Source: Hysterangium stoloniferum (lineage: Eukaryota; Basidiomycota; Agaricomycetes; Hysterangiales; Hysterangiaceae). Taken from it: a stretch of DNA of 64,000 nt. Location: positions 310,001 to 374,000 of the forward strand of contig WHVD01000080.1 in NCBI GenBank assembly GCA_015178975.1, written 5' to 3'. Positions within the stretch are counted from its first letter, which is position 1; every line of letters starts with the position of its first letter. Under the pieces are notes generated by a model. That model made no database searches and was not told where the DNA came from. It saw nothing but the letters and a program-made list of their open reading frames with translations. The position numbers and the translations under genes were made by a program. Positions 1 to 64,000 of the stretch are shown here, in pieces.

Positions 1-12
1 GTATCTCCGTTA

Positions 13-1323
13 TTACACCTTATATGAACCCTCCGTCTCTGCGTCGATCATCTATGGAGAAAGAACAGTGTGTCATATAATCGAGGCATCCTCGTAAATC
101 GTCCAACTTACATCAAAGTATGGGCTGCCTACAAACCATCCTGCATGAGGACTGCCAATTTGATCACGACTAGGAACAGGTACAAGGTGAACCAACTCGA
201 TGCAGTCTAGATGGTAAGGATTGAGCTTACGTAAATTCAGCACTCTCATCAGATATCTTAATCGTGGCACAGTTTGTGCCTTGTGCGGCGGCGTCGGCGA
301 GGAGTTGCACATGGCAAGCGTTTTCCAGCCTTGAAGGGGGAAGGGATGAAGTATAAATGATGAGAAGTATAGTTACTTACTTGATGAACCATGCTACGGT
401 CTCCTCGACAGTCTGTCCAACGGTTAAAATACCATGGTTTTGCAGAATCAGAGCCTTTTTCTTCCCAAGATGCTCCACGATTTTCATGCTCTCCTCTTCT
501 GTAATTACAACGCCACCGAAGTCCGGGTAGAGGGCATGATCTTTGTAAAACACGCATACATCCTGGTTTGTGATATCTAGCACGGCGTGCGATTGTCGAA
601 ACGCGTTTTTAGAAAACAAATGGAGTGTTTACCCAATGTCTTCCCCAGAGTGCTAAAAGCCCTCCCATAGATCGAGTGAGAATGCGCAGCCGCATCGACA
701 TCGGGTCTGGCGGCATGAATTGCAGCATGGATACAGTATGCAGCACGGTTATAGATTTGACGACCAGCTGCGCGATAGGTCAGCAAAATGCAACGGGACC
801 GTTTAGCTAGAAAATTGACGTTTTCCACCCTCGAGTATCTTGCCTTTATGATCAATAAGTAAGAGGTCTGACACTGTCATCAATCCAAAAGCTACGCCAA
901 AAGGGTTAACCCTGCCAACAACCAATTAATCGTGTGCGATATACGAATTTATGTACATGCCAAAAGTGACTATGATTGCCTGGGTCGCGAACGGTGATAT
1001 GTCCAGCTACACCTAAATTCATCATATTCGATATCAGGTGTATGAACCGGGGGTGAATGATACCTATTGACCTTCATCAAGGCCGTATTTGGCAAAGATC
1101 CTGTACAGTGTCTGAGAGATGGTGCATCAGGTTCAATTATCACTAGTTACCTGAACGCGCAGGCTAATCGTTCCTTCACATGCCGGCGTTTCTCTTCGAC
1201 AGTGGCAAAAGTTGGTAAAGGTGGACGCTCGAACTTTGCAGCTGATGATTCAGTTGCCAGAGGTACTTGCTCTTGGGATTTCTGAGCACTTGCAGTCTGA
1301 GAAGTCATGCTTTGAGCGGACAT
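13..1323 (-). CDS. Class II aldolase/adducin-family protein, 9 exons
   Basis: Exons read on the minus strand: 1323-1151, 1100-1072, 1012-961, 911-820, 767-633, 576-381, 329-231, 151-112 and 51-13. They sum to 855 nt, giving 284 residues and a stop, usual for fungal members. Family motifs appear in order: AFRIFAKYG, then VAGHITVRDP, HFWVNPFG, ARPDVDAAAHSHSIYGRAFS with the His-x-His metal ligands, DHALYPDFGG, and ILQNHGILTVG with a third ligand-type His. Members bind a divalent metal and act on small hydroxy-carbonyl substrates; the fungal ones are mostly uncharacterised, so the substrate is unknown. I chose ATG 1323 because the sequence upstream to 1386 is not family-like. The intron at 912-960 is GC-AG if HFWVNPFG is to stay in frame. 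The 5' end lies 181 bp from the next gene's stop. Confidence 0.9.
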
Positions 1324-1504
1324 GGTGGGAAGTTGCAGCCGAGAAATAAAAAACGTGCATTGGTCACATTGTGGAGCTATGTCCAATCCATGGTCAATTT
1401 TGACCCTCGTTCAGATTTAGTTCAAATCTACTCACGCCTAATGGACATGTGGTATAAATTACATGGTACAGCCTGATAAACTCAAACCAGATTCTATAAT
1501 ACAT

Positions 1505-3231
1505 TCAGTATGTCGTCGAATCTCTGAGTCTCCACTTCTTAATGGCCCTAGACCATAAGAAACCACGCGAAACTCCTTCATCATTCTTCCCTTCTGAAGC
1601 CTGTACTTGACTTGGTGGCGTTGTCTCCCTATTACTCCCGTCATCACTCATTCTTCGCAACACCGGAAAGCCGAATTCTCCACCAGACCATCCAGGAAAC
1701 CGGCCAAGGTGACGGCCATTTTCAAGTTGTATCTGCAGTTGAATTTGCTGCTGTTCTACCGCCTGAACGCGTTCTGCACGAACGTGTGCTTGTCTTATGG
1801 AGCACCATGCTCTTTGTGCAGCCGCGATGAAGGCATTTGCGCTACCTGGCCCAATTTGGACTGTCGAGGACACATCGGGCGATGACGAGGTTGCGGATAC
1901 AGTTGGGATTGAACTAACAGCAGTAAGCTCAATGGCTTCAGAAGTAGGTGATGTCTGTTGGAGTTGAGTTATAGATTTGGGTTCCGTTCCGCTGGTCCGA
2001 CGCCGTGAAAGAGTGACACAAGCATTTGATCGCCAACGATCCAGGCGGGCTATGGGACTTTCAGTCACACCAACAGCCTCGCCTTCCTGGGCAGAGCTGG
2101 CATGCTTGCGTTTCTTGCGCTTGTCACGTTTTTTCGCCTTCCTGCCCCGTTTTTCCATATCGAATTCCCTAGAGGCAATACCGCTTGAACTACCGACCCA
2201 CCACCACCAGCCGAGGAAGCTCTGCCAAAGAACAACGACCCAAAGCAATGACGGAAGCCATACAAATGGCGACTTGCTGAAGACATTGAGAAAATTCAAC
2301 CCGGTACTAACGCATGCAAGAAGTAATGCCCCAGCACCAAATGCTGCGGTAGCTCCATCTGTACGCCATGCGCTGTCACGGTTGACTAGAAACCCCCAAA
2401 TGAGGAGTGATAGCGTAAAGAGGAATGATAATGTCAGGTTGCAGATCTTGCGAGCAGCATCGATGATATCAAAGAGTTGTCGCTGCTGTGAAGTCATGGT
2501 AAATATGTCTCTCGTCGTTGTGTTGGCTGCTGCATCATCGTTCCCGACATTGGAATACGTTGTAACGGGTAATAATGTCATAAGACTTGCTACGATAGCA
2601 AGCGGACCTAAGAGTAGGAAAACAAGTCTTGCCTCAAGCCTGGATGGATATAGTAGGGTAAGGAATTGTATATGCGTCATCTACGTTCACCGATCAACAG
2701 TAGAATAGGACGGTAAACAACACGACTGACTGATACTAGGGCAGACGTGGCAGCCTCCATGACATACCAGATAGCTATCTCCGGAATATCCCAAGAAGTG
2801 AGTAGGGGTACATCAATAGCGATGTATTCAAACATGTATGGCCATTCTTTACTCTTTTGTGAGAGCGCTGTGAGCACAACATAAAGGATTGCGATGGTAT
2901 TTATGAGGAGGGTGCATGTGCCTGTAAATTGGAGGGTCCAATTGATGCGAGCGAGAGGCCAGTGATATTGCCATGTGAAGCACAGTTGTATTAGAAGAGT
3001 GGTAGTTAAAGTAAGGACAATCCCAGTTATGAGAAGTTGGATAGGAAGAGAACGGGCGAAGTGGGGCTGAAAAAAGAGAAAGGGATCAGAGGTAACAGCA
3101 GTAGTATTACTGAGAAGAGATGAGTGTCAATGAGAGTGATACCGGAGGAAATCTTACTTCTGAGCGACTACATATTGTAAATGAAAGACGAGGAATGAGC
3201 CTAATGTTTTAAGGACTCGACCGAATGTCAT
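1505..3231 (-). CDS. Seven-transmembrane protein of unknown function, 3 exons
   Basis: Exons 3231-3158, 3109-2737 and 2680-1505 (introns of 48 and 56 nt, GT-AG) sum to 1623 nt, or 540 residues. Residues 1-24 read as a signal peptide ending VVAQ, followed by a short N-glycosylatable stretch (NNTT). Seven hydrophobic segments follow, starting near residues 46, 83, 130, 165, 230, 262 and 290; the last runs into a tryptophan-rich stretch (FLGWWWWVG). About 225 residues of hydrophilic tail come next, with a basic cluster (KRGRKAKKRDKRKKRK) and Ser/Thr/Gln-rich sequence, so the tail is probably cytoplasmic. The topology resembles a receptor, but I see no motif of a named GPCR or channel family. Fungal lineage-specific orphan 7-TM proteins are common. 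The splice joins restore frame exactly, which supports the model. Confidence 0.75.
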
Positions 3232-5110
3232 CGACAAGTCGCTAGGTCATGTACAAGATCAAAATGCTTCCGCAAGACTCCTGTCACACATGTCACGTCA
3301 CGTACGTTAACTAATGAACATCAAGTGATAAAGTGAGGAGCATATACAAAATATTATGTTTGACAATACCACCAATTCCTTCTCATACATGTAGTCGGAA
3401 TTCCATGTAATTCAAAGAGCCTGGCTTTCCATAGCTGGTCTGTATTATCAAATTACAAGAAATACAACGTGTTACACCATACATATGAATGCACTGGCTA
3501 ATTTTGAAATATCGAAAAAGTGACAATACCACCGGGAAAAAACGGGGGATAAAAAAATTATCTAAGGGTATAATGATATGGTACGCATATTCTGATATCG
3601 AGATATGCGTGGTAAAAGGGGCAATCAGGATGAAGTTATGAAATCGAAATGGTCATCGAGTGGGTAAGGCCCATCCGCTGATATGGTGACACAGCACTAC
3701 AGCCTACAAAAAAGATTATTATGTCTCTGCCCAACTAGCAGAAGAGACGAAGCATACGACAATCTAATAACAACTGCGAAGGAAGCAAGCCCGGTCTTCA
3801 ACCTCCCTAGCGAGTGTTTCTTTTGATTCAACTGGAGCAGCTGAAGCTCCTTGGACTGCAAAAAAAAATCAACGACAGTCTGAAAACATGGAGAAAGCGA
3901 CGCATACTAGAAGCGAGAAACAAGGCAAGGAGCATGACATAGAAAAAGGTGATGCTGCTTCGGTGAGGCATGACAGCTTATAATTGTCGAGGATGGTTTC
4001 GCTGGGAGAGGATATTGGGAAAGTCCTGTGTGGAAGAGGGGTGTAAGTCAAAAGTCGAAACTGATGATGGGATTGAACCGTACAACCTCGAAGCCTTTAT
4101 AGATTTAATGCTGAGAGTTTCAATTGCAATATCGGGTCTGCTACTGCGATATCGGGTTCGGTTATTCCAATGAAAGGGAGTTCGATCTCTTCTTTCCTTT
4201 CGGATAAACAAACAGATAATCCGTGGGAGGAGAGTACTTGATCCTGTGGGAGGGAGGAGATCGCTTGGTCCTATGGGAGGAGAGTACTTGGTCCCAACAT
4301 GGCAATTGCCTTTGGGGGAACGAAGGGAATGACAAGGAAGGATAGACCTAGTAGATCCGAGTTGGATCAGTGGTTTATGTGGTTCAACGAAGCGCGAATC
4401 CCCGATGTACATGCCTCACGGCATCCCCTCATTCAGGGCTATTTTAGCGTGAGAGAGGATGAGAAAGGTGTTTCGTGCAACGTTTAAACAAAGTTAAAAT
4501 TATCTCCTCAAAGGGAGATAAGGTGTAAGTTACCTGTTTGCCACGATATTCACCAGCAGCCGATCCATGAAAGGATGCGTGGGTTATGCTCAAGAGAATT
4601 AGGTGACGCCATGCGAAACCAGGGGTCGATAACTCCATGAATTGAACCATCGCAGTTCTTTCAGCATGGTGCCCATCGTCAACTATACTCCTATGTCTCG
4701 TCGCCTTGGCTTCGTCGGCGGCTGAAATCAGAAACGGGTCTTTTATAGATCGTATAGCTACAAAGGCGAGTGGCTTCAATGGGAGGACTCTAAATATATA
4801 TATGGCAAACCTTCCCAAATAAAAGTCTCAACTCTTACCTGGCCTGTCTGCCGCAGAACAAGGTATGTCACGACCGGAACCTTTAATACTAGTCCACACA
4901 CAAGAACTTCTCCCGGAGGAATTCCCTTCAATTAAATTTTCAGTCGTGTTTCAACATGTAAAAGGCATCCAATTCAACAGATACACAATAATACAATACA
5001 AAAGCTGAACACAAGGGACACAATCTTGATACATGGTAGTACATACACCTAACAATCTTATGAACGAGAACCCTGTTGTAAGGATAAGTCTGCCTATTTT
5101 GTATTAAGCA
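3232..5110. other. Intergenic, no supported gene
   Basis: These 1.9 kb separate the promoter side of the 7-TM gene from the 3' end of the zinc-finger gene. Open frames on the minus strand at 4818-4444 and 4412-3978 have no recognisable domain, no convincing splice partners and unconvincing amino-acid composition. A tRNA-3'-half-like stretch occurs near 4040-4100 (minus). I see no repeat shared with the rest of the window. Confidence 0.5.
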
Positions 5111-6941
5111 CTACCGACGACCAATCGCATCCTCGCCTGGCTCAAAGATAGGCTCCACAGCTTCAAATTTTCTTCCAGATATGGTTTTCTGAGCATCCAA
5201 TATACTTTGTACTGGACTGGTGATGATTGAAAATAAGTTAGTGAGGTGTTTTAAAATGATCGGAGAAAAACCACCATATTACTCACGCATAACGCATTGC
5301 GTATCCGTCTTTTGGTGTTTTACCAAGAGATCCATGCGGGAATATGGCATAAAACAGTAACGACAGAGGAGGTGGGCATTATATACCCCCCCCGACCAGT
5401 TCGAGTGTCTCTCCATGTGTCGATCTAGGCTCTTCGGGAGCACCCAAGTTCCACACTTAGGACAAGATATCTTGCTCCTTTGGTCCTGCCCTGTGCTTGA
5501 GATAGACTTGGGTAGCTTCCTAGCTCTGCGAGTTTTTCTCCCCCGTATCTCCTCAACAAGAGTGAGTTTGTCGCCGGGGATCCAAGGACCAAGGGGTAGC
5601 CCCGGCGGCCGATCGAAGGCACGCCTCGGTCGCCTTTGTTCACCCAGGGGACCATTAACATCATATCTATCAATTTCCTCTGGTGCAATAGCCTCAGATG
5701 ATTCGTTGGGACGTCCATTGATAAATGGCGAAGAGAATAACTCCAAGTCTGATTTTTGACTGCTCGGACTACGTATATTCACTTGTTAGTAAGCATTCGA
5801 TGGCGTTGAATAGGAAGGATCTAACGGTGTCCTGTTTTCAGACGTATACAAGTATTTATTGTAGTCCCCTGGGCCATTGGAGGGGGTTGACCACTCTTGG
5901 ACGGTGGAGTAGGCATCAACATGCCTTGAACTAAACGGATCATTAAGCCACAAATCCGAATACGATTCGGAGAATCTGGCATTTAGTTAGTGATGACCTA
6001 ATCCATGGATGCAGATGCCGCTTACGAAGTGGAGGGCTGCGGTGGATTGTCAACTCTGAAATAGAAATTAAACAGAGACCGATCATAAATAGTTATCAAT
6101 TGTGCATACCTGCCAGCCGAATGAGAACAATCCTGGTTGGTGAATGGTAGGCAATGTTGCTCTGGGAGTAGTGATGAATATGTACTAATGGAACTAAACG
6201 ACTCGCCTTCTCGAGCGGGCCAACTGCTGGAGGGCATCGAATTTGATGCACTGAGAACTTGGTATTGTTCACTAAGGTTGACTTGTTCCGCGGGTTGGGG
6301 ATGAAATAACATCATTCCATTATCTGATGAATAAGGCTCATCACAATGATCTGAGCTAGTATCACTGGTGGCAAGAAACTGAAAGGTCCCTGATTCAATA
6401 TATTGGGAGCTTAGTGGAACATTATTAGAGCCCTCTTGCAAAGACCCTTCTGTGGCTGCAGTGTCATACGGAGTGGTTGGACGGAATGGATCTTGGGAGG
6501 TTTGAGGATAGGATATATACGTCTCCAGCTCAGATAGATGCGTAGGCAGATGTCTATTATCCCAGAAAAGTAAATATCATTAATCACACGGACCACGGGG
6601 AGCCTGGATGCTTACACGGTAGATGACGCGTGAGAGCTTGTTTCTAGATAGAAAATCAATCGCTGCTCAAAATCATCCAGGATGTCGTGCCATGCGGGAT
6701 TCAACCATCGCATCAACTTGGCTTTTGCCATTTTAACGAAATGCGTCTCTTTCTGAAGCTCTGATCCCAGTGAACTTTGACTAGGAGATAGAATCATGCG
6801 TGAAGTTATGTCGACAAGAAGTTTGAAGGCTAGGTTTTTGTTATCCTCCGTCGGGAGGATATCATACAGCCTTAGAAGCCAATCCTGATAATTACTAGAA
6901 GGAGTCGCGCATGGCGGAAGTGATGGATTAGGATCCAACAT
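5111..6941 (-). CDS. C2H2-type zinc-finger protein, 6 exons
   Basis: Exons 6941-6616, 6553-6110, 6055-6026, 5975-5850, 5768-5283 and 5216-5111 sum to 1518 nt, or 505 residues. Residues 1-109 form a predicted helical N-terminal region. The middle is Ser/Gln/Pro-rich and low in complexity, as in fungal activation regions. Near residue 411 a C2H2 unit starts CPKCGTWVLPKSLDRHMERH; near 444 a second Cys-x2-Cys unit (CRYCFMPYSRMDLLVKH) ends in a Cys-type last ligand (DTQC). A short acidic tail closes the protein. Exon 3 is only 30 nt and the splice phases are consistent throughout. A sequence-specific DNA-binding regulator is the natural inference, but the target is unknown. The alternative 3' splice choices for exon 6 are less certain than the rest. 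Confidence 0.75.
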
Positions 6942-7698
6942 GTAAGAGAAACAAGAGGGCAGTTCAATGGGCCAAATTGTAAAGAATCTCCCTGAGAGTG
7001 GGTGGCAAGAGTGTGAGACGATGAAGGGCTGAGGAAGGGCTGTGGGTCTATGAATCAGTAAGGGCCACGAGGCAGAAATTCTCGTCTGAATCCGGCGAAT
7101 CTGGCAGGTTCTTGTGGCCTCTTCGCGCTTTTGTTATATGTACCTGCCAGTTTTTTCTTGGTTTGATCGAGTGGGCGTATACATAAATTATATATGTAGT
7201 TTGTTGGAATGTACATAAAAGTTATCGGCCTATTGGCATCGCTCTTTGTGCGCTCTATTTCTCTCAGACAACATCAGCCAAGCCGTCGACCCAACAATTC
7301 ATCCATTTAAGCCACGCACCATGATCGATCTTTAGCGTCACTGTTCCATTTCAGTTGTACTTAATAAGATCCATTGCTTGGGAGCAATTGGTCAGAAAGT
7401 CATCACTGTTGTGACGAGCTTGTCCAAACGGTAGTACGGACCTGTAGCCGAAACCCAGCTGGGCACCTCATGATCAGGGATGTTTTGGGCATTTGCCACC
7501 TTCTAAGTTCCTAGTTCCGTCCAGCTGGCATATATCTTTATGAGCTTTCAGGTCCATCACTACTCTCCCAGTGCCTCACGAGAGAGAACTTGCCAATTCA
7601 CCCAATTCGGGTTTTCGATATTCTGTCAGGAGTCGCATTATTCTACACCAATCAAAAAACGGTGTTTGGGACCATTATGATAATTTTCGAAGCTAAAC
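6942..7698. other. Intergenic, promoter side of the zinc-finger gene
   Basis: No gene-like open frame or RNA gene is visible. The short frame starting at 7590 runs directly into the tandem repeat and is not supported as a gene. Confidence 0.5.
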
Positions 7699-8331
7699 GG
7701 AGAGAAGGAGTTAGAGGATGGATTAGAGTCCAGTGGCCAAGGGATGTAAAAGGTGGTCAGTCTGATCTTTTCATTACTCAGTAAAGTAGAATACTAATCA
7801 ATGTCGAATTTCAAAGGAGGGCTAAAACTGCATGCAAACCGCTTGGGTCAAGAGCTACCAGGAAAAGAGAGAGTAGGCTGTGACTCTTGGGAAACTGCAA
7901 GCGACAACAGGAGAGAAGGAGTTGGAAGATGGATTAGAGTCCAGTGGCCAAGAGATGGAACAGGTGGTCAGTCCGATCTTTTTATTACTCAATAAGGTAG
8001 AATACTAATCAATGTCGAATTTCAAAGGAGGGCTAAAACTGCATGCAAACCGCTTGGGTCAAGAGCTACCAGGAAAAGAAAGAGTAGGCTGTGACTCTTG
8101 GAAAATTGCAAGCGACAACAGGAGAGAAGGAGTTAGAGGATGGATTAGAGTCCAGTGGCCAAGAGATGTAAAAGGTGGCCAGTCCGATCTTTTCATTACC
8201 CAGTAAGGTAGAATACTAATCAATGTCGAGTTTCAAAGGAGGGCTAAAACTGCATGCAAACCGCTTGGGTCAAGAGCTACCAGGAAAAGAAAGAGTAGGC
8301 TGTGACTCTTGGGAAATTGCAAGCGACAACA
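7699..8331. repeat. Tandem repeat, 211-bp unit, three copies
   Basis: Three nearly identical units start at about 7699, 7910 and 8121, each opening with a GGAGAGAAGGAGTT-like stretch and closing with TGCAAGCGACAACA. The phase is exact (7801, 8012 and 8223 are equivalent points). Each unit contains a 64-codon open frame on the plus strand, but 211 is not a multiple of three, so the frames restart in each unit rather than forming one protein. The third copy ends at AGCAGATAAGG, where the similarity stops. No related sequence occurs elsewhere in the window. Confidence 0.85.
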
Positions 8332-9809
8332 GCAGATAAGGCCCCAAGTCTGCTTCGCAGAAAAATAAACAGACACATGATGAACCGGCTAGATACTCGT
8401 CGAAATACAACGTTCAAGCACAGTGGACTCCCAACTAGATAGTGGGCTTGAAAGATGGCACCTGAGAAAGCCTTTTATCCCAACAGTTGAGCATGCTACC
8501 CAAGTTTTCAAGACAAAACCATGAAGACATATATGGCGAGCATTTCCATTTTCAAATCTAAAGAAACAAAACAGACTTCCTCACATAGCCATTTTACCAG
8601 GTGACCCCCATACGTAAGAAACCTGGATACATTCTGTTACTGGAGTAGTTCCGATGAAACTCATGCCTTGGCAGCTGGTGGACCGACCAAAGAATAGATA
8701 TATCGGTGAGGAATGACATCAAAATCGATGCAACTATGTCTAAATGTAAAAGGCTATGGTGATGATCACCCCCGCGGGCCGCCAAGCAGGAAGAGCCTGA
8801 GGTGGGTTTTTAGGTGCGATAGGATTGTCGCCCCCTCAAGAGAATGCATCAGTACGTTTACTACCGCGCTAAACTACAAAGTTTCGGCCTCCGATTTGGG
8901 TTGTTCGCTAGGCATGATCAACCCTTCTTCCTAGGCTTGAACATTTATCTACTAGTAGGGGCTCGGTACTAAGTACTGTTTCGACATCAACCCCCCCCGT
9001 TTTATGTAGGAGGAGTGGTGCCTTCCTTTTTCGCTTCTTCATTGCTCTCCACCAAAATATCTGCAGGTTTCCAAAGTCTTGCTTGCCAACCCAGGTTTCT
9101 CAGAAGAGCCTTTAAAAGTCGATTAGCTGGCTCGCTTTGAACCCTTACCGACTTTATGACGATTTTATCATGTTCCCGTGATAAACTGGCCCATTAATTC
9201 AAGGGGTATCAATGCATTATAGTATATAAGTTGGGGGACAAATCTCGTATCGAGATTTGGTATGTCTACATCTACACATGTGTGGTGATTCCCGGTTCTT
9301 ACGGCTAACAAGACCAACCTTGTAGGATTATCTGATTTCCATTTTTTACTCTAAAGGTATGCTTATAAAATAAGATCTCCTCCCGATGTACTTCATACAA
9401 TTGGCCTTAGTTTGAATTCCAATGTTGACCTAGTTCGGTCTTTAATGGGTATGTACAAGTGGCCGGCCGCCTCCATATTCATTTTATAAGGTTCGCCAAT
9501 TATAGGGGTCGAGATCGTCATAAATGAAGTGACCTGACTTGCTAAGCACCCCAGTTTCTAGGTATCACGCCAGCATTCGACTAGTGGCATTGATAACAAG
9601 ACATTTAATCAGGTATATCACATGCTTTTTTTTTTTTTGAAAAGCGATCATACTACCTTGATAAGCAGCACTCATAAACCTCAAAATGATCTTATCGAGT
9701 GTGGTGCAAATCTCCGGCTATCCCTCGTATAAATGTCTACCAACACATGCGCACTAAACCATCAATCTCCTCCGTATCCTATCATCTGTTACCACCTGGT
9801 CTAGCTGGA
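8332..9809. other. Intergenic, nothing recognised
   Basis: About 1.5 kb between the 211-bp repeat and the 3' end of the lactate dehydrogenase gene. A run of T residues lies near 9628-9639. Short open frames at 8594-8785 and 8713-8934 overlap on opposite strands and show no domain. Confidence 0.5.
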
Positions 9810-12212
9810 TTATAGCTTCGCTTTGAGATTCTTGAGCCGCGCAACTTGCATGCTTTCGTCTGCAGCAGTTTCAGTCACTCCCGCGGAAGATTGTAAAAAA
9901 CTTACAGTTATTATCGTATAGACGATCGTCTGGTACGGGGACTACATGTGAGGAAATGGAGCGGGTGTCAACCATACTGGGTATGATATCATTGAGCGTT
10001 ATGGCCCCAACAAGTCGCATATTCATCTCGAATTCGTCCTGTTGTTATTTGATGTGAGTGTCATAAACTAATAGGGCAATTGGGATATTTGATGTCCTCA
10101 CATGCAAGATGGACAAGGCGTGCTCGACACCTTCTTGACCATATGCTGAGAATGCATAAAGGAACGGGCGGCCTATTCCCACTATAAATCAGATGATAAG
10201 TTTCGCATTGCAGCCAAGAGTACGAAGCAAATCTTCACCTGCTGTCGCGCCTAATGCTATTGCCTTCAGGACATCAGTCGCACGTCTCACACCACCATCG
10301 ACAAAAATTTGGAAGTTTGGGTTGGGCAGTGTCATCCCAAGCTCACTCTTAAGCTTTGCTACTACGTCTATGAGGACTTCAATGCCGGCAGGAGCGAAAT
10401 CGAGCTGTCGACCTCCATGGTTCGATAAAACAATGCCCTGCACTCCTGCGTTGGCGGCAAGGATGGCATCCTTTGAAGAATAAGTCGACTAAATGAGCGC
10501 AATAGATACGACTGGCTACATACCTCCCATGTTTGGACACCTTTCAAGATGATGGGCACTGAGAGAGAGAAAGGACGCCGTGATCAGTCGGGCAAGGTAC
10601 CTGCGGCTCAAGTTCTATCTTACTTTTGGTAATGCTTTTGAACCATTCCAGGTCAGACCAACATAGTCCCGGGTCTATGAATGTCTAGAAGTCTAATCTA
10701 TCAGAAATAATAAGGTACTTGCTCCGAATAAACGCACGCTAATCGCCCTTGCGGCTCCCTGATTTCTTTCAATGTCTTTCCCCTCCTTTGTTTGTTCATT
10801 CGGCGCCTCATCTTCGAATTTCATCCGCATATCCTATGGAAAATAAAAAATTGGTCTTCATTTTGTCCCGAATAAAAGCAGAGATACTTTTTCTCGACGT
10901 CCCAGTTGCGGCGCGTCCACGGTGATAAATAGACCTTTAATACCTCGCTTCTCTGCGTGTTGGACGAATTCCTTCGTGCGTGCACGATCTTTATTGACGT
11001 AAAGTTGCAGGAATTGTGACTGATCGGGAATGGCAGCATCGACGAGCTCGTCGAATGAACAGGATGCAAGGGTGGGAATCTGGTGACAATGTAAGTTCTG
11101 GGTCCCGCAATATGTACCAATTCGGAAAAGAAACCATTTGTATAATGCCATGTTTAGCCGCTGCTCTCGTCAAGTTTAGTTCACCGTCTGGATGGCCTAG
11201 TTTCCCCAAAGCAGTTGCTGTCTACAAGATGTATGTACTTTAACCGCGGCAAATCACCATAGATGTTATACGTACGATATATATTGGCATGCTACTTTTC
11301 TGACCCAATATAGTTGTAGAAAAATCTACGTGGGTAACATCTCGGAGGACGCGTGGACGAAACCATATCCTGTTTAATGTATCCGTTAAACATAAGTCTT
11401 GGAATATCGGGTGGTGAATGTATCGAACCTGTGATAAGCGGCATGATTCTCCCGCAGTGTGATTTCATCATCTGCGGCAGATGAGTAATATGCCCAAGCC
11501 TTCTCAGGCATGACCAATTTGGCAATAGCCTATTTCGCAGTATTCCAGAGTGGTTTGAATGGTCGAAAATATTACACACCTCGAAATCATGTAGATTTAT
11601 AATTTCACCGAGATGGGGACGTAAGTTTACACGAGCTTGGCGTTCTTTCTCCTCCACCGTTATTTCCTTCACGACCTTCTTTACCGTATTTATGTCTATT
11701 TTCCCAAGGCTAGAAAGCGTTGAACTATAGCGTCCCTCACATAAAAAGGTATATACATACTGTTTATCTTTCGGTAGATTTTTTGTGATGGCATCTGGAG
11801 GATGTATAGGGTCATACTCATCACTAGGTCAGGGGGTTGATGTTCATTGACTTGAAGTCGTTGAGCAAGGAATGACTCACGTAGCGTCCTTCCCAGCATA
11901 CTTGAGTATTATTTTGCTGCCGCCTGACATAGAGAGCCTACTTAGTGCGCCTCCGAGCTAAGATATGAGACTCGCCTGGATGATCTAGAAAGCACTATAT
12001 CCATGTATACAAATGTCGATAATGCTAATTTTGAAAGGCATACCATCCAGGAATTCAGTAACATCATAGACGTGTCCTGTGGTCACCTATGTTATTATTT
12101 TGAGAAATTACAATATAAATATGCTTCGCTGACCATGTACAATTATCCAACAACTATCTCTTGTGTTGTGCTTAGCTACAACGTCGCCTGATATGAGACT
12201 CTCTACAGGCAT
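9810..12212 (-). CDS. Flavocytochrome b2-type L-lactate dehydrogenase, 17 exons
   Basis: This FMN enzyme oxidises L-2-hydroxy acids such as lactate to the keto acid and passes electrons via a b5 haem to cytochrome c. Seventeen exons from 12212 down to 9810 sum to 1518 nt, or 505 residues. Residues 1-80 are a cytochrome b5 domain: [18 protein letters not shown], haem ligand HPGG, and a second haem His in EYDPIHPPD. The FMN-dependent alpha-hydroxyacid dehydrogenase barrel follows, with [39 protein letters not shown] (FMN-contacting Lys), SNHGGRQLD (catalytic His), [20 protein letters not shown] and a closing [11 protein letters not shown]. Exon 3 (11984-11976) is only 9 nt and is followed by an intron that must be GC-AG to give HPGGS. 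No mitochondrial presequence is obvious at the chosen ATG, so the location is uncertain. Confidence 0.92.
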
Positions 12213-12565
12213 AGCAATACTAGTTTTGTGAAGCGTGTGAGGTAAGTATTAGCTTAAGCTCGAAGAGGCTTGAGACAGTCCAAATGTTCGTGTGCATTTT
12301 AAACCATTTGGCATTCCGCAATTCCGGTACACACAGTCACAAGGTGACACATGACATTGCTAATTAGCCAAAATAGAGTAGCTAGTTACAGCAGTTTGCA
12401 TTACGTAAGGCGCGCGCTAGAATACCTGGAAATTTTGTGTGAAAATTGCGAACCTCATAGCTGTTTCAAATGTTGACCGATCACCTTGTAACTTTGTATA
12501 TATAATTTAATTTATATGTAGTGAATTATCATGTTACAACTCCAAATTTTGACCTGTAGCATATT
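12213..12565. other. Promoter-side intergenic of the dehydrogenase
   Basis: AT-rich sequence between the start of the lactate dehydrogenase gene and the first repeat block. No gene, RNA or repeat is recognised. Confidence 0.5.
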
Positions 12566-12713
12566 TCCCACAATTGGAGTCCCCTTGAGCTTGCAAACTC
12601 ATTTGTGAGCCAACTGCTGCACCAAACTGAATGGGCTCATAATATGTTATTGGATATGTAATTATATAGTAAAAAAAGACCACTCCCAGCTGTTATGGTC
12701 CAAATATCAGCTG
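12566..12713 (-). repeat. Diverged inverted-repeat arm (left)
   Basis: Read on the minus strand, this stretch matches 14947-15087 on the plus strand over roughly 145 bp with many substitutions. Shared landmarks are ACAGCTGGGAGTGGTC, TCCAATAACATATTA, CATTCAGTTTGGTGCAG, TTGGCTCACA and GTTTGCAAGCTCAA. It may be one end of an old element whose interior was replaced by later insertions. Confidence 0.6.
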
Positions 12714-12742
12714 TGGAGCTGTGTAAAGCTGTATGAAGCTGG

Positions 12743-13885
12743 TGTTACGACCGTGTCGCAACCCGACAGTCCCCGAGGTTATCACCACCTATCAACGATT
12801 CAAGTCATCGCTCAAGTCCCCACATCGGATGCCGTCGGTTTTCTGATGCTGATGTATACCTTCGTGGTGATCAAACTCCGTTTACGCCCCTGTCAAATAT
12901 ACTCATACTATCTGGTTAAACTCTGATACGTCCCTTTTTATTATAATGATCCACTCTACTCTATGTTTCACATATGTCTATATATACTTGTAACTCTCAG
13001 ACTGCTTCCTTTTCTCATAATTCCGCTCTCAATTATCCTACAGCCTCTGAACTAATCATAACCTTCCCGTTCCTAGTCAAGCTTATTTGTCAATACCTGT
13101 GAAGAGTGGTAGAAGTTCTAACCATTCTATATACGAAGAATATCGACCGTTGAAGTACGATACCACTATGTATTGACTGTCTAAGTCTAATACGGACTGA
13201 ATGCGTATTGACTATGTAGTTCAATACGGTAGAGAGAAATAGCTATCTAAAGTAAGGTAGATAGCTAGAACGAATAAGCAGAATCGACTGGTTAAGTGCG
13301 ATTCTGGATAACTGCTCGAGTGCAAGTAGAGTAGTTAGAGAGTCGAATAATAGAGTAGCGTGGATGTAGTCCACGCGAGTTGAGATAGGGATTGAGTTTC
13401 GACTGATACAGTTCGAAACTCAGTTTGAATGAGTAGCTAAAGCCCGTCTGTGACGGTCGAGACGATACACTAATCACAACTTACAGGACACTAACGGGTG
13501 TCTGGGTAAGTCATGGTTGCGGTGTAAAAAGTGTCTGAGTTCTAAACTACCGGCGCTAGAATACATAAGTCTGGCGTGTGTGCACCCACAAGAGTCGATG
13601 TACCGCATACATAGGTCATTGAACTAATTATAGGTATAATGAAAGAGAGAAAATAGAAATAATAAATGAAATATAGTAAGAGCACATCCGACTATATTTC
13701 CTGAGTGTATTTCGCCATACCTCTCACAATACCGTTTTCCACTCTTCTCCTAGTTAGTATTTCCTAGACGCCGAATACTTGTATATGAACCCGTTGTAGA
13801 TGTAACTACTAGGCAATCAGAATATCGACTCAGAATACCCTCCTACACCTACAGAAGTCTCATACTAAGTACCTGTTAGGATACA
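12743..13885 (+). repeat. Dispersed repeat F (plus copy, interrupted by an L1 LTR)
   Basis: The sequence starting TGTTACGACC is homologous to the reverse complement of 20344-18766. Shared stretches include a GATGTGTACCTTC-like block, CACCCCTGTCAAA, a TTTGATACGTCCC-like block and GTTTCTAGACGCCGA-like sequence. The plus copy lacks about 390 bp present in the minus copy and is split by the L1 LTR at 13098-13728. The TGTTAC start could be an LTR terminus, but I cannot locate a matching 3' end, so the element class is open. Confidence 0.55.
13098..13728 (-). mobile_element. Solo LTR, gypsy subfamily L1
   Basis: 631 bp, reading TGTGAGAGGTATGGCG to CACTCTTCACA on the minus strand, with TSD ATACC on both sides (13093-13097 and 13729-13733). 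Further L1 copies lie at 17160, 20348, 29928 (split) and 52668 (truncated). No internal domain is attached, so LTR-LTR recombination probably removed it. Confidence 0.88.
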
Positions 13886-14946
13886 TACAGGGCGGGTCTC
13901 TGGAGAAACCCGTGGAATATCCGGTAGGACTTGGCTTCAGCTTATAGGCTGCGCCCTCACTAGATCGTGTTGTCCAATTTCAGACAGGCGAACGGGAATC
14001 CCGGGGAGTCCGGGTGGGGGTCGTGGGTCATGAGTCGAGACTGGTGAGAGAAATAGATACGCTGGAGCCCGTGGGCTCCGACTAGTGCGAGCGGTGTGAA
14101 TCAAGTAGGGTTTTAGAGTGGAAAATGTATTAGATTACTGGGGGGAATCTAATCTAATTTTCTGACTGGATTGTATGTACAACATCTGCCAGTTTAAATA
14201 GACCATGGAGTAAATGTCATACTGAATCCAGTAATAATGAAACGAAGCGAGCAAACATAAAACGGGAATAATAAACACCAAATTGGTGTTAGGAATGGGA
14301 TGGAATGGAGCGGAGTCCGAATTGTGACAAAGCATAACCCATAACGGGAAACAGAGCGGGAGTGGAGTCCAAATCGTGACAGGTCATTTGACTAAAATGG
14401 GAACGGGGCTCACTTAGAGCAGTGATGGGATTCTGAGTGGGGTCCGGTGACTGATGCGTGGGATGAAGACGGACATAGACAGAGACGGAGTTTGGGGGAA
14501 GTCTGGTGACTGATATGTGTCGTAATGAGGTCAAACGTAACAAGTCTTGACATATGGAGTCTGGGTGGGAAATCCTATAACAGACAATTGGTGCGTGTAT
14601 GGCGTGGTGGTGTACAGGTTAGTGCCCGGAGTCCAGCGGGATTGTCCGGTTGTAACAGTACCCCACTATCCACCTTCGCATGCACTTGCCCACTCTCAGC
14701 CTCTGACCCCTTGGCCCGACACTCGACTTATCCTTCATTTCCGATTGGTAGTGTCACCGAGAGGTATTTGTTAGGACTAGTCCTTGCCTGCCCAAAATTT
14801 AAGGACACCTGACGGACAACTGCGAGGGCGCAGCACATAAGCTGAAGCCAAGTCCTTCCGATCAGTCCCCATCAGCCCACCGACATTAGTCAGTTTTCAG
14901 TTCTTAACAGCCGGTTTGTATGCATTTAGCTGGCAGGTTTATGGTG
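13886..14946. other. Old repeat-like block with an internal inverted repeat
   Basis: About 50 bp at 13929-13977 is repeated in inverted orientation at 14813-14862; both read AGGACTTGGCTTCAGCTTAT and then GCTGCGCCCTC on their own strand. Between them lie degenerate short repeats, such as a GTCCGGTGACTGAT-like motif seen twice near 14440 and 14500, and GAGTCC-AATTGTGAC motifs. The open frames here carry no domain. This may be the remains of a DNA element. Confidence 0.4.
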
Positions 14947-15087
14947 GTATTTGGACTGAAACAGCTGGGAGTGGTCATTTCTTATTACCTAACTACATGT
15001 CCAATAACATATTACAAGCTCATTCAGTTTGGTGCAGTGATTGGCTCACAGTTTGCAAGCTCAAATGGACTCCAATTTTGGGAAATA
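14947..15087 (+). repeat. Diverged inverted-repeat arm (right)
   Basis: Partner of 12566-12713 in the opposite orientation. The arms are 2.2 kb apart and enclose repeat F, an L1 LTR and the 13.9-14.9 kb block. Confidence 0.6.
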
Positions 15088-15163
15088 CAGTATGTATTTT
15101 CTCTGGCTATGACTACATGGTTTAGGGATTTATATTTCATTACCCCAAAATTTCATCTTTAAG

Positions 15164-15440
15164 ACTTGTATGCTCTTTTAAAATATGCACCAATGTCATG
15201 GTTATACAAGATTATCTGGGTTGTTATCTAATCTTTGGGATAAAATGCATTATCCAGTATCTCTGTGACTTTTAAAATATGTACAAATGTCATAGTTAAA
15301 CAAGATTATCTGGGTTATGACTTAATCTTTGGGATGAGATGCATTGTCTAGTATCTCTGTGACTTTTAAAAATATCCACAAACATCATGGTTAAACAAGA
15401 TTATTTGGGCTATAATGTAATCTTTGGGATAAGATGCATT
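15164..15440. repeat. Imperfect tandem repeat, about 95 bp, three copies
   Basis: The phrase CTTTTAAAATATG recurs at about 15173, 15269 and 15363, each time followed by GTTAAACAAGATTATCTGGGTT-like and TAATCTTTGGGAT-like segments. The copies differ by several substitutions, so the array is old. Confidence 0.75.
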
Positions 15441-16480
15441 CTCTTGTATATATGTGAACTTTCAAATGTAGTTCATATAATTTAAATTTATTTGGTTTAG
15501 AAAGTTAACCAGAACTATCTGGCCAACCAATCCATGTTGTGGAATTTATTCCCAAAAGGATAATCTATATATGTTTGTTTGACTGAAGATACAAGATATG
15601 TAAATATTAATATTTCCTTATTCTCCAAAGTATCACTTGATGGACTGAATTTGATTAAATATTAATTCTACAGCAAACAATATAAATATATATACTTGAG
15701 TGGACAACTGACTTTTAAAGTTTTGGGTTATTCTCCATAGTGGTTTGAGCTTCAACTACAGTGAGGGACAAAACACTTCCAATGATTTTTAGTTGTGCAA
15801 AGATTCTTGAATAACTCAAGAACCACTGTAGATACAGACCTGAAATTTGGTGGTTAGTTAGGTCTACATGTTATCTATATGCCCTTAAAATATTATGACA
15901 TAGGTATTAGTATTTCCCATGCTATAAATAAAATAATAATAAAATCACATTGGAAGGGTTTTGTCCCAGTCACATGATCAGCACAAAACATTATTGATTA
16001 TATGCAAAGAAGTGCAAATAAAAATCATGTGACCTGTCAAAATTAGATATATATATAGCTGTTCACTTTCTAGTTCAACAACATCCCCACAACTCAACAT
16101 TCTACACCATGAAAGCTCTTACTCCTCCTCAGGTTAGCCACATTTTCATTTTGCTCAATAAGGTCAAGTCTGCTTCTCAGATCTATGCAATCACTGGCAG
16201 AGGTCAATTTACTATATCCAGAATTCACTTTACTCATTGCCCATCACTTTCCAAAGCACCTGGTGGCCATCCATGCAAGCTTTCTCCCTCAGATATTCAT
16301 TATTCCCTCTAACAAATCACTTCTCAGAAGGCAGAACATGCCACTGAGGTCACCAAAATCCTTCAAAATATGACTGGAGAGTTTATTTCAGTGAAGAATT
16401 TTCATAGAGCACTCAAGAAAGCTGGAATGAGAGCTGTGGTGAAGAGAAAAAGGCCTTTACTCACTAAGAGGCATAGGAAG

Positions 16481-17123
16481 TGTGAAGGGTATGCATATAT
16501 GCATAATTGGACTAAGGAATAATAGTTGGATTATAGTTTTTTATTTTTTATTTTTTATTTTCTTCATTTACATTCATTCTATATTTCGAGCATACCCTTA
16601 TTTTGTAGTTCAAAGCTTTGTGTATACGTATGGGCACTCTCGACGCCAAACGAAAGACACTTTTCACCCAGCAGACACCACCTCGTAAACGACCCAGACG
16701 TCGAATAGCGAGAGGTGTCAAGGGTAAAGTCTCAACTACCTATAAAGGTAGTGTTCTCTCGCATACTAACGTACTTTGAACTCGAACCGCGAAGGTCAAG
16801 TTCCCCTCTAAGGTCTTTGCGCTCGTCGACACTATAGTCGACTCGCGCTACTATATCTTTACTTTAGATATTCAGCTTCTTGTTGATTATCTATCTTACT
16901 TCTAGCTACGAGTTGTACCGTGAAGGTCAACTCTTTCCTTCTCTCATTCTAGCCATCAAGAGCAACTGTACAGTTGCTCTTGTGATGCATAGCGTGTCTC
17001 CTTACTAGTACTGCCAGTCTAGTAATCTACGGTATTGTACTGTACTGTCAATACCTACTAATAGTAGTTGAATAAACACTATTCTTCGTATATTGAATGG
17101 TCAGAATCTAGCGACTCTTCACA
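16481..17123 (+). mobile_element. Solo LTR, gypsy subfamily L5
   Basis: 643 bp from TGTGAAGGGTATGCATATAT to GACTCTTCACA, with TSD GGAAG (16476-16480 and 17124-17128). It contains a perfect 26-bp palindrome at 16957-16982 centred on GTAC. Confidence 0.88.
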
Positions 17124-17159
17124 GGAAGGCAAGGATGGGGTTTGCTATGGGACACAAGG

Positions 17160-17793
17160 TGTAAAGAGTGGTAGAAGTTCTAACCGTTCTATATACGAAG
17201 AATATCGACCGTTTAGGTATGATACCACGATGTATTGACCGTCTAAGTCTAATACAGATGGAACACATATTGACTACTTAGTTCAATACGGTAGAGAGAA
17301 GTAGCTATCTAAAGTAAGGTAGATAGCTAGAACGAATAAGTAGAATCGACTGTTAAGTGCAATTCTGGACGACTGCTCGAGTGCAAGTAGAGTAGTTAGA
17401 GAGTCGAATAATATGTAGAGTAGCGTGGATGTAGTCCACAGGGGTTGAGATAAGGATTGAGTTTCAACTGGTACAGTTCGAAACTCAGATTGAGTGAGTA
17501 GCTAAAGCCTGTCTGTGATGGTTGAGACGATACACCAATCACAACTTACAGGACACTAACAGGTGTCTGGGTAAGTCGTGGTTGCGGTGTAAAAAGTGTC
17601 TGAGTTCTAAACTACGGGCGCTAGAATACATAAGTCTGGCGTGTGTGCGCCCACAAGAGTTGATGTACCGCATACATAGGTCGTCGAACTAATTATAGAT
17701 ATAATAAAAGAGAGAAAACAGAAATAATAAAGGAAATATAGTAAGAGCTCATCTGACTATATTTCCTGAGTGTATTTTGCCATACCTCTCACA
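17160..17793 (-). mobile_element. Solo LTR, gypsy subfamily L1
   Basis: 634 bp in the minus orientation with TSD CAAGG (17155-17159 and 17794-17798). It is inserted in the Tc1/mariner transposase only 32 bp beyond the L5 insertion. The terminal G of the 3' end is changed (plus strand TGTAAAGAG). Confidence 0.87.
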
Positions 17794-18128
17794 CAAGGAC
17801 TGGACTGTGGATGATTGGAAGAGGTTTGTTTGGTTAGATGAGACAAAAATCAATTGTTTGGGGTCAGATGGGAGGAAGTAGGTATGGAAAAGGGCAGGAG
17901 AGGGGCTCAGTGATAGGGTGGTTGAGGGTACAGTCAGGTTTGGAGGAGGAAATCTGATGTTGTGAAGCTGTATGTTGTGGGAAGAACCAGAATATTCCAC
18001 CAAAATTAATGGAAGGATGGATGTTGACCTTTATGTTAGCATTCTGGAAGATGAACTTCAAGCAATCATGAAGTATTATGGCAAGAACACAGAAGATGTG
18101 GTCTTTCAGCAAGATAATGATCCCAAAC

Positions 18129-18765
18129 TGTGAAGAGTCGATAGATTCTGACCGTTCGATATACAAAGAATAGTGTTTATTCAACTACTATTAGCAGGTG
18201 TACAGTACAATACCGTAGATTACTAGACAAGCAGTACTAGTAAGAAGACATGCTATGCGTCACAAGAGCAACTGTACAGTTGCTCTTGACGGCTAGAATG
18301 AAAGAATGAAAGAGTTGACCTTCACGGTACAACTCGTAGCTAGATGTAAAATAGATAATCAACGCGAAGCTGAATATCTAGAGTAAAGAGATAATAGCGC
18401 GAGTCGACTATAATGTCGACTAGCACAAAGACCTTAGAGTGGAACTCGACCTTCATGGTTTGAGTCCAAAGTACGTTAGTATGCGAGAGAATACTACCTT
18501 TATAGGTAGTTGAGACGTTACCCTTGACACCTCTCGCTATTCGACGTCTGGGTCGTTTACAAGGTGGTGTCTGCTGGGTAAAAAGTGTCTGTCATTTTGG
18601 CGCCGAGAGCGCCCATACGTATACACAAAGCTTCGAACTATAAAATAAAGGTATGCTCGAAATATAGAAAGAATGTAAAGAAAGAAAATAAAAGATAAAT
18701 AATAAAGTACTATAATCCAACTATTATTCCTTAGTCCAATTATGCATATATGCATACCCTTTACA
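18129..18765 (-). mobile_element. LTR of subfamily L5, no TSD
   Basis: 637 bp in the minus orientation with a 26-bp palindrome at 18263-18288. The flanks are CAAAC on the left and GAGAC on the right, which do not match. The left flank is Tc1 transposase and the right flank belongs to repeat F. The LTR therefore marks a rearrangement junction rather than a simple insertion. Confidence 0.8.
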
Positions 18766-18927
18766 GAGACTGAGAGTCGGAAACTGAGAGTCGGAGACTG
18801 AGAGTGTCGGAGATTAGAGGTTGAAGTCGTAAATGTAGGTTAAATCGTAAATCAGATGGAGTCAGAATGTGGTGGTCGTGAATAGATAATGGAGTCGGAA
18901 ATTAGAGGGGTATCTAAGTCAATCTAA

Positions 18928-18981
18928 GTTGATATTCTAAGTTGATATTCTAAGTTGATATTCTAAGTTGATATTCTGATT
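18928..18981. repeat. 13-bp tandem repeat (TAAGTTGATATTC, 4 copies)
   Basis: Four head-to-tail copies, the last running into TGATTG. They lie inside repeat F; the plus copy has only about one and a half equivalent units near 13840. Confidence 0.85.
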
Positions 18982-19102
18982 GTCTAATAACTACATTTAC
19001 AGTGGGTTTATATATGAGTTGTCGGCGTCTAGAAACTACTAACTAAGGGAAGAGCAGAAACACCATTTGACAAATAGACTTGACTAGAAACCGGAAGGTT
19101 AC

Positions 19103-19576
19103 TGTGAAGAGTGGCGGAAGTTCTGACCGTTCTATATACGAAGAAATGAGTAGAAAGGAAGGATATTGACCTATTCGGTGCAATATAAGAGAAAGTGAGA
19201 GAAAGAGCACAAGATGACGAAGGAGTCAACGAGTGCAATGGTTTGAGTGGAGGCCTCGACTGTTATAGTTCGAGGCCAGAAGTATTCAGTAGTTCAGATA
19301 ATGCTACCTATGTGGTAGCTGACACGTTACCCTGATCACCACTCGTAGTAGACCTAGTTTGTGTCTTACGAGTGGTGGTTCTTGGGTTAAAGTGTGTCTG
19401 AGTTCTAATTGGTGCTGAGTGCACCCACAAGTATACACAATGCTTCGAACTAATGAAATATGCAATATTCGAAGAATATGAAAGATAGAAAAATATGAAT
19501 AGAATATGTAAAATATAAATAAAATAAAAGGAGTGTTTTACCACAATGAAACTGTGGTAAAAGCATACTCCTCACA
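19103..19576 (-). mobile_element. Solo LTR, gypsy subfamily LD
   Basis: 474 bp, reading TGTGAGGAGTATGCTTTTACC to CCACTCTTCACA on the minus strand, with TSD GTTAC on both sides. The same subfamily occurs at 62446-63492 with a nested element. The 3' end resembles those of L1 and L5. Confidence 0.87.
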
Positions 19577-20347
19577 GTTACGATAAGATCAGAAGCTGAG
19601 ATTTAGCTGAGAGCGGGATTACAAGAAAAGGGAATAGTCCATGGGCTATGTCACGAATCGATTATTCTTTGATAGAGTCAAATAATATTCTACTAATCAA
19701 ACTCGAAAGCCTCGTTCGATGAAGTATATATTCGCCCTGTCGATGAAGTAAGAGGCTATTACCAGTCGCAAGAACTCATGGAAGTATTTGTCAAAGAAGT
19801 TACGACAAGATAGATTACGAATATCACTAATATACAGATATTTCGACTGACTTCTCTTGCTCCTTCCATAGCCCTTTTATGCTTTTCGTCGTATCGTTAT
19901 GACTATGTTATGAACTAATTATGAAATCATATATGACGTCGAAATGAGATATGTCGAAAGAGATTCGATGGTGTCGAATAATGTTCGGTTTTGTCAAGTT
20001 GAATTCAATAGGTCGAAGAGTTGTCGAAAGTTACCTTTGAATGTTTGTGACAATATGTGACATGTGATGGTTGTGACAGGCTACAAATATATACGGGCAT
20101 ATGTGAAATATAGAGTAAAATGGATCATCATAATGAAAGGGGACGTATCAAAGCATAACCAGATGGTATGAGTATATTTTGACAGGGGTGTAAATGGGGT
20201 TTGATCGCCATGAAGGTACACATCAGTGTCGGTGTTCCGAAGGTTGCCGAAATGATGACTTGATCAATAACTTGGAACATCGATAGATGGTAGTATTCTC
20301 GGAGACCATCGGGTTGCGACATGGGTTACGACACAGTCGTAACATGG

Positions 20348-20979
20348 TGTGAAGAGTGGTGGAAGTTCTAACCGTTCTATATATGAAGAATTTCGACTGT
20401 TTAGGTACGACACCAGGATGTATTGACTGTCTAAGTCTAATACAGACTGAACGCGTATTGACTGCTTAGTTCAATACGGTAGAGAGAAGTAGCTATCTAA
20501 AGTAAGGTAGAGAGCTAGAATGAATAAGTAGAATTGACTGTTAAGTGCGATTCTGAACGACTGCTCGAGTGCAAAGTAGAGTAACTAGAGAGTCGAATAA
20601 TAGAGTAGCGTGGATGTAGTCCACGCGGGTTGAGATAAGGATTGAGTTTCAACTGGTACAGTTCGAAACTCTGATTGAGTAGATAGCTAAAGCCCGTCTG
20701 TGACGGTCGAGACGATACACCAATCACAACTTACAGGACACTAACGGGTGTCTGGGTAAGTTGTGGTTGTGGTGTAAAAGTGTCTGAGTTCTAAACTACG
20801 GGCGCTAGAATACATAAGTCTGGCATGTATGCGCCCACAAGAGTCGATGTACCGCATACATAGGTCATCGAACTAATTATAGATATATAATAAAAGAGAG
20901 AAAATAGAAATAATAAAGGGAATATAGTAAGAGCTCATCCGACTATATTTCCTGAGTGTATTTCACCATACCTCTCACA
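20348..20979 (-). mobile_element. LTR of subfamily L1, no clear TSD
   Basis: 632 bp in the minus orientation; the flanks CATGG and TACGG do not form a duplication. A diverged L1-like fragment in the opposite orientation follows at about 20990-21094. This suggests an inverted LTR pair or a rearranged insertion. Confidence 0.8.
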
Positions 20980-20989
20980 TACGGGTCCA

Positions 20990-21102
20990 GACTATATTTC
21001 AATTATTATTTCAATTTTCTCTCTATTTTATCATACACATATATTAGATCAATGATCTATGTAATCCTATGGTACATAGACTCTTGTGGGTGCATACACA
21101 CT
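20990..21102 (+). repeat. Diverged L1-like LTR fragment
   Basis: It shares landmarks with the 5' part of L1 in plus orientation (CTATATTTC, TTTTCTCTCTATTTTAT, GGTACAT-GACTCTTGTGGG) but is strongly diverged. It ends where the L5 LTR of the large gypsy element begins. Confidence 0.5.
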
Positions 21103-21746
21103 TGTGAAGGGTATGCATATATGCATGATTGGACAGTGGAATAATATGCATATTATAGTACTTTATTATCTAGTTTCTATTCCTTTTCTTTAATTCTCTA
21201 TAGCCTTCGAGCATACCCGTATTTCTTAGTTCAAAGTCTTGTGTATACCTATGGGTGCTCTCGGCGCCAAAAGACAGACACCTTTTACCCAGCAGACACC
21301 ACCTCGTAATGACCCAGACGTCGAATAGCGAGAGGTGTCAAGGGTAACATCTCAGCTACTTATAAAAGTAGCAACTTCTTGCGTACTAATAATCTTTGGA
21401 CTTGAACCGCGAAGGTTGAGTCCCACTCTCAAGTCTTTGCGCTCGTCGACACTCTAGTTGATTCATGCTGCTACATATATCTCTACCTTTGATATTCAGT
21501 CTTTCGCTGATTATCTTTCTTACTTCTAGCTACAAGTTGTACCATAAAGGTCAACTCTTCTTTTCTTCGGTCCTTATCATCATGAGCAACTGTACAGTTG
21601 CTCTTGTGACGTGTAGTGCATCTTTTACTAGTACTATCAGTCTAGTAAGCTACAGTATTGTACAGAACGGTCAATACTTAATAATAGTAGTTGAATAAAT
21701 ACTATTCTTCGTACATTGAGCGGTCAGAATCTATCGACTCTTCACA
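21103..21746 (+). mobile_element. 5' LTR of gypsy G-A (subfamily L5)
   Basis: 644 bp from TGTGAAGGGTATGCATAT to CTTCACA. It is followed directly by GTGGTGATCTGGGCCGG, the likely primer-binding region. The same kind of start (GTGGTGATCCAGGCTGG) follows the L1 LTR of element G-B, so L1 and L5 serve related gypsy internal domains. A 20-bp palindrome is at 21584-21603. Confidence 0.82.
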
Positions 21747-21823
21747 GTGGTGATCTGGGCCGGACCGTTCTTTTCCTACGAAGAAAGATCTTATTACTGG
21801 ACTACTAAAACACGAACACGTGA

Positions 21824-24800
21824 ATGACTATGGGCAAGAACCAAACACCTAGGTCTTCATCAGCTCCGAGTAGCTCCATGCCTCGTCAAAAATCCGCTAA
21901 TTTGGAACCACCCTGTAACGTCACTTTGAGGAAGTCTTCGTTGACTCTCCAAGGATCAACTCCTCTGGAGGATCCTTCCGGAGTAGTAGTGGAATTGTCA
22001 ACGAACATTCCACCCGACCCACCTAAAGAACACTCGTCACCCGGGCAGTTGAACGCCCCTGGAGTCAATGTTGAGCCTGGTCGAGCACCCACGCCCATTC
22101 TCAAGTTCCCTCTGAGACAGGTTATTCTCAAGCAGTTCCTCGGAGGTCATATGATTTATGCTCAGCCCATCGACTTACAATGGGATATGTACTACACCGA
22201 TCGAATCTCTGAGGATCTGGTTACTCCCTTTGTAGAGGAGTACAATACAGATTATCCCATTTTACCAGTGACTGTAGCAGTTTGGTTAGGTCGTTACCAG
22301 GCGATCTTATCGGCATGAGATTTATTCACGCAACCAGGGAACCTTGAGGACTTGACCCGATCGATTCCCGAATGGTCAAACGAGGTGACTACCGCTATGG
22401 AAGGAGGAAGAAGGATTCTCAAGCGGGAGGTGTTTTCTCTATTCCTTGAAGCACTTTGTACGCATGATGATGCGTTGCAGATCCTGCACGTCCTGCTCGG
22501 CGGAGATCATGTTGTGCCTAAGGTTGACTACCAGTACATGTACATCCGCATGTTGGAGGAGTCTCTCAATGGAGTCACGCCAAATCTGCCATTTGCATAC
22601 TTCACTTTAAGGGGTCGGCTGAAGTGAAATCAAAGAAGACTCGATAAGATGGTTTTAGAGGTACTCCTCCCCTATAATGACTCGATTCAGGTCCCCGATT
22701 CACCTATCTCTATGACTAATTCGTTCGTTCGCAACCTAAATGGGTCTCCAGATACTCGTTTCCTATGTTCTCTCAACCATCCTGTGATATTGGAGGACTT
22801 TCCGCTGGACTTGAGGATGCAGGTGATAGAATGCCTTCAAGAAAAGAGGATTGAGGTCTGTGCTCCCTTTCATCAACCTCAGCCGTGTTGACTCCTGAAC
22901 ACAATGGAGATCGAGAGACAAATCGCGATGGAACCCAGTCCCACGCCTTTTCAGGGAGATCCTCGCTCTCACGTTGCATTTGAGGGAGTTTCCAACAGCC
23001 CTAATGTTGGGAATGAGGTGACCACTGTCAGAAACCGATCGGTTGCTAGCAAGGGTCGACGTCCTTTTCTACAGCGTTTACTGAGGGTATAGCTGGCCCA
23101 GTCGCTGGTTGAGGATCGCTGAACCCAGACAGTCCCCGCCATTCTCTGCCGATCACTTCGAATCCCTTCTTGCCATCAGGAGGACCCCCTAGTGATTCAT
23201 CCGGGAGTTTGAATACTTCAGACTGAGGAGGGAACTCGGGACGTGGGGAGTGCCACAATGGAGTGCCTAATACCCCTTTTCGAACTCCGATGCGGTCTCA
23301 AGCTAGCGTGCTTATTGATGACTTACCTAAGGACAAGAAGATCACTCGTAACACCAATGACCTCAAGATCAAATGGTCTGACCTCCCCGAATATGATGGA
23401 GCCCAATCCAAGGCCTTGGATTATATCATGGACATCATGAGTCTTGCGGAGATATCAGACTCTTTGAGTGTGATGTTAGGAGTTGCTCTGCCAAGATGAC
23501 TCACAGGAAACACTAAGGTCTGGTGGAGCACCCTAGACCATGAGCATCATACTGAATTCAGTCAATCTCATGGGTCATTTCTCTGGGGCATTGTGGAAGG
23601 ATTGCTTGGAACTCGCTGGCGTGAATCCTTGGCCTTAGAATGGGAAGCCATGAAATTTCGACAAGCTGGTCACAATCGCGAGACACCCATCCACTATATC
23701 CAGCGGAGAGTTAAACTCTATCTGTAAAGGGTATGCATATATGCATACCTGGACTAAGGAATAATAACCGGATTATAGTACTTTATTATTTACCTTTTAT
23801 TTTCTTTCTTTATATTCTTTCTATATTTTGAGCATACCTTGATTTGTAGTTCGAAGCTTTGTGTATACGTATGGGCGCCCTCGGTGCCAAAAGATAGACA
23901 ACTTTTTACCCAGCAGACACCACTTCGTAACGACTCAGACGTCGAATAACGAGAGGTGTCAAGGGTAGTATCTCAGCTACCTTAAAGGTAGCATTCTCTA
24001 GTCTACTAATAGCCTTTTGAACTCAAACCGCTAAGGTCGAGTTCCGGTTTCAAGACTTTGCACTCGTCGACACCGTAGTCGACTCACGCTACTAATACTC
24101 TATCCTAGACACTCAGTCTTTAGCTGAGTATCTTTCTTATTTCTAGCTACTAAGTTGTACCGTAAAAGGTCAACTCGTTATCTTACTGTTCTAAGCCGTC
24201 GCGAGCAACTATACAGTTGCTCTTGAGGCGTGCAGTGCGTTCTTATACTAGTACTAACAGTCTAGTAGTCTATAGTATTGTACTGACGGTCAATACTCTC
24301 TAATAGTAGTTGAATAAACACTATTCTTCGTATATAGAGCGGTCAGAACCCACCACTCTTCACACTATCATTTCCTGTACGGGTTCCACCAGGACAGAGG
24401 AGATGAGACACGCAGACTCATTCTCATGCTGCCTACAGAATGGCTCTACCTTCTTCAAGGACAACCCATCGACGATATCATGAGTTTGCAGACTTATGCT
24501 AATAACCTGAAAGAAGCTATGATTAACACTTGGGTCCAAACACACTGGGAACATTACAGGTTCCAGAAACCGTGCGTAATGTTATCAGAGGGTCAGGAAG
24601 TGGATTTTAGAGTCACCGACGACTTCTCTTCACCTAACCATGTTCTCGTTAGTGAGACTAACGAGAGAGGCTCGACGAGAAGGACCGTCCCTGACATCGC
24701 TAATCCAACGCAGGGAAAGCGTCACGGAAAAATGTTCTTCGAGAGGAGTAACAAGAAGAGCTCGGTCAAACCCACCAAGGAATGTTGGATATGTGGAAGT

Positions 24801-25391
24801 CCGGAGCATTTCAAGATAGATTGCCCCCATGCTGGCAAAATGTCTCATTATGTCTCTATCAACAAATGCTCCACACAGGATATGTCGGAGGAAGCTGAGG
24901 AGCAAAGGTTATATGAAGCGGTTCATGGACTATCTATACAAGGACAAGTAAATAGCTCTGATGACGAATTGACTTTTGTTTCCATTTATGCACCCCGAGT
25001 CGGAGACAAATTAGTAAGGGAGGAAAATTGAACGACTAGTGAAGCTCTTCCGTCTGAAGTTTATGTATCCATACTTGCCACAGATTTCTTCAAAAAGGGA
25101 GACCGGTTGAGTGCTCATCAGCAGGACCTTGAAGGCCTGACCGAGAAGTACCGTCAGACTGGAGATTCTCATGAACAAATCAGCTCGAACTCGCTCTGTT
25201 CGCCTGGAGCTGATGTTGACACATTCCCGTTTGATCCAGGAAACCCCCCCGACTTACTACCGTATGAGGACTCGGATTCGGAGGACAGCGGCAATGATCC
25301 GGTATTGGATTCCCCTTCAAAGCATATTCCTTGTCGAAGTGAGTGCAGGAACGTAAGCTTGTCCCTGCGCAAGGAAAGTAAGAGGCCTAGA
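21824..25391 (+). pseudogene. Gypsy G-A gag, degenerate
   Basis: Segments 21824-23722 and 24370-25391 surround an L5 LTR. The start MTMGKNQTPRSS is Ser/Pro-rich. A conserved Gag core follows (VILKQFLGGHMIYAQPIDLQ, KWSDLPEYDGAQSKALDYIM), then a CCHC zinc knuckle (CWICGSPEHFKIDC) near 24783 and an acidic linker (DSDSEDSGND). Alignment with the younger copy at 58300-61724 shows in-frame stops at about 22316, 22625, 22889, 23109 and 23499. Four of these are TGA where the other copy has CGA. Gag would form the capsid; this copy cannot. Confidence 0.85.
23723..24364 (+). mobile_element. Solo LTR, gypsy subfamily L5, inside gag
   Basis: 642 bp from TGTAAAGGGTATGCATAT to CTCTTCACA, with TSD CTATC (23718-23722 and 24365-24369). 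Its palindrome has one mismatch (ACTATACAGT). Confidence 0.88.
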
Positions 25392-25414
25392 TGTTAAAGG
25401 CATAGAAAAGAATT

Positions 25415-25488
25415 GACCCAGCCTGGGATTGAACCAAGGACCTCCTGGCTTTATATGCAGGTGCTCTTAACCACTGAGCTACTGGACC
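25415..25488 (-). tRNA. tRNA-like gene in mini-element LTR (array copy 1)
   Basis: 74 nt fold as a cloverleaf: acceptor GGTCCAG/CTGGGTC with two wobbles, D arm GCTC/GAGC, and T arm CTTGG/CCAGG with loop TTCAATC. The A box is TAGCTCAGTGG and the B box GGTTCAATCC. A T-run (TTCTTTTC) lies just downstream. The anticodon arm CCTGC-ATATAAA-GCCAGG has one extra nucleotide in its 3' strand; the loop would present ATA. It is probably a tRNA-derived Pol III unit rather than a translating tRNA. Confidence 0.7.
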
Positions 25489-25732
25489 TATAATCTAGTA
25501 TTATATGATGGATTATATATACATATATATAAGGACTTGTGATGCCAACTTGTGCTCTTATAACAGCTTATATAACTGATGGCAAGCCTGGGTCTTATAA
25601 CAGTCTATCACATATAGATATTGTATTTTCCCATTTCTAACACTTCCCCTGAAATCAATATCTAGTCTATACCCTACGCAGCAGATGAAGCTGAACGGGG
25701 CCCATAACCTGTTAAAGGCATAGAAAAGAATT

Positions 25733-25806
25733 GACCCAGCCTGGGATTGAACCAAGGACCTCCTGGCTTTATATGCAGGTGCTCTTAACCACTGAGCTAC
25801 TGGACC
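25733..25806 (-). tRNA. tRNA-like gene in mini-element LTR (array copy 2)
   Basis: Same 74-nt sequence and boxes as the first array copy, 318 bp downstream. Confidence 0.7.
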
Positions 25807-26050
25807 TATAGTCTAGTATTATATGATGGATTATATATACATATATACAAGGACTTATGATGCCAACTTGTGCTCTTATAACAGTTTATATAACTGATGG
25901 CAAGCCTGGGTCTTATAACAGTCTGTCACATATAGATATTGTATTTTCCCATTTCTAACACTTCCCCTGAAATCAATATCTAGTCTATACCCTACGCAGC
26001 AGATGAAGCTGAACGGGGCCCATAACCTGTTAAAGGCATAGAAAAGAATT

Positions 26051-26124
26051 GACCCAGCCTGGGATTGAACCAAGGACCTCCTGGCTTTATATGCAGGTGC
26101 TCTTAACCACTGAGCTACTGGACC
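26051..26124 (-). tRNA. tRNA-like gene in mini-element LTR (array copy 3)
   Basis: Same sequence, A and B boxes and bulged anticodon arm; next repeat of the array. Confidence 0.7.
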
Positions 26125-26368
26125 TATAGTCTAGTATTATATGATGGATTATATATACACATATATAAGGACTTATGTTGCCAACTTGTGCTCTTATAAC
26201 AGTTTATATAACTGATGGCAAGCCTGGGTCTTATAACAGTCTGTCACATATAGATATTGTATTTTCCCATTTCTAACACTTCCCCTGAAATCAATATCTA
26301 GTCTATACCCTACGCAGCAGATGAAGCTGAACGGGGCCCATAACCTGTTAAAGGCATAGAAAAGAATT

Positions 26369-26442
26369 GACCCAGCCTGGGATTGAACCAAGGACCTCCT
26401 GGCTTTATATGCAGGTGCTCTTAACCACTGAGCTACTGGACC
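26369..26442 (-). tRNA. tRNA-like gene in mini-element LTR (array copy 4)
   Basis: Same sequence. The surrounding LTR differs from its neighbours by scattered single bases, yet the tRNA-like part is unchanged. Confidence 0.7.
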
Positions 26443-26686
26443 TATAGTCTAGTATTATATGATGGATTATATATACACATATATAAGGACTTATGTTGCC
26501 AACTTGTGCTCTTATAACAGTTTATATAACTGATGGCAAACCTGGGTCTTATAACAGTCTGTCATATATAGATATTGTATTTTCCCATTTCTAACACTTC
26601 CCCTGAAATCAATATCTAGTCTATACCCTATGCAGCAGATGAAGCTGAACGGGGCCCATAACCTGTTAAAGGCATAGAAAAGAATT

Positions 26687-26760
26687 GACCCAGCCTGGGA
26701 TTGAACCAAGGACCTCCTGGCTTTATATGCAGGTGCTCTTAACCACTGAGCTACTGGACC
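26687..26760 (-). tRNA. tRNA-like gene in mini-element LTR (array copy 5)
   Basis: Same sequence, in the last LTR of the array; its T-run terminator is also kept. Confidence 0.7.
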
Positions 26761-26919
26761 TATAATCTAGTATTATATAATGGATTATATATACATATAT
26801 ATAAGGACTTGTGATGCCAACTTGTGCTCTTATAACAGCTTATATAACTGATGGCAAGCCTGGGTCTTATAACAGTCTATCACATATAGATATTTTATTT
26901 TCCCATTTCTAACACTAGA

Positions 26920-27440
26920 ATCCAATACCCTCATCCCAGTCGACTGATGAAGGAGGATACTATGATCCTTTATTGAAAACGGGATCCCCCCAGTGGTTAC
27001 TCTAGCATAGGAGTTGCAGCACTCCATGTTTTCGGTCATGTAGGAACTCCCGATTCACCCGAACACGTTAAAGTCCGAATGGACACGGGAGCGGATCTTT
27101 CCCTTATATCAGAGGAATTCTACAAGGGGCTGCAGGGCATATATAAGTTGAAACAAGGACTCAAGTTACCTCTAATCCAGCTCACGGGTAACGCTAAGGT
27201 TATTGGATATGTTAATATTCCTATTTACCTGGAGGATGACAGTGGAAAGTTACTGAAGTTCACGGCGGAAACTTATGTCATTAGAGGAATGACGGTGCCA
27301 ATTCTTTTAGGAGAAGACTTCCATATTACCATATTAATTATGAAATTGGTACTCTAAGAGATCAGCCGTTGGGATCTAGACTTATTCTCCCAGGATGACA
27401 GGGTTTTATTCCAGCCAGTTCTTCTAAGGAACCTCAACCT
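26920..27440 (+). pseudogene. Gypsy G-A protease region
   Basis: It continues gag after the mini-element array. It contains the retropepsin active site MDTGADLSLISEEF (27079 onward), then YVIRGMTVPILLGEDFH. Relative to element G-B, a few extra bases follow GEDFH and shift the frame, ending it at 27357. The protease would process Gag-Pol; here it is uncoupled from the RT frame. Confidence 0.82.
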
Positions 27441-29927
27441 TTGACTTTCACTGTCAATAAGGCCCCTTTCGGGAAGCATGAGAAGGAGCAACCCAAGCTC
27501 ACCTCTCTCCCTGATAAAGGCGTGCGTACTGAAAGAGTTGCGCGAGCCTTGGAGGATTGCACTATCGATCCAGAGTCAGCCAGACTAGTGCCCATTTTTG
27601 TTGAAGATCTAAAGGGCGAGGAGTGGATTGTTGAAGGAATTGTATTGCAAAACAAGGACGGTTCCATATTAGCCACACCAATCACGGCAATTTCAAGGAA
27701 TAGTGCGGCAGTACCCTTAGCCAATCCATCGCTAACCCCTAAGACTATCCGACGAGGGGAGAAAATAGGGATAATTCATGACCCTGCTCATTGGGCTCAC
27801 AAGCCCAGGTCACTTGAGGAGAAAGGTTTAATGGCAGCAGGCGCGACCAAGATCGCACACCTTATCGAAAGTCTCTCTCAACTTGAGGAGGACCGTCAAT
27901 TCACCTCAGAGAGGCCTAAGCCACCTGTTGAACCAGAGATTGCGGATGATTTCGAACCGCCTGGTCCTAAGACGGCTGTGGTGGCTAATAATGAGAAATT
28001 TGCCTCAGAGGATCTTCACAAGCTAGTCAACTTGGGACCAGATATACCAACGGAGGTCCTGCCACGTCTCAGATCAGTTTTGACTGAGAACGTTAAGGCT
28101 TTTGGAGTCAGCGGACGGTTAGGGCACGTGGAATGTAGAGTCCCTGTCCCCTTGAAAGAGGGTGCCCAACCCATATCCATGCCTATGTTCCCTTCATCCC
28201 CTGCCAATAGGAGAGTTATAGACGAGCAAATGGATACCTGGTTCAAAGAGGGTGTCATTGAGCCATCTAAAAGCCCCTGGGGGGTGCCAGCCTTTGTAGT
28301 ATATCACAATGGTAAACCGCGGGTGGTCATCGACTATCGGAAACTTAATCATCTCACTGTTCCAGATGAATTCCCTTTACCACGTCAATTGGAGATCATG
28401 CAGGCGCTGTCGGGATCAAATGTTCTTTCTTCTTTCGACGCGCTAGCTGGGTTTACTCAATTAGAAATGTTGGAGGACAATAAGCCTAAAACAGCCTTCA
28501 GATCTCATAGAGGGCTGTGGCAATTTAAAAGGATGCCGTTCGGGCTCAGAAACGGCCCCTCCACATTTCAGCGCGTCATGCAAACAGTTTTAGCACCCTA
28601 CTTGTGGATTTTTTGTTTAGTCTACATCGATGACATAGTCATATTCTCTAAGAACTGGGATGATCATTTGCTTCACCTGAATCAGGTGCTTGGCGCTATC
28701 GCTTTGGCTGGTATCACTCTCTCTCCCAAGAAATGTTTTATCAGATATAATTTGATCTTGTTGTTGGGTCATAAAGTATCCAGGTTGGGCTTTTCGACCC
28801 ATCAAGAGAAAGTTCGCGCTATATTGGAACTGGCCCCACACACTAAGGTTTCTGAACTACAACGGTTCCTTGGTATGGTCCTTTACTTTTTGGCGTATAT
28901 ACCATTCTATTCATGGATGGTGTCCCCTTTATTCTCGCTCCTAAAAAAGGGAACACCCTGGACGTGGACCGCTGAACATGTCCGAGCTTATGAGGATGTT
29001 AAAACCGCACTAGGATCAGCACCAGTGCTGGGACATCCAGTTAGTGGGATGCCCTATCGATTGTATACGGTCGCTTCGGATTTTGCCTTAGGTTGTTGTC
29101 TCCAACAAGTCCAGAAGATGGCTTTAGGAGACTTGATGGACACTAAAATCTATGCCCAAGCCAAGTTAGCTTTTGACCGTGTGCAGGATGTGCCATCCTT
29201 TGTTCATCGGTACAAAACCAAACAGCCCGAGATTGAGTGGTCGGATTCATGGGGACCCACTTTTGAGGCGACTGAAGTTACCATTGAACGAGTCATTGCA
29301 TATTGGAGTCGCACACTGAAAAGCGCTGAACGTAACTATTCTGCCACTGAACAGGAAGCGTTAGCAGCAAAGGAGGGACTAGTCCACTTCCAGCCTTTCA
29401 TTGAAGGTGAATATGTTCTACTCATTATGGAACATGCAGCTCTGCAATGGGCTAGATCGTATGAGAACACTAATCGTCGACTAGCCGCATGGGGGGCGAT
29501 ATACGCTGCATTTCCAGGTCTCAAAATTTTACATCGAGCAGGAAGAGTTCACAGTAACGTGGACCCACTGTCCAGACTCCCTCGGGTACCAGCCTTCGTG
29601 AGCCCTATTAGAGATGATTTACAAGCTATCACCTCGACCTCTCTGGACAAAAGCACTGAGGAAAAACTATGGAAGGACGAACCTGCTAAGAAGGCGGTCT
29701 TCTCGATCATAAACGATTCCATGGAACCTTTTGGAGTAACTGAGAAGGTCCGACAGTCGGAATGGGATTTTCATAACGCAGTAAGGGACGATCAGGAGGA
29801 CGAGTCTGACTTTGCACTGCGTCATCCTCAGCTGCTAATCAGTATCGAGGAGGGATATATAAAGAAATTTCTAGAGGGATACTCGAAGGACCCAGTCTTC
29901 AGAAACCTCTACGCTCTAGATACCCCT
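27441..29927 (+). CDS. Gypsy G-A reverse transcriptase-RNase H (Pol, cut at 3' side)
   Basis: An open frame of about 830 codons survives. RT motifs: VVIDYRKLNHLTVPDEFPLP, then SSFDALAGFTQLE (first catalytic Asp), MPFGLRNGPSTFQ, and the YIDD box in CLVYIDDIVIF. A connection domain (LQRFLGMVLYFLAYIP) and an RNase H region follow, including YWSRTLKSAERNYSATEQE and RVHSNVDPLSRLPR. A roughly 60-residue insertion splits RNase H. The usual RNase H TDAS reads TVAS here, so the first catalytic Asp is lost. The frame is cut at 29927 by an L1 LTR; integrase resumes at 52223. No start codon is implied, since Pol is normally made as a fusion. Confidence 0.85.
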
Positions 29928-30179
29928 TGTGAAGAGTAGTGGAAGTTCTAACCATTCTATATATGAAGAATATCGACCGTTTAGGTACAACACTAAGATG
30001 TATTGACTGTCGAAGTCTAATACAGAATGAACGTGTATTGACTACTCAGTTCAATACGGTAGAAGGAAGTAGCTATCTAGAATAAGGTAGAGAGCTAAAA
30101 CGAATAAGTAGAATCGACTGTCTAGTGCAATTCTGAACGACTGCTCGAGAGTAAAGTAGAGTACTAGAGAGTCGAATAA
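29928..30179 (-). mobile_element. L1 LTR inside gypsy Pol, outer-left half
   Basis: It begins after TSD CCCCT (29923-29927) and is interrupted at 30180 by copia-A copy 1, which duplicated AATAA (30175-30179). The remaining half is at 51840-52222. Removing the 21,660-bp insert restores an L1 LTR of ordinary length. Confidence 0.88.
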
Positions 30180-30210
30180 TGTTAAAACTGCCTCCACTGT
30201 CTCCAAAACC

Positions 30211-30255
30211 TTCTGGAACCTTCTAGAAGCTTCTAGAAGCTTCCAGCATGTTCCA
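30211..30255 (+). promoter_or_regulatory. Heat-shock-element-like array in copia-A LTR
   Basis: TTC and GAA triplets alternate every 5 bp: TTC 30211, GAA 30216, TTC 30221, GAA 30226, TTC 30231, GAA 30236, TTC 30241, with a further TTCC at 30251. This matches the nGAAn/nTTCn pentamer array bound by trimeric heat-shock factor. All other copia-A LTRs in the window keep it (for example 51506-51550 and, in reverse, 37568-37600). Confidence 0.7.
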
Positions 30256-30278
30256 GGGTATTCCCAGTTCATTTCCCA

Positions 30279-30415
30279 TGACAGCTGTCAATCAGCTGTC
30301 ACTTTGTATTCCAGCTGTCAATCAGCTGTCAGTTTCCATTCAAGCTGTCAATCAGCTGTCACTTATGACAGCTGTCAACCAGCTGTCAACCAGCTGTCAC
30401 TTATGACAGCTGACA
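30279..30415 (+). promoter_or_regulatory. CAGCTGTCA repeat cluster in copia-A LTR
   Basis: Repeated CAGCTGTCA with the perfect palindrome TGACAGCTGTCA at 30279-30290 and again further on. The core combines an E-box (CAGCTG) with TGACA half-sites like those of TALE homeodomain factors. Repeat number varies between LTR copies and explains their length differences. Confidence 0.55.
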
Positions 30416-30528
30416 AGCCTACTGATGTATAACATATATAAGCTTGTAGTTAGTGACCTGAATAGTAACAACTTTCCTCAGACTTGTGTGTGTCACGTGT
30501 CACAGTAAGTCACAGGTCACTTTTAACA

Positions 30529-30541
30529 GGTTATGGGCCCC
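30529..30541 (+). other. Primer-binding site of copia-A (half initiator tRNA-Met)
   Basis: GGTTATGGGCCCC abuts the LTR. It is complementary to the anticodon stem-loop GGGCCCAUAACC of eukaryotic initiator tRNA-Met. This is the half-tRNA priming known for Drosophila copia and Ty5. Copia-B and the mini-element carry the same site. Confidence 0.8.
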
Positions 30542-30772
30542 GCGCTCTAAGCGCTCTAGTACAGTATAACGTTTTGCAAACTTGCTTCTTTTGAGTAAGT
30601 TTCAGCCTATACTTTTATATTCCCCTGCCTGGCCCAGCCTTATTGCTGTTGCTAGTAGGGAGGAACTTGTACGCCACTAAGGCTGAGTTTCCCTCGAGAC
30701 TACCGTCTGGACCTCGAGTTAAATACCTTTTTTTTCTGAACTTCTTTGCGAGTTTGCTCTGTGTATACTACA

Positions 30773-31088
30773 ATGTCATCTTCCATCCCCCAATTCCCTA
30801 AACTCAACTCTCATAACTACAACACCTGGTCTGGTGAGATGCAGGCTTGGCTTCGTGCCCAGGGTGTCTGGTGCATTGTTGAGGCCACCTCCATTGCACC
30901 TGCACTATCCTCATCTCCCACAGAGGCTCAGCAAACTGCATTTGATGCTTGGGCTCTCAAGTTAGACAAAGCAGCAGGTTGGATGTACTTGAGTGTTGAG
31001 GATGATCAAAAGATTCATCTTAAAGGGATTGAGGGTGATCCGGTCAAGATGTGGACCAGTCTGTGTGATGTACACTTGCAGAAGCGCC
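30773..31088 (+). pseudogene. Copia-A copy 1 Gag, N-terminal fragment
   Basis: Starts MSSSIPQFPKLNSHNYNTWS, the Gag N-terminus seen in copies 2 and 3, and ends after HLQKR where a mini-element LTR is joined. The capsid core and zinc knuckle are absent from this element. Confidence 0.85.
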
Positions 31089-31408
31089 TGTATTAAAGGC
31101 ATAGAAAAGAATTGACCCAGCCTGGGATTGAACCAAGGACCTCCTGGCTTTATATGCAGGTGCTCTTAACCACTGAGCTACTGGACCTGTAGTCTAGTAT
31201 TATATGATGGATTATATATACATATATATAAGGACTTATGATGCCAACTTGTGCTCTTATAACAGCTTATATAACTGATGGCAAACCTGGGTCTTATAAC
31301 AGTCTGTCACATATAGATATTGTATTTTCCCATTTCTAACACTTCCCCTGAAATCAATATCTAGTCTATACCCTACGCAGCAGATGAAGCTGAACGGGGC
31401 CCATAACC
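31089..31408 (-). mobile_element. Partial mini-element (one LTR plus core) joined to a copia-A LTR
   Basis: LTR 31089-31341 and core 31342-31408. Where the second mini-element LTR should follow the primer site GGTTATGGGCCCC, a copia-A LTR (31409-31757) follows instead. The outer LTR end carries an extra A (plus strand TGTATTAAAGG). No TSD matches across this block. Confidence 0.82.
31114..31187 (-). tRNA. tRNA-like gene in partial mini-element
   Basis: Same 74-nt tRNA-like sequence with intact A and B boxes. Confidence 0.68.
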
Positions 31409-31757
31409 TGTTAAAAGTGACCTGTGACTTACTGTGACACGTGACACACACAAGTCTGAGGAAAGTTGTTACTATTCAGGTCACTAACTACAAGCTTATA
31501 TATGTTATACATCAGTAGGCTTGTCAGCTGTCATAAGTGACAGCTGGTTGACAGCTGGTTGACAGCTGTCATAAGTGACAGCTGATTGACAGCTTGAATG
31601 GAAACTGACAGCTGATTGACAGCTGGAATACAAAGTGACAGCTGATTGACAGCTGTCATGGGAAATGAACTGGGAATACTCTGGAACATGCTGGAAGGTT
31701 CTAGAAGGTTCTAGAAGGTTCCAGAAGGTCTTGGAGACAGTGGAGGCAGTTTTAACA
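31409..31757 (-). mobile_element. 3' LTR of copia-A copy 3
   Basis: 349 bp, followed on the minus-strand upstream side by the G-rich polypurine tract (GGGGGGTC in element sense) and a GA-type microsatellite near 31797-31820. Confidence 0.88.
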
Positions 31758-32470
31758 GACCCCCCTGATCTCACATGTCTCCAAAGAAAAAGAAACAGAG
31801 AGAGAGAGAGAGAGAGAGACTTTGCTAAAGTACAGAGAGTAAGAAAGAAAACAAGAAACTAAGTCCTTATACCCATTCCATCACGGCAAAATTGAACCTT
31901 GGGAGTAGATAGAGGCTTGGTTAGAATATCTGCAATTTGTTCTGCAGTAGGAATATAGGAAGGAGCAATACACTTGGCATTTACAGCATCCCTAAGCCAA
32001 TAGTAGCGCAGGTCAAGATGTTTCATCCTTCCATGATGCTCAGGATTCTTAGCAACACTGATGGCAGACTGGTTGTCAATGTGTAGAGTGGAGGGTTGAT
32101 CAACTTGGTAGCCAAATTCACCTAGGATTTGCCGCATCCAGGCAATCTCCTTGCCAGCTTCTACAGCAGAGACAAATTCTGCTTCAGTTGTAGAAAGTGT
32201 GACAATACTTTGCAGTTTACTACTCCAGCCAATAGCACCTCTAGCCATCATAGTCACATAACCCCCAGTGGATCTTCCAGAATCAATACAATCACCATGA
32301 GCAGCATCAGTGTATGTGGTGAATAATTCAGAGCCACATTTACCAGAGTAATGCAACTTGTAATCCAGTGTACCTTTTAGGTATCTGAACAAGTGCTTCA
32401 CTGCTGTCCAATGCTTTGGTCCAGGATTGCAATTAAAACGTGCCAAGTAGGACACAGTATAAGCAATATC

Positions 32471-32819
32471 TGTTAAAAGTGACCTGTGACTTACTGTGAC
32501 ACGTGACACCCACAAGTCTGAGGAAAGTTGTTACTATTCAGGTCACTAACTACAAGCTTATATATGTTATACATCAGTAGGCTTGTCAGCTGTCATAAGT
32601 GACAGCTGGTTGACAGCTGGTTGACAGCTGTCATAAGTGACAGCTGATTGACAGCTTGAATGGAAACTGACAGCTGATTGACAGCTGGAATACAAAGTGA
32701 CAGCTGATTGACAGCTGTCATGGGAAATGAACTGGGAATACCCTGGAACATGCTGGAAGCTTCTAGAAGGTTCTAGAAGGTTCCAGAAGGTTTTGGAGAC
32801 AGTGGAGGCAGTTTTAACA
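32471..32819 (-). mobile_element. 3' LTR of copia-A copy 2
   Basis: Matches 37283-37631. The internal side shows the polypurine tract AGGGGGGTC (element sense) and a GA microsatellite at about 32858-32885. Confidence 0.9.
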
Positions 32820-32854
32820 GACCCCCCTGATCTCACATGTCTCCAAAGAAAAAG

Positions 32855-32885
<31 letters not shown>

Positions 32886-32924
32886 CTTTGCTAAACTACA
32901 GAGAGTAAGAAAGAAAACAAGAAA

Positions 32925-35900
32925 CTAAGTCCTTATACCCATTCCATCACGGCAAAATTGAACCTTGGGAGTAGATAGAGGCTTGGTTAGAATATCTGCA
33001 ATTTGTTCTGCAGTAGGAATATAGGAAGGAGTAATACACTTGGCATTTACAGCATCCCTAAGCCAATAGTAGCGCAGGTCAAGATGTTTCATCCTTCCAT
33101 GATGCTCAGGGTTCTTAGCAACACTGATGGCAGACTGATTGTCAATGTGTAGAGTGGAGGGTTGATCAACTTGGTAGCCAAATTCACCTAGGATTTGCCG
33201 CATCCAGGCAATCTCCTTGCCAGCTTCTACAGCAGAGACAAATTCTGCTTCAGTTGTAGAAAGTGTGACAATACTTTGCAGTTTACTACTCCAGCCAATA
33301 GCACCTCCAGCCATCATAGTTACATAACCACCAGTGGATCTTCCAGAATCAATGCAATCACCATGAGCAGCATCAGTGTATGTGGTGAATAGTTCAGAGC
33401 CACATTTACCAGAGTAATGCAACTTGTATTCCAGTGTACCTTTTAGGTATCTGAACAAGTGCTTCACTGCTGTCCAATGCTTTGGTCCAGGATTGCCATT
33501 AAAACGTGCCAAGTAGGACACAGTATAAGCAATATCTGGACGGGTCATAGTAGCCAGGTATTGTAAAGACCCAACAGCACTGAGATAAGGAACACTACGC
33601 ATGAAATCCACCTCTGCAGCATTCTCAGGACCCATTTCTTTGGAAAGAGATGTACCAGGTGTCATAGGTGTGAGAACTGGATGACAGTCAGACATGTTAT
33701 AACGCTCAAGCATGTTGAGAATAAATTGTCGCTGATCAAGAGTAAGGAGACGCTTAGAGCGATCTCTGCCAACTCCTACACCAAGTAAATAAACAGTGGA
33801 TCCAAGATCACGGCATTTGAAATGCAGAGACAATTGCTTGACAGCTTTGTCAATGGCAAGAGTGGACTTGGATGCAAATGTAATATCATCAATGTAAATG
33901 GGTACAAAGATCTTCACCTCTCCATTTGAATAAATGTAAACAGAGGTATCAGATTCAATTCGTTTGAACTCCATTTCAGTAAGTGCACCATGTAACTTGA
34001 TGTTCCATTGACGAGATCCCTGCTTGAGACCATAAAGTGATTTCAAGAGTCTGAGAACCTTATTAGGACCTCCTTGATGGAAGCCTTCAGGTTGTCTCAT
34101 ATAGATTGTCTCATCAAGGTCACCATGGGTGAAAGCAGCAGAAATGTCAACAGAGTGCAAGTCCATGTCTTCAATGGCAGCTAGGGCCAGAATCAAACGC
34201 AGAGTTGCAGGTCTAAAAGTAGGTGCAAACACTTCATTGTAGTCAATGCCAGGACGTTGTGAGTATCCTTTGGCAACAAGACGAGCTTTATAACGCTCAA
34301 TTGTGCCATCTGCATTGTGTTTGACTTTAAACACCCAACCAGAACCAATTGCCTTTGCACCAACTGGGAGGTCAACAAGTTCCCATGTCTTGTTTTCTAC
34401 CAGTGTATTGTACTCTGCATTGATAGCCTCTTGCCATTTATCTGCATCATCACCTTTCATAGCCTGCTTGTAGTTTTGTGGATCAGCAGTTGAAGCTGTT
34501 CCAACAAACTGTACTTCCTCATAATCAATGTCCTCATCATCATCTTCAGCTAGAGCTGGAGCTGGTTGTACCTTCCACCATTCACCAGGTTGCTTTGGAA
34601 CACGCTGAGAGCGACGAAGCTGTGGTTCTGGTGCAGGTGGAGGAGGTAGTTGAATGGGTTCAGGAAGTGCAGGAGGTGCAGGAATCTGAACAGGAGGTGC
34701 AGGAATATAAGCAGGAGGTGCAGGAATATGAGTAGGAGGGACAGAAATATCATTATCCCCCTCTACTTCTGGCACAAATAAAGGAATGTCAGAGTTTGGT
34801 ATATTTGGGAAAAGCCTAATATTAGGCATTGGTCCAGTAGTAGATAGACCAGGAAAGTGGCGTTCATCAAATACAGCCCGTTCAGAGATGATAAACTTCT
34901 TTGTAACAGGGTTGTAGAATTGCCAACCTTTGTATCCCACAGGATAGCCTAGAAAGAGGCATTTCTCCATGTGTGACTGAAGTGACTTCCTTTTGTCCCT
35001 TTGAATGTAAACATAGGCAGTACACCCCCACACTCGCAAGTTGCTCACATCTGGTTTCTGCTTGTACCATTGCTCATAGGGTGTAGTTTTAGGCAATGGT
35101 GCAGTAGGTAGACGGTTCCAGACATAAACATAAGATGTCACAGCATGGTTCCAGAAAGAAGCAGGCATACGCGCCTCATGCATCATGGCAGTGACATGAT
35201 CAGCCATAGTGCGATTGGCTCTTTCTGCAACTCCATTCTGTTGAGGGCGATTGCGAGTAGTATGGCGGCGTACTATTCCACATTCATCTGTAAACTTGAT
35301 AAAGGCATTTGACATATACTCCCCCCCTTTGTCATCCTGCAGAGCTTTGACCTTGCAACCCAGAAGATTCTCAGCATAAGCTTTATATCTCCTGAATGCT
35401 TCAAATGCATCACTCTTCCGTTTCAAGAACAGAACAGCTCGCAACTTGGTGCAATCATCAATAAAGGTTATCCAGTAGTGGTAACCCTCAGTTGTTTGCA
35501 CAGGAAGTGGTCCATGTAGATCACTATGAATAAGTTCAAGTGGTGTCTGAGAATGACTTGGTGAGATAGGGAATGGACTAGCAGTCATTTTGCCAGCAAG
35601 GCAAGGTTCACAGATAGGATCAGGTTGTTCCTTTGAGTCAAGGTTTAAGCCAACCACCAATCCTTCTCTGATCATCTTCTGGACATCAGCATAGCTGTGG
35701 TGTCCAAGACGGCAATGCCAGAGATTGATATCAAAGGGAAGGGTGGAGACAGCACCAGCTTGCTCAATAATAGGTGCAGTGACACCATTGAGGATACCTG
35801 CATTCTGTGCAGTAACTCTGGCTGTAAACATAGTCTGTCCAGAGTGTTTGAAATGCATTGTTGTTCGATCAATGTGTATGAGTAGTCCTTTGTGCCTTGT

Positions 35901-37040
35901 GAGATAAAGACAAGACAGTAGGTTACTGCGCAGTTGTGGTACATGCAAAACTCTTGTAAGCTCCACAGATCGCGATTTCCTTCCATTTATAACTGGGTTG
36001 AATACCACAGAACCAACTCCTGCAGAGTAGATAACAGTATGATCTGCTAACTTGATTGGGACACATAATGGTGTGTAGTTACGCAGCCAATGACTATGAG
36101 GAGTCATATGACTACTAGCACCTGTATCAGCAAGCCAATCATAGTCAGAACCATTCTGCAGGGTGGAGGCATCGGATGAGGAGAAAGCAAGTGCATTTCC
36201 AGTATATTCAACATTGTTCTGAGACATTGTCTTCTGAGGCCTATTTGGCTTCTTCTTCCCTTTAGCACGATTGGTAAGGACACTCTCCTGTGCTTCCTGC
36301 TGCTTCTTAATGAAGCGATGACACTTGTCCATAGTATGGTTGGTCATAGAGCAGAAAGTACATTTGAGAAATGCAGTGGATGCATTGCCCTTTACAGTAA
36401 GTGCAGATGCAACTGCAGGAGCTTGTGAAGCCCGATGACGGCGTTGTGACTCTTCTGTGACAAAAGCTTGTTGGATAGTAGCCTTGTCCAGCTTGTCCAT
36501 CAGAAGGAGAGAAGAGGCAAAGTTGTCAAACTGCTCAGGAAGTGCCCTGATCATTGCCATTGATGCAAGTTCCTCATCAAGTTTGGCAAGATCAAAATTC
36601 AATGGGCGCAGATCCTGGATGGCACGGATGGCTAGATCCACCCGATTCATCAGAGTTTGCAAATTCTCATTCTCTTCCTTTCTGATGGAGAAGAGATCAT
36701 CATACGCATTGAAGCGCATGCCAGGGCGCTTCTGCAAGTGTACATCACACAGACTGGTCCACATCTTGACCGGATCACCCTCAATCCCTTTAAGATGAAT
36801 CTTTTGATCATCCTCAACACTCAAGTACATCCAACCTGCTGCTTTGTCTGACTTGAGAGCCCAAGCATCAAATGCAGTTTGCTGAGCCTCTGTGGGAGAT
36901 GAGGATAGTGCAGGTGCAATGGAGGTGGCCTCAACAATGCGCCAGACACCCTGGGCACGAAGCCAAGCCTGCATCTCACCAGACCAGGTGTTGTAGTTAT
37001 GAGAGTTGAGTTTAGGGAATTGGGGGATGGAAGATGACAT
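32925..37040 (-). CDS. Copia-A Gag-Pol polyprotein, intact (1371 aa)
   Basis: A single frame encodes everything needed for copy-and-paste transposition. Order: Gag with a copia-type N-terminus (MSSSIPQFPKLN), CCHC knuckle CTFCSMTNHTMDKC, protease DWLADTGASSHMTP, GAG-pre-integrase zinc motif ending PICEPCLAGK, and integrase core with HSDLHGPL, DDKGGEYMS and QQNGVAERANRT (DDE residues). RT follows, with the Asp-bearing ISAAFTHGDLDETIYM, LYGLKQGSRQW and IYIDDITFAS, then RNase H with TDAAHGD, TTEAEF and DNQSAI. Integrase before RT is diagnostic of Ty1/copia. I start at the second Met (37040), because the nine codons upstream lie in the leader and are changed in copy 4. No stop or shift is visible. 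LWHCRLGHH differs from LWHRRLGHH in other copies. Confidence 0.92.
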   Translation of the reverse strand: MSSSIPQFPKLNSHNYNTWSGEMQAWLRAQGVWRIVEATSIAPALSSSPTEAQQTAFDAWALKSDKAAGWMYLSVEDDQKIHLKGIEGDPVKMWTSLCDVHLQKRPGMRFNAYDDLFSIRKEENENLQTLMNRVDLAIRAIQDLRPLNFDLAKLDEELASMAMIRALPEQFDNFASSLLLMDKLDKATIQQAFVTEESQRRHRASQAPAVASALTVKGNASTAFLKCTFCSMTNHTMDKCHRFIKKQQEAQESVLTNRAKGKKKPNRPQKTMSQNNVEYTGNALAFSSSDASTLQNGSDYDWLADTGASSHMTPHSHWLRNYTPLCVPIKLADHTVIYSAGVGSVVFNPVINGRKSRSVELTRVLHVPQLRSNLLSCLYLTRHKGLLIHIDRTTMHFKHSGQTMFTARVTAQNAGILNGVTAPIIEQAGAVSTLPFDINLWHCRLGHHSYADVQKMIREGLVVGLNLDSKEQPDPICEPCLAGKMTASPFPISPSHSQTPLELIHSDLHGPLPVQTTEGYHYWITFIDDCTKLRAVLFLKRKSDAFEAFRRYKAYAENLLGCKVKALQDDKGGEYMSNAFIKFTDECGIVRRHTTRNRPQQNGVAERANRTMADHVTAMMHEARMPASFWNHAVTSYVYVWNRLPTAPLPKTTPYEQWYKQKPDVSNLRVWGCTAYVYIQRDKRKSLQSHMEKCLFLGYPVGYKGWQFYNPVTKKFIISERAVFDERHFPGLSTTGPMPNIRLFPNIPNSDIPLFVPEVEGDNDISVPPTHIPAPPAYIPAPPVQIPAPPALPEPIQLPPPPAPEPQLRRSQRVPKQPGEWWKVQPAPALAEDDDEDIDYEEVQFVGTASTADPQNYKQAMKGDDADKWQEAINAEYNTLVENKTWELVDLPVGAKAIGSGWVFKVKHNADGTIERYKARLVAKGYSQRPGIDYNEVFAPTFRPATLRLILALAAIEDMDLHSVDISAAFTHGDLDETIYMRQPEGFHQGGPNKVLRLLKSLYGLKQGSRQWNIKLHGALTEMEFKRIESDTSVYIYSNGEVKIFVPIYIDDITFASKSTLAIDKAVKQLSLHFKCRDLGSTVYLLGVGVGRDRSKRLLTLDQRQFILNMLERYNMSDCHPVLTPMTPGTSLSKEMGPENAAEVDFMRSVPYLSAVGSLQYLATMTRPDIAYTVSYLARFNGNPGPKHWTAVKHLFRYLKGTLEYKLHYSGKCGSELFTTYTDAAHGDCIDSGRSTGGYVTMMAGGAIGWSSKLQSIVTLSTTEAEFVSAVEAGKEIAWMRQILGEFGYQVDQPSTLHIDNQSAISVAKNPEHHGRMKHLDLRYYWLRDAVNAKCITPSYIPTAEQIADILTKPLSTPKVQFCRDGMGIRT

Positions 37041-37282
37041 TGTAGTATACACAGAGCAAACTCGCAAAGAAGTTGAGAAAAAAGGTATTTAACTCGAGGT
37101 CCAGACGGTAGTCTCGAGGGAAACTCAGCCTTAGTGGCGTACAAGTTCCTCCCTACTAGCAACAGCAATAAGGCTGGGCCTGGCAGGGGAATATAAAAGT
37201 ATAGGCTGAAACTTACTCAAAAGAAGCGAGTTTGCAAAACGTTATACTGTACTAGAGCGCTTAGAGCGCGGGGCCCATAACC

Positions 37283-37631
37283 TGTTAAAAGTGACCTGTG
37301 ACTTACTGTGACACGTGACACCCACAAGTCTGAGGAAAGTTGTTACTATTCAGGTCACTAACTACAAGCTTATATATGTTATACATCAGTAGGCTTGTCA
37401 GCTGTCATAAGTGACAGCTGGTTGACAGCTGGTTGACAGCTGTCATAAGTGACAGCTGATTGACAGCTTGAATGGAAACTGACAGCTGATTGACAGCTGG
37501 AATACAAAGTGACAGCTGATTGACAGCTGTCATGGGAAATGAACTGGGAATACCCTGGAACATGCTGGAAGCTTCTAGAAGGTTCTAGAAGGTTCCAGAA
37601 GGTTTTGGAGACAGTGGAGGCAGTTTTAACA
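37283..37631 (-). mobile_element. 5' LTR of copia-A copy 2
   Basis: 349 bp. A heat-shock-type array is at 37568-37600. This LTR is the presumed promoter of the intact Gag-Pol gene, which reads leftward from it. Confidence 0.9.
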
Positions 37632-38577
37632 ATATCTGGACGGGTCATAGTAGCCAGGTATTGTAAAGACCCAACAGCACTGAGATAAGGAACACTATGC
37701 ATGAAATCCACCTCTGCAGCATTCTCAGGACCCATTTCTTTGGAAAGAGATGTACCAGGTGTCATAGGTGTGAGAACTGGATGACAGTCAGACATGTTAT
37801 AACGCTCAAGCATGTTGAGAATAAACTGTCGCTGATCAAGAGTAAGGAGTCGCTTAGAGCGATCTCTGCCAACTCCCACACCAAGTAAATAAACAGTGGA
37901 TCCAAGATCACGGCATTTGAAATGCAGGGACAATTGCTTGACAGCTTTGTCAATGGCAAGAGTGGACTTGGATGCAAATGTAATATCATCAATGTAAATG
38001 GGTACAAAGATCTTCACCTCTCCATTTGAATAAATGTAAACAGAGGTATCAGATTCAATTCGTTTGAACTCCATTTCAGTAAGTGCACCATGTAACTTGA
38101 TGTTCCATTGACGAGATCCCTGCTTGAGACCATAAAGTGATTTCAAGAGTCTGAGAACCTTATTAGGACCTCCTTGATGGAAGCCTTCAGGTTGTCTCAT
38201 ATAGATTGTCTCATCAAGGTCACCATGGGTGAAAGCAGCAGAAATGTCAACAGAGCGCAAGTCCATGTCTTCAATGGCAGCTAGGGCCAGAATCAAACGC
38301 AGAGTTGCAGGTCTAAAAGTAGGTGCAAACACTTCATTGTAGTCAATGCCAGGACGTTGTGAGTATCCTTTGGCAACAAGACGAGCTTTATAACGCTCAA
38401 TTGTGCCATCTGCATTGTGTTTGACTTTAAACACCCAACCCGAACCAATTGCCTTTGCACCAACTGGAAGATCAACAAGTTCCCATGTCTTGTTCTCTAC
38501 CAGTGTATTATACTCTGCATTGATAGCTTCTTGCCATTTATCTGCATCATCACCTTTCATAGCCTGCTTGTAGTTTT

Positions 38578-38882
38578 TGTTGAAACAGTTGAATAACTCT
38601 TGACAAACACCCTGTGAGTGTGAGGAAAGTAAACACTTAATGTATTCAACTGTGAAATAACTACATACCTGTGAGTGTGAGGAAAGTAAACACTAAGGAG
38701 ACTTTCCCACACCCACAGCGGAGTATACTACAGGGTGCTTACCTAAGCACCTACACATCAGTTACCTTACTAGGTAACTCACTCAATACTGCACCTACAG
38801 TGCTGGGAAAAATACTACAAATATCAGAAAAATATAGGGAACATCATAGACTATGTAAGAGCTGTAATATCATACTCTAACA
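38578..38882 (-). mobile_element. 3' LTR of copia-B
   Basis: 305 bp, TGTTAGAGTATGATATTAC to TTTCAACA in element sense. A 27-bp direct repeat containing AAAGTAAACA lies at 38611-38637 and 38668-38694. Confidence 0.92.
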
Positions 38883-38903
38883 CTCCCACCTGATGAGACA
38901 GCT

Positions 38904-41900
38904 CTATGCTAGTCCCAGTAGTTTTCGTAAGTATTCTACCTTTGGCTTAGCCAATGGTTTTGTCAATAAATCAGCAGGCATCTCTGAAGTAGGGAGATGA
39001 ACAACTTTGATCTTCCCACTATCAACTTCCTGCCTTAACCAATATGTTCTCAAATCCAGATGCTTCATACGGCCATGATGTTCAGGATCTCTGGCAACTG
39101 CAATAGAAGATTGGTTGTCAAGATACAAAGTGGATGCAGTCTTTTGAGGATATCCCAATTCCTCAAATAAGTTTCGCAACCATAGCACTTCCTGACCAGC
39201 TGACACTGCTGCAATATACTCTGCTTCAGTAGTAGAGAGAGTTACAATAGTCTGGAGTTTGCTCTGCCAGCTAATGGCTCCAGTACCCATCTTAACCACA
39301 TATGCACCAGTAGATTTTCCAGTTGACTTATCACCTCCATGGTCAGCATCTGAATAAGACACAAACAATTCCCTGTCATTACTAGGGCCAAAGGTCAAGC
39401 CCAAGTCAAGGGTGCCTTTGAGATATCGAAAGAGATGTTGTACTGCTAGCCAATGAGCCTTTCCTGGATTGTGATTAAATCTGGCTAATACTCCAACAGT
39501 ATAGGCAATGTCTGGACGAGTGGCAACAGCCAAATACATAAGAGAACCAACAGCATGGATGTATGGAATGTCCTTCATGTATGCAATCTCTTCAGGAGAC
39601 ACTGGAGCCTGGTCTTTACTCAATTTTGAGTTAGGTATCATAGGTGTACCAATGGGATTGCAGTCAGCAAGACCATAACGCTGTAACATGTCCAAGATGT
39701 ATTGACGCTGTGATAGAGTAATAGTACGCTTTGTCCTGTCTCTTTCAATGCCAACACCTAACAAGTAAGAAGTAGGACCAAGATCATGCAATTTGAAGTG
39801 GCTCTTTAGATCATCTTTGAGCTTTTTGATAGCCTCCTTGGATTTAGATGCAATAGTCATGTCATCTACAAATACTGGTATAATGACTTTGACATCACCC
39901 TTTTGGAAGACCCAAATGCTATGATCGCATAGCACTTGTTTGAAACCCAAACTGAGCAGGACAGCATTCAACTTCTTGTGCCAGATACGAGGTGACTGGC
40001 GTAAACCATATAGTCCTTTCAGAAGAAGTAAGAACTCATCACGAGCACCTTGGTGAAAACCTTCAGGCTGCTGCAAGTATACTTCCTCTTCAAGTTCACC
40101 ATTCAAGAATGCAGAGGAGATATCTACACTCTCAAGTTCCATGTCCTCCAGTGCAGCCAATGCTAGGACAGCACGCAAAGTGGCCCATTTGGCAGTAGGA
40201 GCAAAGGTATCAGTGAAGTCAAACCCTGGTCGTTGTGCATAGCCTTTTGCAACAAGACGAGCTTTGAACTTGTCAATTGACCCATCCTTCTTACGCTTGA
40301 TCACAAACACCCAACGAGAGCCAATAGCTTTACGACCCTCAGGTAGTTTAGCAAGGCGAAAAGTGCCATTTTCAAGCAGGGATTGCATTTCTGCATATGC
40401 AGCGTCATACCACTTGTCAGCATCAGGACTTTGTAAGGCCTCTTTGAGAGTTCTCGGTGCATCATCATGAGCACTGGCCTTGTAGGCAAACTCAAAGGCT
40501 TCATCCACACCAATGTAAAGATCTCCCTCACTGGCAGCTAGGGCTTCTTCCTCAGACTCAACTGGAGGAGGAGAATGTAGTGGAGAATCCTCTGCCTCAT
40601 CACTGGACTCAACTACAGGAGTAGATTCTCTATAGTTGTGGATGTGAGCAGGGTCAACTTGCCAGAAACGCTTAGGAGGAACTCTGTTTCTGGGTGGATT
40701 GCGACGTGGTTGAGGAGGAGGACTCGGTGAACGTTCAGAATGTTCAGAATTAGAATCAGAGTTGGAACTAGGACCAGGAGGCAAAGCATTATTCTGACCA
40801 TCTCCCACTGGATTTGGTTCCTGTGGAGCTCCCATCTGATTAGGCTGGGCTCCCACCTGAATAGACCTAGAGGGTCCAGGAATAAACAAATCAATAAATT
40901 GTGGAGTATCAGGAAGAACATCAGGAGCAGTAGGAGTAGAAGGTATGGCAGGTTTAGACAAGCCTGGTAAGACTCTCTCATCAAAGACAGCATTATTACT
41001 GATAATAGTCTTCTTAGTCAAGGGATTGTAAAACATCCAACCCTTATAATCTGGAGGATATCCAATAAAGACACATTTCTGTGTATGAGAGCCAAGTCCA
41101 ATACGTTGATCCTTCTGTACATGCACATAAGCAGTACAGCCAAATACCCTAAGATGTGATACTTCTGGTTTCCTACTATGCCAAACAGTATAAGGCACAG
41201 AATGCTTAAGAGCAGTGGTAGGTGAGCAGTTGCGCACATGAGTAATGGCAATGACAGCATGTCCCCAGAATGAGGGAGGGAGGTGGGATTCAGCCATAAT
41301 TGAAGTAGCCCCTTCTTCCAATGTTCTGTTGAAGCGTTCAGCAACCCCATTCTGATGTGGTTCATTCCGCACAGTATGCTGCCGGCTGATGCCAGCAGTG
41401 GAAAGGAAGGTATCAAACTCCTTAGACATATATTCTCCACCCTTGTCATCTCTGAATATCTTGATCTTCTGACCAAGCAAGTTCTCCACTTTAGCCTTAT
41501 ATTGCTTAAATGCCTGAAAGGCATCACTCTTATTTTTGAGTAATGCAATCGAAGCATAGCGTGAGGCATCATCAATGAAAGTGATCCAGTAGCGAAACCC
41601 TTCCACAGTTTGTGTAGGCAAGGGACCATGAACATCACTGTGAATGAGTGCAAGTGGTTTAGTATAGCGTGTTGTTGCTATTTTATTAATCACTCTGTTC
41701 TGTTTTCCAGCCAAACAAGGTTCACAAATAGGATCAGGAGACGTGTGAGAGTCAATCTTTATCCCACCAACCAAATCACCTTTGAGGAGCTTCTGGATAT
41801 CGGCATGATTGAGATGATTAAAGCGACGATGCCAAAGTGTGGAGTCCAAGGGACAGGTTGTAACAAGACCTGCATAATCCGTCATAGGTACCGTCATTCC

Positions 41901-43148
41901 ATCCAAATAGGCCTGGTTATGTTCATTGACTGTGGCAGTGAAACGCAAGACCTTTCTCAAATAGAAAGACATGGTGGAATGAAAGATAGAGACACGGAAA
42001 TTCTTTCTCTTTGTCAAATACAAGACAGAGAGGAGGTTACTTGTGAGATGGGGAACATGGAGAACCCTTTCAAACTCTATTATTACATTTCCATTTCCTT
42101 TAGGCTTAAACCGCACTGCTCCTATCCCTGCAGACATAACTATTTGTCCATTTGCAACTTGGATAGGTGTTTGAAACGGGGTATAACTTGAAAACCAATG
42201 ACGATGGGGAGTCATGTGCGAAGAAGCACCTGTGTCAGCAGTCCAGTCAGAACTAGCATTGACAAGGAGAGCACAAGATGGATCGGTAGAGTCAGGGATA
42301 GAAACACTTGCATTTCCAGCACTCTCTGGTTTCTTCTCCTCTGATACCTTGTCAGACGCATTAGCTTTGTCAGCCTTAGCAGTCTTTCTTTCTTTATACT
42401 CCTTTTTCTTCTGCTCAACTTTGGCCTTTGCCTGTTTCTGTGCATTTGCATACTCGTAACAATTGTCTTGGGTGTGGGTGGAACCATTGCAGAATGTGCA
42501 AGGAACTTTACCAGAAGTGTTGGAAGTCTTTGACACAATTTTGTTCGCCGTCTCTAAACTTCTGGCAGACTGCAAACTCTCTTGTGATGCAAAGTGAGTT
42601 TTGACATCAGAGAATGTGATAGCAGTATTCATCATTAAAGATGAAGTCCACACAGAGTCAGATTCAGGCAGAGAACGAAGTAAAGTGAGAGCAGCAAGCT
42701 CATCATCCAGCATGGCAAGAGTGTACCCCTTTGGACGCAAGTTCTGGACACGTGCACAAACCTTGTCAACACGACTCATTAATGAAGTTAGAGATTCATC
42801 AGGTTCCTTCCGAATATTAAAGAGGTCATTGTAGGCACTAAAACGAACTGCAGGGAGTTGTTTATTATGTGCCTTATCAATTTTAGACCACATATCATCA
42901 GGACCATCATCAATGTCAACATGGGTGCGCTGTGTAGGTCCAAGAGAGCGCCATATGATACCAGCTGCTTTATTGGAGCGCTCCAACCAGGCAGACTGTA
43001 AACTAGTCTCACTAGGTTGTTTTTCTTTGCCAGTGGCAATAGAGAGACAGTTCTCCATACGCAAAAGACCAATTACGTCATGTCTCCAATCCTCATAATT
43101 ATTCTCTCCCAATATGATACTACGTTTGTAAGTATCACTGGATGCCAT
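38904..43148 (-). CDS. Copia-B Gag-Pol polyprotein, intact (1414 aa)
   Basis: A continuous frame starts MASSDTYKRSIILGENNYED. Domains in order: copia-type Gag, knuckle CTFCNGSTHTQDNC, a Lys/Glu-rich linker, protease DWTADTGASSHMTP, GAG-pre-integrase ending PICEPCLAGKQ, and integrase with HSDVHGPL, DDKGGEYMS and HQNGVAERFNRT. A Pro/Ser-rich spacer follows, then RT (SVDISSAFLNGELEEEVYL, LYGLRQSPRIW, VFVDDMTIAS) and RNase H (SDADHGG, TTEAEYIA, DNQSSIAV). The RT box is FVDD here rather than YIDD. All catalytic motifs and the stop are intact. The start is the first Met, close to the leader. Flanking genes are all transposon parts. Confidence 0.93.
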   Translation of the reverse strand: MASSDTYKRSIILGENNYEDWRHDVIGLLRMENCLSIATGKEKQPSETSLQSAWLERSNKAAGIIWRSLGPTQRTHVDIDDGPDDMWSKIDKAHNKQLPAVRFSAYNDLFNIRKEPDESLTSLMSRVDKVCARVQNLRPKGYTLAMLDDELAALTLLRSLPESDSVWTSSLMMNTAITFSDVKTHFASQESLQSARSLETANKIVSKTSNTSGKVPCTFCNGSTHTQDNCYEYANAQKQAKAKVEQKKKEYKERKTAKADKANASDKVSEEKKPESAGNASVSIPDSTDPSCALLVNASSDWTADTGASSHMTPHRHWFSSYTPFQTPIQVANGQIVMSAGIGAVRFKPKGNGNVIIEFERVLHVPHLTSNLLSVLYLTKRKNFRVSIFHSTMSFYLRKVLRFTATVNEHNQAYLDGMTVPMTDYAGLVTTCPLDSTLWHRRFNHLNHADIQKLLKGDLVGGIKIDSHTSPDPICEPCLAGKQNRVINKIATTRYTKPLALIHSDVHGPLPTQTVEGFRYWITFIDDASRYASIALLKNKSDAFQAFKQYKAKVENLLGQKIKIFRDDKGGEYMSKEFDTFLSTAGISRQHTVRNEPHQNGVAERFNRTLEEGATSIMAESHLPPSFWGHAVIAITHVRNCSPTTALKHSVPYTVWHSRKPEVSHLRVFGCTAYVHVQKDQRIGLGSHTQKCVFIGYPPDYKGWMFYNPLTKKTIISNNAVFDERVLPGLSKPAIPSTPTAPDVLPDTPQFIDLFIPGPSRSIQVGAQPNQMGAPQEPNPVGDGQNNALPPGPSSNSDSNSEHSERSPSPPPQPRRNPPRNRVPPKRFWQVDPAHIHNYRESTPVVESSDEAEDSPLHSPPPVESEEEALAASEGDLYIGVDEAFEFAYKASAHDDAPRTLKEALQSPDADKWYDAAYAEMQSLLENGTFRLAKLPEGRKAIGSRWVFVIKRKKDGSIDKFKARLVAKGYAQRPGFDFTDTFAPTAKWATLRAVLALAALEDMELESVDISSAFLNGELEEEVYLQQPEGFHQGARDEFLLLLKGLYGLRQSPRIWHKKLNAVLLSLGFKQVLCDHSIWVFQKGDVKVIIPVFVDDMTIASKSKEAIKKLKDDLKSHFKLHDLGPTSYLLGVGIERDRTKRTITLSQRQYILDMLQRYGLADCNPIGTPMIPNSKLSKDQAPVSPEEIAYMKDIPYIHAVGSLMYLAVATRPDIAYTVGVLARFNHNPGKAHWLAVQHLFRYLKGTLDLGLTFGPSNDRELFVSYSDADHGGDKSTGKSTGAYVVKMGTGAISWQSKLQTIVTLSTTEAEYIAAVSAGQEVLWLRNLFEELGYPQKTASTLYLDNQSSIAVARDPEHHGRMKHLDLRTYWLRQEVDSGKIKVVHLPTSEMPADLLTKPLAKPKVEYLRKLLGLA

Positions 43149-43749
43149 GACACGTCAATATCCACCAAGAATTTAACTTAAAAAGAACTAAGTAATTGGA
43201 CTCGCAGTTGTAACACCGCCTTGCTCAACAGGGTTACCGTGATATTGCAAGGAAGGTAAAAACAAAGGCCCACTGAAGAGCACAATGCCAACAGTTCAAG
43301 TTCAATGTATCTAAAAGACCGTGTTAAAAAGGGAAAATGACGTGGCACAGACCCAGATGATACTGTGAAGTGCTTGAGGTGTGAGGGAAGAGTGTGACTG
43401 GAGAGAGAGGTGACAGGGTGTGACAGGGTGAGTCACAAGGGTGATAAAAATGAAGTTGCCCAAAAAAGGGAAATTGAGCGACGACAAGCGATTTGGAGCG
43501 TGGGAATATATTTCCTTTTATGGACTCGGGCGCCTAAATGGGCGAAAAATGCGCACAATCACAGGTGTGAGATGTGAGTTGAAAAAGCGACCAAATCAGG
43601 CCAAAATCCAAGGAGATATAACCAAAATAAAATCCAAACGCAATGTAGAGTGTTTTGGACAAGTAGAAGTTGTCAGAAAAGATGTGCAAAGTGATGGATT
43701 GCGCAGATGACAACTGGATGTACCGGTTTAGAAGCCGGGGCCCATAACC

Positions 43750-44054
43750 TGTTGAAACAGTTGAATAACTCTTGACAAACACCCTGTGAGTGTGAGGAAA
43801 GTAAACACTTAATGTATTCAACTGTGAAATAACTACATACCTGTGAGTGTGAGGAAAGTAAACACTAAGGAGACTTTCCCACACCCACAGCGGAGTATAC
43901 TACAGGGTGCTTACCTAAGCACCTACACATCAGTTACCTTACTAGGTAACTCACTCAATACTGCACCTACAGTGCTGGGAAAAATACTACAAATATCAGA
44001 AAAATATAGGGAACATCATAGACTATGTAAGAGCTGTAATATCATACTCTAACA
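43750..44054 (-). mobile_element. 5' LTR of copia-B
   Basis: Same 305-bp sequence as the other LTR. It is the presumed promoter. About 590 bp of leader separate it from the Gag start at 43148. Confidence 0.92.
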
Positions 44055-44813
44055 GTTTTGTGGATCAGCAGTTGAAGCTGTTCCAACAAACTGTACTTCC
44101 TCATAATCAATGTCCTCATCATCATCCTCAGCTAGAGCTGGAGCTGGTTGTACTTTCCACCATTCACCCGGTTGCTTTGAAACACGCTGAGAGCGACGAA
44201 GTGGTGGTTCTGGTGCAGGTGGAGGAGGCAGTTGAATGGGTTCTTCAACCCCAGAAGGAGGCAAAGGTGGTTCAGGAAGTGCAGGAACATGAGCAGGAGG
44301 TATAGGAATATGAGCAGGAGGTGCAGGAATATGAGTAAGAGGAACAGAAATATCATTATCCCCCTGTACTTCTGGCACAAATGAAGAAATGTCAGAGTGT
44401 GGTGTATTTGGGACAAGCCTGATATTAGGCATTGGTCCAGTAGTAGATAGACCAGGAAAGTGGCGTTCATCAAATACAGCCCGTTCAGAGATGATAAACT
44501 TCTTTGTAACAGGGTTGTAGAATTGCCAACCTTTGTATCCCACAGGATAGCCTAGAAAGAGGCATTTCTCCATGTGTGACTGAAGTGACTTCCTTTTGTC
44601 CTTTTGAAAGTAAACATAGGCAGTACACCCCCACACTCGCAAGTTACTCACATCTGGTTTCTGCTTGTACCATTGCTCATAGGGTGTAGTTTTAGGTAAT
44701 GGTGCCGTAGGCAGACGGTTCCAGACATAAACATAAGATGTCACAGCATGGTTCCAGAAAGAAGCAGGCATACGCGCCTCATGCATCATGTGTTAAAGGC
44801 ATAGAAAAGAATT

Positions 44814-44887
44814 GACCCAGCCTGGGATTGAACCAAGGACCTCCTGGCTTTATATGCAGGTGCTCTTAACCACTGAGCTACTGGACC
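44814..44887 (-). tRNA. tRNA-like gene in mini-element 3' LTR
   Basis: Same 74-nt tRNA-like unit with A box, B box and downstream T-run, in the same orientation as the element. Confidence 0.7.
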
Positions 44888-45130
44888 TATGGTCTAGTAT
44901 TATATGATGGATTATATATACATATATATAAGGACTTATGATGCCAACTTGTGCTCTTATAACAGCTTATATAACTGATGGCAAACCTGGGTCTTATAAC
45001 AGTGTGTCACATATAGATATTGTATTTTCCCATTTCTAACACTTCCCCTGAAATCAATATCTAGTCTATACCCTATGCAGCGCACCAAGCTCACGGGGCC
45101 CATAACCTGTTAAAGGCATAGAAAAGAATT

Positions 45131-45204
45131 GACCCAGCCTGGGATTGAACCAAGGACCTCCTGGCTTTATATGCAGGTGCTCTTAACCACTGAGCTACTG
45201 GACC
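45131..45204 (-). tRNA. tRNA-like gene in mini-element 5' LTR
   Basis: Same 74-nt unit, identical to the one in the partner LTR. Confidence 0.7.
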
Positions 45205-46228
45205 TATGGTCTAGTATTATATGATGGATTATATATACATATATATAAGGACTTATGATGCCAACTTGTGCTCTTATAACAGCTTATATAACTGATGGCA
45301 AACCTGGGTCTTATAACAGTGTGTCACATATAGATATTGTATTTTCCCATTTCTAACATCATGGCAGTGACATGATCAGCCATAGTGCGATTGGCTCTTT
45401 CTGCAACTCCATTCTGTTGAGGGCGATTGCGAGTAGTATGGCGGCGTACTATTCCACATTCATCTGTAAACTTGATAAAGGCATTTGACATATACTCCCC
45501 CCCCTTTGTCATCCTGCAGAGCTTTGACCTTGCAACCCAGAAGATTCTCAGCATAAGCTTTGTATCTCCTGAATGCTTCAAATGCATCACTCTTCCGTTT
45601 TAAGAACAGAACAGCTCGCAACTTGGTGCAATCATCAATAAAGGTTATCCAGTAGTGGTAACCCTCAGTTGTTTGCACAGGAAGTGGTCCATGTAGATCA
45701 CTATGAATAAGTTCAAGTGGTGTCTGAGAATGACTTGGTGAGATAGGGAATGGACTAGCAGTCATTTTGCCAGCAAGGCAAGGTTCACAGATAGGATCAG
45801 GTTGTTCCTTTGAGTCAAGGTTTAAGCCAACCACCAATCCTTCTCTGATCATCTTCTGGACATCAGCATAGCTGTGGTGTCCAAGACGGCGATGCCAGAG
45901 ATTGATATCAAAGGGAAGGGTGGAGACAGCACCAGCTTGCTCAATAATAGGTGCAGTGACACCATTGAGGATACCTGCGTTCTGTGCAGTAACTCTGGCT
46001 GTAAACATAGTCTGTCCAGAGTGTTTGAAATGCATTGTTGTTCGATCAATGTGTATGAGTAGTCCTTTGTGCCTTGTGAGATAAAGACAAGACAGTAGGT
46101 TACTGCGCAGTTGTGGTACATGCAAAACTCTTGTAAGCTCCACAGATCGCGATTTCCTTCCATTTATAACTGGGTTGAATACCACAGAACCAACTCCTGC
46201 AGAGTAGATAACAGTGTGATCTGCTAAC

Positions 46229-46521
46229 TGTTAGGATCTGCAAGCCTGGGGGATCACAGTGCGATGACTCTCGGCACTTGGAGCGAATGCCACTAAGGAC
46301 TGAGCGGGTAGAAGTAAACCGGTGATATAGCTAGGTTTCCAGATGAGGTCCTACTCTCATCTGGATGTAACTATATACTAAGCTACATGGTCTGTGCACT
46401 TGGTTTGGAACTAAGGGAACACTAAACTAAATATAGCTAATCACATGTGAACCAGACCGGAAAAATACATTCTCAATACGAGGTATGATTTAATACTAAT
46501 CGTAATCATCATACTCTAACA
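46229..46521 (-). mobile_element. Solo LTR of a third copia-like family (C)
   Basis: 293 bp, TGTTAGGATCTGC to ACTCTAACA on the plus strand, with TSD CTAAC (46224-46228 and 46522-46526). The terminal CATACTCTAACA resembles the end of the copia-B LTR, so a related family is likely. No internal copy is present in the window. Confidence 0.82.
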
Positions 46522-47757
46522 CTAACTTGATTGGGACACATAATGGTGTGTAGTTACGCAGCCAATGACTATGAGGAGTCATATGACTACTAGCACCTGT
46601 ATCAGCAAGCCAATCATAGTCAGAACCATTCTGCAGGGTGGAGGAATCGGATGAGGAGAAAGCAAGTGCATTTCCAGTATATTCAACATTGTTCTGAGAC
46701 ATTGTCTTCTGAGGCCTATTTGGCTTCTTCTTCCCTTTAGCACGATTGGTAAGGACACTCTCCTGTGCTTCCTGCTGCTTCTTAATGAAGCGATGACACT
46801 TGTCCATAGTATGGTTGGTCATAGAGCAGAAAGTACATTTGAGAAATGCAGTGGATGCATTGCCCTTTACAGTAAGTGCAGATGCAACTGCAGGAGCTTG
46901 TGAAGCCCGATGACGGCGTTGTGACTCTTCTGTGACAAAAGCTTGTTGGATAGTAGCCTTGTCCAGCTTGTCCATCAGAAGGAGAGAAGAGGCAAAGTTG
47001 TCAAACTGCTCAGGAAGTGCCCTGATCATTGCCATTGATGCAAGTTCCTCATCAAGTTTGGCAAGATCAAAATTCAATGGGCGCAGATCCTGGATGGCAC
47101 GGATGGCTAGATCCACCCGATTCATCAGAGTTTGCAAATTCTCATTCTCTTCCTTTCTGATGGAGAAGAGATCATCATACGCATTGAAGCGCATGCCAGG
47201 GCGCTTCTGCAAGTGTACATCACACAGACTGGTCCACATCTTGACCGGATCACCCTCAATCCCTTTAAGATGAATCTTTTGATCATCCTCAACACTCAAG
47301 TACATCCAACCTGCTGCTTTGTCTGACTTGAGAGCCCAAGCATCAAATGCAGTTTGCTGAGCCTCTGTGGGAGATGAGGATAGTGCAGGTGCAATGGAGG
47401 TGGCCTCAACAATGCGCCAGACACCCTGGGCACGAAGCCAAGCCTGCATCTCACCAGACCAGGTGTTGTAGTTATGAGAGTTGAGTTTAGGGAATTGGGG
47501 GATGGAAGATGACATTGTAGTATACACAGAGCAAACTCGCAAAGAAGTTGAGAAAAAAGGTATTTAACTCGAGGTCCAGACGGTAGTCTCGAGGGAAACT
47601 CAGCCTTAGTGGCGTACAAGTTCCTCCCTACTAGCAACAGCAATAAGGCTGGGCCTGGCAGGGGAATATAAAAGTATAGGCTGAAACTTACTCAAAAGAA
47701 GCGAGTTTGCAAAACGTTATACTGTACTAGAGCGCTTAGAGCGCGGGGCCCATAACC

Positions 47758-48106
47758 TGTTAAAAGTGACCTGTGACTTACTGTGACACGTGACACCCAC
47801 AAGTCTGAGGAAAGTTGTTACTATTCAGGTCACTAACTACAAGCTTATATATGTTATACATCAGTAGGCTTGTCAGCTGTCATAAGTGACAGCTGGTTGA
47901 CAGCTGGTTGACAGCTGTCATAAGTGACAGCTGATTGACAGCTTGAATGGAAACTGACAGCTGATTGACAGCTGGAATACAAAGTGACAGCTGATTGACA
48001 GCTGTCATGGGAAATGAACTGGGAATACTCTGGAACATGCTGGAAGGTTCTAGAAGGTTCTAGAAGGTTCCAGAAGGTCTTGGAGACAGTGGAGGCAGTT
48101 TTAACA
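47758..48106 (-). mobile_element. 5' LTR of copia-A copy 3, at the head-to-head junction
   Basis: 349 bp. Copy 3 Gag reads leftward from it; on its right the plus-strand Pol of copy 1 begins at 48107. This makes an inverted arrangement of homologous copia sequences around one LTR. Confidence 0.88.
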
Positions 48107-51100
48107 TTCTCCTCATCCGATTCCTCCACCCTGCAGAATGGTTCTGACTATGATTGGCTTGCTGATACAGGTGCTAGTAGTCATATGACTCCTCATAGTC
48201 ATTGGCTGCGTAACTACACACCATTATGTGTCCCAATCAAGTTAGCAGATCACACTGTTATCTACTCTGCAGGAGTTGGTTCTGTGGTATTCAACCCAGT
48301 TATAAATGGAAGGAAATCGCGATCTGTGGAGCTTACAAGAGTTTTGCATGTACCACAACTGCGCAGTAACCTACTGTCTTGTCTTTATCTCACAAGGCAC
48401 AAAGGACTACTCATACACATTGATCGAACAACAATGCATTTCAAACACTCTGGACAGACTATGTTTACAGCCAGAGTTACTGCACAGAATGCAGGTATCC
48501 TCAATGGTGTCACTGCACCTATTATTGAGCAAGCTGGTGCTGTCTCCACCCTTCCCTTTGATATCAATCTCTGGCATCGCCGTCTTGGACACCACAGCTA
48601 TGCTGATGTCCAGAAGATGATCAGAGAAGGATTGGTGGTTGGCTTAAACCTTGACTCAAAGGAACAACCTGATCCTATCTGTGAACCTTGCCTTGCTGGC
48701 AAAATGACTGCTAGTCCATTCCCTATCTCACCAAGTCATTCTCAGACACCACTTGAACTTATTCATAGTGATCTACATGGACCACTTCCTGTGCAAACAA
48801 CTGAGGGTTACCACTACTGGATAACCTTTATTGATGATTGCACCAAGTTGCGAGCTGTTCTGTTCTTAAAACGGAAGAGTGATGCATTTGAAGCATTCAG
48901 GAGATACAAAGCTTATGCTGAGAATCTTCTGGGTTGCAAGGTCAAAGCTCTGCAGGATGACAAAGGGGGGGAGTATATGTCAAATGCCTTTATCAAGTTT
49001 ACAGATGAATGTGGAATAGTACGCCGCCATACTACTCGCAATCGCCCTCAACAGAATGGAGTTGCAGAAAGAGCCAATCGCACTATGGCTGATCATGTCA
49101 CTGCCATGATGCATGAGGCGCGTATGCCTGCTTCTTTCTGGAACCATGCTGTGACATCTTATGTTTATGTCTGGAACCGTCTGCCTACGGCACCATTACC
49201 TAAAACTACACCCTATGAGCAATGGTACAAGCAGAAACCAGATGTAAGCAACTTGCGAGTATGGGGATGTACTGCCTATGTTTACATTCAAAGGGACAAA
49301 AGGAAGTCACTTCAGTCACACATGGAGACATGCCTCTTTCTAGGCTATCCTGTGGGATACAAAGGTTGGCAATTCTACAACCCTGTTACAAAGAAGTTTA
49401 TCATCTCTGAACGGGCTGTATTTGATGAACGCCACTTTCCTGGTCTATCTACTACTGGACCAATGCCTAATATTAGGCTTTTCCCAAATATACCAAACTC
49501 TGACATTCCTTTATTTGTGCCAGAAGTAGAGGGGGATAATGATATTTCTGTCCCTCCTACTCATATTCCTGCACCTCCTGCTTATATTCCTGCACCTCCT
49601 GTTCAGATTCCTGCACCTCCTGCACTTCCTGAACCCATTCAACTACCTCCTCCACCTGCACCAGAACCACAGCTTCGTCGCTCTCAGCGTGTTCCAAAGC
49701 AACCTGGTGAATGGTGGAAGGTACAACCAGCTCCAGCTCTAGCTGAAGATGATGATGAGGACATTGATTATGAGGAAGTACAGTTTGTTGGAACAGCTTC
49801 AACTGCTGATCCACAAAACTACAAGCAGGCTATGAAAGGTGATGATGCAGATAAATGGCAAGAGGCTATCAATGCAGAGTACAATACACTGGTAGAAAAC
49901 AAGACATGGGAACTTGTTGACCTCCCAGTTGGTGCAAAGGCAATTGGTTCGGGTTGGGTGTTTAAAGTCAAACACAATGCAGATGGCACCATTGAGCGTT
50001 ATAAAGCTCGTCTTGTTGCCAAAGGATACTCACAACGTCCTGGCATTGACTACAATGAAGTGTTTGCACCTACTTTTAGACCTGCAACTCTGCGTTTGAT
50101 TCTGGCCCTAGCTGCCATTGAAGACATGGACTTGCGCTCTGTTGACATTTCTGCTGCTTTCACCCATGGTGACCTTGATGAGACAATCTATATGAGACAA
50201 CCTGAAGGCTTCCATCAAGGAGGTCCTAATAAGGTTCTCAGACTCTTGAAATCACTTTATGGTCTCAAGCAGGGATCTCGTCAATGGAACATCAAGTTAC
50301 ATGGTGCACTTACTGAAATGGAGTTCAAACGAATTGAATCTGATACCTCTGTTTACATTTATTCAAATGGAGAGGTGAAGATCTTTGTACCCATTTACAT
50401 TGATGATATTACATTTGCATCCAAGTCCACTCTTGCCATTGACAAAGCTGTCAAGCAATTGTCTCTGCATTTCAAATGCCGTGATCTTGGATCCACTGTT
50501 TATTTACTTGGTGTAGGAGTTGGCAGAGATCGCTCTAAGCGTCTCCTTACTCTTGATCAGCGACAATTTATTCTCAACATGCTTGAGCGTTATAACATGT
50601 CTGACTGTCATCCAGTTCTCACACCTATGACACCTGGTACATCTCTTTCCAAAGAAATGGGTCCTGAGAATACTGCAGAGGTGGATTTCATGCGTAGTGT
50701 TCCTTATCTCAGTGCTGTTGGGTCTTTACAATACTTGGCTACTATGACCCGTCCAGATATTGCTTATACTGTGTCCTACTTGGCACGTTTTAATTGCAAT
50801 CCTGGACCAAAGCATTGGACAGCAGTGAAGCACTTGTTCAGATACCTAAAAGGTACACTGGATTACAAGTTGCATTACTCTGGTAAATGTGGCTCTGAAT
50901 TATTCACCACATACACTGATGCTGCTCATGGTGATTGCATTGATTCTGGAAGATCCACTGGTGGTTATGTAACTATGATGGCTGGAGGTGCTATTGGCTG
51001 GAGTAGTAAACTGCAAAGTATTGTCACACTTTCTACAACTGAAGCAGAATTTGTCTCTGCTGTAGAAGCTGGCAAGGAGATTGCCTGGATGCGGCAAATC

Positions 51101-51367
51101 CTAGGTGAATTTGGCTACCAAGTTGATCAACCCTCCACTCTACACATTGACAATCAGTCTGCCATCAGTGTTGCTAAGAACCCTGAGCATCATGGAAGGA
51201 TGAAACATCTTGACCTGCGCTACTATTGGCTTAGGGATGCTGTAAATGCCAAGTGTATTACTCCTTCCTATATTCCTACTGCAGAACAAATTGCAGATAT
51301 TCTAACCAAGCCTCTATCTACTCCCAAGGTTCAATTTTGCCGTGATGGAATGGGTATAAGGACTTAG
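48107..51367 (+). pseudogene. Copia-A copy 1 Pol, without Gag
   Basis: It resumes at SSSDSSTLQNG and runs without a stop through protease (DTGASSHM), integrase (DDKGGEYMS), RT (IYIDDITFAS) and RNase H to the normal terminus MGIRT. Its upstream Gag is separated by 17 kb and partly deleted. The frame also stays open leftward to 48014 through the adjacent antisense LTR, which creates an accidental fusion. The enzymes could be made only from a chance transcript. Confidence 0.85.
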
Positions 51368-51403
51368 TTTCTTGTTTTCTTTCTTACTCTCTGTAGTTTA
51401 GCA

Positions 51404-51439
<36 letters not shown>

Positions 51440-51474
51440 CTTTTTCTTTGGAGACATGTGAGATCAGGGGGGTC

Positions 51475-51839
51475 TGTTAAAACTGCCTCCACTGTCTCCA
51501 AAACCTTCTGGAACCTTCTAGAACCTTCTAGAAGCTTCCAGCATGTTCCAGGGTATTCCCAGTTCATTTCCCATGACAGCTGTCAATCAGCTGTCACTTT
51601 GTATTCCAGCTGTCAATCAGCTGTCAGTTTCCATTCAAGCTGTCAATCAGCTGTCACTTATGACAGCTGTCAACCAGCTGTCACTTATGACAGCTGTCAA
51701 CCAGCTGTCACTTATGACAGCTGACAAGCCTACTGATGTATAACATATATAAGCTTGTAGTTAGTGACCTGAATAGTAACAACTTTCCTCAGACTTGTGT
51801 GTGTCACGTGTCACAGTAAGTCACAGGTCACTTTTAACA
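51475..51839 (+). mobile_element. 3' LTR of copia-A copy 1
   Basis: 365 bp, preceded by the polypurine tract AGGGGGGTC and a TC microsatellite (51407-51436). A heat-shock-type array is at 51506-51550. Confidence 0.9.
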
Positions 51840-52222
51840 AATAATAGAGTAGCGTGGATGTGGTCCACGCGAGTAGCGATAAGGATTGAGTTTCGACTGG
51901 TACAGTTGGAAACTCTGATAGAGTAGATAGCTAAAGCCCGTCTGTGATGGTCGAGACGATACACCAATCACAACTTACAGGACACTAATGGGTGTCTGGG
52001 TAAGTTGTGGTTGCGGTGTAAAAAGTGTCTGAGTTCTAAACTACGGGCGCTAGAATACACAAGTCTGGCGTGTGTGCGCCCACAAGAGTCGATGTACCGC
52101 ATACATAGGTCGTCGAACTAATTATAGATATAATAAAAGAGAGAAAATAGAGATAATAAAGGAAATATAGTAAGAGCTCATCCGACTATATTTCCTGAGT
52201 GTATTTCGCCATACCTCTCACA
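51840..52222 (-). mobile_element. L1 LTR inside gypsy Pol, outer-right half
   Basis: Continuation of 29928-30179 after the copia-A insertion. It ends CCTCTCACA and is followed by TSD CCCCT at 52223-52227. Confidence 0.88.
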
Positions 52223-52667
52223 CCCCTTCACCCAATGCGGTTGTTACTCCTTTCCACTACTTTGTGGGAGCAAACAGACTCCTGTACTTTCGTGACTCAG
52301 ACTGGAAAAGTCAAGTCTGCGTGCCCAGAACGATGACTAACTCTATTTTAAGGTTGGTACCTGATAATCCTTTTGAGGGAGCACACGCCGGAGGCCAGCA
52401 GTTGTTCAACCTGATGAAAGACCGGTTCTTTTGGCCAAAAATGCTGCAATATTGCGTGTCATACGCGTGTACCTGCAACACCTGCCAAAAGACCAAAATT
52501 GATCACACCGCTCGTCAAGGAGCCCTCAGACCTGCCGACATACCTTTTAGGCCTTTTGAAGTAGTTTCTATGGACCTGATCACTGGACTACCTGACTCGG
52601 GAAAGGATTTGTATTCAGCAGTTTTCGTCACCCTTGATAAATTAACGCGTTTCGCTATTACAATACC
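52223..52667 (+). pseudogene. Gypsy G-A integrase, N-terminal part
   Basis: Resumes Pol after the L1 LTR. It has an HHCC-type zinc region ending CNTCQKTK and the start of the integrase core (VVSMDLITGLP, first catalytic Asp; AVFVTLDKLTRFAITIP). It stops at 52667, where the sequence becomes the middle of an L1 LTR through a short shared ACGACCT. The rest of integrase and the 3' LTR are gone. Confidence 0.82.
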
Positions 52668-53493
52668 ACGACCTATGTATGCGGTACATCAACTCTTGTG
52701 GGCGCACACACGCCAGACTTATGTATTCTAGTGCCCGTAGTTTAGAACTCAGACACTTTTTACACCGCAACCACGACTTACCCAGACACCCATTAGTGTC
52801 CTGTAAGTTGTGTTAAAACTGCCTCCACTGTCTCCAAAACCTTCTGGAACCTTCTAGAACCTTCTAGAACCTTCTAGCATGTTCCAGGGTATTCCCAGTT
52901 CATTTCCCATGACAGCTGTCAATCAGCTGTCACTTTGTATTCCAGCTGTCAATCAGCTGTCAGTTTCCATTCAAGCTGTCACTTATGACAGCTGACAAGC
53001 CTACTGATGTATAACATATATAAGCTTGTAGTTAGTGACCTGAATAGTAACAACTTTCCTCAGACTTGTGTGTGTCACGTGTCACAGTAAGTCACAGGTC
53101 ACTTTTAACAAGTTGTGATTGGTGTATCGTCTCGACCGTCACAGACGGGCTTTAGCTATCTACTCTATCAGAGCTTCGAACTGTACCAGTCGAAACTCAA
53201 TCCTTATCTCAACTCGCGTGGACCACATCCACACTACTCTATTATTTGACTCTCTAGTACTCTACTTTACTCTCGAGCAGTCGTTCAGAATCGCACTTGA
53301 CAGTTGATTCTACTTATTCGTTTTAGCTCTCTACCTTATTCTAGATAGCTACTTCCTTCTACCATATTGAACTAAGTAGTCAATACGCGTTCATTCTGTA
53401 TTAGACTTAGACAGTCAATACATCTTAGTGTCGTACCTAAACGGTCGATATTCTTCGTATATAGAACAGTTAGAACTTCCACTACTCTTCACA
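52668..53493 (+). mobile_element. Truncated L1 LTR of G-B with nested copia-A solo LTR
   Basis: L1 sequence from its middle (CGACCTATGTATGCGG) to the 3' end CTCTTCACA, interrupted by a copia-A LTR at 52811-53110. Confidence 0.83.
52811..53110 (+). mobile_element. Solo LTR of copia-A
   Basis: 300 bp with TSD AGTTG (52806-52810 and 53111-53115). It is about 50 bp shorter than other copia-A LTRs because part of the CAGCTGTCA cluster is missing; the heat-shock-type array is retained. Confidence 0.88.
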
Positions 53494-53703
53494 GTGGTGA
53501 TCCAGGCTGGACCACTCTTTCCCTATGAAGAAAAACATTTATTTCAACTATCAAATTCTAAGCACGTAAATGACCACTGGCAAGAATCAAACGCCGAGAT
53601 CTTCGATGACCCCGAGTAGTTCAAAACCTCATCAAAGACCTGCAAGTCTGGAACCACCCCGTAACGTCACCATGAGGAAGTCTTCGTTGACTTTTCAAAA
53701 ACC

Positions 53704-56700
53704 TGTTAAATGTGACCTGTGACTTACTGTGACACGTGACACACACAAGTCTGAGGAAAGTTGTTACTATTCAGGTCACTAACTACAAGCTTATATATGT
53801 TATACATCAGTAGGCTTGTCAGCTGTCATAAGTGATAGCTGGTTGACAGCTGTCATAAGTGACAGCTGATTGACAGCTTGAATGGAAACTGACAGCTGAT
53901 TGACAGCTGGAATACAAAGTGACAGCTGATTGACAGCTGTCATGGGAAATGATCTGGGAATACCCTGGAACATGCTGGAAGCTTCTAGAAGGTTCTAGAA
54001 GGTTCCAGAAGGTTTTGGAGACAGTGGAGGCAGTTTTAACAGACCCCCCTGATCTCACATGTCTCCAAAGAAAAAGAAACAGAGAGAGAGAGAGAGAGAG
54101 AGACTTTGCTAAACTACAGAGAGTAAGAAAGAAAACAAGAAACTAAGTCCTTATACCCATTCCAGCACAACAAAATTGAACTTTTGGAGTGGATAGAGGT
54201 TTCGTTAGAATATCTGCAAGTTGTTCTGCAGTAGGAACATAGGAAGGAGCAATACACTTGGCATTTACAGCATCCCTAAGCCAATAGTAGCGCAGGTCAA
54301 GATGTTTCATCCTTCCATGATGCTCAGGGTTCTTAGCAACACTGATGGCAGACTGGTTGTCAATGTGTAGAGTGGAGGGTTGATCAACTTGGTAGCCAAA
54401 TTCACCTAGGATTTGCCGCATCCAGGCAATCTCCTTGCCAGCTTCTACAGCAGAGACAAATTCTGCTTCAGTTGTAGAAAGTGTGACAATACTTTGCAGT
54501 TTACTACTCCAGCCAATAGCACCTCCAGCCATCATAGTTACATAACCACCAGTGGATCTTCCAGAATCAATACAATCACCATGAGCAGCATCAGTGTATG
54601 TGGTGAATAATTCAGAGCCACATTTACCAGAGTAATGCAACTTGTAATCCAGTGTACCTTTTAGGTATCTGAACAAGTGCTTCACTGCTGTCCAATGCTT
54701 TGGTCCAGGATTGCAATTAAAACGTGCCAAGTAGGACACAGTATAAGCAATATCTGGACGAGTCATAGTAGCCAGGTATTGTAAAGACCCAACAGCACTG
54801 AGATAAAGAACACTACGCATGAAATCCACCTCTGCAGCATTCTCAGGACCCATTTCTTTGGAAAGAGATGTACCAGGTGTCATAGGTGTGAGAACTGGAT
54901 GACAGTCAGACATGTTATAACGCTCAAGCATGTTGAGAATAAACTGTCGCTGATCAAGAGTAAGGAGACGCTTAGAGCGATCTCTGCCAACTCCCACACC
55001 AAGTAAATAAACAGTGGATCCAAGATCACGGCATTTGAAATGCAGGGACAATTGCTTGACAGCTTTGTCAATGGCAAGGGTGGACTTGGATGCAAATGTA
55101 ATATCATCAATGTAAATGGGTACAAAGATCTTCACCTCTCCATTTGAATAAATGTAAACAGAGGTATCAGATTCAATTCGTTTGAACTCCATTTCAGTAA
55201 GTGCACCATGTAACTTGATGTTCCATTGATGAGATCCCTGCTTGAGACCATAAAGTGATTTCAAGAGTCTGAGAACCTTATTAGGACCTCCTTGATGGAA
55301 GCCTTCAGGTTGTCTCATATAGATTGTCTCATCAAGGTCACCATGGGTGAAAGCAGCAGAAATGTCAACAGAGTGCAAATCCATGTCTTCAATGGCAGCT
55401 AGGGCCAGAATCAAACGCAGAGTTGCAGGTCTAAAAGTAGGTGCAAACACTTCATTGTAGTCAATGCCAGGACGTTGTGAGTATCCTTTGGCAACAAGGC
55501 GAGCTTTATAATGCTCAATTGTGCCATCTGCATTGTGTTTGACTTTAAATACCCAACCAGAACCAATTGCCTTTGCACCAACTGGAAGCTCAACAAGTTC
55601 CCATGTCTTGTTCTCTACCAGTGTATTGTACTCTGCATTTATAGCCTCTTGCCATTTATCTGCATCATCACCTTTCATAGCCTGCTTGTAGTTTTGTGGA
55701 TCAGCAGTTGAAGCTGTTCCAACAAACTGTACTTCCTCATAATCAATGTCCTCATCATCATCTTCAGCTAGAGCTGGAGCTGGTTGTACCTTCCACCATT
55801 CACCAGGTTGCTTTGGAACACGCTGAGAGCGACGAAGCTGTGGTTCTGGTGCAGGTGGAGGAGGTAGTTGAATGGGTTCAGGAAGTGCAGGAATCTGAGC
55901 AGGAGATGCAGGAATCTGAACAGGAGGTGCAGGAATATAAGCAGGAGGTGCAGGAATATGAGTAGGAGGGACAGAAATATCATTATCCCCCTCTACTTCT
56001 GGCACAAATAAGGGAATGTCAGAGTTTGGTATATTTGGGAAAAGCCTAATATTAGGCATTGGTCCAGTAGTAGATAGACCAGGAAAGTGGCGTTCATCAA
56101 ATACAGCCCGTTCAGAGATGATAAACTTCTTTGTAACAGGGTTGTAGAATTGCCAACCTTTGTATCCCACAGGATAGCCTAGAAAGAGGCATTTCTCCAT
56201 GTGTGACTGAAGTGACTTCCTTTTGTCCTTTTGAATGTAAACATAGGCAGTACACCCCCACACTCGCAAGTTGCTCACATCTGGTTTCTGCTTGTACCAT
56301 TGCTCATAGGGTGTAGTTTTAGGCAATGGTGCAGTAGGCAGATGATTCCATACATAGACATAAGATGCCACAGCATGATTCCAGAATGAGGCAGGCATAC
56401 GCGCTTCATGCATCATGGCAGTGACATGATCAGCCAAGGTACGATTGGCTCGTTCTGCAACTCCATTCTGTTGAGGGCGATTGCGAGTAGTATAACGGCG
56501 TGCTATTCCACATTCATCTGTAAACTTGATGAAAGCATTTGACATGTATTCACCCCCTTTGTCATCCTGCAGAGCTTTGACCTTGCAACCCAGAAGATTC
56601 TCAGCATAAGCTTTGTATCTCCTGAATGCTTCAAATGCATCACTCTTCCGTTTTAAGAACAGAACAGCTCGCAACTTGGTGCAATCATCAATGAAGGTTA

Positions 56701-58294
56701 TCCAGTAGTGATAACCCTCAGTTGTTTGCACAGGAAGTGGTCCATGTAGATCACTATGAATAAGCTCAAGTGGTGTCTGAGATTGACTTGGTGAGGTAGG
56801 AAATGGATTGGCAGTCATTTTGCCAGCAAGGCAAGGTTCACAGATAGGATCAGGTTGTTCCTTTGAGTCAAGGTTTAAGCCAACCACCAATCCTTCTCTG
56901 ATCATCTTCTGGACATCAGCATAGCTGTGATGTCCAAGACGGCGATGCCAGAGATTGATATCAAAGGGAAGAGTGGAGGCAGCACCAGCTTGCTCAATAA
57001 TAGGTGCAGTGGCACCATTTAGGATGCCTGCATTCTGTGCAGTAACTCTGGCTGTAAACAAAGTCTGGCCAGAGAGTTTGAAATGCATGGTTGTTCGATC
57101 AATGTGTATGAGTAGTCCTTTGTGTCTTGTGAGATAAAGACAAGACAATAGGTTACTGCGCAGTTGTGGTACATGCAAAACTCTTGTAAGCTCCACAGAT
57201 CGTGATTTCCTTCCATTTATAACTGGGTTGAATACCACAGAACCAACTCCTGCAGAGTAGATAACAGTATGATCTGCTAACTTGATTGGGACACATAATG
57301 GTGTGTAGTTACACAGCCAATGACTATGAGGAGTCATATGACTACTAGCATCTGTATCAGCAAGCCAATCATAGTCAGAACCATTCTGCAGGGTGGAGGA
57401 ATCGGATGAGGAGAAAGCAAGTGCATTTCCACTATATTCAACATTGTTCTGAGACATTGTCTTCTGAGGCCTATTTGGCTTTTTCTTCCCTTTAGCACGA
57501 TTGGTAAGGACACTCTCCTGTGCTTCCTGCTGCTTCTTGATGAAGCGATGACACTTGTCCATAGTATGGTTGGTCATGGAGCAGAAAGCACATTTGAGAA
57601 ATGCAGTGGGTGCATTGCCCTGAGACATTGTCTCCTGAGTGCTGTTTGCCTTCTTCCCTTTAGTCTGATTGACTTTAGGGAATTGGGGAATGGAAGATGG
57701 CATTGTAGTATAGACACAGCAAACTCGCAAAGAAGTTGAGAAAAAAAGGTATTTAACTCGAGGTCCAGACGGTAGTCTCGAGGGAAACTCAGCCTTAGTG
57801 GCGTACAAGTTCCTCCCTACTAGCAACAGCAATAAGGCTGGGCCTGGCAGGGGAATATAAAGTATAGGCTGAAACTTACTCAAAAGAAGCGAGTTTGCAA
57901 AACGTTATACAGTACTAGAGCGCTTAGAGCGCGGGGCCCATAACCTGTTAAATGTGACCTGTGACTTACTGTGACACGTGACACACACAAGTCTGAGGAA
58001 AGTTGTTACTATTCAGGTCACTAACTACAAGCTTATATATGTTATACATCAGTAGGCTTGTCAGCTGTCATAAGTGACAGCTGGTTGACAGCTGGTTGAC
58101 AGCTGTCAGAAGTGACAGCTGATTGACAGCTTGAATGGAAACTGACAGCTGATTGACAGCTGGAATACAAAGTGACAGCTGATTGACAGCTGTCATGGGA
58201 AATGAACTGGGAATACCCTGGAACATGCTGGAAGCTTCTAGAAGGTTCTAGAAGGTTCCAGAAGGTTTTGGAGACAGTGGAGGCAGTTTTAACA
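53704..58294 (-). mobile_element. Copia-A copy 4, gag-deleted
   Basis: 4591 bp with TSD AAACC (53699-53703 and 58295-58299). LTRs are 53704-54041 (338 bp) and 57946-58294 (349 bp); the shorter one lacks a CAGCTG repeat unit. The Pol part is full length, but about 190 Gag codons are gone. Confidence 0.9.
54143..57703 (-). CDS. Copia-A copy 4 polyprotein with large Gag deletion (1186 aa)
   Basis: Starts MPSSIPQFPKVN and then jumps to a short Lys-rich stretch and the zinc-knuckle region (CAFCSMTNHTMDKC), skipping the Gag capsid core present in copy 2. Integrase, RT and RNase H are uninterrupted. The protease motif reads DTDASSHM instead of DTGASSHM, a change of the invariant Gly. The element could not form particles by itself, though it might be carried by Gag from intact copies. 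The frame extends upstream of the chosen Met to 57883 without family-like sequence. Confidence 0.85.
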   Translation of the reverse strand: MPSSIPQFPKVNQTKGKKANSTQETMSQGNAPTAFLKCAFCSMTNHTMDKCHRFIKKQQEAQESVLTNRAKGKKKPNRPQKTMSQNNVEYSGNALAFSSSDSSTLQNGSDYDWLADTDASSHMTPHSHWLCNYTPLCVPIKLADHTVIYSAGVGSVVFNPVINGRKSRSVELTRVLHVPQLRSNLLSCLYLTRHKGLLIHIDRTTMHFKLSGQTLFTARVTAQNAGILNGATAPIIEQAGAASTLPFDINLWHRRLGHHSYADVQKMIREGLVVGLNLDSKEQPDPICEPCLAGKMTANPFPTSPSQSQTPLELIHSDLHGPLPVQTTEGYHYWITFIDDCTKLRAVLFLKRKSDAFEAFRRYKAYAENLLGCKVKALQDDKGGEYMSNAFIKFTDECGIARRYTTRNRPQQNGVAERANRTLADHVTAMMHEARMPASFWNHAVASYVYVWNHLPTAPLPKTTPYEQWYKQKPDVSNLRVWGCTAYVYIQKDKRKSLQSHMEKCLFLGYPVGYKGWQFYNPVTKKFIISERAVFDERHFPGLSTTGPMPNIRLFPNIPNSDIPLFVPEVEGDNDISVPPTHIPAPPAYIPAPPVQIPASPAQIPALPEPIQLPPPPAPEPQLRRSQRVPKQPGEWWKVQPAPALAEDDDEDIDYEEVQFVGTASTADPQNYKQAMKGDDADKWQEAINAEYNTLVENKTWELVELPVGAKAIGSGWVFKVKHNADGTIEHYKARLVAKGYSQRPGIDYNEVFAPTFRPATLRLILALAAIEDMDLHSVDISAAFTHGDLDETIYMRQPEGFHQGGPNKVLRLLKSLYGLKQGSHQWNIKLHGALTEMEFKRIESDTSVYIYSNGEVKIFVPIYIDDITFASKSTLAIDKAVKQLSLHFKCRDLGSTVYLLGVGVGRDRSKRLLTLDQRQFILNMLERYNMSDCHPVLTPMTPGTSLSKEMGPENAAEVDFMRSVLYLSAVGSLQYLATMTRPDIAYTVSYLARFNCNPGPKHWTAVKHLFRYLKGTLDYKLHYSGKCGSELFTTYTDAAHGDCIDSGRSTGGYVTMMAGGAIGWSSKLQSIVTLSTTEAEFVSAVEAGKEIAWMRQILGEFGYQVDQPSTLHIDNQSAISVAKNPEHHGRMKHLDLRYYWLRDAVNAKCIAPSYVPTAEQLADILTKPLSTPKVQFCCAGMGIRT

Positions 58295-59682
58295 AAACCA
58301 GCTCCTCCCGGAAGTTCCGTCGAAGCAGTAGCTGGACCGTCAACGGATGCCCCTCCAAGTCCACGAGAAGAACATCCATCAACTGAGCAGTTGAACGTCC
58401 CCGGAGCTAATGTTGAAACTACCCGTGCTCCTGAACCCGTTCTCTTGTTCCCACCTAAACAGGTCATCCTTAAGCAATTCTTTAGGGGTCATATGATTTA
58501 CGCCCAGCCCATCGACTTACAATGGGATGTGTACTACACCGATCGAATTTCTGCGGATCAGGTTACTCCCTTTGTGGAGGAGTACAAAACGGACTACCCC
58601 CTCTTACCAGTGACTGTAGCAGTCTGGTTAGGTCATTATCAGGCTATTTTATCGGCGCAGGATCTATTCACACGACCTGGAACCCTTGAGGATTTAACTC
58701 ACTTGATTCCCAAATGGTTGAGTGAAGTTGCTTCTGAGATGGAAGGAGGAAGGACAGTTCTTAAACAAGAAGTGTTCTCTTCATTTCTCGAGGCGCTCCG
58801 CACGCTTGATGATGCGCTGCAAATCCTTCACGTCCTACTCGGTGGGGATCACATCATCCCCAAAGTCGACTACCAGTATATATACATTCGGATGCTGGAG
58901 GAGTCTCTTAATGGGATTACTTGGAATTCTTTGTTTGCGTATTTTACCTTAAGGGGTCAGTTAAGGCGAAATCAGAGAAGACTTGATAAGATGGTTTTGG
59001 AGGTGCTTTACCCTTATGGTGATTCCATCCAGGTGCCCAATTCGCCCATCTCCACAACCAGTTTGTTTGTTTGTACCCTGAATGGATCTCCCGACACTTG
59101 TTTCCTTCATTCGCTCAATTGTCCCATTATTTTGCAAGACTTCCCGTCAGACATGAGGATGCAAGTTGCGGAACATCTTCAGGAAAAAGGAATGGAAATA
59201 TGCATCCCCCTCTATCAACCCCAACCTCATCGACCTTTGAATACGGTTGAAATCGAGAGAGGGATCGCGACAGAACCTAGCCCTACCCCCCATCAGGAAA
59301 TTCACCGCTCTCACGTTGTGTTCGAACGAATCCCTGGTAATACGAACATAGGTGATGAACCAACTACGACTAGGAATCGATCAGTTGCCAACAGGGGTCG
59401 ACCGTCTTTCTCCACTGCATTCACCGAGGGTATAGCTGGTCAGGTTGCTGGTCGAGGATCGCTGAATCCAGTTGATCCTCGCCATTCCCTGCCGATCTCC
59501 TCCAACCCCTTTCTGCCATCGGGAGGACCTCCTAGTAATTCATCTGGGAGTTCTAGTACCTCAAGCTATGGAGGGAATTCGGGACGTGGGGGGCATCACG
59601 GTAGAGTACCTAACTCTCCCTTTCAAACTCCGATGCAGCCTCGAGCCAGCGCGCCTATCGATGACTTACCTAAGGATAAAAG

Positions 59683-59933
59683 TGTTAGAAATGGGAAAAT
59701 ACAATATCTATATGTGACAGACTGTTATAAGACCCAGGCTTGCCATCAGTTATATAAACTGTTATAAGAGCACAAGTTGGCATCACAAGTCCTTATATAT
59801 ATGTATATATAATCCATCATATAATACTAGACTATAGGTCCAGTAGCTCAGTGGTTAAGAGCACCTGCATATAAAGCCAGGAGGTCCTTGGTTCAATCCC
59901 AGGCTGGGTCAATTCTTTTCTATGCCTTTAACA
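59683..59933 (+). mobile_element. Solo LTR of the mini-element (plus orientation)
   Basis: 251 bp from TGTTAGAAATGGG to CCTTTAACA with TSD AAAAG (59678-59682 and 59934-59938). It is the only mini-element copy in plus orientation. Confidence 0.92.
59837..59910 (+). tRNA. tRNA-like gene in solo mini-element LTR
   Basis: 74-nt tRNA-like unit readable directly on the plus strand: GGTCCAGTAGCTCAGTGG at its start and GGTTCAATCCCAGG in the T arm, followed by TTCTTTTC. Confidence 0.72.
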
Positions 59934-60628
59934 AAAAGGATCGCTCTTAACACCAACGACATCAAGATCAAATGGTCAGACCTTCCCGAATACGATGGGA
60001 CTCAATCCAAGGCATTGGATTACATCATGGATATTATGAGCCTCTCGGAGATCTCTGACTCCATGAGTACATTGTTGGGAGTCGCTCTGCCAAGACGACT
60101 CACTGGCAGTGCTAAGATCTGGTGGAGCACCCTAGACCGTGAACATCGCACTGAATTTAGTCGATCTCATGGATCGTTTCTTTGGGGCATCGTAGAAGGA
60201 TTACTTGGAACTCATTGGCGCGAATCCTTGGCTCTAGAATGGGAAGCCATGAAATTTCGACAGGCCGGTCACAATCATGAGACACCCGTTCATTACATTC
60301 AGCGAAGGGTCAAGCTCTATCGATTCTTGTATGGGTTCCACCAAAACTGGAAGGATGAAACGCACAGACTTATCCTGACACTGCCCACGGAATGGCTTTA
60401 CCTTCTACAGGGACAACCTATCAATGACATCATGAGCTTGCAGACTTATGCGAACAATTTACAAGAGGCTCTAATTAACGCTTGGGTTCAAACACATCGA
60501 GAGCATCATCGGTTCCAAAAGCCTAGAGTCATGATTACCGAGCAAATCGACCCCACTAACCAAAGTCACGTCCTCCTCAGTGAACTCGAGGATAAAACCG
60601 TCCCTAGGAGATCGAACGCTAAGCAGGG

Positions 60629-61272
60629 TGTAAAGGGTATGCATATATGCATAATTGGACTAAGGAATAATAGTTGGATTATAGTACTTTATTATTTATC
60701 TTTTATTTTCTTTCTTTATATTCTTTCTATATTTCGAGCACACCTTTATTTTGTAGTTCGAAGCTTTGTGTATACGTATGGGCGCTCTCGGCGCCAAAAG
60801 GATAGACAACTTTTACCCAGCAGACACCACCTCGTAAACGACCCAGACGTCGAATAGCGAGAGGTGTCAAGGGTAACGTCTCAACTACCTTTCAAGGTAG
60901 TATTCTCTTGCATACTAACGTACTTTGGACTTGAACCGCGAAGGTCGAGTTCCAATCTAAGGTCTTTGTGCTAGTCGACATTATAGTCGACTCGTGCTAT
61001 TATTTCTTTACTCTAGATATTCAGCTTCGCGTTGATTATCTATTTTACATCTTGCTACAAGTTGTACCGTGAAGGTCAACTCTTTCATTTTTTCATTCTA
61101 GCTGTCAAGAGCAACTGTACAGTTGCTCTTGTGACGCGTAGCATGTCTTCTTACTAGTACAGCTTGTCTAGTAATTTACGGTATTGTACTGTACGGTCAA
61201 TACCTGCTAATAGTAGTTGAATAAACACTATTCTTCGTATATCGAACGGTCAGAATCTATCGACTCTTCACA
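60629..61272 (+). mobile_element. Solo LTR, gypsy subfamily L5, in G-B gag
   Basis: 644 bp with TSD CAGGG (60624-60628 and 61273-61277); palindrome at 61106-61131. Confidence 0.88.
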
Positions 61273-61725
61273 CAGGGTAAGAAACATGGCAAGTTCTTTT
61301 TCGAACAAAGTGACAAGAATAGCATCGCCAAACCTCCGAAGGAGTGTTGGATTTGTGGGAGTTTAGAGCATTTCAAGATCGACTGCCCCCATGCGGGCAG
61401 GATGTCACACTATGTCTCTATTAACAAGTGCTCCGCGCAGAACCCAATGGAGGAGGCAGAGGATCAAAGGGCTTATGAAACGGTTTATGGATTAAGTGTA
61501 CAGGGACAAGTACATAACATTGATGAGGAATCAATTTTCATTTCTGTCTACCTTCCTCAGCCAGAGGACAACATCGTTTCAGACGTGAAAGCGTCCTCGA
61601 ATGAGAACGAGACATCGCAAGTTTATGTTTCTATATCAGACCATGATTTTCTCGAGAAAGGAGACTGGCTAGACGCTCATTGTCAGAACTGTGAAGGTCT
61701 GACTGAGACGAGAGTTTTATTGTGA

Positions 61726-62445
61726 CCTGAACCTCCCACCATTGAGGAAATCATCGACGAGGACACATTTGTGAACCGATCTAAGGAAATAAGTCAGACC
61801 TACGTTATAGAAGGCCCCTCTGAGTCAGAGGGATCGGAGGAGGAGAGCTTCCCCTTCGACCCAGGGCAATTACCCGACTTAATTCCTTGCGATGAGTCAG
61901 ACTCTGAAGCGGACGACTCTATTTCGAATGCCACTCCCAAGGTACCTAACGGTAGATGTATCAGGAGAAACATCAAACTGGCTGCAAGAAAAGAAAGCAA
62001 AAGACCTAGAGTTCAATACCCCCGATCCAGTCGACTTATGAAAGAGGATTCAACTATTATCTATCGCAGAAGGGACCCTCCAGGTGGATATTCCAGTATT
62101 GGGATTTCAGCATTACACGTCTATGGACGCGTAGGGAATTCAGAAGCCTCAAATCCTATTAAAATCAGGCTGGACACCGGAGCTGACCTCTCCTTAATCT
62201 CGGAGGATTTCTATAAGGAACTAGAGGACCGCCCTAAACTCAAGCAAGGACTCAAGCTGCGCCTTGGACAACTTACTGGTAATGCCAAAGTATTAGGATA
62301 CATCAACGTCCCCATGTATCTCGAGGACGACACCGGTATACTCCTTAAATTTACCACCAAAACGTACGTTGTCTGAGGTATGACCGTCCCGATCCTTCTT
62401 GGAGAAGACTTTCACGTGAACTATGAGATCGGGACACTGCGAGAC
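61726..62445 (+). pseudogene. Gypsy G-B protease region
   Basis: An acidic linker (DESDSEADDS) leads to retropepsin LDTGADLSLISEDFYKEL and GMTVPILLGEDFH. Two stops break it relative to G-A: one before 61726, and TGA at about 62374, where G-A has an Arg codon. It ends at the LD LTR insertion. Confidence 0.82.
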
Positions 62446-62656
62446 TGTGAGGAGTATGCTTTTACCACAGTATCATTGTGGTGAAACACTCCTTTTATTT
62501 CATTTATATTTTACATATTCTATTCATATTTTTCTATCTTTCATATTCTTCAAATATCGCATATTTCATTAGTTTGAAGCATTGTGTATACTTGTGGGTG
62601 CACTCAGCACCAATTAGAACTCAGACACACTTTTGTTAAAGGTATAGAAAAGAATT

Positions 62657-62730
62657 GACCCAGCCTGGGATTGAACCAAGGACCTCCTGGCTTTATATGC
62701 AGGTGCTCTTAACCACTGAGCTACTGGACC
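62657..62730 (-). tRNA. tRNA-like gene in mini-element LTR
   Basis: Same 74-nt unit, unchanged although the surrounding LTR has diverged. Confidence 0.7.
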
Positions 62731-62973
62731 TATAGTCTAGTATTATATGATGGATTATATATACATATATATAAGGACTTATGTTACCAACTTGTGCTCT
62801 TATAACAGTTTATATAACTGATGGCAAACCTGGGTCTTATAACAGTCTGTCACATATAGATATTGTATTTTCCCATTTCTAACACTTCCCCTGAAATCAA
62901 TATCTAGTCTATACCCTATGCAGCGCACCAAGCTCACGGGGCCCATAACCTGTTAAAGGCATAGAAAAGAATT

Positions 62974-63047
62974 GACCCAGCCTGGGATTGAACCAAGGAC
63001 CTCCTGGCTTTATATGCAGGTGCTCTTAACCACTGAGCTACTGGACC
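62974..63047 (-). tRNA. tRNA-like gene in mini-element LTR
   Basis: Same 74-nt unit in the partner LTR. Confidence 0.7.
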
Positions 63048-63497
63048 TATGGTCTAGTATTATATGATGGATTATATATACATATATACAAGGACTTATG
63101 ATGCCAACTTGTGCTCTTATAACAGTTTATATAACTGATGGCAAGCCTGGGTCTTATAACAGTCTGTCACATATAGATATTGTATTTTCCCATTTCTAAC
63201 AACTTTAACCCAAGAACCACCACTCGTAAGACATAAACTAGGTCTACTACGAGCGGTGATCAGGGTAACGTGTCAGCTACCACTTAGGTAGCATTATCTG
63301 AACTACTGAACACTTCTGGCCTCGAACTGTAATAGTCGAGGCCTCCACTCGAACCATCGCACTCGTTGACTCCTTCGTCATCTTGTGCTCTTTCTCTCAC
63401 TTTCTCTTATATTGCACCGAATAGGTCAATATTCTTCCTTTCTACTCATTTCTTCGTATATAGAACGGTCAGAACTTCTGCCACTCTTCACAGAGAC

Positions 63498-64000
63498 CAA
63501 CCGCTGGGTTCCAGATTGATTTTGCCTGGGAGAGCAGGATCTATCCCAGCCAGTTCTTCCAAGGAGCCGCAGCCTTTAACCTTTTCGATTAGCAAGATCC
63601 CCTTTGAGGAATTAACCAATGACTCACCTGAATTGACTTCCAAACCAGACAAAGGAGTGCGTACTGAAAGAGTCGCACGGGCCTTACAAGATTGTACTAT
63701 AGAACCGGAATTGGCTCGATTAGTACCAATCTTTGTAGGAGATCTTATTGGTGACCAATGGATAGTCGAGGGAGTTATCTTGCAGAATGACGATGGGAGT
63801 ATACTAGCTGCTCCCACCACTGCCATCTCTAGGGAATGTGCCGCAATACCTCTCGCTAATCCCTCTCTGACACCAAGAATCATCAGATGAGGGGAAACCG
63901 TTGGATTAATTCATGATGCGAACAAATGGGCCCAGACTCCTAGATCTTCAACTGAGAAAGCATTGATGCAGTCAACAGCAGCCAAGATCGCCCATCTCAT
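63498..64000 (+). pseudogene. Gypsy G-B Pol, N-terminal part (cut by window end)
   Basis: Homologous to 27360-27870 of G-A (DKGVRTERVARAL-DCTIEPE, VPIFVGDLIGDQWIVEGVIL, PLANPSLTP). A TGA at about 63888 replaces the CGA seen in G-A (RRGEK context), so the frame is broken before RT proper, which lies outside the window. Confidence 0.82.

Follow-up and report, generated by a model that had tools for sequence, protein, structure and literature searches.

Insertions joining a Copia LTR to a Helenus-type TRIM point to a probable mobilizing partner in Hysterangium stoloniferum

TRIMs with tRNA-like sequence in their LTRs were described in fungi, animals, and a plant and named Helenus (Kojima 2024, PMC10886601). 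In the available text of that report, these elements combine TRIM size with tRNA-like A and B boxes in the LTR, a primer-binding site (PBS), a polypurine tract (PPT) and, in fungi, a 5-bp TSD. Their PBS is complementary to the anticodon arm of the initiator tRNA-Met (iMet) and common with Copia, solo LTRs occur, and tandem arrays were noted for LTR-11_DR. The same text connects Helenus with Copia through PBS similarity and an internal region common with a Copia of another species, whereas the link described below consists of hybrids within one genome; it also states that Pol III transcription of Helenus awaits experimental validation. Cassandra, in the text available for it (PMC7215508), likewise has a Pol III promoter in the LTR and forms tandem arrays, but the promoter comes from 5S rRNA sequence instead of the tRNA-like sequence found here, and according to PMC10886601 nothing indicates an autonomous partner for it. 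Three further systems concern joined elements. Template-switching complexes (Sabot and Schulman 2007, PMC1950507) are fused LTR elements with TSD-flanked integration, and the available descriptions of plant tandem LTR-retrotransposons (PMC11899658) and of the Onsen family (PMC5668417) report TSD-flanked arrays of LTRs and internal regions and pairwise recombination during transposition, respectively.

The window analyzed is a stretch of 64,000 nucleotides, and the genome of 111 Mb in 554 contigs was searched along with it. The host lineage is Agaricomycetes, Phallomycetidae, Hysterangiales. A non-repeat ORF of the window (1505-2680) has 94% identity to a protein of H. stoloniferum. This truffle-like fungus has been termed ectomycorrhizal in the text available for PMC7550596, and Table 1 of PMC10886601 contains neither this species nor any Phallomycetidae. 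The element under study lies on the minus strand at 44791-45358 and has the following parts.

45108..45358, minus strand: 5' LTR, the same 251-bp sequence as the 3' LTR
44791..45041, minus strand: 3' LTR, 251 bp, 0 differences from the 5' LTR
45042..45107, minus strand: core, 66 bp
45094..45107, minus strand: PBS GGTTATGGGCCCCG, 14 nt, complementary to nt 27-40 of initiator tRNA-Met (by eye)
45042..45053, minus strand: polypurine-rich tract TTTCAGGGGAAG ahead of the 3' LTR
44786..44790, no strand: left copy of the TSD TCATG
45359..45363, no strand: right copy of the TSD TCATG
45130..45204, minus strand: tRNA-like sequence in the 5' LTR (ARAGORN, Rfam)
44813..44887, minus strand: tRNA-like sequence in the 3' LTR (ARAGORN, Rfam)
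45229..45247, minus strand: TATA-like stretch 5' of the tRNA-like part, starting at LTR position 112
45121..45128, minus strand: T-run TTCTTTTC past the tRNA-like part, LTR positions 231-238, possibly a weak Pol III terminator

The two identical LTRs, the core with its PBS and PPT, and the TSD were all present as the original prediction had claimed. The whole of 568 bp (251 + 66 + 251) is overlapped by no ORF of at least 150 aa in the ORF list of the window and corresponds to a TRIM, being short and non-coding with two LTRs around a small internal region. Judged by its sequence, the unit is a Helenus-type TRIM (TRIMp3) with a Pol III promoter region of the tRNA-like kind in its LTR. The prediction was right in seeing a fungal counterpart of Cassandra with such a region in the LTR and wrong in holding that no TRIM with a tRNA-like gene in its LTR had been described, given the Helenus elements of PMC10886601, to which it belongs at the class level. 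The class is therefore already known, the host is new, and the family, compared on class features, is probably new. Membership in Cassandra, which would require 5S rRNA sequence in the LTR, was rejected, as RF00005 was the sole Rfam match at gathering scores.

The tRNA-like segment occupies LTR positions 155-229 and counts 75 nt including the discriminator. It was called tRNA-Tyr(ata) by ARAGORN and matched RF00005 in a search of the window (48.6 bits, E-value 2.4e-7). The A box TAGCTCAGTGG, the B box GGTTCAATCC, and the T-run all run in the element's sense, and the Helenus box pattern TRGCY..YGG plus GGTTC appears in the LTR as TAGCT..TGG and GGTTC. The T-run holds no more than four T together. 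The cloverleaf predicted for each LTR was borne out in its boxes and orientation but proved imperfect: the Rfam alignment showed one extra C within the anticodon stem, and the minimum-energy fold has a shape other than a cloverleaf (z = -0.30). Given the extra C and this fold, the sequence is unlikely to yield a working tRNA.

Eleven copies of the segment were found in the window, and a genome search that allowed up to 3 mismatches gave 212 matches, against 0 for the reversed pattern, so chance does not account for it. The LTR U3 segment occurred 214 times at up to 3 mismatches. One could suppose that a host tRNA gene or SINE was inserted late in some LTRs, or that a real tRNA-Tyr gene was amplified for its product, and the two tRNA calls agree with this. 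The near-equal totals of 212 and 214, which were not paired copy by copy, rule out late insertion into a few LTRs and dispose of the suggestion that the tRNA-like part might be confined to them. Against a functional gene stand the anticodon ATA, the additional base in its stem and the fold, and weakly the bit score, which falls below the 49.4-73 bits of nine non-repeat host tRNAs (from the best-scored RF00005 candidates, also called by ARAGORN). We regard either version as very improbable.

Among the sequences fetched in a search for the source of the segment, the best full-length matches (55 and 54 of 75) were members of another tRNA-like repeat, followed by tRNA-Ser, tRNA-Val and tRNA-Cys with 53 of 75 each; the first 18 nt are common to the tRNA-Cys(gca) of locus L108. 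As the prediction supposed, the element may have taken up a tRNA gene, and its spread could depend on Pol III. The other repeat is more diverged and was seen at L100, L101, L102, L116, and L118 (C112 0.98-1.22 Mb, C68, C526, C410, and C486), with tRNA-like parts of 94-97 nt that share an insert and were called Stop(tta) by ARAGORN. In L100 and L102 these parts are paired about 420 bp apart inside repeats of 155-195 nt that are 86% alike, and by its sequence this repeat is perhaps another Helenus family.

Conservation was measured on 72 LTRs from loci retrieved without the tRNA probe; a count on all 91 sampled LTRs was set aside because loci L009-L038 had been picked by exact tRNA match, and these were left out as biased. 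Divergence from the window copy per 100 nt per copy was 0.222 in the tRNA-like part, 2.579 upstream, and 0.884 downstream, and the part was exact in 62 of the 72 LTRs. None of the 12 variant sites common to at least three copies fell inside it (75 of 251 nt; site permutation P = 0.013, with kinship of the copies ignored). Three variants common to two copies did, and single-copy variants were not scarcer there (6 in 75 nt versus 13 in 154). The pattern fits selection on the source elements for the tRNA-like part, whose role would presumably be that of a promoter.

The genome contained 30 cores of the 66-bp type and 42 of a 67-bp type, 72 altogether, and because 212 to 214 LTR segments stand against these, many of the LTRs must by this count be solo. 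The 568-bp unit is real but only one form among several, since the 11 LTRs of the window belong to a five-LTR array, a Copia hybrid, the element under study, a solo LTR, and a second complete element.

25392..26914, minus strand: tandem array (five LTRs, four 67-bp cores) between two copies of the TSD CTAGA
31091..31757, minus strand: hybrid (L079), made up of a Copia LTR at 31409-31757, a 67-bp Helenus core at 31342-31408, and a Helenus LTR at 31091-31341
59683..59933, plus strand: solo Helenus LTR, TSD AAAAG
62634..63201, minus strand: second complete Helenus element, TSD ACTTT

Sampling covered 91 distinct full LTRs with flanks, a subset of the 212. Full elements, solo LTRs and 5-bp TSDs, which the prediction had proposed to count, were all found within this genome. 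At the sampled loci, perfect 5-bp TSDs enclosed 15 of 19 elements with a 66-bp core, 15 of 21 solo LTRs (mostly retrieved by the tRNA probe), and both arrays, namely, that of the window and a C4 array that combines both core types (c66-c67-c66, TSD GGTTG); the one LTR-c67-LTR element had none. Among the matches listed, copies were clustered at C35 0.90-1.09 Mb, C14 161-187 kb, C109, C182, C534, which holds the window, and C543, where heterochromatin is possible. Three elements on C543 (266371, 271785, and 277199) are spaced by 5414 bp, probably through tandem duplication of a 5.4-kb unit. The window also holds a tandem repeat at 7699-8341 (period 211, 3 copies, 94% matches), and a PDB search with a host gene returned no match.

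Two complete Copia elements lie between the array and the element under study.

32471..37631, minus strand: complete Copia, the proposed mobilizing family, LTRs identical (349/349), TSD GATAT, PBS as in Helenus
32925..37067, minus strand: its gag-pol ORF, 1380 aa, with gag, integrase core, and RVT_2 domains
38578..44054, minus strand: copia2, another complete Copia with 305-bp LTRs that are 100% identical, TSD AAAAC, ORF of 1414 aa

The 14-nt PBS follows the LTR in Helenus, the window Copia, and copia2 alike. The anticodon arm deduced from it, CGGGGCCCATAACCCCG, occurs at 3 places in the genome, every one an ARAGORN tRNA-Met(cat). Counted by eye from nt 40 back, pairing with the initiator tRNA-Met covers 14 bases for the Helenus PBS and 17 for the Copia PBS. 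On these pairings, Helenus and Copia would both be primed by a 3'-truncated iMet, the commonest type in fungal Helenus according to the available text of PMC10886601. As copia2 has the same PBS, PBS identity alone cannot account for the choice of partner.

A genome-wide pattern in which the LTR end of Copia or copia2 is joined to a Helenus core gave 18 matches, which came to 16 after removal of two native Helenus elements (L083 and L084) and to 17 with the addition of L067. Hybrids thus make up at least 17 of the 72 cores (7 of the 66-bp and 10 of the 67-bp type), a lower bound given that reading covered some of the other 55 cores. In the hybrid form, a Copia LTR replaces the 5' Helenus LTR, and the core and 3' LTR are those of Helenus; the first seven places each showed the core and 3' Helenus LTR with the Copia LTR at the 5' side. 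The 5' LTR belonged to the window Copia family in all 17, although shortened by deletion in L081 and degraded in L085, and measured 308-349 bp where its start was located. No copia2 LTR was found in the 16 hybrids from the pattern, which admits copia2 LTR ends, or in the 17 overall. Twelve hybrids are simple, four are fused to further Copia sequence (L069, L071, L076, and the window hybrid), and L085 is degraded.

A perfect 5-bp TSD enclosed nine of the 12 simple hybrids (L067 ATCCA, L070 ACGCG, L073 CCTGG, L074 AAAGA, L075 TTACA, L077 CTGTC, L078 GATTT, L081 GGTTG, and L082 TTTAT) and was absent in L072, L080, and L086. Because each of the nine lies within its own TSD, their flanks indicate that they integrated as hybrids, and the hybrids without a TSD would fit later recombination. 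The hybrids involve 66-bp as well as 67-bp cores and Copia LTRs that vary in length, so they arose in many events.

The reciprocal join, a Helenus LTR followed by the Copia internal region, was found at 6 places in the genome. Three of these (C2, C35:1081, and C259) belong to composites already counted as L069, L071, and L076 and so add no independent case. At C35:906607, a Helenus LTR, Copia internal region, and Copia LTR are flanked by AGAGA within a GA run (ends read); the end flanks on C14 are unlike, and one end was seen on C256. Joins on the PPT side gave 0 matches at up to 2 mismatches when the PPT was that of Helenus and the LTR that of Copia, and again 0 for the opposite combination, with a pattern that has no positive count on native PPT borders; a Helenus LTR followed the Helenus PPT in 44 cases at the sampled loci.

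Both ends were read for five composites or reciprocal joins, and the flanks match in C259, C2, and C35:906607 and are unlike in C14 and C35:1081. For C259, C2, and C35:1081, the ends and part of the interior were read. The C259 concatemer (Copia LTR, 67-bp core, Helenus LTR, deleted Copia internal region, Copia LTR) has the TSD ATCAC and outer LTRs identical at 346 of 349 positions. C2 runs from a Helenus LTR through a deleted Copia internal region, Copia LTR, and 67-bp core to a Helenus LTR, with TTTTT on each side (low complexity) and 249 matches, 1 mismatch, and 1 gap between the outer LTRs. C35:1081 has an order like that of C259, flanks GACCG and TGGTC, and outer LTRs with 300 matches, 8 mismatches, and 1 gap. 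One and the same stretch is missing from the Copia internal parts of all three, at about positions 278-891 in the numbering of the window Copia, counted within its internal region, which may reflect a deleted Copia subfamily or shared descent; compared among themselves, their Copia parts match at 1158-1170 of 1187 positions, no closer than L087 and the window Copia match each other (1174). The window hybrid is joined to an outer Copia, whose internal region precedes it, and has unlike outer flanks (GAGAA and CAGGC), a structure compatible with recombination of the 3' LTR of a Copia with the Copia LTR of a hybrid. Joining during retrotransposition and later recombination both seem to occur.

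Going by the known steps of reverse transcription, intermolecular plus-strand transfer would swap elements at the PBS, and a switch at R would yield recombinant LTRs. The complexes of PMC1950507 require like outer LTRs and switch at R, whereas the simple hybrids have outer LTRs of two families with the changeover at the LTR/PBS border. The TSD expected of such complexes was found in the nine simple hybrids and in C259; like outer LTRs are absent from the simple hybrids and present in C259 and C2. The arrays of PMC11899658, as far as the available text describes them, consist of like elements and could stem from either recombination or complex insertion, whereas those here also combine two families, and mixed cores occur. 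The recombinants of PMC5668417 are described within a single family, whereas a TRIM and an autonomous element are joined here. The titles and abstract openings listed by searches of an open-access library contained no mention of Helenus-autonomous hybrids. What is new here is the occurrence of Helenus-Copia hybrids in insertions of their own, which point to the mobilizing element.

We propose, with a probability of roughly 0.85, that the Helenus-type TRIM is mobilized in trans by the Copia family at 32471-37631 and that plus-strand DNA sometimes jumps between cDNAs at the PBS. Transcription would start near LTR position 155 by Pol III, or by Pol II via the TATA-like stretch. A run of four T is short as a terminator for fungal Pol III, so the transcript could read through it, cross the PBS, core, and PPT, and stop in the 3' LTR. 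Copia proteins would package the Helenus RNA, bringing RNAs of both elements into one particle, and truncated iMet would prime reverse transcription of both at the same PBS; we infer these steps from RNA to particle, as we do the strand transfer. Plus-strand strong-stop DNA (LTR and PBS) would mostly return to its own PBS and sometimes reach that of the other element's minus strand, giving a cDNA in which a foreign 5' LTR precedes the native core and 3' LTR. Tandem arrays and Copia-Helenus concatemers could come from a series of such jumps.

Chromosomal homologous recombination or gene conversion between neighboring Copia and Helenus insertions, via the 21 bases shared at the LTR/PBS border, could also produce the hybrids. 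In its favor, the window hybrid and L069 both follow a Copia internal region, the former has unlike flanks, about 540 bp are missing from the target Copia in a way that fits loss through LTR recombination, and three simple hybrids have no TSD. Yet crossing-over between two insertions would destroy the TSD, and a single perfect one encloses nine of the 12 simple hybrids, while unique flanking DNA would offer conversion no outer pairing partner; as the origin of the hybrids, this process is unlikely. Another possibility is that Helenus has no specific partner: several Copia families with this PBS would move Helenus, the most abundant would join most often, and the hybrids would record packaging opportunity. 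The identical 14-nt PBS of copia2 agrees with this, but none of the 16 hybrids from the pattern has a copia2 LTR end, a count unscaled to the copy number of either Copia, and we give this explanation a modest chance at best. Mobilization by the window Copia family is the reading we retain.

An extension of the proposal that we put forward tentatively, as possible though still doubtful, is that the Pol III-type mini element and the Pol II-type Copia swap whole LTRs at the PBS and so exchange promoters, some hybrids replicating again as new composites. C259, with Copia outer LTRs, and C2, with Helenus outer LTRs, are circular permutations of each other in order. If this is true, joining at the PBS would let TRIMs gain or switch autonomous partners and would also be a route to tandem arrays.

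The autonomous mover of a TRIM is normally deduced from sequence similarity. TSD-flanked hybrids would be a physical record of two RNAs reverse-transcribed together, and as such point to the partner. They bear on the question, raised in the available text of PMC11899658, of whether tandem LTR arrays form during retrotransposition or through later recombination, and such hybrids can be sought in any genome with TRIMs.
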